A stretch of DNA of 64,000 bases from Hemerocallis citrina (lineage: Eukaryota; Streptophyta; Magnoliopsida; Asparagales; Asphodelaceae), in assembly GCA_017893485.1 (NCBI GenBank), contig CM030367.1:84512853-84576852 (forward strand), given 5' to 3'. Positions 1 to 64,000 of this stretch are shown here, piece after piece; position 1 is the first letter of the stretch, and the number at the start of each line of letters is the position of its first letter. The notes beneath the pieces were generated by a model, which was not told the DNA's origin, did not search any database, and saw only the letters and a list, made by a program, of their open reading frames with translations. The translations under genes were made by a program, and so were the position numbers.

Positions 1-553
1 TCCACCTTCAAATCCTTCTCTGTGAGCACAGTTTCATCATCCTTACTGACTGCTCTCCTCGAGCCCGTCTCCCATCTCCCACATCAAGAACCTCTTCTTC
101 TCTGTCAAGGTAATGCTCGATTCGGGGGCTAGGTTTATAGCGAAGAAACTTAGGCCGAGGTGAGAGGTAGTTGTTCTTGGGATCATATGGAGGAAGAACA
201 GCAACCGCTTGGTGGTTCTTGATGATAGAGTCCGTCTTCTTCAAGCCACAACCACCCAACACTTCTTGAGAACCAAAACTCATCTCTGATTTCGCCTCGA
301 CCTCGTGAGTCCTCACACCTGCCTTGACTGGAAGCTTCAATGAATCAGAAACCGGAGTTATTAACTCATTCCTTTCTTGAAGAATCTTCTTTATCGGGGA
401 GACTGCAACCGCTTTGGAAGAAGCGGAGATCGTAGGTGACATGAAGTTCTTCGGCCCTTTTGAAGCGGAGACAACGGTGGATTTCAAGTTCACGGGCTTC
501 AAGAAGTTGGGGTCCTTGTTCTCGTTAAGGTCGAGCGAAGTGCGGGGAGACGA
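1..553 (-). pseudogene. Fragment of a plant gene cut by an LTR retrotransposon
   Basis: On the minus strand a reading frame is open from the retrotransposon edge at 553 to a stop at 8-10, about 180 codons. It has no ATG near the edge, so the start lies in sequence no longer adjacent. Visible are a segment with NFMSPTISA and a basic stretch PIKKILQERNEL, then a Pro/Tyr-rich motif PYDPKNNYLSPRPKFLRY followed by an acidic segment. I associate this arrangement, from memory, with uncharacterised plant proteins that have a C-terminal membrane region; no function is claimed. Near 35-75 the sense continues better in another frame (an acidic DDETVLTEKDLKV run), so there is at least one indel as well as the insertion. 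It is probably a dead 3' part of a host gene. Confidence 0.6.
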
Positions 554-1032
554 TGTAGCGCCCCAAATTTCTAATATAATAACTTAGAAAATACGTGGCA
601 CAATCCCAGCATCCACTTCAATGTAACATTAAACACAACCAACTCCACTAAAATTTTCAATTTTTATTACAACAATCTCCTACATAGCACAGCGGAATTT
701 AAAAACGTCTCAAATCAAAATTTTCTTTTATTCACAATACAGTCTTTTTACAACACTGCTTTACAAATTTACACAAAACTCTAATAAATCAATTTATCTC
801 AAAACTATCTCAAGCATCCAAACCTCCAATCTCTAAGCAACAACCTGCAACACATGAGGCTAGAGATGATCGCTAACCCCCAAAACTAAAGGGGTCAGCC
901 ATAAATGGTGTGAGTGACATAAAACAACAAACAATATAAATGAACATTAGTCATGAATCCTTAAACAACAGGTAGTAAACATGAATACATAAAATACGAT
1001 GTAGTAAGGAAAAGTAAACAACAAGTGAGACT

Positions 1033-1512
1033 TGTGGTGTGGGATATATCTCCGGAATTATCATGGTAGATTACTTGTGGTGTGGGATATATCTCCGGAA
1101 TTATCACGGTAATTACTTGTGGTGTGGGATTGATCTCCGGAATTATCGGGGTCGAGGCGACGCACATGTGGTATTCGTGTGATGAGGTCATTGCTTTCGG
1201 TGTGGGATGATCTCCGGAATTATCCAGGTAAAATACCTGAGGTGTGGGATCTATCTCCAGAATTATCGGGGCATGGGCTAATACTCACAGTTTATCTTTA
1301 TCTCGTAGTAGTCATCGTGACAGGATTAGTTGCATAGCGGGGGATTGAACCCTATGAAGTGAAGACGTTAAGGGCTTGCACCGAACCTATGTAGAGTGGG
1401 ATGCATAGACTTCGACAAGTACGCATTAGAGAGTCCGCATATACAATTTGTGATTTCTTGACTTGGTTTTCATGCATGTGAATTTCCTGTTTTCTACACA
1501 TGACACTTGGTT
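1033..1512. other. Inverted segment inside one LTR
   Basis: The sequence after gagact (ending 1032) and before agtaatctacc (from 1513) is the reverse complement of 18888-19324 in the partner LTR; both outer flanks match colinearly. The left copy is about 43 bp longer because it holds one more unit of a short repeat (tgtggtgtgggatatatctc followed by cggaattatc). The breakpoints lie at or within these repeats, which also occur in inverted orientation beside them (1513-1555), so recombination between inverted repeats is a plausible mechanism. Confidence 0.88.
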
Positions 1513-1924
1513 AGTAATCTACCGTGATAATTCCGGGGATTAAATCCCACACCGAAAGCCATACTGAGGTACTTGACCCATGTTCCCGTTCATCATATCA
1601 CCACTAGTGCCTATCCTTATTATTTTTGGGTTACTTAATTACTCAACGAATCTCCTAGAGTTGGTGTATCCTATCGGACTTAACTCAAAACTAAACAACT
1701 GAAATGCCTCAACAGGCCTCAACAAAATAACTCAACGCCGGTATACTAGGGTCACACGCATCCTCTAGAGACTCAAACTCAAATGTCTAAACCAACTTTC
1801 CACCATAAATAGCTCAACTGAATATCTTAAAATCATATGTTTAACAGAAGACAAAGTATAGACTAAAATATTTGAAGACTAATCATTCGGAAGAACATTC
1901 AAGTTTATGAAAACTCATCAGTAC

Positions 1925-2393
1925 CAGTCGACTTATTACTGTAGTAAGTCGACTGTCCAGAGGGGAAAAATATCCATGATTTTAAGAAAATAAGTTAAGT
2001 AATATAAGTTGACTTATAAAAGTCATAAGTTGACTTACCAGATCCTAAGTTGACTTATAAAAACATAAGTCGACTTACCAGATCATAAGTTGACTTATAA
2101 AAACATAAGTCGACTTACCAGAGAGAAATTCCAGAAATCTTTAAGAAAATATTCTAAGTGTTATAAGTCGACTTGCAAAGTCATAAGTTGACTTAAAAGA
2201 GAATATAATTCGACTTAAAAGGTCATAAGTCGACTTACCAGAGAAAAATCTACGATAACTTTGAAAAATAAATTCTAAGTGTATCAGTCGACTGAAAAGG
2301 GTCTAAGTCGACTGTCCAGAACGGATTTTCAAGAAAACTAAAGATCTAGCAGCTGGGTCGTACCAGTCGACTGAAAAGTCTACCAGTCGACTG
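1925..2393. repeat. Array of twin palindromic decamers (cagtcgactg / aagtcgactt)
   Basis: At least fifteen decamers of the form aagtYgactt or cagtcgactg occur here, mostly as pairs with 10-11 bp between them. Examples start at 1925/1946, 2285/2305 and 2364/2384. Many have TG in place of the central CG, as expected from loss of methylated CpG. The partner LTR has the same array at about 19737-20246, with one extra unit near 20040. Confidence 0.85.
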
Positions 2394-3496
2394 TCGGCCT
2401 ACAGTTTGCATAATTTAGGTCTGTACACAATAATCAAATTTGAGTTTTTCTAAAGATTCATTGTTTATGAAAATAATTCGTATTCAGGTAAAAATGACAA
2501 TCTCAAAGTATCCTCAGATTGGGTACATTACTCAAAACAACCCATGTCTCAAAACTCAAGTTCTCATGTTCTAAATTCCTAATTTTTCCATTAGGGTTTC
2601 TCAATACTGAATTTCTTTCACAACTCAAAACCAAAATCTGATTTGTAAACACAAGATCCAGATGCTCACCCATCCGATCATAACCATACTCAAATCTTAA
2701 ACATGCTTTCTAGCAATACAATTTTATAAACCAAGATTTACTCAACATTCTTAGATTTCACATACATGGTACAAACAACAACCTTTGCATCGTTCTCATG
2801 CAAAATACTAAATAACTTACATGCCAAACAAACAACACAACAATCGTTCACATAAAACATACATAAAGCAAAACAACATGTCACTCACCTTAAATGAAGA
2901 AATCCCTTGACAAGAAGTCCCTTCCTTTGTGAGATCCAAAATCCTCTCCCAAGTTCTCCAATAAAATAATAAAGCTTTATGTTTTTGCAGCAAAAGACGG
3001 CTGCGAATTTCCTTTTAAATATCCAGGAAGGAGTTTAGGGTTTTACCCACTTTGCAAAATAATCCCTTCAAAATACAACTTTATATATATAGCTCTATTC
3101 TTGAAAATTCAATAAAATTCATTTAAATTAGGATTTAAAAGTAAAATATAATCCTAAATCTCAACCGGTACTATTCAAAACGTTCAGAAAGTATATTTTA
3201 CATTTTAACCCCTAAAAATGATAAATTTGCAAAAAGGTCCTTCTTTTCTCAAAATTTGCAAATAGTTCCAATTAATTTCAGAAAAATCTGGAAAAATACT
3301 AAATAAATTCCAAATATTAAATAATGATTTTTCATGAAGAAAACTTGACTTTCAAACTTCTCAAGAAAGTATTTGCACGTGTTTTACACGTGTAAAAAGA
3401 TAAATTTTTCTGAAAATATTCATAAATTCTCCAAAAATCATTTTAGTCATTTATAAACCTTTAAAAATAATATTTTAAAAAATACAGGGTTCTACA

Positions 3497-3509
3497 TCAC
3501 TCCCTCCTT
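3497..3509 (-). other. Polypurine tract of the Tekay-type element
   Basis: Immediately inside the 3' LTR the minus strand reads aaggagggagtga, then TGTAGA of the LTR. Position and composition fit the plus-strand primer site of an LTR retrotransposon. Confidence 0.75.
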
Positions 3510-3701
3510 AGAAGAGTTCTGTCCTTAGAACAACTACTTATGAGTCCAAACCACAAACCAACAAAGGAAACAATATCTCATAAATAGAACATAGTCCAAA
3601 CAATTGCATACGATAACACAATCATAATAGAAGGAATACAACTTAACTCAATCAATGGTACAAACATTCAAAAGAATCACAATCATATAAAAGAAATACA
3701 C

Positions 3702-6700
3702 TCATACAAAAAGCTCAGAGAAATTCTTCTGCATGCGATCCTCTGGCTCCCAAGTAGCATTCTCGAACTGCTGATTCCTCCACAATACCTTGACCATAGG
3801 TATCACCTTGCTCCTAAGAACTTTCTCCCTACGATCAACGATCTCAACAGGCTGTTCCTTGTAACTCAAGTTCACCTGTAGATCTTCAGGAACCTCTACC
3901 AACTGATGATTCTGATCTGGCACATACTTCCTCAACAACGACACATGAAATACATCATGCACTTGTGCCAACTCCTCTGGAAGCTTCAATCTATATGCTG
4001 TCTTGCCAATCCGCTCCATGATCCTGTATGACCCAATATACCTTGGCGCCAACTTGCCTCCCTTACCAAACCTGATTACTCCTTTGGTCGGAGACACCTT
4101 GAGGAAAACTGCATCCCCAACCTCAAACTCCAAGTCTCTTCGTCAAGTATCAGCATAACTCTTCTGCCGACTCTGAGCCTCGACCAACCTCTTGCGAATC
4201 AGCTCAATCTGCTCCGATGTCTGCTCCACGATCTCAGGACCATACATCTGCCTCTCGCCAACCTTGTACCAACAAACAGGTGTCCTGCACCTCCGCCCGT
4301 ACAAAGCCTCATACGGTGCCATTCCAATACTCGCATGGTAACTGTTGTTATAAGCAAACTCTACCAATGCTAAGTATCTCTCCCAAGTACCACCAAAATT
4401 CATAACACAAGCCCTCAGCATATCTTCCAGCACTCGATTCACCCTCTCCATCTGACCATCAGTCTGTGGATGAAACACGGTACTGAAATCAGTTCTGGTG
4501 CCTAAAGCTGCTTGTAGGCTCTTCCAAAACCTTGAAGTGAACCTTGTATCTCTGTCGGATACAATCGACACAGGAACTCCATGAAGTCTCACAATTTCAC
4601 CAATGTACAACTCAGCCAATTTCTCCATCGACCAAGTAATCTTCATGGCTAGAAAGTGAGCCGACTTAGTCAAACGGTCCACGATAACCCAAATCGAGTC
4701 ATTGCCCTTCGAACTCCTCGGCAAACCCGTGATGAAATCCATACTGATATTCTCCCATTTCCACTCCGGAATGGGCAACGGCTGTAACAAACCTTCAGGT
4801 CTCTGATTTTCTGCTTTGATCTGCTGACAAGTCAGACACCTTGCCACGAAATCTGCCACATCCCTCTTCATACCAGACAACCAAAAGTGATGTTTGATGT
4901 CCCTGTACATCTTCGTGCCTCCTGGATGAACTGACAACAAGGTACTGTGTGCTTCTTGCAAGATACTATCTCTCAAATCTGCATTATCTGGAACACACAA
5001 CCTCTCACCCAACCAAAGAATTCCATCTTGGACACGAAACTCTGATAGCCTGCCCTATGAAACCTGTTGCAACATCTTCTGAATCTCTGAGTCTGATTTC
5101 TGACCTTCCACAATCCTCTCTCTCAAGGACGGCTGCAGCCTCAACTGAGCCAAAGATACCCCTAATCCTTGCAGCACCACCTCGATACCTGCCTGATCGA
5201 TCTCTGCTGCCAACTCACTTCGAGTAGTGATCAAACTTGATAAACTACTCTTCCTGCTAAGTCCATCAGCCACACATTCACCTAGCCCGGATAATACTTG
5301 ATCTCGGGACGAATGTCTTCCAAAACTTCCAACCACCTTCTCTGCCGAAGATTTAGATCCTTCTGTTGATAAATGTACTTCAGGCTCTTGTGGTCAGTAT
5401 ACATGTTAACCTTCTCACCATAAACATAATGCCTCTACTGCTTCAAGGCATAAATGATAGCTGCTAGCTCCAAATCATGCGTCGGATAATTCTTCTCATA
5501 CGGACGCAATTGCCTCGAACCATAAGCAATAACCTTGCCTTCTTGCATCAAGACACAACCAAACCTCTAAGAGACGCATCACTGAAGATATCATAATCCT
5601 TCCCAGCTTGTGGCAAAGCTAAGATAGGTGCAGTAGTTAACCTCTCCTTTAACACAAGGAATCTCTCCTCACACTTATCAGTCCATGAAAATGCCACATT
5701 CTTCCGGGTCAAACCTGTCGAAGGAACTGCAATCTGAGAATAACCTTGGATGAACCTCCTGTAGTAACCAGCTAAACCCAAGAAACTTTTGACTTCCTTC
5801 ACAGACGTTGGCCTGGGCCAATCCTTCACTGCTTCAACTTTCTGAGGATCAGTGGCCACTCCCTCCTTAGAAAGGATATGACCAAGGAAAGCTACCTCAG
5901 ACTTCCAAAACTCACACTTCGACAACTTGGCATACAAGCCATGCTCCTGCAATTTCTATAATACTGCTGTCAAGTGCGTAGAATGCTCCTCCTCTGACTT
6001 CGAATACACCAAAATATCGTCGATGAAAACCACTACGAAGGAGTCAATAAATGGCCTCAAAACCCGATTCATCATATCCATGAAAACTGCTGGCGCATTC
6101 GTCAACCCGAATGGCATTACCAAAAACTCATAGAGTCCATGACGAGTCCTAAAAGCTGTCTTACTCACATCTTCCTCCTTGACTCGAACCTGATGATGCC
6201 CTGATCTCAAATCAATCTTCGAAAACACTGCTGCTCCTCGAAGCCTGTCGAACAAATCATCAATCCGTGGCAGTGGATACTTATTCTGAATAGTCACCCT
6301 ATTCAACTCCCGGTAGACAATGCACATCCTCATTGACCCATCCTTCTTCTTGACTAACAGCACTGGCGCTCCCCACGGAGAAGAACTCGGCCTAATAAGC
6401 CCTTTGCTCAACAGCTCCTTAATCTGCTTCTTCACTTTATCTTGCTCTACAGGTGCCATCCTGTACGGAGCCTTAGAAATCGGCGCACTCCCCGGCTGAA
6501 CATTGATGCAAAACTCCACATCTCTCTACGGCGGTAATCCTAGAAAATCATCCAAGAACACCTTAGGAAAAATCTCGGACAACCGGTATGCCCTTGACTT
6601 CATCTGGAATTGCCATCTTGGATACCATTGCAGCCACCTTCGAAATCTTCTTCCCTTGGAAAGTCACTACAGGTCCACCTGGTGTTTTCACCAACACCTC

Positions 6701-6857
6701 CTTCTGCTTGCATTCAATTGTGGCATCATATATTGCCATCCAATCAATGCCCACGATGACATCCACACCCAAGACGTGCAGCTCGATCAAATCAATACCG
6801 AACAACCTGCCACCAATCTCGATATCACAGCCCTCGTAATATCGATCAGCGATCAAT
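3702..6857 (-). pseudogene. Decayed pol of the Tekay-type element: protease C-part, RT, RNase H, integrase, chromodomain
   Basis: In element order: the protease remainder (6563-6857), RT (5956-6519) with [11 protein letters not shown], the RT/RNase H connection (5548-5952), RNase H remnants (about 5055-5540), integrase (4143-5012) with an HHCC zinc region, DFITGLP and SDRDTRF, then a 143-codon end (3702-4133) whose last ~50 residues are chromodomain-like (VLWRNQQFENATWEPED). Pieces are separated by in-frame stops and shifts, for example at 4134-4142, 5013-5054 and near 6520. A functional polyprotein would copy the RNA and insert the cDNA, with the chromodomain steering integration; this copy cannot make it. 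Confidence 0.9.
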
Positions 6858-6862
6858 TCTTC

Positions 6863-8534
6863 TGTTGTTGGTTTCTAGCTACCTAAATAAATAGACTAAC
6901 TAGACACAAATTATAAAACCTCGCAAGTGCACGAATCGTTTATAGAATCGTAGTAATAGCAAGGGTCGATCCCACAGAGATTGTAGACTTCGACTTACTA
7001 ATCAATAAAACTAATAATAAAAATGAATAAGAGTTGTTATAATATTCTAAAAGAACTAAAAGATTAAAACTAAGATGAGAGGTGTTGAATCACAAATATC
7101 TCTTGAATAGTTGGGTTGTTGATCTCCACCAATAGTTAGTAATGCTAAGTTGCCTTCTGAATTTACTTCTAATTACTCATGTTTGTTCACCTTGAGGGCA
7201 TGGTATCTACTCCTTAAAGTATTGTTTCCCTAAGCAAAGAATTAGGCATGGTATCTACTCTAATTCGTTTCTTCCCCTAAGTATTTTAGCATGGTATCTA
7301 CTAAGTTATACTTAACAAAAGCATAAGAACAGTGGAAACGAACAAACACTTAAAGTTCTAGAAATTGGTATCAGATCTAGTTCCTTTAAGTTGATTGAAC
7401 CAAGAATCCTAAAGATTCCCTTGTTACAAATTACGAGCACGAGATACGGATCGTCTCAATATGCTCATATAACAGATTCAGATTTCTAACTCACAAACTT
7501 GATAATATCAGATTCTGTATGGCAGTCGACTGGCTCTCACCTTCAGTCGACTGTACTTATAACTCCTGAACAAGTTTGACTGTTATCAATCTATATCAAT
7601 TCAATTAGATTCAATCAATAAGTAAAATAGAAGGATTCAAAAGAACATAGCACTACATAACTACGGCTTCGATCTACCCAACTATGAAATTAGTTCCATA
7701 TAATAATACTTTTATTGCTTAACAAGTTCAAATACATGATCAACATCACAGAATAAAGAGAGAAGAAATAAACTAATGGATTCCGGCAATAGAGTCAACT
7801 GGCTGTCACACAGTCAACTGCCTTCGAGTACTGGTTCACCTCTTCCCCTTCTTCGATGATGATGGAATGAAGCACTGGTTGATGACTTGATGGTTGGGAA
7901 TTCTAAGATTAAGTTGCGTCCAAGAGATAGATGCCTCCTGCTATAGATGATCTTTTCTGATATTTATAGAGTACCGCTGAGAATTAGGGTTTCCCCTTTT
8001 TTAGGGGAAAAATCTTCTTGATTTGATATTTATGTCTTTCTCTTTTTTCTTTCCTTCCTTATCTGTTCACCACGTGCTTTTGCCAATTTCCAGTCTTTAG
8101 ATTTGATTCGTTGCATAAGATCTAGATTTAAATAGATTTGAAATTAGATTTGGGTGAATCTTCGAATATCTTATCTGTTTACTCCGCCGCAGACCAGTCG
8201 ACTTATCTTCGAACCAGTCGACTGAGTCGAGACTCCTGAAGATTTCATAATTGTTCAGACCAGTCGACTGTCTTTTGGGAGTGAGTCGACTGTGTCGAGA
8301 GTTGTGGAAAATCAGCTTCTCTTGTCCAGTCGCCTGTGTTGGGGAACCAGTCGACTGATCCTCTGCAGTTTGCTGTGTATTGTCCTTGAAGTCCTAAATC
8401 TGCTTCGTTTTTCTGTTATAAGCTGTTTCCTATGGAAAAGAGAAAATAGGAGTTAAATACCACATATAGAGCTTTTAAATGTCTAATTATAACAAGATTA
8501 TTGCTCTAGAAAGTGAATAATATTGTGTTCATCA
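6863..8534 (-). repeat. 3' LTR of the Athila-type element
   Basis: Begins tgttgttgg and ends gttcatca on the plus strand, matching 15178-16849 nearly base for base. Paired decamers start at 7523/7544, 8195/8215, 8261/8283 and about 8326/8347, plus a deaminated pair near 7792/7811. The interior inner flank (8535 on) gives a G-rich tract, gggggtatt on the minus strand, as polypurine tract. Confidence 0.92.
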
Positions 8535-8829
8535 AATACCCCCAAACTTAGATTTTGCTTGTCCTCATGCAAACTAAAATTATGAATAGGGAGAATAATA
8601 ATCACAATAGACTCAACCACCAAGATTTCTTATTATGTGGACATCAGCATAGAAAGGTATAAACAATTTCAGACAAAGTAAAATTAAACATATCCACTTT
8701 CTCTAGTGCAATTGTTCAGTCATAATCCCCAAACTTAATCATATTTGTCATGCGATTAATGTAGTTATAGTATGCAACTACTCAGTCTGTGATTATCCCT
8801 TTTTTCTACTACAAACCGAGTAGCAAACT

Positions 8830-8865
<36 letters not shown>

Positions 8866-9535
8866 TTAGTCTCTTCTCTAAAGATGTCACTTGCCTTTTG
8901 ACGCGAATGCGAAACATTTGTGATGTATCCACCCGGTTACTCAACAAGTCACAAACTCTAAAGTGCTTTGCATACTCATATTTTGAGTTGCCGTTTGACG
9001 TAAAGGTAAACATTGGTGATGAATACCCCTAGTTACTAAGCACTCAAAACATTGGAGTAGATTGACTTTATTCAAATATATATATATATATATATATATA
9101 TTTTATCACTCTATTTACTTAAACTCAATTTAGGACTAGATCTAAAGGGAATAATCATCAGAAAAAGCATCACATTTGTTTATTATGTATAATCGCATGG
9201 CTTCTATAACTTCGTAGGGAATTATGAAACTCAACAATCCTAAAGTAAATGAGTATCCTTCTTCTTACTTTATAAGAAATTGTTTATCCTAAAAAAAATT
9301 CAAATATAAATGACCCTAATACCCCAAAGCTTAGATGGAACATTGTCCTCAATGTTCGAATATAAAAATAGGCATGTGTCACCATCTAGTAAGGAGATAC
9401 TGAAAATAAAAAGAACTAAAAGAAAAATAATGAATAACTGAAAGCAAATAAAGGAAAGTGTAAATACTCCCCTGAAAAATTGGGTTGCCTCCCAATAAGC
9501 GCTGTGTTTTCTGTCTTCAGCTAGACATGATGAGT
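8535..9535. other. Non-coding 3' region of the Athila-type element
   Basis: Between integrase and the 3' LTR there is about 1 kb without a convincing gene. It contains a homopolymer T run (8834-8862), a TA run near 9080-9100, and a minus-strand 79-codon frame (9300-9539) without recognisable domains. Athila elements often carry an env-like gene in this position; I see none here. Confidence 0.6.
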
Positions 9536-12200
9536 TCATGCGATGTATGGAATGGTTTGAAGATTCACATCTTCCTCTTGTAGTTCTAGACTCATCTCTA
9601 TGTATGGCTTCGCTCTATGTCCATTCACCTTGAATGTTTGATTTTTTTCTTCGCTGTGAACTTCCAGTGCTCCATGTGGAAAGACTTTTGTGACAATATA
9701 TGGTCCATACCATCGTGACTTAAGCTTGCCTGGAAAGAGTCTTAATCTTGAGTTGTAGATCAATACCTTTTGTCCTTCATAAAACTCCTTCCTTGCTAAT
9801 TGTTTATCATGGTATAACTTAGTCCTTTCCTTGTATAGCTTGGCATTTTCATATGCATCGTGCCTCAATTCTTCAAGCTCATTTAGTTGCAATCTCCTTT
9901 TGTCACCTGCCTGTTTCATATCAAAATTGTACTTTTTGATAGCCCAATAAGCTTTGTGTTCTAATTCTACCGGCAGATGACATGCTTTTCCAAAGACCAA
10001 ACGGTATGGTGACATGCCAATGGGTGTCTTGAAAGCAGGTTCTGTAGGCCCATAAGGCATCGTTCAAGCGTAGTGACCAATCCCTTCTGCTTGTATTGAC
10101 TGTCTTTTCCAAGATGCTCTTGATCTCTCTATTGCTAAGCTCCACCTGTCCACTGGTTTGAGGATGATAAGGGGTCCCCACTCTATGTGTAATACCATAC
10201 TTCTTCATTAAAGAAGCAAATGGAAAGTTGTTGAAATGGCTCCCTCCATCACTAATTATCGCTCGTGGTGTACCAAACCTAGTGAAAATGTTCTCCTGCA
10301 AGAACTTGACAACAACTTTGTGATCATTAGTTTTTGAGGGGACAGCCTCGACCCATTTAGACACATAATCTACACCAACAAGAATATATAAATAACCAAA
10401 TGAGTTAGGAAAAGGACCCATGAAGTCGATTCCCCAAACATCAAAAAGCTCGATTACTTGTATGTTGTGCAGTGGCATTTGATTTCTAGAAGAGATGTTG
10501 CATGTCCTTTGGCATTTGTCGCAAGTCCTGCAAAAAGAAAAAGCATCTTTGAATACATTAGGCCAATAAAAACCAGATTGCAATACCTTTAGTGCTGTTC
10601 TTTTTGGTCCAAAATGTCCTCCACAGGCATATTGGTGGCAGTGTTGTAGAACACTCATTTGTTCTTCGTCTGCCACACATCTTCGTATAATTTGATCAGG
10701 GCAGAATTTGAATAGATAAGGGTCATCCCAATAAAAGTGTTTGCACAGAGCCACCAATCTTTTCCTTTCTTGATGTGTCATACCTGGAGGGAAAACATGA
10801 GCAGTTAGAAAATTGACAATATCAGCAAACCATGGGAGCTGTTCGGAGAGACAAGTCGACTGGTTTAAGGACCAGTCGACTGCCCCGAGAGATTGCACAT
10901 TGATTTCAAATAGTTGTTCATCTGGGAAATTTTCATTCAGCGGGGGCACATTTCTCTCTTCCTCGTGCAGTAATCTGGACATGTGATCTGCCACAACATT
11001 GTCGCTTCCTTTCTTGTCTCTAATCTCAAGATCGAATTCTTGAAGCAACAGCACCCATCTGATTAACCTAGGCTTAGCATCCTTTTTAGCAAACAAATAT
11101 CTCAAGGCAGCATGGTCAGTAAAAACAATAACTTTAGACCCAATTAAGTATGATCTAAACTTCTCTACAGCAAAAATAACAGCTAACATTTCTTTTTCAG
11201 TAGTGGAATAATTTAGTTGTGCATCGTTTAAAGTTCGAGAAGCATAGTAGATAACATGAGGTTTCTTATTGATTCGTTGACCTAAAACAGCCCCTAAAGC
11301 ATAATCACTTGCATCACACATAAGCTCGAAAGGATGGCTCCAATCTGGTGCCATGACTATAGGTGCAGAAATGAGAAGATTTTTCAATGTATTAAAAGCA
11401 TTTGTACATTCTTTTGTCCATACAAACTCAACATCCTTAGCCAACAAGTTACAAAGGGGTTTGGAGATTTTTGAAAAATCTTTTATGAGTCTTCTATAAA
11501 ACCCCGCATGTCCTAGAAAACTCCTAACACCCTTAACTGTAGTGGGAGGGGGTAGTTTCGATATTATATCGATTTTTGCTTTGTCTACCTCTATTCCTCT
11601 TTTGGACACCACATGTCCCAACACAATACCTTGTTGTACCATAAAATGGCACTTTTCCCAATTCAGCACTAAATTGCATTCTTCACATCTTTTAAGCACA
11701 AGCTGCAAATGGTTAAGGCATTCATCAAAACAAGATCCAAAAACACTAAAATCATCCATAAATACCTCGATGAACCTTTCCACCATGTCTGAAAATATGC
11801 TCATCATGCATCTTTGAAATGTTGCTGGTGCGTTGCACAATCCAAACGGCATCCTCCTGTAAGCAAAAGTACCAAAAGGACATGTAAAAGTGGTTTTTTC
11901 TTGATCTTCTGGAGCAATAGCAATTTGATTATAGCCACTATAGCCATCTAAGAAACAGTAATGACTATATCCTGCTAATCTTTCTAACATTTGATCAATA
12001 AAAGGAAGAGGGAAGTGATCTTTCCTAGTTTCATTATTCAATTTCCTATAGTCAATGCATACCCTCCATCCTGTGATTACTCTTGTTGGGATAAGTTCAT
12101 TCTCGTCATTTGTTACCACTGTAACTCCACTTTTCTTAGGAACTACATGTATAGGACTTGCCCATTTGCTATCTGAGATAGGGATAGATGATGCCAACAT
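9536..12200 (-). pseudogene. Athila pol: reverse transcriptase, RNase H, integrase (two frameshifts)
   Basis: The 759-codon frame 9921-12200 holds RT ([18 protein letters not shown] as catalytic Asp-Asp), RNase H ([12 protein letters not shown]), an HHCC integrase zinc region ([10 protein letters not shown] to CDKCQRTC), then [18 protein letters not shown] and [10 protein letters not shown], giving the integrase D, D and E. The true frame enters from gag-protease by an indel near 12185: gag ends in a wrong-frame PYLR while the expected ISDSKWASP follows in this frame. Near 10045 a second shift moves the integrase C-terminus (after LWAYRT) into the 9536-10060 frame, which ends at about residue 174. 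A twin decamer at 10853-10882 is translated in the linker between RNase H and integrase ([10 protein letters not shown]). Confidence 0.9.
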
Positions 12201-15057
12201 CTAGTAGCTTCAAAATTTCTGCTCTTACCACTTCCTTCATGTTGGGGTTGAGCCTTCTCTGTGCCTCTCTGCTAGGTTTTGCATTGTTTTCAAGTAGTAT
12301 TCTATGCATGTACTTGGATGGACTTATTCCCTTGATGTCTGCAATGGTCCATCCTATTGCACTCTTGTGTTCTCGTAATACCTTCATCAACTTATATTCT
12401 TCCTGTGCACTCAAGTTCGCAGCAATTATTACTGGTAGCGTCTGGTTCTCGCCTAAAAATGCATGCTTCAAATGGTCGGGCAACTGCTTAAGTTCTATGT
12501 CTGGAAGTTTCTGTACAGTCGACTGGGCCATGTCAGCAGTCGACTTGTTCTGGGTGTCTTGATTCGGTCGACTGGTTAGAATACCAGTCGACTTACCCTG
12601 TTCATCAGTCGCTTGATCTGTAGAAGAACAATTTTTATCAGACACCAATTTTTCAAATAAAGGTGCAGGCTTACCTGAATATGACTGTGGAGTTTCAAGG
12701 TGATGTACTGTCTCTGCAATCCTCCAGTCATCGTATTCCTGTTCAACATGAGATAAAGTTAGAGATTGAGTGATTGTGGCTTGAAGTGGTTCAACGCTAT
12801 GTACCTGAAATGTTTGATCAACAATCTCCTGCACCACATCAATATTATAGCATTCATGATCATCTTGTGGTAATTTTAGTGTATCAAACATTTTAAATTC
12901 CACCTTTTCTCCGTTTATCTTCATACTTATAATGCCCTTTTTAACACAAATTTTTATATCAGCTGTACTCATAAAGGGCCTACCTAATATGATCGGTAGA
13001 GATGATGACATTGAAGATTCTTCCATGTCCAACACAACAAAATCAGCAGGCAAAATAAAATCATTTACCTGAACTAGGACGTCTTCTAAAATACCTCTAG
13101 GTCTTTTTATGCTGCGATCAGCCAATTGCAAAGTGATGGATGTTGGCTTGAGTTCCCCCAATCCAAGCTTTTCGTAAATAGAATAAGGAAGAAGGTTGAT
13201 GCTTGCCCCCAAGTCTAGCAGTGCCTTTTCAAAGAAGTGCTCACCAACCTTGCAAGAAATGGTAAAACTACCTGGATCTTTCAGTTTAGGTGGTAATTTT
13301 CTTAATAATACCGCACTCACTTCTTCTGTCAAAGCCACATCCTCCTTAACCTGAAATGTTCTTTTGTGAGTACAACAGTCTTTCAAAAATTTGGCATAAG
13401 AAGGAATTTGTTTAATAGCATCGAGTAGGGGAATATTAATTTCTACCTTTTTGAGAGTTTCAAAGACGTCAAATAAATGTTGTTCTTTCTTTTTATTGAC
13501 TAACCTTTGAGGGAATGGTGGTGGAACTGTCCCTACTTTTTCACTTACCTTACTTGAACCCAAAGCTTTTGATGGTTGTGTATCTGGTTTATCTGTATGT
13601 GTTCCAACCATGTTATCAATTATCTTACCATTTCTTAGGGTTGTGACTGCTTGGAGCTGTTCTTGACCTCCAGGGTTTGGTATGGTTTGTGAAGGGAGTT
13701 CTCCTGCCTTTCGTTCGCTTAACTCTTTTGCAATCTGACCAATTTGTGTTTCTAACTTCTGAATTGCTTGTCCTTGTTGGTTGCTTGTTTGATGTTGTTG
13801 TTGGAGCAGTTGAAGAACGGTGGACTCAAAATCCAACTTCTTCTGTTCTGGGGCTGGTCGATCAAACCCACTTCCCATCTGAAAGTTTCGTGCATGTCCT
13901 TGTGCAATTTGATGCCCTTGATTATTTTGATTATTGCTCCATGAGAAGTTTGGATGATTCCTCCATCCTGGGTTATATGTGTTCGAGTATGGATTGTTCT
14001 TTGGTGGAAACACTCCTCGACCCACATAGTTCGCATGCTCCTGATCTGTGAAAGTAGACATGGGACATGTATCAGTTGTGTGATCTAAATGAGAACAAAT
14101 TGCACACATTTCATTTGTTTGATTTTTAACTCCACCCATCGTCGACATTGCATTAACAAGCATATCAATTTTCTTATTCATGTTTGCCATTTCTAATTGA
14201 ATGTTATTACTATTAGAGATTTCGTAAACTCCCTGTTTTTTCGAAGGGCCCCTTCTTGTTGAGAATTGTTGAGAGTTCTCGCTGAGTTCTTCAAAAAGTT
14301 CAATGACTTCTTCTCCACTTTTCCTCATCAAAATTCCATTGCAGGCTGCATCAACAATTGCCTTGTTAGTGTCATTTAAACCTTCATAAAAAGCTTGTAC
14401 CTGATCATCCTTAGGCAGATTGTGAGTAGGACACTTGAGAAGCTTGCTCTTGAAATCCTTCCATGCTTCGAAGAATAGATCTCCATCTTTTTGTTGGAAG
14501 AGTTGAATCTCCCTTTTTAGCTGTTTGGTTTTCTGGGCTGGAAAGAACTCTTTCAAAAATTTTGTTGCCAATTGCTCCCATGAATTAATTGATCCTGGTT
14601 CCAAAGAATTATACCACAACTTAGCATTAAGTTTTAAAGAAAAAGGAAACAAGATTAACCTGATTTGTTCAGCGGTAAGCCCTTGGATGCTTTGTGTCCT
14701 GCAAAGATCGAAAAAGTCTTGCAAGTGAAGATGAGGCTCTTCATCTGGTTCGCCACTAAAGTGGGGAACCATACTAAGTAAATGAGGAGATAGGTGCATG
14801 TTCCCTGTAGCATTAGGTTGAAAAGCAATGCAGGAAGGTTGCTCAATATTCTTAGGAGTGAATTTGTCCTGCATTGGCACTCGATTTTGTATTTCTTCAG
14901 CCATTGTTGTCTGTGAGATTGGTCTCTGTGCAGTCGACTGGGCCCGTACAGCAGTCGACTGGTTGGCTGAAACTAGCTTACCTAGTCTGTGCAAAGTGCG
15001 TTCTGTTTCTGCGTCAATAGGTAGTAGCTCTGGACGAAGTGATCGTCTACCGTGCAT
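12169..15057 (-). CDS. Athila Gag-protease
   Basis: A 962-codon open frame. The N-terminus ([13 protein letters not shown]) is followed by a linker with two in-frame decamer copies ([10 protein letters not shown]), a retrotransposon gag capsid region (about residues 95-270; [20 protein letters not shown]), one CCHC zinc knuckle ([14 protein letters not shown], about residue 318) and a Gln-rich stretch. The aspartic protease has the box [13 protein letters not shown], with DLG in place of DTG as is usual in Athila. A second decamer cluster (12516-12594) is translated after the protease ([10 protein letters not shown]). Gag packages the RNA and protease cuts the polyprotein. The frame is intact up to the pol junction, where an indel near 12185 breaks read-through. 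Confidence 0.9.
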
Positions 15058-15152
15058 TCACCGAAGTCCTGTAACCTAAAAGAAAAATTATTAATAAAAG
15101 AAAAGAAAAACTAATAAAAATTCTACTGACTTGTAAGTTAAAATACTAAACA

Positions 15153-15171
15153 ATCCCCGGCAGCGGCGCCA
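15153..15171 (-). other. Primer binding site for tRNA-Asp (Athila)
   Basis: The plus strand reads atccccggcagcggcgcca, matching the 3' end of plant tRNA-Asp (ending CCCCGGCAACGGCGCCA) with one mismatch. On the element strand this is the TGGCGCCGCTGCCGGGGAT primer site, seven bases inside the 5' LTR. Confidence 0.88.
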
Positions 15172-15177
15172 AAAACT

Positions 15178-16849
15178 TGTTGTTGGTTTCTAGCTACCTA
15201 AATAAATAGACTAACTAGACACAAATTATAAAACCTCGCAAGTGCACGAATCGTTTATAGAATCGTAGTAATAGCAAGGGTCGATCCCACAGAGATTGTA
15301 GACTTCAACTTACTAATCAATAAAACTAATAATAAAAATGAATAAGAGTTGTTATAATATTCTAAAAGAACTAAAAGATTAAAACTAAGATGAGAGGTGT
15401 TGAATCACAAATATCTCTTGAATAGTTGGGTTGTTGATCTCCACCAATAGTTAGTAATGCTAAGTTGCCTTCTGAATTTACTTCTAATTACTCATGTTTG
15501 TTCACCTTGAGGGCATGGTATCTACTCCTTAAAGTATTGTTTCCCTAAGCCAAGAATTAGGCATGGTATCTACTCTAATTCGTTTCTTCCCCTAAGTATT
15601 TTAGCTGGTATCTACTAAGTTATACTTAACAAAAGCATAAGAACAGTGGAAACGAACAAACACTTAAAGTTCTAGAAATTGGTATCAGATCTAGATCCTT
15701 TAAGTTGATTGAACCAAGAATCCTAAAGATTCCCTTGTTACAAATTACGAGCACGAGATACGGATCGTCTCAATATGCTCATATAACAGATTCAGATTTC
15801 TAACTCACAAACTTGATAATATCAGATTCTGTATGGCAGTCGACTGGCTCTCACCTTCAGTCGACTGTACTTATAACTCCTGAACAAGTTTGACTGTTAT
15901 CAATCTATATCAATTCAATTAGATTCAATCAATAAGTAAAATAGAAGGATTCAAAAGAACATAGCACTACATAACTACGGCTTCGATCTACCCAACTATG
16001 AAATTAGTTCCACATAATAATACTTTTATTGCTTAACAAGTTCAAATACATGATCAACATCACAGAATAAAGAGAGAAGAAATAAACTAATGGATTCCGG
16101 CAATAGAGTCAACTGGCTGTCACACAGTCGACTGCCTTCGAGTACTGGTTCTCCTCTTCCCCTTCTTCGATGATGATGGAATGAAGCACTGGTTGATGAC
16201 TTGATGGTTGGGAATTCTAAGATTAAGTTGCGTCCAAGAGATAGATGCCTCCTGCTATAGATGATCTTTTCTGATATTTATAGAGTACCGCTGAGAATTA
16301 GGGTTTCCCCCTTTTTAGGGAAAAATCTTCTTGATTTGATGATTTATGTCTTTCTCTTTTCTTCTTTCCTTCCTTATCTGTTCACCACGTGCTTTTGCCA
16401 ATTTCCAGTCTCTAGATTTGATTCGTTGCATAAGATCTAGATTTAAATAGATTTGAAATTAGATTTGGGTGAATCTTCGAATATTTTATCTGTTTACTCC
16501 GCTGCAGACCAGTCGACTTATCTTCGAACCAGTCGACTGAGTCGAGACTCCTGAAGATTTCATAATTGTTCAGACCAGTCGACTGTCTTTTGGGAGTGAG
16601 TCGACTGTGTCGAGAGTTGTGGAAAATCAGCTTCTCTTGTCCAGTCGCCTGTGTTGGGGAACCAGTCGACTGATCCTCTGCAGTTTGCTGTGTATTGTCC
16701 TTGAAGTCCTAAATCTGCTTCGTTTTTCTGTTATAAGCTGTTTCCTATGGAAAAGAGAAAATAGGAGTTAAATACCATATATAGAGCTTTTAAATGTCTA
16801 ATTATAACAAGATTATTGCTCTAGAAAGTGAATAATATTGTGTTCATCA
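15178..16849 (-). repeat. 5' LTR of the Athila-type element
   Basis: Near-identical partner of 6863-8534. The minus strand holds the promoter of the element by position. At about 16110-16132 this copy keeps cagtcgactg where the other LTR has cagtcaactg, consistent with CpG decay at this motif. Confidence 0.92.
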
Positions 16850-16854
16850 TCTTC

Positions 16855-17081
16855 ACCTGACGGCGTTGCCACCGACAATACCTTGCCTGGAAACAACTTA
16901 GGCTCCACACCTAAGATCTTTGCAAATTTTGGCGATACAAAAGTATGCGATGAACCAGTATCAAATAAAACATTTGCCTTTATTCCATTAATTAAAACAA
17001 TTCCTGTTCTAAGAAGAGTGATACTCAATCTCCAATTGTTCTCAAATAAAGGTTTTACTTATTACATTGATTAAAATAAAA
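16855..17081 (-). pseudogene. N-terminal half of the Tekay protease, separated by the Athila insertion
   Basis: Minus-strand frame with GIKANVLFDTGSSHTFVSPKFA; DTGSS is the aspartic protease active site. The frame runs to the tcttc duplication and continues on the far side of Athila at 6857 (MIADRYYEGCDIEIGGR and on), which shows exactly where the nested insertion landed. Confidence 0.85.
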
Positions 17082-18171
17082 TCAAAACTCTTGCATACCC
17101 TGTATTACATCTTCCGAGTTACCAGCGTCCTCCTCGGTTAATGCAAATACTCGCACTTGCCTCTGGAATTTGCTTCCACCTGAACCATCCTTCCTCAATT
17201 GTGGACAATAGGGCTTGGAATGTCCTGCCTGCCCACACTGGGAACAAATCTGCTTCGCCAACTTCGGACACGCTGACCTGTAATGTCCTGCCTCCTTGCA
17301 GTAATAACAAGTCACTCCCTGAGTTGCAGGTGCCTTCTGCACCGGATCACTGAACTTGATCTGCTTCGCAGGGGAATCCCTTCCCACTCTGACCTGATGC
17401 TGGGCTCTTGTTCCTGTTCCATGTATCTTGCCTCTTCTGGAACTAGTCCATGTCCTCCTCAGTCATAGCTGCTCTTCTAACCAGCTTGTCGAACCTTCTG
17501 ATGCCCAACGGGATCATCCTCGACCTCAAGTTTGGCCTCAAGCCCTTCTCAAACTTTTTGGCCTTCTTCGCCTCGTCAACGACCAACTCTGGTGCATACC
17601 TCGAAAGCTGAGCAAACTTAGTCTCATACTCCCGCACGGTCATGCTACCCTGCTGAAGGTTCAGGAACTCGGTCGCCTTCTTCTCCTGAACATCTAGGGA
17701 AAAGAAGCGATCCCTGAATTCCTCCAGAAAAGCTTCCCAAGTCATCGGCTGGTCTTCCAAAGTCCTCTTCAGCGATTCCCACCAGACACCAGCGTCCTTT
17801 TCCAGCTGCATCGTAGCCAACTTCACCTTGCTGGCTACCGGAGTTTCCGATACCTCGAAGATTGTCTCTATCCTCCTAATCCAATCATCAACTGCAGTTG
17901 GATCAGACTGCCCCTAAAAAACTGGTGGCCTCATCCTCTTAAAGGACTCGATCTGCTTGATAGGATCGGCGTTAACCAATCCCTGTCCAGCTCCATGATT
18001 CTGCTGCTGGTTCTGCTGTTGATTCTGACTTTGCGCCAAATTAAATGCCATTAGCGCATTCAGAGTCTGATACACCTTGGCGAATTCAGCCTCAAGATCG
18101 ATTCCAGTTCCTCGAGAAATACCAGATCCATCCTCATTGTTACCACCATTCCTGGGCCTGGGTGCAACCAT
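17082..18171 (-). pseudogene. Tekay Gag with two zinc knuckles (frame broken)
   Basis: Starts at ATG 18171 (MVAPRPRNGG), followed by a Gln-rich N-terminal segment. The retrotransposon gag capsid region lies in 17443-17826 (LEKDAGVWWESLKRTL, then FFSLDVQEKKATEFLNLQQG). Two CCHC knuckles are at 17082-17387 (CYYCKEAGHYRSAC and CSQCGQAGHSKPYC). Stops or shifts separate these pieces, for example around 17913 and 17443. The knuckles bind the element RNA in working copies. Confidence 0.88.
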
Positions 18172-18389
18172 TCTGAATACTGCAAAACGAGGGAAAAGTT
18201 AGAGCATCACACACCATTCAAACTCACATCAATATCCTTTGGCAAAACTTCAATTGTATCCCAAAGGTAAAACATCATGTTTCAGTTCTATGTGATACTC
18301 ACTATTTAATGTCCACACCAAGGTACTCACACTCTAGTATCCACACCTAGGTTATTTTTATGCCATGTTTATTATTACTATTGAAGCAT

Positions 18390-18401
18390 GCTCTGATACC
18401 A
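18390..18401 (-). other. Primer binding site for initiator tRNA-Met (Tekay)
   Basis: The minus strand reads tggtatcagagc, complementary to the 3' end of initiator tRNA-Met, five bases inside the 5' LTR edge at 18407. This is the usual primer for chromoviruses. Confidence 0.9.
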
Positions 18402-18406
18402 ATCTC

Positions 18407-21330
18407 TGTAGCGCCCCGAATTTCTAATATAATAACTTAGAAAATACGTGGCGCAATCCCAGCATCCACTTCAATGTAACATTAAACACAACCAACTCCA
18501 CTAAAATTTTCAATTTTTATTACCACAATCTCCTACATAGCACAGCGGAATTTAAAAACATCTCAAATCAAAATTTTCTTTTATTCACAACACAGTCTTT
18601 TTACAACACTGTTTTGCAAATTTACACAAAACTCTAATAAATCAATTTATCTCAAAACTATCTCAAGCATCCAAACCTCCAATCTCTAAGCAACAACCTG
18701 CAACACATGAGGCTAGAGATGATCCCTAATCCCCCAAAACTAAAGGGGTCAGCCATAAATGGTGTGAGTGACATAAAACAACAAACAACATAAATGAACA
18801 TTAGTCATGAATCCTTAAACAACAGGTAGTAAACATGAATACATAAAATACGATGTAGTAAGGAAAAGTAAACAATAAGTGAGACTAAACCAAGTGTCAT
18901 GTGTAGAAAACAGGAAATTCACATGCATGAAAACCAAGTCAAGAAATCATAAATTCTATATGCGGACTCTCTAATGCGTACTTGTCGAAGTCTATGCATC
19001 CCACTCTACATAGGTTCGGTGCAAGCCCTTAACGTCTTCACTTCATAGGGTTCAATCCCCCGCTATGCAACTAATCCTGTCACGATGACTACTATGAGAT
19101 AAAGATAAACTGTGAGTATTAGCCCATGCCCCGATAATTCCGGAGATAGATCCCACACCTCAGGTATTTTACCTGGATAATTCCGGAGATCATCCCACAC
19201 CGAAAGCAATGACCTCATCACACGAATACCACATGTGCGTCGCCTCGACCCCGATAATTCCGGAGATCATTCCCACACCACAAGTAATTACCGTGATAAT
19301 TCCGGAGATATATCCCACACCACAAGTAATCTACCGTGATAATTCCGGGGATTAAATCCCACACCGAAAGCCATACTGAGGTACTTGACCCATGTTCCTG
19401 TTCATCATATCACCACTAGTGCCTGTCCTTATTATTTTTGGGTTACTTAATTACTCAACGAGTCTCCTAGAGTTGGTGTACCCTACCGGACTTAACTCAA
19501 AACTAAACAACTGAAATGCCTCAACAGGCCTCAACAAAATAACTCAACGCCGGTATACTAGGGTCACACGTATCCTCTAGAGACTCAAACTCAAATGTCT
19601 AAACCAACTTTCCACCATAAATAGCTCAACTGAATATCTTAAAATCATATGTTTAACAGAAGACAAAGTATAGACTAAAATATTTGAAGACTAATCATTC
19701 GGAAGAACATTCAAGTTTATGAAAACTCATCAGTACCAGTCGACTTATTACTGTAGTAAGTCGACTGTCCAGAGGGAAAAATATCCATGATTTTAAGAAA
19801 ATAAGTTAAGTAATATAAGTTGACTTATAAAAGTCATAAGTTGACTTACCAGATCCTAAGTTGACTTATAAAAACATAAGTCGACTTACCAGATCATAAG
19901 TTGACTTATAAAAACATAAGTCGACTTACCAGAGTGAAATTCCAGAAATCTTTAAGAAAATATTCTAAGTGTTATAAGTCGACTTGCAAAGTCATAAGTC
20001 GACTTAAAAGAGAATATAAGTCAACTTAAAAGGTCATAAGTCGACTTAAAAGAGAATATAAGTCAACTTAAAAGGTCATAAGTCGACTTACCAGAGAAAA
20101 ATCTACGATAACTTTGAAAAATAAATTCTAAGTGTACCAGTCGACTGAAAAGGGTCTAAGTCGACTGTCCAGAACGGATTTTCAAGAAAACTAAAGATCT
20201 AGCAGCTGGGTCGTACCAGTCGACTGAAAAGTCTACCAGTCGACTGTCGACCTACAGTTTGCATAATTTAGGTCTGTACACAATAATCAAATTTGAGTTT
20301 TTCTAAAGATTCATTGTTTATGAAAATAATTCTTATTCAGGTAAAAATTACAATCTCAAAGTATCCTCAGATTGGGTACATTACTCAAAACAACCCATGT
20401 CTCAAAACTCAAGTTCTCATGTTCTAAATTCCTAATTTTTCCATTAGGGTTTCTCAATACTGAATTTCTTTCACAACTCAAAACCAAAATCTGATTTGTA
20501 AACACAAGATCCAGATGCTCACCCATCCGATCATAACCATACTCAAATCTTAAACATGCTTTCTAGCAATACAATTTTATGAACCAAGATTTACTCAACA
20601 TTCTTAGATTTCACATACATGGTACAAACAACAACCTTTGCATCGTTCTCATGCAAAATACTAAATAACTTACATGCCAAACAAACAACACAACAATCGT
20701 TCACATAAAATATACATAAAGCAAAACAACATGTCACTCACCTTAAATGAAGAAATCCCTTGACAAGAAGTCCCTTCCTTTGTGAGATCCAAAATCCTCT
20801 CCCAAGTTCTCCAATAAAATAATAAGCTTTATGTTTTTGCAGCAAAAGACGGCTGCGAATTTCCTTTTAAATATCCGGGAAGGAGTTTAGGGTTTTACCC
20901 ACTTTGCAAAATAATCCCTTCAAAATACAACTTTATATATATAGCTCTATTCTTGAAAATTCAATAAAATTCATTTAAATTAGGATTTAAAAGTAAAATA
21001 TAATCCTAAATCTCAACCGGTACTGTTCAAAACGTCCAGAAAGTACATTTTACATTTTAACCCCTAAAAATGACAAATTTGCAAAAAGGTCATTCTTTTC
21101 TCAAAATTTGCAAATAGTTCCAATTAATTTCAGAAAAATCTGGAAAAATACTAAATAAATTCCAAATATTAAATAATGATTTTTCATGAGGAAAACTTGA
21201 CTTTCAAACTTTTCAAGAAAGTATTTGCACGTGTTTTGCACGTGTAAAAAGATAAATTTTTCTGAAAATGTTCATAAATTCTCCAAAAATCATTTTAGTC
21301 ATTTATAAACCTTTAAAAATAATATTTTAA
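18407..21330 (-). repeat. 5' LTR of the Tekay-type element, outer end truncated
   Basis: Matches 554-3496 but stops at aatattttaa (21330), where the partner LTR continues for about 18 more bases to tctaca. It keeps the standard orientation of the block inverted in the other LTR (18888-19324) and has an extra 42-bp duplicate inside the decamer array near 20040-20082. Sequence from 21331 shows no relation to the gene fragment at 1-553, so a deletion or rearrangement followed integration. Confidence 0.9.
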
Positions 21331-21466
21331 TGAAGGGTATGAATGTGTGGCATGAAAATTATAATTTATTAGTCATGCAAATTACATTTTTAACCCTATA
21401 TATTTTTTTAGACTTTTATGTTTATAGGGGGCATGAAAGTAAAAAGCCGCAAAAATTGGGCTTTGC
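21331..21466. other. Junction sequence between truncated LTR and viral insert
   Basis: AT-rich sequence ending in ttgcttaataatagtatagat. Nothing coding is seen. It does not belong to the LTR or recognisably to the viral open frames. Confidence 0.4.
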
Positions 21467-22506
21467 TTAATAATAGTATAGATTTATCCTTTTTGGACAA
21501 GTCCTACTCATATGCTTTGGGGTACCGCTTGTAAAACATTCTAGCCTATTCTTATATAATCTGTTTGGTTTGAATTTTCTTACATGCTTTTGTGGATCTA
21601 AATATAGCTTTCTTCTATTGGATTTTCTTAAATAATATTTTTTCTTGTTATAGTAATTTTGTTTCTGATAAGTATTTTTATATTGTCTTGGTTCTTTGTC
21701 ATTTATACCATATGTTTGGACTATATATATTTCTTTACAGAAACTGTTATCTGAGTTTTTTAGTTGTTTCTGTATCTGTATTGCAGTACATTTTTCTTTT
21801 AGAATTTTTAATACATGTTGGACACGATGACCTATTGGCCAAAGTCTATTTGGTTCTGCTTTTACTCCTGATTCATTCTTCCATCGTTCTGCAATTTCTA
21901 ATCCTAAGGCTCCGGGTAATTTCCTAAATAACTTTTCTCCTAACTCTTGGTTAAAGGCGTTCCCGGAAATACAGACATAATAATAATAATAATTAAGGAA
22001 TTTCTTTATGTATTTCCATTTGTAGATACTTAATTGTTCTAAACTTCTAATTGCATCTATTTGCACTCCTAGGTGGCCCGAATTGGGATCTTGTCCAGTG
22101 ACCAGACTCTGGATTTTGTTTACAAAATTATATGGGTTTGCGCCGAATGAAAGTAGCCCATTGTAGTCATTAGCATTTATTTCTTTATAAGATTCCTACA
22201 AATCTCGTGTACTTTCTCCGAGGAATGTTTCTAAATATCTATACATTTCTACTGCATCCATTTCTAGGGTTGATCTATAATAATCTCCTACTAAGGTATA
22301 TTTCCATACGTCGATTATGTTAGACCAATTTTGAGGGTCATGTGCTGGTAAATTTAAGATCTGGGTTTAAGCTTTGGTTTGGAACCTAATGGGTTGCTCT
22401 AATGGTTGTCTTTTACCCTTTGCTCTAAATTTATCTTCTGATTCATTGTAGGAAGAATAAGGGGCTCTAGGTATATTACCAGATGAATAGTGTTTAATTC
22501 CTAATC
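21467..22506 (-). pseudogene. Caulimovirid coat protein region, interrupted
   Basis: The 3' part (21467-22066) is open and ends with a very basic, Tyr/Lys/Asn-rich tail and a CCHC-type zinc knuckle, the signature of caulimovirid coat proteins. Upstream, 22067-22506 continues similar protein but with stops (for example near 22197 and 22366). It lies downstream of the movement protein frame, as expected for one polyprotein. Confidence 0.75.
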
Positions 22507-23769
22507 CTACAGTCCTGTGAAATGGAGATGGCGAAGTTGCTGTACTTCTTCTGTATCTGCTAAATCCCTTTGGTATGAAATATCAGTGACGTGAGTTAAT
22601 TGGTCATTTATTGCTTCTTGTTCGTTTATTAGTTTTCCAATTCGAATATTTCTTTCATGGTCATAATATAAGTATTCTTCTGCAGTGATGGCCTTGTTTC
22701 GATAGTGAGCATCTTCTAATTCAAACAATTCTTTTTTGTTTAAATTTGTTATTTCTATTTCTTTGGGATGTAGTATTTTATCTGTTTCAAGTACCAAAGT
22801 TTCAATGTATTCTATGTGAACTAAATCTGTATCTAAGTCCATTTCGATGTTACTAATATTCCTATTGACTTGGGGAACATAATCTGTAAATCTGACACTA
22901 GTTTTTCCTTTAGCATTAGTATATATTAGGGAGTCTTGTGGTACGATGGTTGTTATTGGGTCTATAAACCTATCTAAATTCCAATCTAACCCTTCTAGTC
23001 TTGTTGAGTCATACTCTAATGGTTTAACCATTTTAATCCCTTTACTACTTAGTGAATCAACTACTTCTTTTATATTTATTTTATATTTTACTTTAGAGTT
23101 GGTTGTTATCCTTCCTAGGAATGCTATATGCACTAATAAGTTGTCACCTGTATTTACTTCTTCATACCCTTTGGTTTGTATACCTATATGTATATGTTTA
23201 CTAATGTCTTTTATGGTTATCATGAAATTTGGGCTGCAGTAAAATATTCCTGAATTACTATTCATATCTACTTCTATGCTTGCTATCATCCCCTTTGTCA
23301 TATTATTCCACCTATCATCATATAGTGTTATTAAAACTTTACAACCTAAATTTTTTCTCATTAATCCTTTAATACCAATGATTATTAGTCCTATATGCTT
23401 AAATTTATAATTGTTTCTAGCTTGCCTTAGTTCACTACTTGCAGCCTGGCTAATCAAAGGTAGACTTATCGTTTGGTTTCCAAGACAGCTTACTGCTTGT
23501 TCTCTATTATGCCTAAAGAATTCTATTCTAAACTCAAATCTTCCTGTTTGGTACAATGTTCTAGGATTGAGTATGGTTAATCCTTCTCTTTGAAATCTGT
23601 CATAGTCTTGTTCTGGATCTATTAATTCATCTAATTGAACTTCATGATTATTAGCATGTCTGCTAAATAGTCTCTCTAGTAAAGGTTTTGAACTACTGAC
23701 TGAAGGTCTGCTGGTTGAACCTTGTTCTGTAGATCTAAGAGTTCTAGAGGGTTCTATAAAAGTCTGCAT
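22507..23769 (-). CDS. Caulimovirid movement protein (endogenous copy)
   Basis: A 420-codon open frame starting at ATG 23769, 12 bp after the stop of the upstream small ORF; tight packing is normal for these viruses. The central 200 residues show the 30K-type movement protein pattern (a hydrophobic core with IGLIIIGIKGL and a following LDW region). In a virus this protein forms tubules at plasmodesmata for cell-to-cell spread. The frame is unbroken here although the neighbouring coat region is not, which could be chance in a fairly recent fragment. Confidence 0.75.
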   Translation of the reverse strand: MQTFIEPSRTLRSTEQGSTSRPSVSSSKPLLERLFSRHANNHEVQLDELIDPEQDYDRFQREGLTILNPRTLYQTGRFEFRIEFFRHNREQAVSCLGNQTISLPLISQAASSELRQARNNYKFKHIGLIIIGIKGLMRKNLGCKVLITLYDDRWNNMTKGMIASIEVDMNSNSGIFYCSPNFMITIKDISKHIHIGIQTKGYEEVNTGDNLLVHIAFLGRITTNSKVKYKINIKEVVDSLSSKGIKMVKPLEYDSTRLEGLDWNLDRFIDPITTIVPQDSLIYTNAKGKTSVRFTDYVPQVNRNISNIEMDLDTDLVHIEYIETLVLETDKILHPKEIEITNLNKKELFELEDAHYRNKAITAEEYLYYDHERNIRIGKLINEQEAINDQLTHVTDISYQRDLADTEEVQQLRHLHFTGL

Positions 23770-23780
23770 AGTTTTATTAT

Positions 23781-24068
23781 TTATTCTATTTTTTGAGTGG
23801 GAAACTGAAATTCTGGTCTAGGTTTTCTAGTTATTTTTTCTTTACCTGTGGGTTCTAAGGATATTTTTGATATATTATTTGTTAACTTAATTATTTCTTC
23901 TTGAATTCCCGTGGTAGTAGGCTTTTGAATATTGTCTAATTTTTTATGAAGCCCTACTAATAATTTAATAATAATTTTATTTTGTTTGACTACTAACCGA
24001 TCAGAGTGGACTTCTGGAGTGCAACTTTCTATTTCTTGTAATATTTTGCTATAATTAAAATCTGTCAT
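23781..24068 (-). CDS. Small viral ORF, possibly virion-associated protein
   Basis: 95 codons, starting MTDFNYSKIL, with a helical, coiled-coil-like middle and a basic Pro-rich C-terminus. By position ahead of the polyprotein, size and basic tail it resembles the virion-associated protein of badnavirus-like genomes. Identification rests mainly on context. Confidence 0.5.
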   Translation of the reverse strand: MTDFNYSKILQEIESCTPEVHSDRLVVKQNKIIIKLLVGLHKKLDNIQKPTTTGIQEEIIKLTNNISKISLEPTGKEKITRKPRPEFQFPTQKIE

Positions 24069-24411
24069 TAACTAAGGACAATTCTTTTTATTTCTTCTAA
24101 TAACTGTTTATTTTCTCTAGATTTTACTTGTAAAGATTCTAATTTTTCTTCTAGTACTTTTGGTTTGTCTACTTGCGTTGGGTGACTTTTAAATGCTAAG
24201 TTTTTCAAGACTAATGCTATTTTGGTGTTTAATATAATCTATTTTGTTTGATATATTTTTCAATATCTGATTCTTTTCTTTTAGCGTAGTAATAATTACT
24301 TCTAAATAATGAATTATTTTGTTTAACTCTTCTACTGGTCCTATATGTACGGTTTTTGAGGGGTCTATTTTATGGGCTCTGATACCAAAATAAATATCTA
24401 TGGTAAATAAT
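24069..24411 (-). other. Viral leader with degraded small frame and Met-tRNA primer site
   Basis: The minus strand 24374-24387 reads tggtatcagagccc, the conserved pararetrovirus primer site that defines the genome origin. Between it and 24068 there are only short, stop-broken frames that may be remains of the first small ORF. Confidence 0.7.
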
Positions 24412-24529
24412 CTAAAATTTTCTTCGTTTAAAAGATCTTAGATTCCTAGTATTGCTGTTAGGAAAATATTCTAAAATTTTATTCTTTTAAAAGATCTCAG
24501 ATTCCTAATATTGCTGTTAGGAAAATATT
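24412..24529. repeat. 59-bp tandem duplication upstream of the viral primer site
   Basis: Two adjacent 59-bp units (24412-24470, 24471-24529), each starting ctaaaatttt and ending gttaggaaaatatt, with a few differences. The position corresponds to viral intergenic DNA, where promoters lie. Confidence 0.85.
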
Positions 24530-24640
24530 CTTCTAAGGAGTTATAGATTTCTTTTTCTTCTTGTCTTAATATGTTTATTAATTCTTCTAATGATATTGTT
24601 TTTGTTTTTAAGTAATCAGCTATGTTGCCGTATCAAAGTG

Positions 24641-25024
24641 AAATTTTTAAAATGACCAACAAGATTATGGCAAAAATTAGATGAATTTTTTCAGTTTTTC
24701 AGTCGTTGTAATCCCCCCCCTCCCCCCCCCCCCCCCCCCTCTTTTTTTTTGAAAGACTTGTCTTCTCAGCTGTTGTGTGGTTCATTTGGAAATAAGAGGA
24801 TTTCACAAAGATACAACATCGTAAGCTTTTTTTTTTAAGTCCTTTAATGAGGCTGTCAGAATTCAAACTGCGAGAGTGCAAATGGAGGGTGAGAAGAAAA
24901 AATGAGCAAGTGATGGATAATTGGGGCATCCAGTAAGTCATATCAGACATATATAGCTATAAGGAGTTTCGGCCAATGAAATTATTTATTTACTTTTTAG
25001 CCTCTGCTTGAATACGGAGGTCAG
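24641..25024. other. Spacer with polypyrimidine run; no gene seen
   Basis: Holds a C-rich/T run at about 24711-24750. No coding or repeat structure was recognised otherwise. Confidence 0.6.
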
Positions 25025-25032
25025 TGGAGATA

Positions 25033-25421
25033 CAGGGCCGGCTCCGCCCTTGAGGCGGGTGAGGCGACCACCTCAGGTCTTCGGTGTTTTTACGATTTTA
25101 GGGGCCCCAAATTTGTAATTTCTTTATAAATATAAGCACGTATTTCGCGCGTAAAAAACTGTTATTAGGGGTCTCAAAAAATAATTATTTGAGCTTTTAA
25201 ATTTTTGTTAAAAATTGTTTTGGTTTAGGCTTGAAGACTTGAATTGAATTTGAGACTTTAAATTTCGGTGATTTAAAACAAATTTATATATTTTGCATAT
25301 TTTGCTTTCAACAATGTGCAAATTTTTTGTATACGTTTGTGTTTTTTTTTTTTTTTGTAGTGTATGCGGGGGCCCATTTCGGGAGTTAGCGTCGGGCCCC
25401 GAAAACTCAGGGCCGGCCCTG
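25033..25421. mobile_element. hAT-type MITE
   Basis: 389 bp with inverted ends (cagggccggct on the left, agggccggccctg on the right) and an 8-bp target duplication tggagata at 25025-25032 and 25422-25429. It has GGGCCCC near both ends and no ORF. The terminal sequence and 8-bp duplication fit non-autonomous hAT elements. Confidence 0.88.
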
Positions 25422-25429
25422 TGGAGATA

Positions 25430-25624
25430 GGTGGAAGTTAGTGGATGTGACTTGTTTACTTATAAGTATCTAAATTTTGGTCTATTTGGATCATATTATG
25501 GAGGTACGTTTTTTTTCCCACCTTAAATTTAAGATAAAATGTAGGTGACGATCGATATCTAAACTTCAATTTAATCTAATTTATTTTTTTGGCCAAAATG
25601 GAGGTATATATATGTAACATACAA
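25430..25624. other. AT-rich spacer; nothing recognised
   Basis: No frame, repeat or RNA gene was seen in this short interval. Confidence 0.5.
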
Positions 25625-25860
25625 GTTTTTTGTTTGAAAGGAAAGGTGAAATCTGGTCACCCTGTTACATTAATAAGAAATTAACGATACAAACCCAGAG
25701 AACTGAGCCAGACAGAAAATAAAACATACATGAAGCAACCTGACCCGTACAAACAACAAATCCCTCCAACAACCCTGGAGGGTGGGCCGACAAACAAGCT
25801 CGGTCCAGCTAAATTGTATGTACGTCAGTTTAACTTCGTACACTGCCTCCACGGCACGTG
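25625..25860 (-). mobile_element. Old 3' end of an L1-type LINE
   Basis: Shares a diverged series of blocks with the 3' ends of the LINEs at 37072 and 63627: aaggtgaaatctggtcaccc, ttaataagaaattaa, and an accctggagggtggg hairpin-like block. Orientation is minus. It is much older than the other two copies. Confidence 0.7.
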
Positions 25861-27460
25861 CATACCTACCTGAAACTAATCTGGCAGGCTTTTATCACCC
25901 GTCGATCCCTGCCTTCTCCTCGCTGGGGACCCCATCTTTGGGCCCAAGCCCCGCAAGATGAATTACGGCACAAGCACAGCAGCCGCACCCTCCCACCATC
26001 TCCACCACTCATCCTACAAACGCGCCAACAACTCCCACAACCGCTACCAAAGAGATCACCGTGAAGAGGATACCTTCACCTCTCTCACGATTGTGCTTTC
26101 TCCGACGATTTCTCACCAAGCTCACCCCACCAAAAGACCACGCTCCAAGAGAGAGCCGTGGAGAGGATACATTTACCTCTCTCACGTTCTTGCTCTCACA
26201 GGCGATTTCTTACCACACAGACTCATCTCGACTCTTACTCCCAAACCGAGGGAAGAAGCGATGTTGTTACGAGACAGTGGCTTAAGTTGGAGGATATTTA
26301 ATAGCCTGATAGTAGGCGCTGTGAAGACTGCCCGGCGACATCGTTGGACACCCCAGAAGTTGAAACAAGTGAGCGCACAACATGGAGAAACCCCATCTTT
26401 GGGCCCAAGCCCCACAATCATGCAAACATCACACTCCCCATCTCTTACAGCAAATCTTCCCCACCGCAGGTGTATCTAGGACTCCCCACCGTGGGAGCTC
26501 TCCACCTTCAAAGTCGGGAAGCAATGTGAGGCGCAGGGGGGGTGGGCGCACCTTGCCATCGTCCAGATCTGAGGCGATCGCGACCAAAGGTGCGAGAGGA
26601 TGCTCTGGCGCGATGAAGACGTCACTCCGCGACCTAAGGAGACACGACCAACATCCACGATAGGCGCGTCGACACACTCTGCAGTCGAAGTGCGGCGCGC
26701 ACTGTTGGATGAACCCAGCGATCTATGTGAGAGGGGGGGGGGGGGGGCACCAGTCCGTGGACGTCGCACATCATGGAGGGATCCCATCTCGGGCCCAAGC
26801 CCCACAATCGTGCGATACAACACATTCCACACCTCTCACACCAAAACCAACACCAACACTGCGCCAACATCAACACTTGATCTGAGCACCTGTCGTCGGG
26901 GGGGGGGGGACCAGTCGACCAGATCTGAAATGGATCTGGACGGTCGCCGTCGTCGGCTCACAGCGCTGCTCATGGCGCCGATGATCAAGAGGGTCACAGA
27001 TCTGAGGGTGGTCGTGTCGGATCGACGCTTGGTCGTCGTCTCGACAGCACGGGTCGACGGCAGGGAGGCTAGAGAGGCGCTTCAGCGACGGAGGCGCGTT
27101 GGCGCAGAGGCGGAGGCACGGGTCGGCGAAGGCGCGTTGGCGTAGGGAAGCGGGCGCACTGGGAAGCGAAGGCGCAGAAACGTCGTCGACGGCTAGGAAG
27201 CGTAGGCGACGAGGTGCGCTAGCGCAGAAACGGAGGCACGGGACAACGGCGGAGCGCTGGCCCAGAGACGGCGGCGCACTGGCAGAGCGATGGCGGATCG
27301 ATGGCGCAGACCGCGCCGGTAGAGCTTGGGCGGAGCGACGGCGCAGAGCGCTCTAAACCACTTCGGGGGTTATCTAAGGGAGGAGAGCGAGGGGAGGTAG
27401 GAACGACGGGTGGGCGACGGGGCGGCGGCGGCGAGCCCTAGTCGCCGCCCCATTAAACAT
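25861..27460. repeat. GC-rich block with diverged direct repeats, origin unknown
   Basis: Strikingly GC-rich compared with its surroundings. A block around tttgggcccaagccc recurs near 25935, 26398 and (slightly changed) 26786, spacing 460 and 390 bp. From about 27040 to 27350 there is a degenerate array of short ggcgcagaaacggaggcac-like units. Several long frames exist on both strands (for example 25958-26479 plus), but composition explains them and no domain is recognisable. It sits directly beyond a LINE tail and might be its diverged upstream part; this is not established. Confidence 0.5.
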
Positions 27461-28103
27461 CTATTTTCTCTATTTTTATGTAACATACAAGTTGTAAACC
27501 TCTATCTTCACTTGAATGTTATATGTAGATATCTTAGCTTTGTATCCAAACATGTCCTGAAAGAAAAATGATGAGTTCAAAGATGGGAAACAGCACGGGC
27601 TTCAGTTCTTCCCTGCCCTTCTCGGGATTTATATCGACTTTAGCCATGGAGGGTAATATTTCAAATTTCAATCCCATCACAGTATATACGTTGATTGGTG
27701 GGGACACTTTTCATCACGTGGCATGCGAACACCCGTGTGAACCGCTGGTGTAACCATCTGATCTCGGCATGCTTCTCTGTCTCTCTGGGGTTCACATTAA
27801 ATCTATGTTGTTGCTCGTATGATATTTTTGCAATTTCTCATTTACTATTGTAAGTTACTAGTTAATTACAATTTGAATAGTTAATCCAATTTATTTACTA
27901 TTGTAATTTGTATGTTACTACGTAGTTAATTACAATTTGAATAGTTAATCCCTAAAACATTCTGCTACCTGATATTTGAAACTAGCAGAGAATTGATCTA
28001 AATTTCCTGAAACATGTGAGCAGCTGGATAGACACCCTAGACAAGTACTGTAACCAAGTCCAAACAAACACAACATACAGTGACTGATATATATAATATA
28101 TAG
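27461..28103. other. Intergenic; short tandem duplication
   Basis: A 61-codon plus frame (27568-27753) shows no recognisable features. At about 27838-27953 a ~55-bp segment containing gttaattacaatttgaatag is present twice. Nothing else was recognised. Confidence 0.5.
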
Positions 28104-28437
28104 GGGCCCTCGGTTCAGCACTACTTTCGTGAGCACTCACCCTTCCGGCCATTGCATGGATGATCCAAACCGTTCACATTGATCAACACATTTAAATTAG
28201 TCTAAATATGTAAAATCAAGTCATTTGAAATTCATTTGCCCATCCATTATGTCATTATAAAAAAAATGATATTCAGCCATACAATTTTTGTAGAACTTCG
28301 ATGAATGAACAAATGAATTTCAAATGACTTGATTTTACATATTTAGATTAATGTAGACGTTTAGATCAATGTGAAACGGTTTGGATCATCCATACGATGG
28401 CTAGAAGGGTGAGTGCTCACGGAAAGGAGTGCTCAAT
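28104..28437. mobile_element. Foldback MITE, family A
   Basis: Almost the whole segment is an inverted repeat: ttcagcactactttcgtgag on the left pairs with ctcacggaaaggagtgctcaa on the right, and the arms continue through gatgatccaaaccg and aaatgtaaaatcaagtcattt-like sequence. There is no coding capacity. Confidence 0.8.
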
Positions 28438-28441
28438 TCTA

Positions 28442-29424
<983 letters not shown>

Positions 29425-29452
29425 TATATAAAATAGAACACAAAGAAAGCTA

Positions 29453-29551
29453 TCAAGTGGCTCATCTTCAATCCCCTCAAAATCAAAGGTCCAAATCTAA
29501 CCTCATAAAACACATTCCCCCAAATTTCGAACCCCAAAACTCAAATTCAAA

Positions 29552-29591
<40 letters not shown>

Positions 29592-30005
29592 ATTTCAAAC
29601 CCCAAAACAACTCATTTATTTATTTAACTATTTATCCCTCTCTCTATCTCGTTCTCTTTCTATTTACTCAGAAGTTTAGATTTTCAGATTTCAGGTTTGT
29701 AAATTTTTTGATTTTTTTATATTTTTTTTATTGTTCATGTTATATTGAAAATAGTAAATATCTCTTCAATAGTTAAATTTTATCATTTTTCATCCTTAAA
29801 GTTCTAAGAAGTTGGATTTTATACCCTCATTTATAATTATTTTTCAACATATACTAATGGAAATATGGACTTTTATTTACAACTAATTATTGTCATACTA
29901 TTCAAACTTGAGCTACATAATTGTTGTTTTACTGTTTACAAAGATTTTTATATGCTGTATCGTTCCGAAGACGTGCCTACGGCACGTGCCCACGGGCAAA
30001 TCTAG
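29453..30005 (+). mobile_element. Non-autonomous Helitron 2
   Basis: Begins TCAAGTGGCTCATC after an A, and ends cacgtgcccacgggcaaat then CTAG before T. It shares both ends and the ~170-bp 3' region with Helitron 1. It includes a long poly-C run at 29547-29589. Confidence 0.82.
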
Positions 30006-30967
30006 TATATATATTATATATATTGATTGGAGATATTTTACTGAATTGGATTCAGATCCATTTCTAATTAATTCCGGAAAGCATGAGAGAAAAGTCACTG
30101 CACAAAGCTTTATTTAAACCAAAGAGAATATCTTGAAAGCTCAATTACTTTTGGCTGATCACTCCAACCCCATCTGAAACAAATTGAGATTAAACTAGTG
30201 TTTATCAAGAGTAATGGAAAGAGATATGAGGACTTTTGAGCATGAGGACAAGAGAATCACAGGCCGAGTTTGGTCCCCATGCCGGATACCTCCACTTACT
30301 TTCTTCTGCATTCGAATTTCTTCCATTTTACAGCTCTTCTCCTACATTCCATTTCCACCCAAAAGCTGATTAGCCCACCATTCATCATGGATTCCAGTCT
30401 GTTCATCACCATCACTCACTAACACACACATTAGGAAAAAGAAATCGTATACGTGCATGAACATAAAATCCTATACGTACGAGCTTGCTTTGATATTTGT
30501 ATCCCTCGATTCCCTGTGACCTCGTGATCTTCGTCATGATTGCGAGTTTCAGTGAATTAACAAGAACATTGACACTGAATTTTGTGTATTTCTTTTCTTT
30601 CATTTCAATTAACTTCAGTGTAGACCAACAGAAAAATATTAGAATGTGCTCTTTAAACTCAAATTATGTAGAACCGAAATGAACTTTTTTTTTTTTTCCT
30701 CCTAAGAAGAACTTCAAAAAATATGATTGTAAAACCTATGTAAAAGGCAACTTTGTAGCGTCTAACATTTTTCCATAAGTACCCTATTGGTCTTTCAAAG
30801 TTGAGTATAAATAACGTACACACAAATTAATATACTTTTTCAATAAGCTCACAACGGAAGTCTTAAAACCAGAGTCAAATAACGCAACAAAACACTCAAT
30901 TCACCTGAGAAAAAAAGATTACATAGGATGATGATGAGCACAAAAAGTATATAAACAAAGTAACTAT
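30006..30967. other. Intergenic; no gene supported
   Basis: Only short frames (60-75 codons). On the minus strand 30230-30430 a short run of plausible protein-like sequence exists but is broken by stops and cannot be assigned. Confidence 0.4.
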
Positions 30968-32110
30968 TCAATACTAGATCTCTAATATTACTAGTAATCT
31001 GCACGTGCATTGCACGTTCTAATTAATTTTTTATATACTATAATAATAAGACGTAATTTGGCCCCGAACATGAGACATCCATTTACTCATCACATACTCT
31101 TTACAAATCTCTAATATTATAATGGGAGAATGCCTTAGTGTCAATCTATCACCTTATGTGCATTGCATGTGCAACTCCAAATCTCTCATCATACACCTTC
31201 AGGCTAGTAATTTACACGTGCGATGCACGTTTTAATAATTTTAAAAAATAAAAATAAAAACTGACTTAGAGAGGATTTGAACCAGAAACCACCTTTATAT
31301 TAGTTATGTACGTACGTTGCACATGTTGGTAGAATGACAAAATGACAAATGACACTAAGGCCTTCTCCCATTATAATATTAGAGATAATGGGAGAAGGCC
31401 TTAGCGTTATTTATCAATCTATCAACACGTGTGACGCACGTATATAACTTATATAAATGAGGTTTCAGGTTTGAGTTCTTACACGTCAGAGTTTTTATTT
31501 TTAATTTTTTTTATTAAGATGTGTATTGTCTGTGCATAACTAATATAAAAGAAGTCTTAGGTTTGAGTCCTCACTACGTTGAATTTATAGTTTAAAAAAT
31601 ATATATTTATTAAGACGTACATCACACGTGTAAATTACTAGTGTGCCTTAGTGTGCCTTAATCGGTGTGCCCCTTATAAAAACGGACCCTTCGATCTTAA
31701 AGAGATATTGCAAGAACGCATCTTATAGAGCACATTAATTAAACTAGTAATATGCACGTGCTTTGCACGTTCTAATAAATATATTTTTAAAAGTAAATAC
31801 TAAGATGTAATCTGGCATCGAACTGAAGATCTCTCTTTACTCATCACACACTCTTTACAAATTACATCTAGTGGCACCAACTTTTATTTTATATGAATGA
31901 TGCTTTTGTAAATAATTATGTCGTAAATAAATTTGAATTTTGAGGGTATTATGGTAACTAACAACAATTGAGTAAATGAATGGTTAATATAACTCTCACT
32001 TAAAGATGAATGGTTGAGATTAGATAATTGAATGAATATCTACAAATTACAGATTGTGTACAAATAACAACTTCAACTCTTCTATTATAATATTAGAGAT
32101 CAGAGACACT
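30968..32110. repeat. Cluster of short nested repeats with tctctaatatta ends
   Basis: The motif tctctaatattataat and its complement attataatattagaga recur near 30975, 31110, 31365 and 32085. Segments with ctagtaatNtgcacgtgcNttgcacgtt recur at about 30983 and 31744, and gatgcacgttttaataatttt at 31217 and again at 62570. The whole looks like overlapping non-autonomous elements, MITE- or Helitron-like, rather than one unit. Confidence 0.5.
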
Positions 32111-32140
32111 GAAAACACCAAACTTAAGCAAATACTTTCC

Positions 32141-32425
32141 GATTTTTCCCCAAAATAGGCCACTTTTTCAAACTAATTTCCAAAATAGACCACTTTCGAA
32201 ACTAATTCCCAAAATAGACCGCGCGCAGTTCCCAACTGCGTCCTATTCTATTTTTTTGACGTAGTTGGCAACTGTGGTCTAAGTATATGCCACAATAATC
32301 CAACTCCAACAATTGTATCAAAATAGTGTTAAGGACAAAACTATGTTCATCTTATACCGCAGTTGACAATTGCGTTGTTGATTGCACTAAGCATGTAGTT
32401 CCCAACTATATTCCTAATTCAATCC
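32141..32425 (+). repeat. Left TIR of the MULE
   Basis: Matches the reverse complement of 52967-53251 throughout, including the short palindromes cgcagttcccaactgcg (about 32224) and gcagttgacaattgc (about 32375) and the line agtgttaaggacaaaactatg. By position it includes the MURA promoter. Confidence 0.9.
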
Positions 32426-32981
32426 CCTTCACCCCACTTAATTGAGTCTTTGAACTGCATTTAACTGTGGCTAACTGAGCCGCAGTTGGCTACTGCAGTT
32501 TCAATATTATTTAGAACGCAGTTCACAACTGTGTGTTTATTTAAATCCTCTTTAAAACTCCAGAAATCCACTATTCTTATAACTTCATCATTTTCCCTAT
32601 TTCACTACTTCTACTCCGAAACCCATCGAAACCCAAACTCTTTAAAAACCCAATTACCATAATCTATCTCATCCCCCTCTCTAAAATCTCTTCCTAATTA
32701 ACTATTCAACCTTCAATCCCCAAATCTCCAAGTCCCTAAACCTTAATTTCCCTATTTGTCAACCAAATCTCAAAATCTAACTACCCACATTGTTCGGCAA
32801 CAATACTTCCAACGATTAGCACCATCCTTGGGAAACTGCGACATCATCTGTGGCGTCATTGAAGTGTCTAACACTGGGGTTTTTTGTAAGGTATTTGTAC
32901 AATCGTAGAAACTTTATTTTTTGTTTTTTATTATTGTTTTCTCAGTTAATGACTCGCATATTCGTCCATTTACGTGTAGGT

Positions 32982-35820
32982 ATGGATCAGAAAATTCCTA
33001 TTTTGTTATATTATGGGGGAGAAATAATTTGAGACCCTAAATTAGGAGTTTGTTATAGTGATGTTGAACCGAAATTTGTTTGGGCTCCGTGTAATATTAC
33101 AAAGCACGAACTCGTAGATAAGGTGTATGAAATTACTAACTGGGATAATATTGAATGGAATGTTAAAATCCGAGCTCGATATGCAGCTAGAAAAGGAGAG
33201 TCACAATATTTCATGGTGGTGCCTATAGTCAATGAGGACGCTATTGCTTCTATGATTGCAAGAACAGTTGATCTGAACTATAGTTGGACTTCATTGGAGT
33301 TATACGTTGACAAAGTAAGGAATCGCATTAGTCCGTCACATGTTAATCGTATACCAAGCCTATCACATGAAGTGCCTACTCATGAAACGAGTCCCCATCC
33401 GAATCCTTCACTACATGAAAGAGGGTCGCCTAGAGAAGATAATCCAGTTTTCACAAGTCCAGTTTCTGGAAATTCACCCTTACACGACTTGCAAGGGTTG
33501 AATTCAGACTTTATCCGCAATCTTTGTTGATAAGGAAACAATCTTCAAAACTTCAATAATGCTACGGTTAACAATGAGTTGATAGATGATGAAGAAATTG
33601 AAGAGGAGGATATACATGTAAATGTGGAGAAATATGAGGAAGGTGATCATTTTGAAGATAACGTTAATGATGGTGATGGTGTGGAAACGGGAGCCAATGT
33701 TCCACCCCCGCCCCCTCCTCCTAAATTCATGAGGCCAATTGTTCCTGAATTTGAGTCTAGTGAAGGGGGTGTTAATGCTCGGGTTCAACAAAATCATGAA
33801 TCATGTGGATCATCAGAGATCGGATTGTTGTACGTTGGAAAAAAGTTTGAAAGCAAAGATCATATTTAACATGCGGTGAAGATGTTCTCTATTAAGGAAA
33901 AATGAGAATTTGTAGTTGTGAAATCGAACAAAAAGTGTTATGTCGTTTAATGTAAATTCCATGCAAAGATAAATCCAAATGATGGTACGTCACAAAATTC
34001 CGAAGGCGGAGCCGAGGCAGTTTGTCCATGGCAACTACATGCGTGTATCCCAAAAGGACAGACATACTTTATTGTGAAGAAGTTAGGAGAGGCACATATA
34101 TGTATCAATCCTACATTAAGTCGGGATCACACCAAAGTTGATTTAGAGCTAGTTTCTAATATAATCTTGAATGTTGTTAAGGAACAGTTAGGAACAACAC
34201 CGAGAGTCATAATTGAGATTATTTTACGAAAATGTAATCATAAGATTTCTTATAAGAAAGCTTGGATTGCAAAACAGAGAGCTATTAAGAAATTGTTTGG
34301 AGGGTTCGATGAAGCATATACGAAGTTGTCTACCCTTTTAGCAGCAATACAAGCCTCTAATCCTGGAACTTACGTGCATTGGGATAAGATTCCTTCCGCC
34401 TGGTGAAGAAACATTTAAAGGAGCCTTCTGGGCATTTACTGCTTCGATTGAATGTCTTAAGTCCTGTCGACCGGTGATTAGTATAGATGGAACCCATTTG
34501 TATGGAAAATAAAAGGATGTTTGTTAATTGTGGTTGCAATTGATGCAAATAACAGGTTATTTCTATTTGCTTTTGCAACAGTAGATGGAGAGAGTATAGA
34601 GAGTTGGACTTGGTTCATGAGCTGTAATCGATATTATGTGACCAGTCACCAAGAATTATGTATTATTGTTGATCGTCACGCGGGTATCTTATCGGTGATG
34701 GAGCTTCAAAACGGATCATGGAATGAGCCACATGCATATCATAGATATTGTATGCGACATTTTTCAACAAATTTCTACACCAAATTCGATAGCATGGCAT
34801 TGATGAAGAAGTTGAAAGTTGTTACGTGTCAGAATCAACCAAAAAAGTTTAACACACAATTGGGAGAGATTGAAAAAGTTCAACTCGAGGCAGTCGATTG
34901 GCTAAAGGCAAAACCGGTCCAGAAGTGAGCACTAGCTGCAGATGGAGGGTGTCGATATGGTGTAATGACCACAAATGCATCAGAAATATTCAATTACGTT
35001 TTAAAAGGTGTTCGTAGTTTGCCCGTAACAGCAATTGTCGAGATGATTTTTTACCGTCTCAATTCATACTTTACCGACGCGTCGTCTGGAGGCACAAAAA
35101 CTGATACGTGAAGGAAAGGTTTGGGCTCCAAGAGTTCAAGAACTAATCGATGAACGGCGTGATAGAGCCAATTTGCATGAAGCTATAATGTTCCATCATA
35201 ATCCGGACGTATTTCAAGTCAAAACAGGTGTTCGACTTGTTGGCACAAAAAGGAAGGGTGGAAAAAGACAGATTGTTGATTTGGGTGCGCGTACATGTAC
35301 ATGTCAAAAATTTCAGCTTTATCATCTACCTTGTTCACATGTATTGGCTGCATGTGCTTCTCGGAAACTTGATTGTCGTCCATATATTGATTCATTCTAC
35401 TCCTTGGCATCCTTAGCAGCTACATGGACGCCCAACTTTCATCCTATGAAAGACCAAGCGTACTGGCCTATTTAAATTGGTCTCAAACTAATAGCTGATG
35501 CGAGACTCAGAAGATGTCGGAAAGGGCGCCCGAAAAGTACATAAATTCGCAATGACATGGATGTGGGAACAAGCTCCAGGAGTAGTCTTGCTTGCAGTAA
35601 ATGTCATCAAAGAGGACACAATAGGCGCAGTTGTAATATTGATATGCCATCCGGTACTACTACTAGTGGGTCACGGGTAACTCATTTAAACTTATTTCAA
35701 TTTCTCATTTTTGATTGCATTTATATGTGAATTTGTTTTAACCATTTACGCATATATTACAGAGTGAGTCTAGTGGTGTTTCTGTAACCAGTCCCGCATA
35801 TGGTCGAGCACGAGGTTGAA
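32982..35820 (+). pseudogene. MURA transposase (DDE, SWIM zinc finger), decayed
   Basis: ATG at 32982 (MDQKIPILLYYGGEI), just after an intron acceptor tacgtgtag. A stop follows at 33030 in a context where related proteins continue. Recognisable parts: N-terminal region with VPIVNEDAI (33123-33530), an acidic spacer with a poly-Pro run, the MULE transposase domain with ISIDGTHLYG (first Asp at 34486) and IIVDRHAGIL (second Asp at 34671) followed by YHRYCMRHF, and a SWIM finger CTCQKFQLYHLPCSHVLAAC (about 35290-35355). A CCHC knuckle CSKCHQRGHNRRSC follows, then a GT-AG intron (35679-35762) and the end GRARG. At least six stops or shifts are present. In working copies it cuts and inserts the element. 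Confidence 0.88.
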
Positions 35821-36130
35821 CTAGACGACCCCCCCCCCCCCCCCCCCCCCCCCCCATGGTGACGACAGGGATTCACTAACTTAATCAATGTCCTCAATTC
35901 ATGCAAGGATATTGTAGTTTGCAATATTTTCTATTTTAGTTTTCATGTTGTAATATATAAAACAATGTTGCAAAACAAGTATGCAGAAATGGTTGTAGTT
36001 TGCTTGTTTGGCATCTGTGTTAGCAATATTTTGTATTTGGAAATGTTTGCCAAGTTGTAGGATGGCGATGATCGGATGTAGTTGGTTGTTTTGGTTGTTT
36101 GGCAACTAGCTGGTTATGAACTCATTACAT
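35821..36130 (+). other. 3' region of MURA
   Basis: Starts with a poly-C run (35829-35855), followed by AT-rich sequence without a gene. It leads into the palindrome array. Confidence 0.6.
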
Positions 36131-36240
36131 CGCAGTTTCCAACTGTGCTAAAGTTAATACAAGGAGTGCAGTTGGCAACTGCGACTATCAACTCTCCAGG
36201 TTTTTAGAGAGTTGGCAACTCTCTGGAAAATTGGTTGTAA
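36131..36240. repeat. Left part of the central palindrome array of the MULE
   Basis: Contains cgcagtttccaactgtg, gtgcagttggcaactgcg and agagagttggcaactctct in the unit order seen again from 48086. The array is cut here by the LTR inserted at 36246; the target copy ctttg is at 36241-36245. Confidence 0.85.
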
Positions 36241-36245
36241 CTTTG

Positions 36246-36787
36246 TGTAACACCCCGCAAAATTTGAAATTATAATTTTGCCCTCGTGTGTTACGCACGT
36301 GTATTTTGTAATGTGTTTTCACAACGTATTTTGATTAACCGACCATTTATACATTTTTCGTACATTCTATCCTATTTGGGTTAACTAAAATATTGAATTT
36401 CAATCTCTGGGTTTTACGTGCTTTTTACATGTTTTCAATGCACGTATTAATTTCATATTTTTCCGCCGCTACGGGATGATAATTTATGGGTTCCAATTAT
36501 TTATTTTATGTTTTCAAATCTATTTTTTTTTTATAAAACGGAAATTCATTTCCCCTATTTTTGATTAAGATAATTTTGTACGTACAATGCATGTGTTTCT
36601 ACGTGCAGTGATTTCATCATGAAATACATAATATTAGTAAATATATTTTTCTTATATTGTTTTCGATTATATTTAATATTTTTTCATTGATAAAGTCTAT
36701 TTTCGCATTTTGATATTTTACGTGCGATGCACGTGTTTTCGGCGAACGTATTTTGGTATTCTTTTCAAAATAAATTTCGGAGTGTGT
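36246..36787. repeat. Extra LTR-like head segment
   Basis: Opens with tgtaacaccccgcaaaatttg and runs to cggagtgtg, where a second tgtaacaccccgtaattt begins. No 5-bp duplication surrounds the inner head, so it is not simply a separate later insertion. It contains repeated cacgtgtNtt-type sequence. Confidence 0.55.
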
Positions 36788-37435
36788 GTAACACCCCGTA
36801 ATTTAAAGAACTAATATAATGGTAGTAGTATGTATATATTATATAGTGTATAGTGTATATATAGTTGACTTATATAAATGGCAAACTAGTAATAATGTAT
36901 ACATATTATACAGCGTATGTATATTATTGTATATATAGTTAATATATATAAATATGTGTTCTGATATGATGAATGTATAAAAAAAATGAATTTGTGTATA
37001 GTGTGGTAAGTGTGTGTTCGGTTTTGAAGTGAGAGGGCCCACACGGTAAGGACCAAAATAACAAGGTATGGTTTTTTTTTGAGGTAAAAGGTGAAATAAG
37101 GCCACCCTATTTCATTAATAAGAAGTTAATAAAACAACTCTGGCGTACTGGGGGAGAACCACAGTACAAAAACAAAAGTACAATGCAGGAATAAAAAGAA
37201 CGAAAACAAACATACACCCCCAACAAACCCTGGGGGGTGGGTCTAATTACTAAAACATCAAGCAACTAGAGAGTCCAGTAGGTTAAAGCAAAAGCTGGTA
37301 TAAGCACTGTCAAGACTGGTGAAGCCAGTCCCCTCAGTCCAGTGTCGGCCCGATCTCTACCTCCTCATCATCAAACTCCTCTACCTGGAATACTCTGGCT
37401 ATCCATTCTCTTGCCCCCGTGGCTGTAGCTATAGC

Positions 37436-40400
37436 CTAAAAAGAGATAAAATACATGATGTGAGTCAGGTTACCAGAAATACTATTACAAGAAGCACGAA
37501 AATAAAAATTATTTCTGTCAAGCCATAACACCCATGTTGTTGTCGCTATTGCGATGTACCACGCATCCTTCATATCATGTCGAATCGTTGCAAATTTGGG
37601 GCCAATCCGCAAATCCTCATATACACAGGGGTAGTCGCATGTTCCTAAGGCTCGGAGTACCTCAACCATAGTTGCCTTACTTCTTGGGCAGTGAATGAAA
37701 AGGTGGTTTAGATCTTCCACATGTACGTCGCAGAAACCACAGTTGGTCGCTACATGTGGTTGTCTTTTGGTAAGATTTTGCCTAGTGAGGATAGCATTAT
37801 TGAGCACTAGCCATAAGAAGACTCTGACTTTAAGGGGCGTTTTCGCCTTCCACGGTACCTGTGCCCAGCTGGGTCTGCATCCTCGAAAGTGGATCCGATG
37901 ATACAGAGATCTCACCGAGAAAGCACCCTTGCTCTAGAGTCCCCATCGCTTCTGATTTGGGCCTTGTGTGCACTTTGTGCCTGCCTGTGTGATGTGTGCT
38001 TGCATGTCGAGCAATTTCTGGTGTAAGTTTGGGGTGAGCGTTCCTCGGAATGCCGGTCTCCAGCCTCCCCTTTTCCAACCTTCGGCAACGGACATATTCG
38101 GTCGACTCGACCTCTCATACAGCTCTGGGAACGTTTCCTTCAAGGTATGGGCTCCACACCACCTATCCCACCAGAATCTGGTGGACCGGCCATTGTCGAT
38201 AGTCGATGAAACTGCTAAATTGAAGGGGCCGCTAGCCTTTGCAATTCCGTTCCAGAGTCGCGAAACTTTAGCCCCTACTCGGAAGCCAAGGTTTCTCGTG
38301 CCTTTTCCCCTAAGATAAGGTTGAATGAAGTCCTGTCAACCTTCCCCGCTGTTGTGGAATACCTTCCACCACCATTTTCCCTAGTAGGGCAAGGTTCATA
38401 TCTCTGAGGTCGATAATACCTAGCCCTCCATGATTCTTCTTCATGCAAGCGATACTCCATTTGATGAGGTGGTAACCTCCCTTATCTGAGTCTACCCCCT
38501 TCTAAAGGAATCGTTTTCGAATCCGGTCAATCCTCTGTATCACCCATCTTAGCAGCTCAAAAAATGACATGTAGTAGATTGGCAGGTTAGACAACACTGA
38601 GTTGATGAGTACCACTCTGCTCCCGAGGGACAACGATTTACCTTTCCAACCAGACAGTCTGTCCTCCACCCTGTCAATGATAGGCAATCAGTCTGCTTTA
38701 GATAATTTCCCTGGTCTGAGTGGTAGCCCTAGGTACTTGATAGGGAAGCCACTCGTCGTACAGTTCAAAATAGTAGCGTGTTCAACTGCTTCATCATCGG
38801 AAAGGGAAATTAAAGTCAGTGCACTCTTGTGGAAATTAATCCTAAGGCCTGACCAGGCCTCAAAACAGTATAGAGTCCCTTTAAAGCAGGTCGTTTCTCG
38901 TCTAGACCCATTACCAAAGAGCAGGGTGTCATCTGCGTATTGCAGGATCGTACACCCTGTAGTAGACGCGGAACTGGCCACTGGTGAGATCCAACCTTTT
39001 TCCTGGCAATTCTCTAGCATAACCCTCAACACATCCGCTACGATAGTAAATAGGAGAGGTGATAGCGGGTCCCCTTGTCTGAGACCCTTCCTGCAAGGGA
39101 ATGGCTGCCCCGACCTACCATTCACTGATATGGCCGTTTCGCTAGTCTGCAAGCACTGCCTGATCCAACAGATCCATTTATTCCCGAAGCCCCTACCCCT
39201 GAGAGCTTCCAGCAAGCACTCCCAACCGACCGAGTCATACGCTTTCTCAAAGTCCAGCTTAAGCATAAAGCTCTTAGAGTTGGTCGTATAGCAGCGGTGG
39301 ATAACTTGTTCCGCCGTTGCCACACAATCTAGGATATTTCTGTCCTTAATGAAGCTCGATTGAGAGTTGTTGATAAGGCTGTCCATAATACTCCCCAGGC
39401 GGATCTCCAGGATTTTTGTAATAATCTTTGTCGAGCAGTTTATTAGGCTGATCGGCCTAAAATCTCCCACTTTCGACGCCTCTTCCCGTTTGGGAATGAG
39501 GACTACATCCGCGAAATTAAACATGCCCAATCTGAGCTTGTTGTTAAAAAAGTCATCCAGCAATGCCATATAGTCCCCTTTAATTTCTTCCCAAAAAATT
39601 TGGAAGAACATCATTGGGAAGCCGTCTGGCCCTGGCGACTTGTCTGCTCCCATTTGACTGATAGCCTTTTTAACTTCCTCTTCCGAGAACGGAGACTACA
39701 GACAGGATAGCGAAGGCGATGACTCGATCTGGTAAGCCTGCCAGAAATCGTTCCTGAGTGGGACCCGGAAGTCATTCTTCTTTCCCAAGAGGTCCTTGTA
39801 GTATCCTTGGAAGGCTGTGGAAATCATTTGTTCATCTTGTATTGTCCCCGAGCTTGTTTCTAAGGATAAAATAGGATTAGACCTGCGCCTTACACTTGCC
39901 ACAGAGTGGAAGAAGGTCGTGTTCGCGTCTCCCTCTTTGAGCCACGAAATTCTAGATCTTTGTTGCCATTTAATTTCTTCCATCTTATAGAGATTGGCAA
40001 TATTTTCACGGAGCTCCAGGAGTCTATTTCTTTCCTCTTGTGACAGGACTCTTGATTCCTCCCCTCTTTCAAGTTCATCAATTCCTTCCAGCAAGGAATC
40101 TTTTGCAAGCCAGATGGTCGAGAACCTAGATCGGTTCCATTTACGTAGTCGCTTTCTTAATCTGCGAATTTTTTCACCCTATCAGCCCGCAGCATCTGTG
40201 CCAGTCACTGGGAGCGCCCAGTTTTCCATCACAAGGTGGTGAAACCCTTGAATCTCCAGCCAGGCCTTCTCAAACTGGAATTTTCTATGTCTTTTGGCTC
40301 CCTGAAGCCCAATGTCAAGAAGGATTGGAGTATGATCTGACGTTGGTCTAAGGATCGATCTAGCAGTTGCAAGGGGGAACTTAGCCTCCCAATCCATCGA

Positions 40401-41000
40401 TACGAGAATCCTTTCCAATTTTGTCATAATCGGAGTCGACTGCATGTTGGACCACGTAAATAGTCGATCATTAACAGGGATATCTATCAACTCAAGATCC
40501 GTTATCACCCTATTGAACTCTGCTCTGTGCCTGTCGCTGGATCCTCTACCCTTGTGTTCGAATGCAAAACGGGTAATATTGAAGTCTCCCCCTACAATCC
40601 AGGCCCCGGGCCACCGGAGTCGAATATCGACCAATTCTTGCCAAAAAGCATCACGCTCTGAAGCCACGTTTGGCCCATAAACAACTGTGATAGTCTGCAT
40701 ATACTTATCAGATCGTCGTTCCAGCCGAGTAGTCAGGGAGAATGTACCATTATAGATCTCTGAACAAGTGAGCAGGTCCGCGTTGAAGCCAATGGCGATT
40801 CCCCCTAAGGCTCCCGCGGATGGGCGTAAAACACATTCCTTGATTTTGTCCCCCCTTATTCTCTTGAGTTTGGTCCCATGAATAAGTTTGGTCTCCTGAA
40901 GCCCAACCACTTCCGCCTTGGACTTCGTGATAACGTCTCTAACCATATCTCTTTTACCTTTATTCCCTAGACCCCGGACGTTCCAGAATAGTGTATTCAT
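37436..41000 (-). pseudogene. LINE ORF2: endonuclease, reverse transcriptase, zf-RVT
   Basis: ATG at 41000 overlaps the ORF1 stop as ATGA. The AP-type endonuclease is 40182-41000 (FWNVRGLGN, GLQETKL, VGGDFNITRF, SDHTPILL). RT is 38688-39653 (SPGPDGFPMMFF, LDFEKAYDSV, RQGDPLSPLLF and catalytic YADDTLLF). The C-terminal zf-RVT region is 37436-37915 (PWKAKTPLKVRVFLWL, then CGFC and HLFIHCPRS). Stops occur near 39654-39695, 38688 and 37916 and shifts between 37916 and 38460, so no full protein is made. In active LINEs this protein nicks the target and copies the RNA. Confidence 0.88.
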
Positions 41001-44000
41001 TGGGGAACCATGTCCGAGGTGACAGTGTGCGGGGGACTCGGACGGGTTTCGCCCTCAGGTACCGTTATCCCCCTAGAGTTGGATCCTAGTTCCTTATGAC
41101 CACTAGATTTAGTTCTTTCCGTTTCCCAACCCCTCATTTTGTTAAGAAGTAACGCGCTGCGTTCTTTATCACAAACTTCCAAACCACAGGTCATAGCTAA
41201 TAGAAAAACATCGCAGTCTAACATGAAATTTAAAATATTAGCAAGAAAAATTTTTGTACCTCCATTGACGTGTTTAGCCGCTTTGGCACTCGCAACTCTC
41301 TCCAAAAAGTCATCCAAGGACTCCGCGTGAGCCCTCTTAGGTGACCGCTGCACCCTCAGACCAACCGTCCTTAGAGACGATCCAACGCAAACTCGCGGGC
41401 CCGACTCTGGTAAAGTGGATAGCACCATCTCTGGGATAACTCCTTTTGTGTATCAGCAAGAAATTCTGAGTCCCCTGAATCCTCGTCTGTAAAAGAGAAG
41501 TCAACATCCAGGTTCAGACGCTCTTCTAGGTCCTCCTCACTACCAGCATGCTGAATTTGAACTTGAGGAGCGGCCTCTCTAAATGTGGACTCTTCATTGT
41601 GCCCACCGACAGCTGTCTCAATCGTAGTAATATCGTTGTCTTCCGTCGCGGTCCCCTCATTGGGCCCGCTATCCGCCCGCTAATTATCTTGATAAGTCGA
41701 GATTGTAGAGAAACAAGTTTCAAGAGCAATAGGGTTCTCTATGGGCCCCTTGATAGGCCCATTAGCATCAAAAAGTGTAGAACTCAACAGTGGACCTTCG
41801 CTGGATCCGTTTAGTACTCTTCCCCTATCCCCGCGCTCCACCAGACCACACGACACCAATGCGTGAACTCCGAAGCGCTGAGCGTTGGGGGTAAGCGTAC
41901 CCCCCTCGCCAGCTGGCTCTTCCTGATATGGGGGGCACGCGGTAGCGTCAGACCTTACGACTCCCGAGGGGAGCTTCGATATCAACGAAGCTTTTGAAAA
42001 CCCTTCGTATTCCAAAAGGAGACCCAAACTCTCTTTGCCTTTATCTTTTTCCCCAAACTCACCGTTGTCTTCTTCCCTAAAATCGCCCAACTGCAAAGTG
42101 TGAGCTTTGTTACCTACTCCCTCATCTTCAGTCTGTGGCACCTCTGAGTTCTTTCCTCTGTTGTTGGGCAGATCTAAAGCCAGCGTATCCTCTGGTGCTG
42201 GTTCTTGTCGCCCTAGCTTCAGAGCTTTCCCTTTTTCTTTTGTTTCATTACTGTATTTGGGCACCCTTACCCTCTGAGCGTCAGATGACCCTCTCTGCTC
42301 TTCCCCCCTTGAGATTTCCACTCTGGTCGCTCCATCCTGTCTCCCCAGCTCCAAAGCAGTCTCTTTGTTACTTTCTGGTGTTTTCCACACCTTCTCTACC
42401 CACTCTCTGGTCGAAAGAGCTTTCTCGTTTGGCTTCTTCCCCACGCCAGCACTGCCCCTCACCCACTCCTGTCCCGAACCCTGCATGCTGTACCGGAGTT
42501 GGCATTTGCTATTTTGGGGGCCTGTTGGCCCTGACCCTCTACTCTGCTCCGCAGTCTGTGCCTCAACCCTGGCATGCAGCTTTCGGTTGCCATTTTGGGT
42601 AGTCTGTTGTGATTCTTTTGTCTGGTCTAGCTCTGATGCTGTGAAGCTTACTAAATCAGGGACATGATCTTCATGGCCGTTAGATCCTCTGGTCTGGCTA
42701 CAAGCTCGACCACCGGTGTCCCGCCCTGCTCTTAGGCTCTCTGATCCCCTCGCCCTGGCCTCTTGAGGCGCTGCCAACTCTCTCGCCGCCTTGATGACCT
42801 CTCGATGGGCCCTCTCCACCTCATGACTCCCATCAATCGAGAGCTCCCAAGTTGGCAACGCAACGTCCCTGTAACTCCGGCCGTCTGTGAGAGCGGTTGA
42901 AGGCGAGTGGGGCGTGATGGAGTTGGGGACTGCCTCACTATCTGCACTCTTGTCTAGGACGAAGCGGATGAGGTATGAGTCCTCATAGGAAAATACTTTG
43001 GCAAATCACGGCATCAAGGTTATGTCCTTACTCCTGATAAGTATTCTTGCCGATACAATTTGTGATCGACGTACAGTTTTCTCGTCGATCTCTTCCACCG
43101 TACCGAAGTCGGAGACCATCTCTTGCAAGGCCTCCTTCTTCCAAAAATGTAAGGGTACATTGTGGATCCATACCCAGTATCTCTCCCCCTGAGGCTTCTC
43201 TGACACCGAAGCTTGGTGTCCAAGCTTTGAAATCCAATCGGAAGTGGCCAAAATCCACCGCCGTAGAGCCAGTGATCTCTACCAACTTTTGTGGTGAGGG
43301 GCAAGAGATCAAAAATTGAAGATGGCACAAACGCTTGACGACCCAGTCTCGATCCGCCTTCATAGGCCATCGCGCATTCAGTGCTTGGAGTACATGGGCC
43401 TCCGATGGTCTACCCGCCGTCACCCTTACTATTACGCACCATTGACGAAGCCAGGCTTCTTCCTTTTTGATGGTAGCGAGACTGTTAGCTAGTTTAATGG
43501 GTGCTGGATTATCAGGTGACCTTCCCCTGACCACTCGTCTTTCTTCATCGTCGTTGGTAGTGACGACGTTTGTGCAATTGTACGACATATGCCCCCACAT
43601 CATACATCTCAAGCATCTAACTTCTTTGGTGCACTCCGTTCTAAAGTGCCCCAACTCACCGCAGTTGAAACACTGGTACCGGCTTTCGCTTTTCCCTTTC
43701 TTTGTTGTTTCTTGAGAATCTTTGGTGTTGGCGGTGGTGATTTGGATTTTCTTTTCCTCTTGCGAACAACTTTCTGCCACTCTTCTTCTTCTGCCCCAAC
43801 TGGCGGTAGACCATTGCTCTCCCCTGGTTCCTCATTTGGTCCCCTTCTTTGGGCCCAAATGGCGTTGGACCTTGGGGATTCGATGGTCAGCCGCCTTGGA
43901 GGTAGATGGTTAGAGTTGCGTAGGGGGGCAGCAGAGGGTTGGAGTTGCTTGTTGGGTGTTAATGGTGAAGTAGTCACAGAAGGAGGATGGATCTGGTGAG

Positions 44001-44604
44001 TTGTATGAGTTGGTCTTGGCGGAGTGGTGGAATACCTTTGTTGCTGGTGAGAGTGTTGGTGCTGGAAAGGATCCCTATGTTGCATTCTCTGTTGTGTGTG
44101 TTGGTGAGAGTATCGGGTGTTCTCCCTGTAGCTTCTTTCTCTGTTTCTTCCCTGATTGTCCCTGCGATTATCTCTATGGTAACCCACCGTGCTGTAGCGC
44201 TCTTGGACGTGATGCCAGCTCAAAGTCGGGGTTTTCTTACGCCGTGACTGGCCTGTAGGGGGACCCCCTCTTTGGGCCCTCCCGTCCAGTAGCCGCTCAA
44301 TAGCGGGGCGATGATGAGCGGAGCCACTCCCCTCTCGCCGTGGTAGCGCATTTCGAAGTGCCCACGGAGGGGATTGTGCCCTCCTGAGCCCTGAGGGTTC
44401 TCCCTCCGATACAAATGGTTGCTAAACATTGAGTGGGTTTTGGTTTTGATTTTGTTTTTGTGTTTGAACTTTGGGTTTTGGAGGAGAGGTCACGTCAGAG
44501 TAGGAAGGAGGTTGGGGAGGTGGAGGAGGTGGTGGTGGATCAGTCGGAGTGTGGCGGACCCTCTCTATGGGTCCGCACCCACTCATCTCAAGCTCGGTAA
44601 GCAT
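40997..44604 (-). pseudogene. LINE ORF1: nucleic-acid-binding protein, unusually long
   Basis: Begins about ATG 44604 (MLTELEMSGCGPIERVRH) with a Pro-rich stretch, then an Arg/Gln/His-rich region (43609-44223). Tandem CCHC knuckles lie in 43028-43780 (CFNCGELGHFRTEC, CLRCMMWGHMSYNC), followed by a region matching a DUF4283-like fold by position (LKLANSLATIKKEE, then WGSTM-type residues in a shifted frame). A long acidic and charged segment is at 41680-42858, and a conserved end (40997-41428) has LDDFLERVASAKAAKHV. Several stops and frame changes occur. The ~3.6 kb total is long for a plant L1 ORF1. Confidence 0.75.
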
Positions 44605-44954
44605 ACTCAGTTGACGAAGCTAGGTTCTTCTTCTTCTTCTTTTAGGCAGAGGTTGGGGATGAATAGAGGAGAGGTGGGGGTTCTTCAAAGGTACCGTGAA
44701 GGAGCAAAGGAGGAGTAAGGAGGAGAGGGAAGGCCGTGGAAGGTGACGGAGGGGAGGATGGAGAAGCTTGTAGTTGGTGGGAGCTTCATCTCAACCTTTT
44801 TTTCCGTTTTTTGATGCATTTTTACACGAAATTAAGTTGAATACAATAGTTCTGTTCTTGACACTCTAGTTTACATAGAAGTATTCACGACTTGTTTAGT
44901 ATGTGATAATATTAAAGAGTATCTTTCGTTTTCTTGTGGATTGTTATATTTGAT
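44605..44954 (-). other. 5' UTR of the LINE
   Basis: Pyrimidine-rich then AT-rich on the minus strand, with no ORF. It ends at the target duplication at 44955. The internal LINE promoter is expected here; no motif is claimed. Confidence 0.6.
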
Positions 44955-44969
44955 AATAACAAGGTATGG

Positions 44970-47900
44970 TTGTGTGTACATTTGTACACTATATGTGACC
45001 GGATTGTACACATGAGAGAAGAGAGGGATGTAATTGGAGGGGTTATGATTTGAAAGATTTAATTAGGGGGGTTATGATTTGGAGGATTTAATTAGGGGAG
45101 TTATGAAAATGAGTTTTAAATTGTGATAAATGAAAATTATTAGGTTGTGAAATTTTGCACATTAGACCATAGCCTAGACCTATCAATAGCCCACTATTTC
45201 TCCTCTTTTCACACATCAAAAACCATAACAAAAAAAAAAGAGAAGTAAGAAAAGAAAGAGAAAAAGAAAAGAAAGAGAATAGAGTGTTCTCATCTTTGTG
45301 GTGGAGTTCTTTCTTTGGAGAAGTCTTGTTAGGAGGAGACGGCCTTGCTAGGAGTTGCTAGAAGGTAGGATTGCTTGGTTGGAGCTAGGAGTACTTCCAT
45401 CTTGTTTGTTCAACCCTTCACTAAAGGTGGGTGTTCTTATCCTTTCTAAGTAGGATTTGCATGCTAATAGGTTAATGAGTAGTAAAGGATTGAATGAGAT
45501 ATTGTAGATAAGAATCCATGCTAGCAACTCATGATTTTATTGTTACCATGCTAATAATGAATAGAATAAAAGTTGATTGTGATGTGTGCTAAGTATGACA
45601 TGCTAAGACTTGGTTGAAATTAGGTAATTTACTATTTATCATGAAATTTGAAAGTAAAGAAACAATCACATAAACCATGGTAGTAAATCATGTTATGATG
45701 AGTAAATTAAATTACAACATGTAGTTGTTAATGAGAAAAGAAATAATTGATCTTTCTGCCATGCACTAATATACATGAATGAATAATTGAATGTATGAAC
45801 AATTGTTGGGATTCCTTCTTTTTGTTAAGCAAACAAATTTTATTTTGTAAAGTAAATTTGATGCTATTAAACCCATTTGATAGTTTATAAAAGATATAAT
45901 GCGCTATTTGGATCACATTGAATAAATGTAAATTCATGTTTATCAATAGGAAGAAATATATTGAAAATTTGATTTTTATTGTCTAAAATATGAATTTTTA
46001 ATTATTGAGTTATTGTAGAAAGTAAACTTAGTTTATATGAAGTAATTTCAGCCTAATAAAATATTAGAACAATTAGAGAATCGAGTTTTGTGAAATAGTG
46101 GAATAATAGAAGGTTGGAATAAAAACATATGAAGAAACTACATATCAATAGGTGCACTTGGCCTAGTGGTCTAAGTGTTGCGTTGGTTTCCCTTCGGGCC
46201 TGGGTTCGAAACCCGTTATGTCCAAGTATATAAATTTTTCTTGTTTTAAAATTCACCCGAAGCCAGAGTGACATAACGGGTTTTTATCGAGGCATTGGAA
46301 CACCAAAGTCCACTTGGACTAGTGGTCGGCGAGTTGTGCTTGATCTCTGTGCGGTTCGGTCTGGGGTCATGGGTTCGAAACCAGGAAGCACCCTTTTATT
46401 TTTTTTGTTGTTTTCTTATTCTTCAATGAATTGATATTTTTCTAAAGGGATTTAATCGAAACTAATTATAGATGTGAAATGAAAATTTCATTGAAACTGA
46501 TTATGAATATGAAATAGATTTTTCTTTATGTGATGAAGCTCTAATTAAAATGGGTTATGGATATAAAGTAGAATGAAAATATTAGAAGATAGTTTGCTTG
46601 TATAATTTGAAGTATAAAAAGAAACAAAAATCATGAGAATAGAATTCTAGTATATTTCGTGAAGTGATCTTTTGAGGAATTACACATATATCTTGTTTAG
46701 ATATATTTTATAATGAACAAAAACATTATGATGACTTAGATTTTGTTGTAAGAAATCATGTAGCGAAATTTTGTTCTTGAAATGAATGTTACACTCATGT
46801 TGAGATAGGAATTTGCTTCAATTGCTTATATAAGTTTATAATGTTGAATCTTTCGAGATAGAGATCATTTGTTCTATGTTTGAAAATGCATGGATAAATA
46901 CTAAGTTGAAACATGAATAAGTTGGAGACATAGGCATGATTATTGAAAGGGTGTAAATACCCATGATTCTTGTACATGAGAAATTTGAATTTAGAGTTAG
47001 TGAGACCTTATGTACCGGCAATGTTATATGAAATGATTATTATATTTTGAGATTAACCATGGAGCTATCTTGGTGGATGTTGGTTAAGCCCGGTAGTAGG
47101 TAATACTAATTCTAGGCTTGAAAGATTATTCATGTCCTGAACATTAAGAGTTAGGCACTTAAGTGAAGTGTAGTAAACCTGGACAAACGAAAGTGGGGCA
47201 CTCTACATAGTCGGGCGATGTACTTCGGGACTATAGACCCAGTTGGGCGGTGTACTCCGGGACTGTGGTTGCTCCGATGGGGATGAGTTTATTTTTGAAA
47301 TTCGGGATTATAATGATTGATCGGACGGTGTACTCCGGGATCATGAATAGTCGGGCGGATAGTTTTTTTTTCGTTCCCCAGTGTATATACGTATACCGGG
47401 GCTAGAGTGGCACTTGCGGGGGATTCGCACGACGAGGAGTCTGTATAACAGCCGGGCAGTGTACTCTGGGGCTGGGATCCGTACTCGTGAAATGCCTGAA
47501 CCTTATTCTTACTACTGGGTAGTTTCATGGCGAGGGATTGAGCCCTGTATTGTGAAGAACGTAGGCGCTTGCCCTCGGACCTATGTAGTATGGGATGCAT
47601 AGAATCCGAACAAGTGTGCATTAGTGTCATCCTAGTGTAGAAATGTGTGCATTAGGCATTAAGGCATGACATACACTTACATGTTTAGTGTGGCCACTTT
47701 AACACTTTATTATTCATTCAACTGTTGTATTTTTATTAAAGTAATAAGATCGTTATATGTACGGCATAGAGAGGATGGCCGAGTATAACATTTCGTCAGT
47801 TGTAAGTAACTGACGTGCCCACAGATTGACATGCAGGTAATGGACTATTCTTGAAGGAGGAAAGATAATATAATGCAATCGATGACTCAATTTATGAAGT

Positions 47901-48085
47901 TGTATAATTTATATTTGGTTTTCAAATGTTGTAATCTTTGTTTCTTCCGCTGTGTAAAAACCAAGTGTAATGAACTCTGATGTACTACTGAAAAAGTTTT
48001 AAATTTCCTTGTAAAACTGTACGAAGTGAAGTAAAGATCCTGTGAAATCTCGAATTTATCCTTATTTAAAATTCGGGGTGTTACA
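44970..48085. repeat. Right part of the inserted LTR
   Basis: No gene. From 47210 to 47480 there is a degenerate short tandem (gggcggtgtactccgggactN) that resembles in style the ggaattatc repeats of the Tekay LTR. The block 47525-47620 is homologous to that LTR. It ends cggggtgttaca. Confidence 0.75.
46151..46392 (+). other. Two tRNA-like A-box/B-box modules in the LTR
   Basis: Module 1 has tggcctagtgg (46159) and gggttcgaaaccc (46202). Module 2 has tggactagtggtcgg (46314) and gggttcgaaacc (46371). These match RNA polymerase III internal promoter boxes at tRNA-like spacing, but neither folds into an obvious full tRNA. An inverted repeat (acccgttatgtc at 46212, gacataacgggt at 46269) sits between them. 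They may be SINE heads or an LTR-borne feature. Confidence 0.5.
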
Positions 48086-48714
48086 CTTTGAGCGCATTTT
48101 CCAACTGTGCTAAAGTTAATACAAGGAGCACAGTTGGCAACTGTAACTGTCAACTCTTCAAGTTTTCTAGAGAGTTGGCAACTCTCTGGAAAATTGGTTG
48201 TAACTTTGAGCGCAGTTGCCAACTGCGCTAAAGTTAATACAAGGAGCGAAGTTGGTAACTGCGACTATCAACTCTCCAGATTTCCAGAGAGTTGCCAACT
48301 CTCTGAAAAATTGGTTGTAACGGCGAGCGCAGTTGCCAACTGTGCTAAAGTTAATACAAGGAGCGTAGTTGGAAACTGTGACTGTCCACTCTTTAGGTTT
48401 CCAGAGAGTTGGCAACTCTCTAGAAAATTAGTTGTAATGACGACCGTCATTGCCAACTGCGCTAAAGTTAATACCAAGAGCGCAGTTGGCAACTGCGACT
48501 ATCAACTCTCCAGGTTTCCAGCAGTTGCCAACTGCGCTCCTTGTATTAACTTTAGCGCAGTTGGCAACTGCGCTTGCCTTTACAACCAATTTTTCAGAGA
48601 ATTGGCAACTCTCTGAAAATTTGGACAGTTGACACTCGCAGTTACCAACTGCGCTCCTTGTATTAACTTTAGCGCAGTTGATAACTGCGCTCGAAGTTAC
48701 AACCAATTTTCCAG
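48086..48714. repeat. Central palindrome array of the MULE (right part)
   Basis: About 115-bp units, each with two short perfect or near-perfect palindromes: gcgcagttgccaactgcgc and agagagttggcaactctct, joined by aaagttaatacaaggagc and aaattggttgtaac. Near 48530 the unit orientation flips, so the array is itself an inverted repeat. The gcagttggcaactgc core also occurs in both MULE TIRs. It lies between the 3' ends of MURA and PMD. Confidence 0.88.
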
Positions 48715-49136
48715 ACCGATTTATATGGCAAGATGTTTCCCTCATTACATACAATCGACCACTTCATACAATTGCAGACTTATTTCCCAACATCTGACAA
48801 CCATCCCAACATCATATTCTTCATACTTATGCAGATTCAACAAACAGAGGACTTCCAACCATCCCAAAATCTTCCAACAAAACATTCAATTTCCAACATC
48901 CTCCAACCAAATAAGTTCCAACGACTTTCAAAACAATAAATCAAAATAATCAATCAAAACAAACAAACAAAACAATCAAACAAAACCAACACATGCAAAC
49001 TAAAGGACCACTAATTCATATCATAGTTTTTTCATCATTACAAAACACCTAAATCCAAACATATCCAGACTTTTAACACGAGGCAACATTTAGAAATTTA
49101 TAAATATAAAAAAGAAATGCAACTAATGCTTGAGGG

Positions 49137-51259
49137 TCAAGCAGGGGTAAATAATTTTGTTCTCTTCCTATTCCTTTTCGGGCGTGTGTTCGAAGATTTC
49201 TGAGTAACTTGGGAAATGGGAACATCTTCCGAGTCATCGTGCTCTTGTTCTTCATGCGTAGGCGCTTCTTCCTCTTGCATTTGCCCACTCGGTTGTTGTA
49301 CTGGATCAGGTATACGAGCGTGCCCCCGATAATTTTTAGTTGCAACTTTTTTTCTTCGTTTCCCCGTGTTGGGGATCGGGGCATTCAATAGTGCATCGAG
49401 TCGGGCTCTTCACCAACATGTTCGAGTTGCGACCTGCACGGCTTCAGAATGCCTCGAGCAAATGTCTTCACTGCATCAGGCACATTGCTCGAAAGTACAC
49501 GAGCACATTGCTTTGTAATATCCTATGCGTCCTCAATGTATCAAACATATTTCACAATGGAACATGATTCACGTATGATATAAATAATAATAACCATTAG
49601 ATTAAAAATAATTATGCAATTATAACTAAATATACAATCTTACTATGGATCGGTGAGTCGTTGCCCGCGGTTGATACATTAGCTACAGCGTAGAATACCC
49701 GGGTGCTGGCTCGGTATCTCTCCTTTGAATTGGAAATTGAACACCAGCTGGTATAGATCGGAGAGTTGCAACATACAATCGTGTATACATGCGATACCAG
49801 TTCATATATGACCGATGCAAGGCTGAGTCAAATGGAGGAGACGGGTCTACAACGGCGTCGAAGCGTTCATCATTCCAGTGCTTGACGTGTATTTCATGGT
49901 AAGTTTCCCAATTGTGATCTGGCAGCCTATCCATACCCTTCGTTCCGTGCAACTTTTTATCATAAGTTCGGGTTGCCGGGATGTGTTGGTGCAGTCTAAA
50001 CTGTCGAAGCACTCGGTCGGCAAAATTGAGTGGTGATCTCGTCAACCATATCTGTGGGGTCTCCCTACATGCAGGTGGCAATCTTTGAACCCTCTCTTCA
50101 TTGTAAGGCATCCAATTCACGAACTCATCTCACAATTGATCGAGCTCATCTCTATAATATGGCAATACACCACGTGGGTTATCCTTCCACGTGTGTGACC
50201 CAGTCTAATATACCCCGATGGGTGCCAACAATGCTTGATTCTTTGCATGGGACATCCACCCCTCTGATTGCCGAGTTATGCGAGGTCGACCGATGTGTAA
50301 ATGTTCCCAGCTCCATTCTTGTAGTATTACCATTGGCCCAGTCATTTGAACTGCATTCAAGGAACATGAACACGAACTCTTATACAGTGTGGCCAATGCG
50401 GCACTACTCCAGCTGTATTCCCCGGCTTTTCTAGTATCCGCGATCAACGGTAGATACATTACTGGCACCGAATCACCTAACACATTCGGAAAAATCACAC
50501 TGCCAAATATTGTCATTATATAAGCTCGGGTGTAACATTCCACTTGGAACTCGGTCGAATCATCGCTCAATCCGTATCCAAACATTTCCTCCAACCACGA
50601 CAACCTAATAGATTGACCAACGAATGTTTTCTCGCCCGGCTCAACACCTAGATATTCTCGAACTAATCCTACTTTATCAAAGCCTATACTCCCAGTCACA
50701 GCTACCCCGTTAACATGTATACCTGATATCATCGCAATATCTTGTAACGTGACCGTTATTTCCCCTACGGGTAAATGGAAAGTATGAGTCTCCGGTCACC
50801 ATCTCTCTAGGAGAGCTGTAAGCAGGCCTCGATCAAGCTTGATACTCCCCATCAAGCTAATCCCATATAACCCAGCTATGGCCAGAAGTTCGTGTATGCG
50901 TGGGTGCATTGGTAACTGTGGAGGATGCCTACGGAACATGCACTCCTTCGATACACCGTTCCAAACAAACTGAGAGCGGTGTTCGGTTTGCAAGATCAAC
51001 AGTTTCGGGTCCAAAGGACCTGGACCTCCACGTGTAACGGAGGGGGAACTAGGCTCAGCTGCACCGGATGATGAGGGAACCTACAAGTTCAAGAAATAAT
51101 CGATGTTTTAGTAACAAATTTATTTCAACAATAACATATACAAATGAAAAAAGTTACAAAACACTTCTTACTTGTGTAGCAGGGGAACTTGCTCGAGGAT
51201 CTTCCACCGCGGTTTCTTGGTCCCCGACCTCGATCATTTACACGCCTTGTTCGTGCCAT
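49137..51259 (-). pseudogene. PMD (plant mobile domain) gene of the MULE, decayed
   Basis: The first coding exon is 51172-51259 (MARTRRVNDRGRG), with a donor at gtaagaag and an acceptor before 51080. The PMD domain runs from RHPPQLPMHPRIHELLAIAG through HTFHLPVGEITVTLQDIAM and WLEEMFGYGLSDD to WSSAALATLYKSSC and VILQEWSWEHLHIGRPR. The segment 49683-50120 continues it (NWETYHEIHVKHW), and a charged, basic C-terminus ends at 49137 after an intron at about 49390-49660. In-frame stops lie near 50794, 50205 and 50121, and the exon 1-2 junction is out of frame by one base. PMD proteins of the MAIN/MAIL type act in silencing and gene expression in Arabidopsis; the role of transposon-borne copies is unknown to me. 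It occupies the mudrB position. Confidence 0.88.
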
Positions 51260-52900
51260 TTCCAATATTAGACGATCACTATAGAAAATAGTTACCAATA
51301 GTAGATAATGTTAATATATAACGAAAATAGTATAAAATATGAAACATTTAAAGATTACAACACATGATGGAGTGAGGCATTAAGGAATTTAACCATTCAT
51401 CGAAAAGCAAAATTTCTACTATTTTGAAGATAAGGTCTAAAATCGATTAACATAACCACTAACATTTTACTAACAATTCAAGTTAGTTCGGAATGTTGGT
51501 CGGGAGATGAAAGAACGGTTGCTTGTGCAGGATGCAGGTTTGACGGAGGGGAAGGTTGAACATGAGGGAGATGAAAAGTGAACGATTATCCGGTGGATTG
51601 TTATGGGAGGGGGAGACATGCTAGGAGGATGAGAACACGATCTGCACCTGCAACTGCAGTGAAGAAGATGACCTTTGGCCACATACCGCGATTTCGTGCT
51701 TAATTTGGAAGGATCTTGATTGTCTTTGAGTTTTTAGCTATTATACAGACGAAGCAAGGAGGAAAATTTTTACCATCTCCATTATTGTTAAAACTTTTCA
51801 ATGATAGATATTGGGTTTTTTTTTCTTTACTAAAACAAACCTAAACCATCACCAAAGAATTGATCAAAAAGAACAATACAAGTTGTTGGATGTTCACATA
51901 ATGAGCAGGTAAATAATGATTATAATGTGCAGGTAATGATTTGTTCTAACAAGCATGTATCTATCTTATCACCAGGAATTTATAAGTTGAATTTAACTTT
52001 ATTGTCAATTCTCAATCTAAGTTTATAGGGTTGACAGTTTAAATTCAAAAGGATACTCCTAAAACATTACGTAAGAATAGACCTTAGCAAATTTCTGAAA
52101 TGTAATCAGAACTGGATCTTCAATGCTGCTTTATCTTAAATTAAACAAAGTGCGGCATCATTTGCCATGAATCAAGATAACATGTAAAAAGAGGGCTATA
52201 TTGCATAATAGGTGACATCAATCTTCATGTCAAAACATCAACATGAACACAATTCATCACAAATTCAATATATCAACGGTTTTTATCATCTTTCTACTCA
52301 GTTGTGGCCTTAAGTAAACTGGCTACTTTGAACTAAAGATGAAAAAGAGAAAGCTAAACAGAAACGCAATGAACTAAGCATAGATCAGTTGACAATATGA
52401 GTCAACTTTCGAAAAACTTGTTCCCAAATACTTTCCAAACAAATCAAAAACTGATTAACAGTTTGCTCCATAACCACTAACAATCCACTAACATTTCACT
52501 AACAATTCACTGACAATTCATAATCAATTCATACCAGTTAATAATTCATAGCAATTATGTAAGACAATTCAATAAACAATAACAATTCATTATATCCACT
52601 AACAAATCATACCATTTAACAAAGGAAAGGAGACATACCTTCAATAACTTCAGGTGACGGCAAAAATAATATCGATTTCGAAGCTTGAGATCGGATTGAA
52701 GATGGGTGGTCGCAGTTGGGCTGATTTCAACGAAATTGTCAAAAAGTAGGGTTTTGGGATTTTCAATTTCAAATGGGGATGGAGAGAGGAAGATGAAGTG
52801 AGGTTGATAATTGGATTTGAGAGAGATTCTAGATAGTAGAAAGAGAGTAATGAGATTTCGGAGGCTTGGCGGGATGAGTTTCCTAAGTTGAGAGGGGGCG
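51260..52900 (-). other. 5' leader exon and large intron of the MULE PMD gene
   Basis: Upstream of the coding start there is no further coding frame. At about 52642-52900 the minus strand reads like a pyrimidine-rich plant 5' UTR ending at a donor (gtatgtctcc, 52640 downward). The ~1.4 kb between it and exon 1 would be a 5' UTR intron. Repeats of cactaacaattca-like sequence occur at 52470-52620. No other gene was seen. Confidence 0.45.
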
Positions 52901-52966
52901 CAGTTGGGAGATGAGATAAAGTGGAGTGAAGAGGAGATGAGGGGTTTAATAACTGAACCCTATGAA

Positions 52967-53251
52967 CGATTGAATTAGAAATGCAGTTGGGAACTGCGTG
53001 CTTAGTGTAATCAACAACGCAGTTGCCAACTGCAGTCTAAGGTGAACATAGTTTTGTCCTTAACACTATTTTGACACAAGTGTTGGAATTGAATTATTGT
53101 ACCATATACTTAGACCACAGTTGCCAATTGCGTCAATAAAATAGAATAGGACGCAGTTGAAAACTGCACATGGTCTATTTTAAAAATTAGTTTTGAAAGT
53201 GACCTATTTTGAGAATTAGTTTGAAAAGGTGGCATATTTTGAAAAAAAAAC
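52967..53251 (-). repeat. Right TIR of the MULE
   Basis: Reverse complement of 32141-32425 with scattered differences. It contains palindromes gcagttgggaactgc (about 52983), gcagttgccaactgc (about 53021) and related copies near 53117 and 53155. By position it holds the PMD promoter, and its outer end lies 138 bp from the protease start codon. Confidence 0.9.
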
Positions 53252-53306
53252 ATACTTTCCCTATCTTAAGAACATCTCTACTTTCTTTTTTTTGTCCCTA
53301 TTTCTC

Positions 53307-53314
53307 TATTTAAA
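53307..53314 (+). promoter_or_regulatory. Probable TATA box of the aspartyl protease
   Basis: tatttaaa 75 bp ahead of the ATG at 53389, followed by a CT/C-rich leader typical of plant 5' UTRs. Only 46 bp separate it from the MULE target duplication, so distal promoter elements were displaced or replaced by the MULE TIR. Confidence 0.55.
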
Positions 53315-53388
53315 CCCTCCCCCCAAAGCTCCCACTATCTTCAATCCTCACTCCCCCTCAACCAAAACTAGCACCTAAGTACCTAACA

Positions 53389-54741
53389 ATGGCTACCATC
53401 CACGGTCCCCTCTCCCTCCCCCTCCTCTTCCTAACCCTTATCCTCCTCACCATCCATCCCTCCTCCGCCTCCTCCTCCTCCCACTGCACCGTCCCACCCG
53501 ACTCCGCCAACACCCTCCAAATCCTCCACGCCCTGGGACCCTGCTCCCCACTCCGCCCCTCAGCCCCTCCTCCGCCCTCCTGGGAAGACTACCTTCCTTC
53601 CTCCGACCAATCCCGGCTCGCCTACCTCTCCTCCCTCGCCACTGCCAAGCACTCCTTCGTCCCCATCGCCTCCGGCTCCAAAATCCTCCAAACCCCCACC
53701 TACGTTGTCCGCGCCAACATCGGAACCCCTCCTCAGCCAATGCTCGTCGCCATCGACATCAGCAACGACGCCGCATGGATCCCATCCAAATCCTGCGTCG
53801 GCTGCCCCCAAATGTCGGCAGTCTTCAATCTCATTCGCTCGTCCACCTTCAAACCTGTCCCCTGTGGCTCCCCCCAGTGCTCCATGGTCCCCAATCCATC
53901 TTGCCCCCCCAAGAGAGCCCCCTCTTCCTCCTCCTCCTGCTCATTCAACTTCACCTATGGTAGTTCCTCCATCTCCGCCTCGCTTTCCCAAGACTCCATC
54001 TCTCTAGCTTCAGACATAGTCAAGGGCTACACATTTGGTCTGATTGATCACTCTACCGGCACATCAACCCCACCGCAGGGACTTCTTGGTCTCGGACGTG
54101 GGCCCCTCTCCTTCTTGTCCCAAACCAAGGACCTGTATGGATCGACATTCTCCTACTGTCTTCCCAACTTCAGATCCCTCAATTTCTCCGGCACGCTCCG
54201 CCTCGGCCCATCAGGCCAGCCGATCCGAATCAAAACAACGCCACTGCTGTTTAACCCTAGACGCTCTTCGCTCTACTATGTCAACCTGCAGAGGATCCGG
54301 GTGGGGAGGAAGTACGTGGTGTTCCCACCCTCTGCACTAGCGTTCAACCCGTCAACCGGCGCTGGTACCATATTGGATTCTGGTACGATGTTTACGAGAC
54401 TGGTTGCACCTGTTTACAATGCGGTGAGAGACGAGTTCAGAAGGAGGGTGAACAAACCCATCACCACTTTGGGTGGGTTTGATACTTGCTACAGTGGTCC
54501 CATTGTAGCGCCGACGATTTCATTTGAGTTTCCCGGGATGAACATGACATTGCCGATGGAGAACTTGATGATCCATAGCAGCAGTGGGGACATAAGTTGC
54601 TTGGCGATGGCCGCAGCGCCGGAGAACGTGAACTCGGTGCTGAACGTGATTGCCAACATGCAGCAGCAGAACCACAGGGTTTTGTTTGACGTGTCAAAGG
54701 GAAGGGTTGGCATCGCCCGTGAACCTTGTACTAGTGCGTGA
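53389..54741 (+). CDS. AED3-like pepsin-type (A1) aspartyl protease
   Basis: 450 codons, intronless. The signal peptide is about residues 1-28 (hydrophobic LPLLFLTLILL). A prosegment has LQILHALGPCSPL; the mature enzyme begins near TPTYVVRANIGTPPQ (103-117). The first catalytic loop is AIDISNDAAW at 121-130, catalytic Asp at 123; AED3-type proteins have DTSN here, so Thr is replaced by Ile. The second catalytic loop is ILDSGTMFTRL with Asp 330. GLLGLGRGPLSFLSQT and SLYYVNLQRIRVGRK are family blocks. A Cys usually present in YTFGC is Leu (YTFGLID). AED3 in Arabidopsis is secreted to the apoplast and linked to systemic immunity; that role is transferred by homology only. The first half uses GC-rich codons. 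Start chosen as the first ATG after the leader. Confidence 0.9.
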   Translation: MATIHGPLSLPLLFLTLILLTIHPSSASSSSHCTVPPDSANTLQILHALGPCSPLRPSAPPPPSWEDYLPSSDQSRLAYLSSLATAKHSFVPIASGSKILQTPTYVVRANIGTPPQPMLVAIDISNDAAWIPSKSCVGCPQMSAVFNLIRSSTFKPVPCGSPQCSMVPNPSCPPKRAPSSSSSCSFNFTYGSSSISASLSQDSISLASDIVKGYTFGLIDHSTGTSTPPQGLLGLGRGPLSFLSQTKDLYGSTFSYCLPNFRSLNFSGTLRLGPSGQPIRIKTTPLLFNPRRSSLYYVNLQRIRVGRKYVVFPPSALAFNPSTGAGTILDSGTMFTRLVAPVYNAVRDEFRRRVNKPITTLGGFDTCYSGPIVAPTISFEFPGMNMTLPMENLMIHSSSGDISCLAMAAAPENVNSVLNVIANMQQQNHRVLFDVSKGRVGIAREPCTSA

Positions 54742-55039
54742 AGAATCAGAGGAAGCACGTGATGGGGTGGGGAGCTGGGATGTGTCGGTCAAGATCAGAG
54801 AGGTTTTTAAGTGGGGGGTTTTGGAGTGTAGTGAATTAGGGTTTAAGAAAATTTGAATAAATAGGGTTTGTATCTGTTTGCTTAACGTTGATATCTGCGA
54901 AGGAGTACGGCTGCATCTGTGTTTGGAGTCTGCACTTTTGGTTGGTTTGCGTTTTGTCATTGCCTTCTATTGTTTGGCGTGTTTTGTGAAAAATGGAGAA
55001 GATCGAGAGTTCTTTAATGCGCTCAGAGCATAACAGTTG
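54742..55039 (+). other. 3' flank of the protease gene
   Basis: Probable 3' UTR, T/G-rich, with no further gene. It ends at the TTA target of the Harbinger element at 55040. Confidence 0.6.
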
Positions 55040-55145
55040 TTAGAGCATGTAGTCGGCCTTGCTTGCTAAATTTTGGGTATATAGCAATTGAAAGTAGGGA
55101 AAAAAAAAATTGCTGTAATCGTTCAGAGCTATATTTGATTCGTTG

Positions 55146-55470
55146 CATGTTTTTTTTTAAGACGAAAGTTTATCTTTTGTCGCAGCGTTTGCATACGAAA
55201 AATAGTTTGGGACGGAATATAATTTATCGTCTGTCGATTGAAAAAATATTTAAAAAATAAAATGAAACTCTTGGATGGTACATAATCCCTCGTCGGAGGT
55301 TTTAAATTTTTTTTTTTTTTTTTGCATGGACGAGAGATTAATCTCTCGTCCGACGCTTTTGAGAAATGTCCCCTTTTCCCGGATGATGAACGATCTGTCG
55401 TCGCTTGTATTTTTTTAAATTTGTTTATAAAAAAATGAGTGGGACGGCTAATTGTCTTTTGTCCATCAAT
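55146..55470. repeat. Hairpin modules at the left Harbinger end
   Basis: A series of short palindromic modules with outer gacg/cgtc and variable inner arms around an AT centre: gacgaaagtttatcttttgtc (55161), gggacggaatataatttatcgtc (55209), ggacgagagattaatctctcgtcc (55329) and gggacggctaattgtcttttgtcc (55440). They are spaced about 50-60 bp and separated by T- or A-rich runs. Confidence 0.7.
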
Positions 55471-55748
55471 TACGCGCTACAAATTTGATCACGGGCATGC
55501 TTTTGCTTTGTTCGCATGCGATAAAGTAAAAAAAAAAAAAATCAAATGTAAAATAATTATGCCGGCCACCCTTCAAAATTTTGACGCATTTACACTTTTG
55601 TGTCTTCCCCCGTCTCCATATATATTGCCGTTGAGATGAAGAGAATTAAGCTAAGTAGCAAACAACATATTGCTATATACGAGTTTCAGTTTGAAGGGAT
55701 ATTTCCATTTTTCTATATCATTCCACTCTCAAATCCAAAATAAATAAT

Positions 55749-57817
55749 ATGTCGATTCGACGTTTCATTGGTAGGCTAAAATCAAAGGGTGTATCTAGTT
55801 CTGATCATGGAAACAAAGGCAAACAACCTGAAGCGGATACTCAAAAAGTTGATTTAAGCGATCCAACAATGTGGACACCGGTGGTCGACAACGAATTTCA
55901 TATCTGTAAGAATGTTACTGAAAATTCTTTTTGTGGGTTCTGTAACTTTAGGGGTAATTGGAATGGTCCAATTAAAGCTTACAAGATATACTCTCGTATC
56001 CCCGTAGGGAAACAAATAATTGATACCGAAAAATCATCCCATAAGATTGCCGAGTCTTTGATTGAGAGGTGGTGGGACGCTACCCACACATTTCATCTTC
56101 CATGTTGCGAGTTAGGATTTACCCTGTTAGATTAGGCAATGTTAATGGGAATATCCATTGGGATCGGCGATCAACCACCACGTTATAACGAGGAATATCC
56201 ATTCGAAATTGTACAGTCCTGCTTCTTTCCAGAAATTACTTTCGATGATTGGAAGTCTCAGGGAATGCGCTGTTCGTTCCTGAAGAAATATTTCCACAGT
56301 AGTGTGATTGAGGCAGCAAAAATCGACAACGATGTAGCTACAAGAGTCGCAAGGGCATTTTTTGTTTACTTCTTGGGCGAATTCCTTTTCGCCAATGGTG
56401 CTTCCGTTATTAGGTGTGGATGGCTTGCAGCTCTTGAAGATCTGACTAAAGTTGGCACTTTTGATTGGGGTGGTCAAGCTTTGGCACTTTTGTACATATC
56501 TCTGGATGCTTGTTCCAGGCATAAGGTTAAATCTTTCAACGGTCCATGGCAAGTACTAGAGGTAATTTTATTAATTACTGTAATAATTTGATTTATTGTT
56601 TATATATTCGATATTAATACATCTTTATATTCTCAGTATTGGGGATATGAAAACACAAATATATGTGTTCCAATCACTGTAAATACGGGAAATATTGCCG
56701 ACGATGTCCAGGCCGCTGACAAAAGGCCAAGAATAACACGTTAGAACAAAAGTGAAATTGAGTACCGAAGAACAGATCAAGTTAGTTACAATATTTCTAT
56801 TGCTAGGTACCAATTAGAGATGCGAACTTCTGCATCAATTATATGGCAACCGTATTTGGGGTCTTCACATGAGGTTGAGCATGATATCATGTTCGCTAAT
56901 ATCATGTCTCGCCTCCGAGTGATTCTCCAGTTTTACGAGCAGGTAATAATTTATATTTGTCAATTTATCCAAAAAATAATATTCATCGAGTTATTTATGT
57001 AATGTTTAATTTTTTTAAAATGTTACAAAATTATGTTGTAGGGTGTTTGGTATCTTGGTGATCGGTGTTACTGTCAATTGATTGGAATTATAGCAATACC
57101 AAGACAACCACCAGTTGTTATGTTTAGAATACCCGCACATGATATATGTCCACCGATTGAAACTTCTCAATTGGTCCAACCAATAACCCAACGTATATAT
57201 GATAAGTATTGGTCCAAAGTATCAATAGGTGCTATAATGAAGAAAATCTCACATGCGGCAAATATTGATTTCATCGGACCAGCTAGCATTAGTGATCCGA
57301 CTGCACAGTTACCCTTTCCTGCTCCGCCATTTTGGGCCCCTTCTGAGTACGTCACACAACCAATTCAAGATCATCCTATGGACTATGGGGATTGTATAGT
57401 GGAAATTATACTGTATTCCGGGGGTACAGTTACAAGAAGTTATCCACGGGGACCTGTTCATTTAGAACCTCGTGGTTCAAAATCTTATGTAAGTTTGTTT
57501 TCCAACATTCATACTTTACCAAAAAAAAATTCTATTTTTTACTATAGATCTTTCAATGGAAGGAATTGTACCAAGAACATGCTCAAGCGTCTAATACGGA
57601 AGCACAATTACGACGGCTGATTCTAACTGACACAGTATTAAGGTCCTCTATTCCAACACAAGTTGTCAATCGTCGGAGATCAATATCAGGAGAACATCCT
57701 TCATAGTCGGTTCGATGAGGCATGCGTAGGAATTTTGACTACAACAATACTTATTATGAATCATCTATTCAATCACCTGAATTCATGCCTGAAACACAAA
57801 ATGAGTATGATGAATAG
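55749..57817 (+). pseudogene. PMD (plant mobile domain) gene inside the Harbinger element
   Basis: ATG 55749 (MSIRRFIGRLKSKG). The PMD domain follows: LIERWWDATHTFHLPCCELGF, GISIGIGDQPPRYNEEYPF, KKYFHSSVIEAAKIDND, ARAFFVYFLGEFLFANGAS, LAALEDLTKVGTFDWGGQAL, LYISLDACSR and WQVLEYWGYE. Introns with GT-AG ends occur at about 56562-56636, 56943-57041 and 57487-57547. Later exons encode WQPYLGSSHEVEHD and IPRQPPVVMFRIPAHD, ending after a Ser/Pro-rich tail (SPEFMPETQNEYDE). Premature stops lie at 56133 and 56742, with one shift near 57700. It is 0.37 kb upstream of and co-oriented with the transposase. Function is unknown; related host proteins act in transposon silencing and transcription. Confidence 0.85.
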
Positions 57818-58189
57818 ATATGGTGTATCTTGTAATATGAATTTTGTATTATGACTTTACATGAAGATGTGTTTACTATTATCAGTCTTAAGGGGACATT
57901 TGCTAATTAGGGCATTTTAGTCATATGGTTGAACATAGGATACTACGGTGAAAAGGACTTCACAAAGTTATGGAATCAAAATTTGTAAAATATCATGTAA
58001 ACAAGATGGTGTCACATCTTGTCTTTTCAAACATCAAATCAAACTTTAACACATCTTTTCAAACATCACATCTTGTCACATCTTGTTTGTATCCCTTTGG
58101 CATTTCTCCATTCCTACCCCCGTTAGTCTATTTAAGTGCATCTTCCCTTGTGTGAACCAAACAACCCACACCAAATCACTAATCAGTAA

Positions 58190-59475
58190 ATGGCTTCTAC
58201 AAGTTACGCACCGGATTCTTCTTCATCCGACGAAGAGAATGACATGCTAGCGGGGATTATTAATCATCGGATGAATGTATTGTCGTTAGTTGTTCAAGAT
58301 AATCGTGCTACATACCACCGTCGGTATATTCGTCGGAAAAGAGAAGATGGTGATAGACGGCTTCACAGAGATTATTTTGCCGATAATTCTATCTACGGTG
58401 ATACTCTATTTCGACGTCGTTTTCGTATGCGCCGGAATTTATTTTGCCGAATACTCCAAGCAACTGTAAGTTATGATCAATATTTTCTTCAACATCAAGA
58501 TGCAACAAAAACATTTGGTTTATCCCTGCATCAAAAAATTACTGCCGCAATACGCTGTTTGGCATATGGAACTTCTGCCGATGCAATTGACGAGTACGTA
58601 CGTATAGGAAAATGTACGGTATTGAAGACATTGCGAAGATTTTGCGTGGCAATTGTTAATGTGTTTGGTCCACAATACATGAGACATCCAACGGCTAACG
58701 ATGTGGACAGGCTTTTGGCAGAAAATTCAGCTAGGGGATTTCCTGGAATGTTAGGAAGTATTGATTGTATGCATTGGGCAAGGAAAAATTGTCCTACAGC
58801 CTGGCATGGTCAATACACGGGTCACGTACGTGAACCAACTATTGTGCTTGAAGCAGTTGCATCTTATGATCTATGGTTTTGACATTCATTTTTTGGAATG
58901 TCGGAGTGCAATAATGATCTGAACGTACTTAACCGTTCTCCATTATTCAACAACATTCTTGATGGTTGTGCACCACCCACTGAATTTGTAATAAACAATC
59001 ATGCATACAACATGGTGTACTATTTAGCTGATGGTATATACCCCTACTGGCGACTATAGTTAAGACTTACTCAGCCCCAAATACACCGAAAAAGAAGAAA
59101 TTTGTCCAGATGCAAGAGGCTGCACGAAAGGATGTTGAACGCGCCTTCGGGGTTTTACAAGCACGATTTGCTATAGTTAGAGGGCCAGCCAGACTTTGGG
59201 ATACTGACAGCCTCTCATATATTATGAAAACGAGTATCATATTACACAATATGATTGTTGAAGATGAAAGGGAAGAAGGGATCGGTGACTTTGTATACGA
59301 CCATGATTCTAACTCGACCTTCGTCATACTTAATAGGTCTGACCCAACCGAGCGTGCAGCTCGAACAGCACGTACTGTACAGCTTCATGACAGACAAATG
59401 CATCATGCACTTCGTCTTGATTTAGTTGAACACATTTGGAACGCATATGGGGAGGATGAAGAGAACGAAGATTAA
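58190..59475 (+). pseudogene. PIF/Harbinger transposase (DDE_Tnp_4 type)
   Basis: ATG 58190 (MASTSYAPDSSSSDEEND). The N-terminal part has HRDYFADNSIYGDTLFRRRFRM and LHQKITAAIRCLAYG with helix-turn-helix character. The catalytic core has MLGSIDCMHW (first Asp, about 58757), NNDLNVLNRSPLF (second Asp, after the stop at 58880) and DVERAFGVLQARFAI (Glu, about 59140). The TGA at 58880 replaces a Trp found in relatives (YDLWIWHSFFG). A shift near 59055-59110 changes frame. The C-terminus MIVEDEREE and the acidic end at 59475 are typical. It would excise and insert the element at TTA together with the Myb-like partner. Confidence 0.88.
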
Positions 59476-59795
59476 GTAAAGATGTATTACTCAACTATGG
59501 ATTCAATTGATAATTTGGGTCATGTTATTTTCATAAATGTAGCCATTTCAGTTATTTTACGTTATGTTTTTCCATTTTTAATATTAATATAATATGCTTT
59601 TAATTATGAAGATCGTTTAATTATGTTCGAAAGTTGTTGGGTTATCTTCATATAGCAACAAATTAATAGATAACAACTTTACTATTAACCATAATTTCAT
59701 TAATCACATTCAACAACATTAATAATCAGCATAATAACAACATACCAACAAGACTAATAAAAATAAAAGATAATGAGTTCAAATTTAGTACTGCT
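59476..59795. other. Convergent 3' intergenic region
   Basis: AT-rich, between the 3' ends of the transposase (+) and Myb-like gene (-). No palindrome array like that of the MULE is visible. Confidence 0.6.
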
Positions 59796-60704
59796 TTAAC
59801 TCGGCTGGTAGCCCCTTTTCTGTGCGATTTCATTCTGTCGACATAGAAAATAATAACGTTGATGCTCAGGTAAGCTACTCAGATCCATAGCCATTATACG
59901 ATCTTCTTCAGTTGACACTCTAAAATCGAAATCTCGTTGTTTCAGCTCAAGCCTGTCTTTCTGGTTGCTAATATAAAAATTGTTAAAGTTACGCGTCTCT
60001 TCCACCATAGCAGACACATCACTAGCTTCAACAGTGCGCTTCCCTTTTTTCTTTGCTTCTTTCCTACCGGGTGGTCGCGATAGTGGCGAAGGCGCATTTA
60101 GATCAATTGGTATATCTGAATCCCACTGCATGGATATGGGGGAATGTGTTGAACTACCACCTTCGGTATATTGAGTATTCGGGATATTTTCGAAAACCTG
60201 TGTAGTATGCATGGAAAATTTTGGTTGATCTTTCAAAATTTCATAGCACTCTTCAAATTTGAAGGGCTTCCTAGCTGATTGCATATATTCCAGTCGTGCA
60301 TCGCATACCTATCACAGTTAATAAATTGTTAAAAAACATACGTGAACGAAATTTGTATTAAAAAAGTTACATAATCAATTAATAAAATACATTAAAACAA
60401 AACAAACCTTATCCGCATTCGTGGTACCACTTGCCGCTCTATTCGTCACACCGCTCAACTTCGCAATGTACAATGCTACTTTCTTTGACATAGTGGAAAA
60501 TCGACTGCAAAGAGAGGCTGCCGTTCTATCTGTTGCACATCCAGACAGATTCTCAAATGTGAGATAAATCCTATTCCAAAATTGACTCCCAGTTTGATCG
60601 CTACCGATCAACAGATCTTGGGTTATAGCAACCTAACTTTGTACCAAAATAATATCCTCATACACGGTATATGCCCGGCCTCTAATTGGACGAAGATTGG
60701 CCAT
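59796..60704 (-). pseudogene. Harbinger Myb/SANT-like DNA-binding partner
   Basis: ATG at 60704 (MANLRPIRGRAYTVYEDIILVQS), exon 1 60408-60704, GT-AG intron 60309-60407, exon 2 59796-60308. Exon 1 has the trihelix/Myb-like pattern (GSQFWNRIYLTFE, RTAASLCSRFSTMSKKVALY). Exon 2 has CYEILKDQPKF, an acidic/Pro linker with PIDLNAPSP, the basic segment GRKEAKKKGKR and a coiled C-terminus (LSSLPEHQRYYFLCRQNEI). One TAG near 60635 stands where a Trp is expected (LVQS then VAIT). In other PIF elements this second protein helps the transposase bind the ends and enter the nucleus. Confidence 0.85.
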
Positions 60705-61104
60705 AAAATCAAATGAAAATAATATTGAAAAAAAAGGGAGATAGAAAGACCGAAGTTGAAAATATAGGAGTTGTGGATTGTGGAGATACACAAACCCAGT
60801 TGTTGTTCTCTGTTTTGAGTTCCTTGTTGTAAAAGAACAGAGAGTGAGGAAACGAGAAAAACAGACAGTGAGAGGAGATGTGAAGAAGAACATTGTAGCT
60901 CAATGTTTATTTGTAGTTGAGTATTTAAAATTTTTTTTTATAGCCGTTGAAATTCGTTTGGGCCAAAAAAAATAACCGTTGTATATATTAAAAACGGAAG
61001 ATGGAATTAACTAGCTGTTGTATATATAAAAAATGGAAGATGGAATTAAATAAAGGGTAAAAGAGTAAATCGACAAAGGGATTAGGAAAAAAAACGGGGG
61101 AGGG

Positions 61105-61310
61105 ATGGTAGACAATCTACCGTCCGACCTCTTGGCGTTTTGTGAAATTGGCTTGGACGGTACATAATGTACCGTCCGTCATTTCTTTTTCTTTTTTTTA
61201 TTATTTTCAACAGACGGGATTTAATCACTCGTCCGACCAATTTCTTCGTACGTTTTACCTTTGTCTTTCGTCTCATTTAAGGAACGAAAGATAATCTTTC
61301 GTCAGCTATA
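61105..61310. repeat. Hairpin modules at the right Harbinger end
   Basis: Same design as the left end: ggtagacaatctacc (61107), ggacggtacataatgtaccgtcc (61154), gacgggatttaatcactcgtc (61214) and gaacgaaagataatctttcgtc (61282). Inner arms differ between modules but pair within each, and the outer GACGG/CCGTC is kept. Confidence 0.75.
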
Positions 61311-61461
61311 TTATGGCTTTTGCCAAACCGTCTTCTATATTTGGCAATCGACTGTTCATGCGACACCCAAATTTTGGGTTTTTGGCAGACGACTAGAGCG
61401 GTTTTTTTTGCCATATTTTCCATTTTTTTGGGTATTTAGCAAACGACTACAGATGCTCTTA

Positions 61462-62083
61462 GAGCATCCACGATAGTTGATGGTAAAAAGATGGATAAAT
61501 AGATATAGCAATCTCTCGTTTTGCTGCAGTCGTAGAATGCTATTTTTTACCTTTTTAAATTAAAATAATAACAGACGGTGCTTCTGTTCCGTCGGAGAGG
61601 AAATTTTTTAAAAAAAAGACTGCATATCATGTTCCGTCGGAGAGAAAAAAAAATAAAAATGGTGGGACGGCACTTCCGAGGAAAAAAATTGTACTCGAAG
61701 TGCAAAAAAAATCACAAAAAAATTATAAAATATTACAAAAAAATTACAAAAAATTACAAAAAAAAAAAAAAATACACAGAGGGTGGGACGGCACTTCAAG
61801 TGCCGTCCGTGAGAAGTGGGCTTTTTCGATTTTTTTTATTACGATTTTTTTTTTTTTTGGAGGGACGGCACTTCAAGTGCCGTCCGACCATTAATTTTTT
61901 TTTTTTGTGCGACGACACTTCGAGCTCTGTCGCTTATATATGTATATTTCTCATTTTGATTCTCATTTATAGCAATCTCCTGTAGCGATATATGCATAAT
62001 ATGCATATTTGGCCAACGACTACAGCGCTGTTTTTGACCAAATATGCATATTATGCATATTTAGCAAACGACTACAGATGCTC
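61462..62083. mobile_element. Non-autonomous Harbinger relative abutting the larger element
   Basis: 622 bp, gagcatccacgatagttgat on the left and gcaaacgactacagatgctc on the right, with TTA at 61459-61461 and 62084-62086. It has its own hairpin modules: ggacggcacttcaagtgccgtcc at 61785 and 61863, variants at 61573, 61664 and 61909. It has A- and T-runs and no coding gene; frames here are low complexity. Confidence 0.85.
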
Positions 62084-62086
62084 TTA

Positions 62087-62240
62087 GGCATTTAGGTATA
62101 ATTTATATATTTTTTTAGTGAAAAGTGTGCTGCAGTCATTAGCTGCTATTTATGTATATTATAGCATTTAGGTATAATATATATATTTTTTAGTAAAAAG
62201 TGTGCTGCAGTCATTAGTTGCTATTTATGTATGTTATAAT
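62087..62240. repeat. Tandem duplication, ~76 bp x 2
   Basis: gcatttaggtataat-containing units at 62088-62163 and 62164-62239 share gtgtgctgcagtcattag and gctatttatgtat. Confidence 0.85.
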
Positions 62241-62552
62241 GATTTCGATATAGTAAATTACTATATATGAGAATGAATATAGAAATATACATAATATAAA
62301 GGAAGAAACATTTGTAATATTTTATAATTTTTTATTCAAATGTTTCGTCCAATTATATTGTGTATTTTAAAATAATTAAAAATATTTTTTCGCACGAATT
62401 GTCATGTTTGGTCGGAGAAAAATCCCAAATTCTTTTTTTAACTGAAAATTTAGTATAGTTAATTTGATAATTAATTAGTTTAATTAGATATTTAGCTAAA
62501 TAATTAGTTAAATATTTAAGGTTAGTTCTAATTAATCTCAAATTAAACCTTA
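62241..62552. other. AT-rich spacer; no gene seen
   Basis: Extremely AT-rich with repeated attagttaaatatt-like words. A 97-codon minus frame (62353-62646) has no recognisable feature. Confidence 0.5.
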
Positions 62553-62702
62553 AATAGTAATTTACACGTCCGATGCACGTTTTAATAATTTTAAAAAATA
62601 AAAATAAAAATTCTGACGTAGAGAGGACTCCAACTTGAAACCTCATTTATATTAGTTATTTACGTGTATTGCACATGTTGGTAGATTTACAAATGACACT
62701 AC
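62553..62702. repeat. Copy of the dispersed repeat also at 31215-31365
   Basis: Shares gatgcacgttttaataattttaaaaaataaaaataaaaa-type sequence, gtagagaggac, ttatattagtta and ttgcacatgttggtaga with 31215-31365. Probably a MITE or short non-autonomous element. Confidence 0.65.
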
Positions 62703-62704
62703 GG

Positions 62705-62900
62705 TAGCGTTTGGCCCAGCTTAAAATTAGCTTATCTTCTCCTTTAGAAGGAGAAGCTGGGCCAAACATATATTTTGAAAATCCCAAAGAAGTAGCTTAT
62801 TTTTTATAAAGAAAAGGAGCTCCAAAAGAAGCCCTCCAGATCTACTTCTGGCTTCTCCTTTTCTCTTTTTTTCTACCCGTTCTCTTTTTTTATCCCTTCA
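62705..62900. repeat. Foldback segment gtttggcccagc / gctgggccaaac
   Basis: Inverted repeat 62709-62722 (gtttggcccagctt) against 62756-62768 (aagctgggccaaac), with agaag-rich arms beyond. It resembles a short MITE ahead of the small gene. Confidence 0.55.
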
Positions 62901-63120
62901 CGTATCAAACCCAAACCCTAAGATCAAAAAAATTCCCCCTGCCCCTTCCCCTAATATTCCGACATCTCCATCTCCGATCTCCAAAAACAAACCGGCATCA
63001 ACCAATCCTCCCTAAAAAAAAACCCTCCAATCCAAGAAACTCATCAAACCCATATCAAGAGGGACATTCATCGCCATCGGGTTTCAACCCTTGAAAAATG
63101 AACTACACGACGAAGTCGGC

Positions 63121-63372
63121 ATGGTCGACGAGGATGATCGGATCCGAATCTTGAGGCGTCACTGTTCGGAGTGCATGGAGAGGCTTGGGGGTGTTGCGAG
63201 TGGAGAGATGATACTGGATGAACTACAGAAATCGGGGTGTGTTACGATGGAGTTGGGGTTGGAGTGGGTTTTGGGAATTCTGGAGTCGATGGTTTCGGAT
63301 GGGGAGATGGAGATGTTGACTCGTTCCGAGGTCGATGAAATCGAAAAGTGTTTATCACAACAAGTGGCTTAA
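63121..63372 (+). CDS. Small conserved-looking protein, unrecognised
   Basis: 83 codons from ATG 63121 (MVDEDDRIRILRRHC) to TAA. The frame is open upstream to 63013 but has no earlier ATG. It is preceded by a CT/C-rich leader (62860-63060) typical of plant 5' UTRs and followed by a T-rich 3' end. It looks all-helical: CSECMERLGGVASGEMILDEL, then LGLEWVLGILESMVSDGEMEML, and a charged end. Winged-helix or UBA-like folds are possible; none is claimed. Regular codon structure without indels suggests a real gene. Confidence 0.55.
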   Translation: MVDEDDRIRILRRHCSECMERLGGVASGEMILDELQKSGCVTMELGLEWVLGILESMVSDGEMEMLTRSEVDEIEKCLSQQVA

Positions 63373-63626
63373 TTAGTTGGGATTGAATTCTTAATTGTCT
63401 AATCTTTTTTGTACATGGAAGATAAATACTAGTTCTACTGTATGTTCTTGTTATTTCACTTTTGTAATAATTGTTTAGTAAGCATTGAGTATATCAACAT
63501 GTATTTTTTATTTTTTATTTTTTATTTTTTATTTGTTTCTGTAGCCTTATACATTTATTCTATGGAAAAAATTCTCTTAGCATTACTGGTACCACAGTTT
63601 CTTGCTTTTCCTGTTTGTCATTGATT

Positions 63627-64000
63627 ATTTTTTTTTTGAGGTGAAAGGTGGAATAAGGCCACCCTGTTTCATTAATAAGAAGTTAATAAAACAACCCCGG
63701 CGTACCGGAGGAGAAACAACAACTCAAAACAAAAGTACAATACAGGAAGAAGAAAAAGAAAGAGAAAAGAAAACAAAAAAACATACACCCCCAACAAACC
63801 CTGGGGGGTAGGTCTAACTACCGAACCATCACGCAACCAGCCAAAAACAGTAAGTAGAAACATGAGCTGGTATGGACCCTGTCCTAACTGGTAGGGCCAA
63901 ATCCTCAGTCTAGTGTCGGGCCAATCTCTATTTCCTCATCGTCGAACTCTTCCACCTGGAATACACTAGCTATCCTCCCTCTTGCCCCTGTGGCCGCCGC
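63627..64000 (-). mobile_element. 3' end of a second LINE, running off the window
   Basis: Starts with a T run (poly(A) on the minus strand) and gaggtgaaaggtggaataagg, then ttaataagaagttaataaaac, the accctggggggtaggtc block and the start of ORF2 3' sequence (tgtcgggccaatctc). About 85% like 37072-37430 by eye. The rest lies beyond 64000. Confidence 0.85.

Follow-up and report, generated by a model that had tools for sequence, protein, structure and literature searches.

To our knowledge, the evolution of host-factor recognition by transposons is known mostly from single families. The palindromic elements of Rickettsia, which are bacterial and longer, share a body sequence and enter protein genes in frame. 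In the cited passages on Arabidopsis, the targets of VANC, a transposon-encoded binder, are short, specific motifs that accumulate in the non-coding regions of VANDAL transposons, also via tandem repetition, and that can act across a whole element; the VANC6 motif is also found in AT9TSD1, which is unrelated to VANDAL (PMC5735166, PMC10398659). Brassicaceae COPIA LTR families, in the part of the work drawn on here, repeatedly and independently gained clustered heat shock factor sites (HREs); the ONSEN HREs concern HSFA2, and one HRE case arose by duplication of a proto-site (PMC5059998). A GTCGAC motif of the Arabidopsis FT promoter is reported to be bound by the bZIP factor FD (PMC13360168, in the section cited).

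The window, that is the whole 64-kb stretch of DNA analysed here, contains two LTR retrotransposons, for which we keep the lineage labels of the original prediction, Tekay and Athila, made from sequence alone. The window has 45 copies of the octamer AGTCGACT, against a mean of 0.52 and a maximum of 2 expected (100 shuffles), and CAGTCGACTG occurs 21 times against 0.02 expected. Inside the two elements lie 44 of the 45 copies of AGTCGACT; the single outside copy (40434) is within chance expectation. Each unit consists of two palindromes of 8-10 bp, (C/A)AGTCGACT(G/T), with centres 19-22 bp apart. All ten pairs listed in the original prediction lie where it placed them, at the spacing it gave, and one of their twenty sites, at 12565 (CGGTCGACTG), has one mismatch. 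No known RNA family of Rfam matched positions 1-22000. A pattern search of viral contigs gave 5 matches, and no relatives of either Athila ORF were found in viral contigs. The Athila element (6863-16849, with the target-site duplication TCTTC on both sides) carries the following features, spacings being in bp.

6863..8534, minus strand: Athila 3' LTR, five pairs
7524..7552: pair, spacing 21
7793..7819: pair, spacing 19, both sites AGTCAACT
8196..8223: pair, spacing 20
8262..8291: pair, spacing 22
8328..8356: pair, spacing 21, first site AGTCGCCT
9921..12200, minus strand: Athila pol ORF (RT, RNase H and integrase domains in relatives)
10854..10881: RNase H-integrase linker pair, spacing 20, frames VDW and QST
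12169..15057, minus strand: Athila gag-protease ORF
12517..12613: protease-RT linker cluster (12517/12538, 12566/12586, one-base-deleted site 12606)
14932..14960: gag N-terminal pair, spacing 21
15178..16849, minus strand: Athila 5' LTR, five pairs
15838..15866: pair in the 5' LTR, spacing 21
16107..16133: pair, spacing 19, AGTCAACT / AGTCGACT
16511..16538: pair in the 5' LTR, spacing 20
16577..16606: pair in the 5' LTR, spacing 22
16643..16671: pair, spacing 21, one site AGTCGCCT

In this element, nine of nine pairs (LTR twins counted once) are spaced 19-22 bp. When 18 sites were placed at random (20,000 trials), the mean number of gaps of this size was 0.15, with at most 3. Tandem duplication was rejected as the sole cause in the Athila element. 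The pair spacers are mostly unlike one another, and the spacers and flanks of the modules are near background similarity, though some modules are related: flank or spacer similarity had p<0.05 in 19 of 66 module pairs, where about 3 were expected. The second site of the 7793..7819 pair is intact in the other Athila LTR (16126), and one more one-mismatch octamer, AGTCGATT at 10424, is without a partner. Complementarity about the axis in 18 Athila sites drops from 12/18 at the fifth base pair to 1/18 at the sixth; in 18 Tekay sites it goes from 15 and 11 to 4/18 at the seventh. The Athila LTR has TATA-like boxes at 67 and 568, with five exact cores (179-332) between them and the others after 568. 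Two pairs had escaped the original prediction, 7793/7812 (19 bp) and 8328/8349 (21 bp), as had the fifth, one-base-deleted site at 12606. The protease-RT linker that holds this last site is 65 aa long in the window and 32 in P0245, the only one of 240 relatives matched by the linker anchors; with other anchors it measures 60 aa, versus 26 in the close copy L015. Among the best 120 of 1313 aspartyl protease relatives, identity was highest in Iris pallida (69-71%, two of the three proteins listed), and the best E-value belonged to Tetracentron sinense (65%).

The Tekay element is of the Ty3 type, and its ORF 4143-5012 contains Integrase_H2C2 and rve domains.

1513..3478, minus strand: Tekay 3' LTR, 16 sites (at most one mismatch)
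1926..1954: paired palindromes, spacing 21
2007..2115: six-site array, 20-21 bp, four sites AGTTGACT (CpG decayed)
2166..2235: four-site array, 20-22 bp, two sites altered
2286..2313: pair in the 3' LTR, spacing 20
2365..2392: paired palindromes, spacing 20
19325..21330, minus strand: Tekay 5' LTR, 18 sites (at most one mismatch)
19738..19766: pair in the 5' LTR, spacing 21
19818..19926: six-site array in the 5' LTR, 20-21 bp
19977..20088: six-site array in the 5' LTR, 20-22 bp
20139..20166: pair in the 5' LTR, spacing 20
20218..20245: pair in the 5' LTR, spacing 20

Every core of the Tekay LTR lies after its TATA-like boxes, at 24 and 388-392. The 20-bp arrays 2007-2115 and 2166-2235, with their twins, were not part of the original prediction. 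Apart from the cores, the LTRs of Athila and Tekay do not resemble each other significantly (similarity 27 versus a null median of 26). In both LTR families the motif GCAAACTGYAG lies at an equal distance from the first pair (4 occurrences in the window, 0.05 expected), and the module pair next to it has a similarity p of 0.0015; this placement hints at some common descent of the modules of both families. Substitutions fall mainly where methylated sites would decay, as had been proposed: among the single-substitution octamers in unique copies of the two elements (n=10), seven carry a C-to-T or G-to-A change in the central CpG.

The 3.78-Gb genome from which the window comes was scanned on the forward strand for CAGTCGACT...AGTCGACT, with the first core preceded by C (the other palindrome is AGTTGNCAACT). 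The preference for a spacing of 19-22 bp is sharp, with 167,638 pairs (171,126 minus 3,488), compared with 1,300 at 9-15, 3,488 at 16-18, 4,201 at 23-29 and 1,364 at 30-33; a reversed control pattern gave 0-4 per strand genome-wide. The paired signature is thus present at least 167,000 times in the genome, mostly as copies of families, so that independent gains must be far fewer. In 20 stretches of 10 kb from fixed positions there were 30 exact cores, 26 of them with a partner at 19-22 bp (at most one mismatch). In a pooled 256 kb, which takes in the window and loci chosen by the pattern, 106 of 111 exact cores were partnered at 19-22 bp, versus none at 12-18 and none at 23-26. Per base, pairs are one to two hundred times less frequent at about one turn (within 9-15) or at three turns (30-33). 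The two-turn spacing described originally holds genome-wide; simple helical phasing is insufficient to account for it, and the constraint is either the two-turn geometry itself or, in an RNA hairpin, a loop of 9-12 bases.

The pairs examined lie mostly within retrotransposons of different kinds. They are found in Ty3-type and in Ty1/copia elements, in LTRs and in gag and pol linkers, so the module is present across lineages as proposed, and the first 100 pairs listed include 78 distinct spacers. Neither outcome named beforehand as counting against the idea, a pair restricted to two families or the lack of a spacing preference, was found. Cores are present in gag and pol frames at six loci; counting related copies, the codon phases of 37 exact cores in retrotransposon frames divide as 7/26/4. 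Coding sites had been described as QST or VDW residues: six of eight read QST or KST and one of eight VDW, but one is in the third frame and reads SRP. Selection for QST at the peptide level was rejected, since cores occur in all three phases and the pair is kept when the frame differs. At the protein level only, QSTQQ(I/M)FQST pairs occur in two gag relatives out of 120 (P0035, residue 386; P0054, residue 349), at positions that differ from those of the window.

Close copies of the Athila element differ by whole pairs. The window pair 10854..10881 lies within an in-frame segment of 54 nt, all of which is absent from L015, where the flanks are 89/83% identical to the window. In L038, the flanks of the pol linker are 93/91% identical to the window and both cores are exact, but the spacers agree at 5 of 12 positions and the frames read QST and SRL instead of VDW and QST. 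Another copy, L042, with about 95% protein identity to the window, has an extra pair in gag, on an in-frame segment of 42 nt that is missing at that place from the window, L037, L034 and L015. In the alignment, this insert can be read as two 21-nt periods, each starting with the local ACAA(G/A)CCAG. The pol-linker module of L042 is almost the same as that of the window (spacer GGTCCTTCCACC), so not all comparisons show turnover. Judged from the majority of relatives, the 54-nt and 42-nt segments would be insertions rather than deletions. In the stretches read, no exact core is present in the Athila relatives L015 and L034 or in the Tekay relative L018, which indicates that the pair is not essential.

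The distribution of the pairs suggests that something in the cell recognises paired palindromes. With moderate confidence, we favour paired sites for a dimeric, sequence-specific protein, under selection at the DNA level and acquired by several lineages. What we infer, namely binding by a protein, the identity of the binder, a benefit to the elements, the direction of change (gain) and the way of insertion, would fit together as follows. The palindrome pair would be a putative composite DNA-binding site, each palindrome holding one dimer of a sequence-specific nuclear protein, and the two dimers would be in contact along one face of the helix, in a single fixed geometry. LTR retrotransposons of both superfamilies would profit from this binding, through promoter activity in the LTR, or through silent chromatin being opened or kept off along the element; a chromatin role along the element is considered because sites lie in LTRs and in the body. 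Given such a benefit, elements would continually acquire and preserve pairs, even in frame within protein linkers. New pairs would originate from small in-frame insertions and from duplications of 20-21 bp, perhaps assisted by template switching where the palindromes provide short homology.

More tentatively, unrelated LTR families of both superfamilies may converge on one paired-palindrome tag, taken up in LTRs and coding linkers as in-frame micro-segments whose cores and two-turn geometry are kept while the spacer turns over. One trans factor, of the host or of an element, would then recognise the tag, either as an anti-silencing platform or as a tag for RNA dimerisation and co-packaging that spreads itself through template switching.

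The strict 19-22 bp spacing, without peaks at one or three turns, would equally suit a limit on loop length in RNA. Palindromes are dimerisation signals in retroviral RNA and, U3 and U5 being transcribed, all sites could act in genomic RNA. Each arm being self-complementary, the two arms can form a 10-bp hairpin with a loop of 9-12 bases, or pair with another palindrome-bearing RNA; hairpin folds were obtained for 18 of the 18 window pairs tested. A packaging or RNA-dimerisation tag, exchanged between families by template switching in hetero-dimers, would account for spread between co-packaged families, although we know of no co-packaging in Ty1 and Ty3 capsids. We nevertheless regard it as unlikely. 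A hairpin requires complementary arms, not an identical palindrome in every arm, and among pairs changed in both arms 0 of 4 were compensatory, 33 pairs being changed in one arm (few data, with G-U uncounted). Nor did the spacers of 9 Athila pairs give a clear gain in stability over shuffled ones (3 at p<0.05 in sense; Fisher p 0.07 in sense, 0.17 in antisense).

The discrete in-frame presence or absence of 54 and 42 nt, the two 21-nt periods with a local start, and the position in linkers, which are tolerated places, could also betray a functionless palindromic passenger, self-spreading, that enters by template switching or slippage of reverse transcriptase at microhomology and is harmless in linkers. 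This is improbable: such a passenger should carry its own spacer, whereas spacers are diverse and cores exact, and the 19-22 bp spacing persists after the spacer has changed. No target-site duplications beyond chance were found around 12 window modules (flanking direct repeats of 4.6 on average versus 4.5 by chance). A small palindromic element able to enter genes had been envisaged originally. In-frame segments are indeed present or absent in coding linkers of close copies, but a classical mobile element is disfavoured by these missing repeats and by spacers without common sequence.

Tandem duplication is behind much of the Tekay arrays, which are partly built of 40/42-bp units. Together with the duplicated look of adjacent Athila LTR modules and of two coding modules, and with a genome count inflated by copies of families, these tandem 20/40-bp repeats could be taken to mean that a few LTR families carry the motif by chance and that copy number multiplied it. 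Such ordinary descent is already disfavoured, and we hold it very improbable in view of pairs in Ty1/copia and several Ty3 elements with so many distinct spacers, of two LTR families without similarity outside the cores, and of close copies that fill the same linker with a different spacer and frame. Hardly credible is a host-side mark, in which a methylated CpG site read by a silencing repressor is kept by hitch-hiking and not by benefit to the element: the core has a central CpG, CpG transitions are its chief decay and LTR retrotransposons of these kinds are usually methylated, yet sites of that sort should tend to be shed by elements, an entire pair can distinguish one close copy from another, and exact cores persist beside a changed spacer.

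Regarding the original prediction as a whole, its observation of recurring paired palindromes is correct and was understated; its interpretation is partly supported. What matters here is one strict composite site in both superfamilies of LTR retrotransposons, reaching protein-coding linkers. Should a chromatin or transcription factor prove to be the binder, the genome would hold more than 10^5 composite binding sites for it; if the pair is an RNA tag, it would reveal an exchange route between retrotransposon families; and if the common-tag reading is true, transposons would be converging on a sub-element of a new class. Since near-identical copies exist with and without the pair, gain, selection and binder are directly testable. 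In the openly accessible literature we found no report of this motif, and among the matches listed for the decamer in paper texts none was on retrotransposons by title.

Compared with the systems described above, the inner six bases of our palindrome are shared with the FD motif, as far as the cited section goes, and a plant bZIP accepts motifs containing TCGA; the FD motif differs in being single and in a host promoter (PMC13360168). An FD-type bZIP is only a lead to a possible binder. As with the Rickettsia elements, in-frame segments (here of 42 and 54 nt) lie in protein genes, but only the cores are common here, with 78 distinct spacers in 100 pairs. Like the HREs in the work drawn on, these are clustered candidate binding sites that LTR retrotransposon families would have gained. 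The HREs differ in being nGAAn clusters in the LTRs of a few COPIA families, with tens of elements per family, and the part of that report used here mentions neither coding sites nor a palindrome pair at two turns (PMC5059998). With the VANC targets, as the cited passages present them, our motif shares its shortness, its accumulation in transposons, in part through tandem repeats, and its occurrence in unrelated transposons, here Ty3 and Ty1/copia. Those passages do not describe VANC motifs as palindrome pairs at fixed spacing, which is what we find here, in LTR retrotransposons of both superfamilies and in coding linkers too (gag/pol, six loci).

The first part of the window (1-21330) holds two LTR retrotransposons, both on the minus strand, with the Athila-type element nested inside the Ty3 element named Tekay in the original prediction.

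6863-16849, minus strand: Athila-type element; LTRs 6863-8534 and 15178-16849, 5-bp duplication TCTTC on both sides
1513-3478 and 19325-21330, minus strand: LTRs of the Ty3 element (Tekay)
2399-2409 and 8363-8373, with LTR twins 20252-20262 and 16678-16688: GCAAACTGYAG, which in element sense immediately precedes the first pair of the Tekay LTR and that of the Athila LTR; 4 matches versus 0.05 expected

The palindromic octamer AGTCGACT, here called the core, was counted 45 times in the window versus 0.52 expected, and 44 of these copies lie inside the two elements. It is the commonest palindromic octamer of the window, save TATATATA and ATATATAT. None was found in the Tekay stretch 16850-19324. 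The flank of the 3' Tekay LTR (554-1512) repeats a region inside the 5' LTR (18407-19365), its half nearest the 3' LTR (1036-1512) being inverted relative to that repeat; this arrangement appears to be a tandem, LTR-sharing Tekay element with a small inversion.

With each Athila part taken once (the 5' LTR and the internal region) and up to one mismatch allowed, 18 sites formed 9 pairs, all nine at 19-22 bp, in agreement with the original prediction that sites are mostly paired about two turns apart. Another near-match (AGTCGATT, 10424) has no partner. The bases following the first and second sites of a pair are alike at 1-5 of 11-14 positions, and for want of resemblance these pairs are not simple tandem duplications. 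In the Tekay LTR the sites, 20-22 bp apart, make up three pairs that stand alone and two arrays, which are in part tandem repeats. Dyad symmetry stops at the tenth base in Athila sites and at about the twelfth in Tekay sites. Cores decay mainly at the central CpG, the place altered in 7 of the 10 octamers with a single substitution (unique copies of both elements), so the CpG loss first noticed in decayed copies holds; one such change separates the two Athila LTRs (7812 versus 16126).

The genome of the window (3,775,421,867 bases, 701 contigs) was scanned with CAGTCGACTN{8,14}AGTCGACT, which gave at least 171,126 forward matches; the pattern read backwards gave 1. These pair counts are lower bounds that include only pairs with C before the first core, and they are copies, not independent events, with surroundings viewed for a small fraction only.

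Core-to-core spacing of pairs genome-wide
9-15: at least 1,300 pairs, 186 per base of spacing
16-18: at least 3,488 pairs, 1,163 per base
19-22: 167,638 pairs (by subtraction), 41,910 per base
23-29: at least 4,201 pairs, 600 per base
30-33: at least 1,364 pairs, 341 per base

The peak lies at two turns only: the scan that had been proposed with the prediction revealed a sharp 19-22 preference (41,910 per base versus 186-1,163). In the 9-15 class, 100 of 100 among the matches listed have spacing 12. The first 100 matches listed for genome pairs, which come from the beginning of a single contig and include LTR twins, had 78 distinct spacers, with spacing 19 in 3, 20 in 47, 21 in 39 and 22 in 11. 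An unselected sample of contigs C1-C10, made up of twenty stretches of 10 kb from fixed positions, contained 30 exact cores confined to 6 stretches; 26 of them had a partner 19-22 bp away, with one mismatch allowed. In 256 kb of pooled loci, which include the window and pattern-chosen loci and leave out L042-L044, a partner at 19-22 was present for 106 of 111 cores. Other bins held 1 (9-12), 0 (12-15, 15-18 and 23-26), 6 (27-30), 1 (31-34), 2 (35-38), 10 (39-42) and 14 (43-46), the longer-spacing partners being probably neighbouring pairs or array members.

Among loci read from the same genome, cores lie within a copia-type gag (L017; PF14223, zinc knuckle), in a related element, also copia, that has the domains Pol_BBD and gag_pre-integrs (L009), and, as pairs, in another copia element (L044, Pol_BBD). 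Athila-type loci L037, L038, L042 and L043 have cores, as does L026, whose integrase is 92% identical to that of the window's Tekay; L010-L013 combine pairs with a more distant integrase (73%). Since copia, Athila-type and Tekay-like loci carry cores, the pair is present in both superfamilies, and the module spans lineages as first proposed, in Ty3 and copia elements and not in two families alone. Three loci with 9, 9 and 16 cores (L006, L007, L041) had no match to the queries used. L035 and L036 (integrase 92-93% identical to the window's Tekay) lie between listed genome pairs and have none themselves. The pair is not universal among relatives: the exact core is absent in the stretch read of Athila-type L015 and L034 and of L018 (integrase 75%). 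Frames beside site clusters of different elements start alike, with CFLPCLQDP (L008, L010-L013) or CLLSRLQDP (L017), possibly a second shared segment.

A pol-linker segment is present in the window, L037, L038 and L042 and absent from L015, the linker measuring 34 residues with it versus 16 without (54 nt). Window and L038 have flanks 93% (upstream) and 91% (downstream) identical over about 330 bp per side, and both cores are exact in each; the spacers GGTCCTTAAACC and AGTAACAGGACC have 5 of 12 bases in common, and the reading frame through the cores differs. The spacer is almost the same in the window and L042, a copy with about 95% protein identity to the window that also carries the window's coding modules. 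The gag of L042 has an extra 42-nt in-frame segment bearing a pair, absent from the window, L037, L034 and L015 (L043 has no alignment across the site). Its two 21-nt periods start like the local ACAA(G/A)CCAG, which suggests that it arose where short homology allowed slippage or template switching. L009 and L017 have three exact cores in common in their copia gag linker, with differing neighbouring bases; where L017 has a fourth core, L009 reads AGTTGACT, and both carry changes at two more sites.

In relatives from other sources, no such modules were seen in coding linkers except two QST-type peptides (P0035, P0054). The RNase H-integrase linker, measurable in 133 of 240 relatives, has 6-8 residues in 125, 11-12 in seven and 18 in one, versus 25 in the window; the closest relative, P0245 (83%), is without 18 residues there. 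The protease-RT linker, whose anchors matched P0245 only, has 32 residues in it versus 65 in the window. The gag N-terminal region (16-49 residues in 9 relatives, 36 in the window) is too variable for an insertion to be called.

Another palindrome, AGTTGNCAACT, was counted 13 times in the window versus 0.06 expected, several sites 36-41 bp from each other, and is a parallel case to the core in other repeats.

32263, 36170, 36210, 48132-48569 and 53021: AGTTGNCAACT sites
32143-32424 and 52968-53249: 282-bp dispersed repeat with AGTTGNCAACT
36131-36245: short repeat with AGTTGNCAACT
48085-48715: 630-bp fold-back array of 117-bp units with AGTTGNCAACT
22507-23769, minus strand: 420-aa ORF, presumably resembling the movement-protein region of endogenous plant pararetroviruses
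58190-58882 (plus), 38688-44223 (minus) and 53389-54741 (plus): among these, candidate ORFs for a PIF/Harbinger-like transposase and for LINEs, and an aspartyl protease AED3-like host gene (highest-identity relatives from Iris, among the matches listed)

That the genome holds a paired palindrome with sharp two-turn spacing, in both superfamilies, is nearly certain. Because frame and spacer can change whereas cores and geometry do not, the simplest reading is selection acting at the level of the nucleic acid. The paired palindromes may form a composite site for a putative sequence-specific protein, a mechanism to which we give roughly even chances. Such a site fits the symmetry of the individual palindromes, their lack of orientation and their occurrence across different lineages. 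Those bZIP factors that tolerate TCGA within their sites, as FD does on GTCGAC (PMC13360168, in part), are candidate binders, as a lead only. The strongest rival to a protein site is an RNA-level signal, hairpin or dimer, since two palindromes in a row likewise make an inverted repeat, and a limit on loop length could explain why the 19-22 spacing is exclusive; spacers do not clearly raise hairpin stability, and in the all too few data on arm covariation 0 of 4 double-changed pairs are compensatory. A pure passenger insert is less likely, as spacers are not shared between modules and no flanking duplications beyond chance were found in the 12 modules tested.

Literature matches to the motif string included, among those listed, no title on transposons. 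The weak palindrome preference reported at insertion sites concerns target sites (PMC6911290, in part) and is a separate question from sequences within elements. The VANC targets of VANDAL transposons are an example of a short motif that recurs in an unrelated transposon, a likeness to the pairs (PMC5735166), and heat-responsive elements were gained repeatedly by Brassicaceae COPIA elements (PMC5059998). As far as the consulted parts of these two reports go, the H. citrina pairs differ from both in their fixed-spacing palindromes, their coding locations and their copy number.
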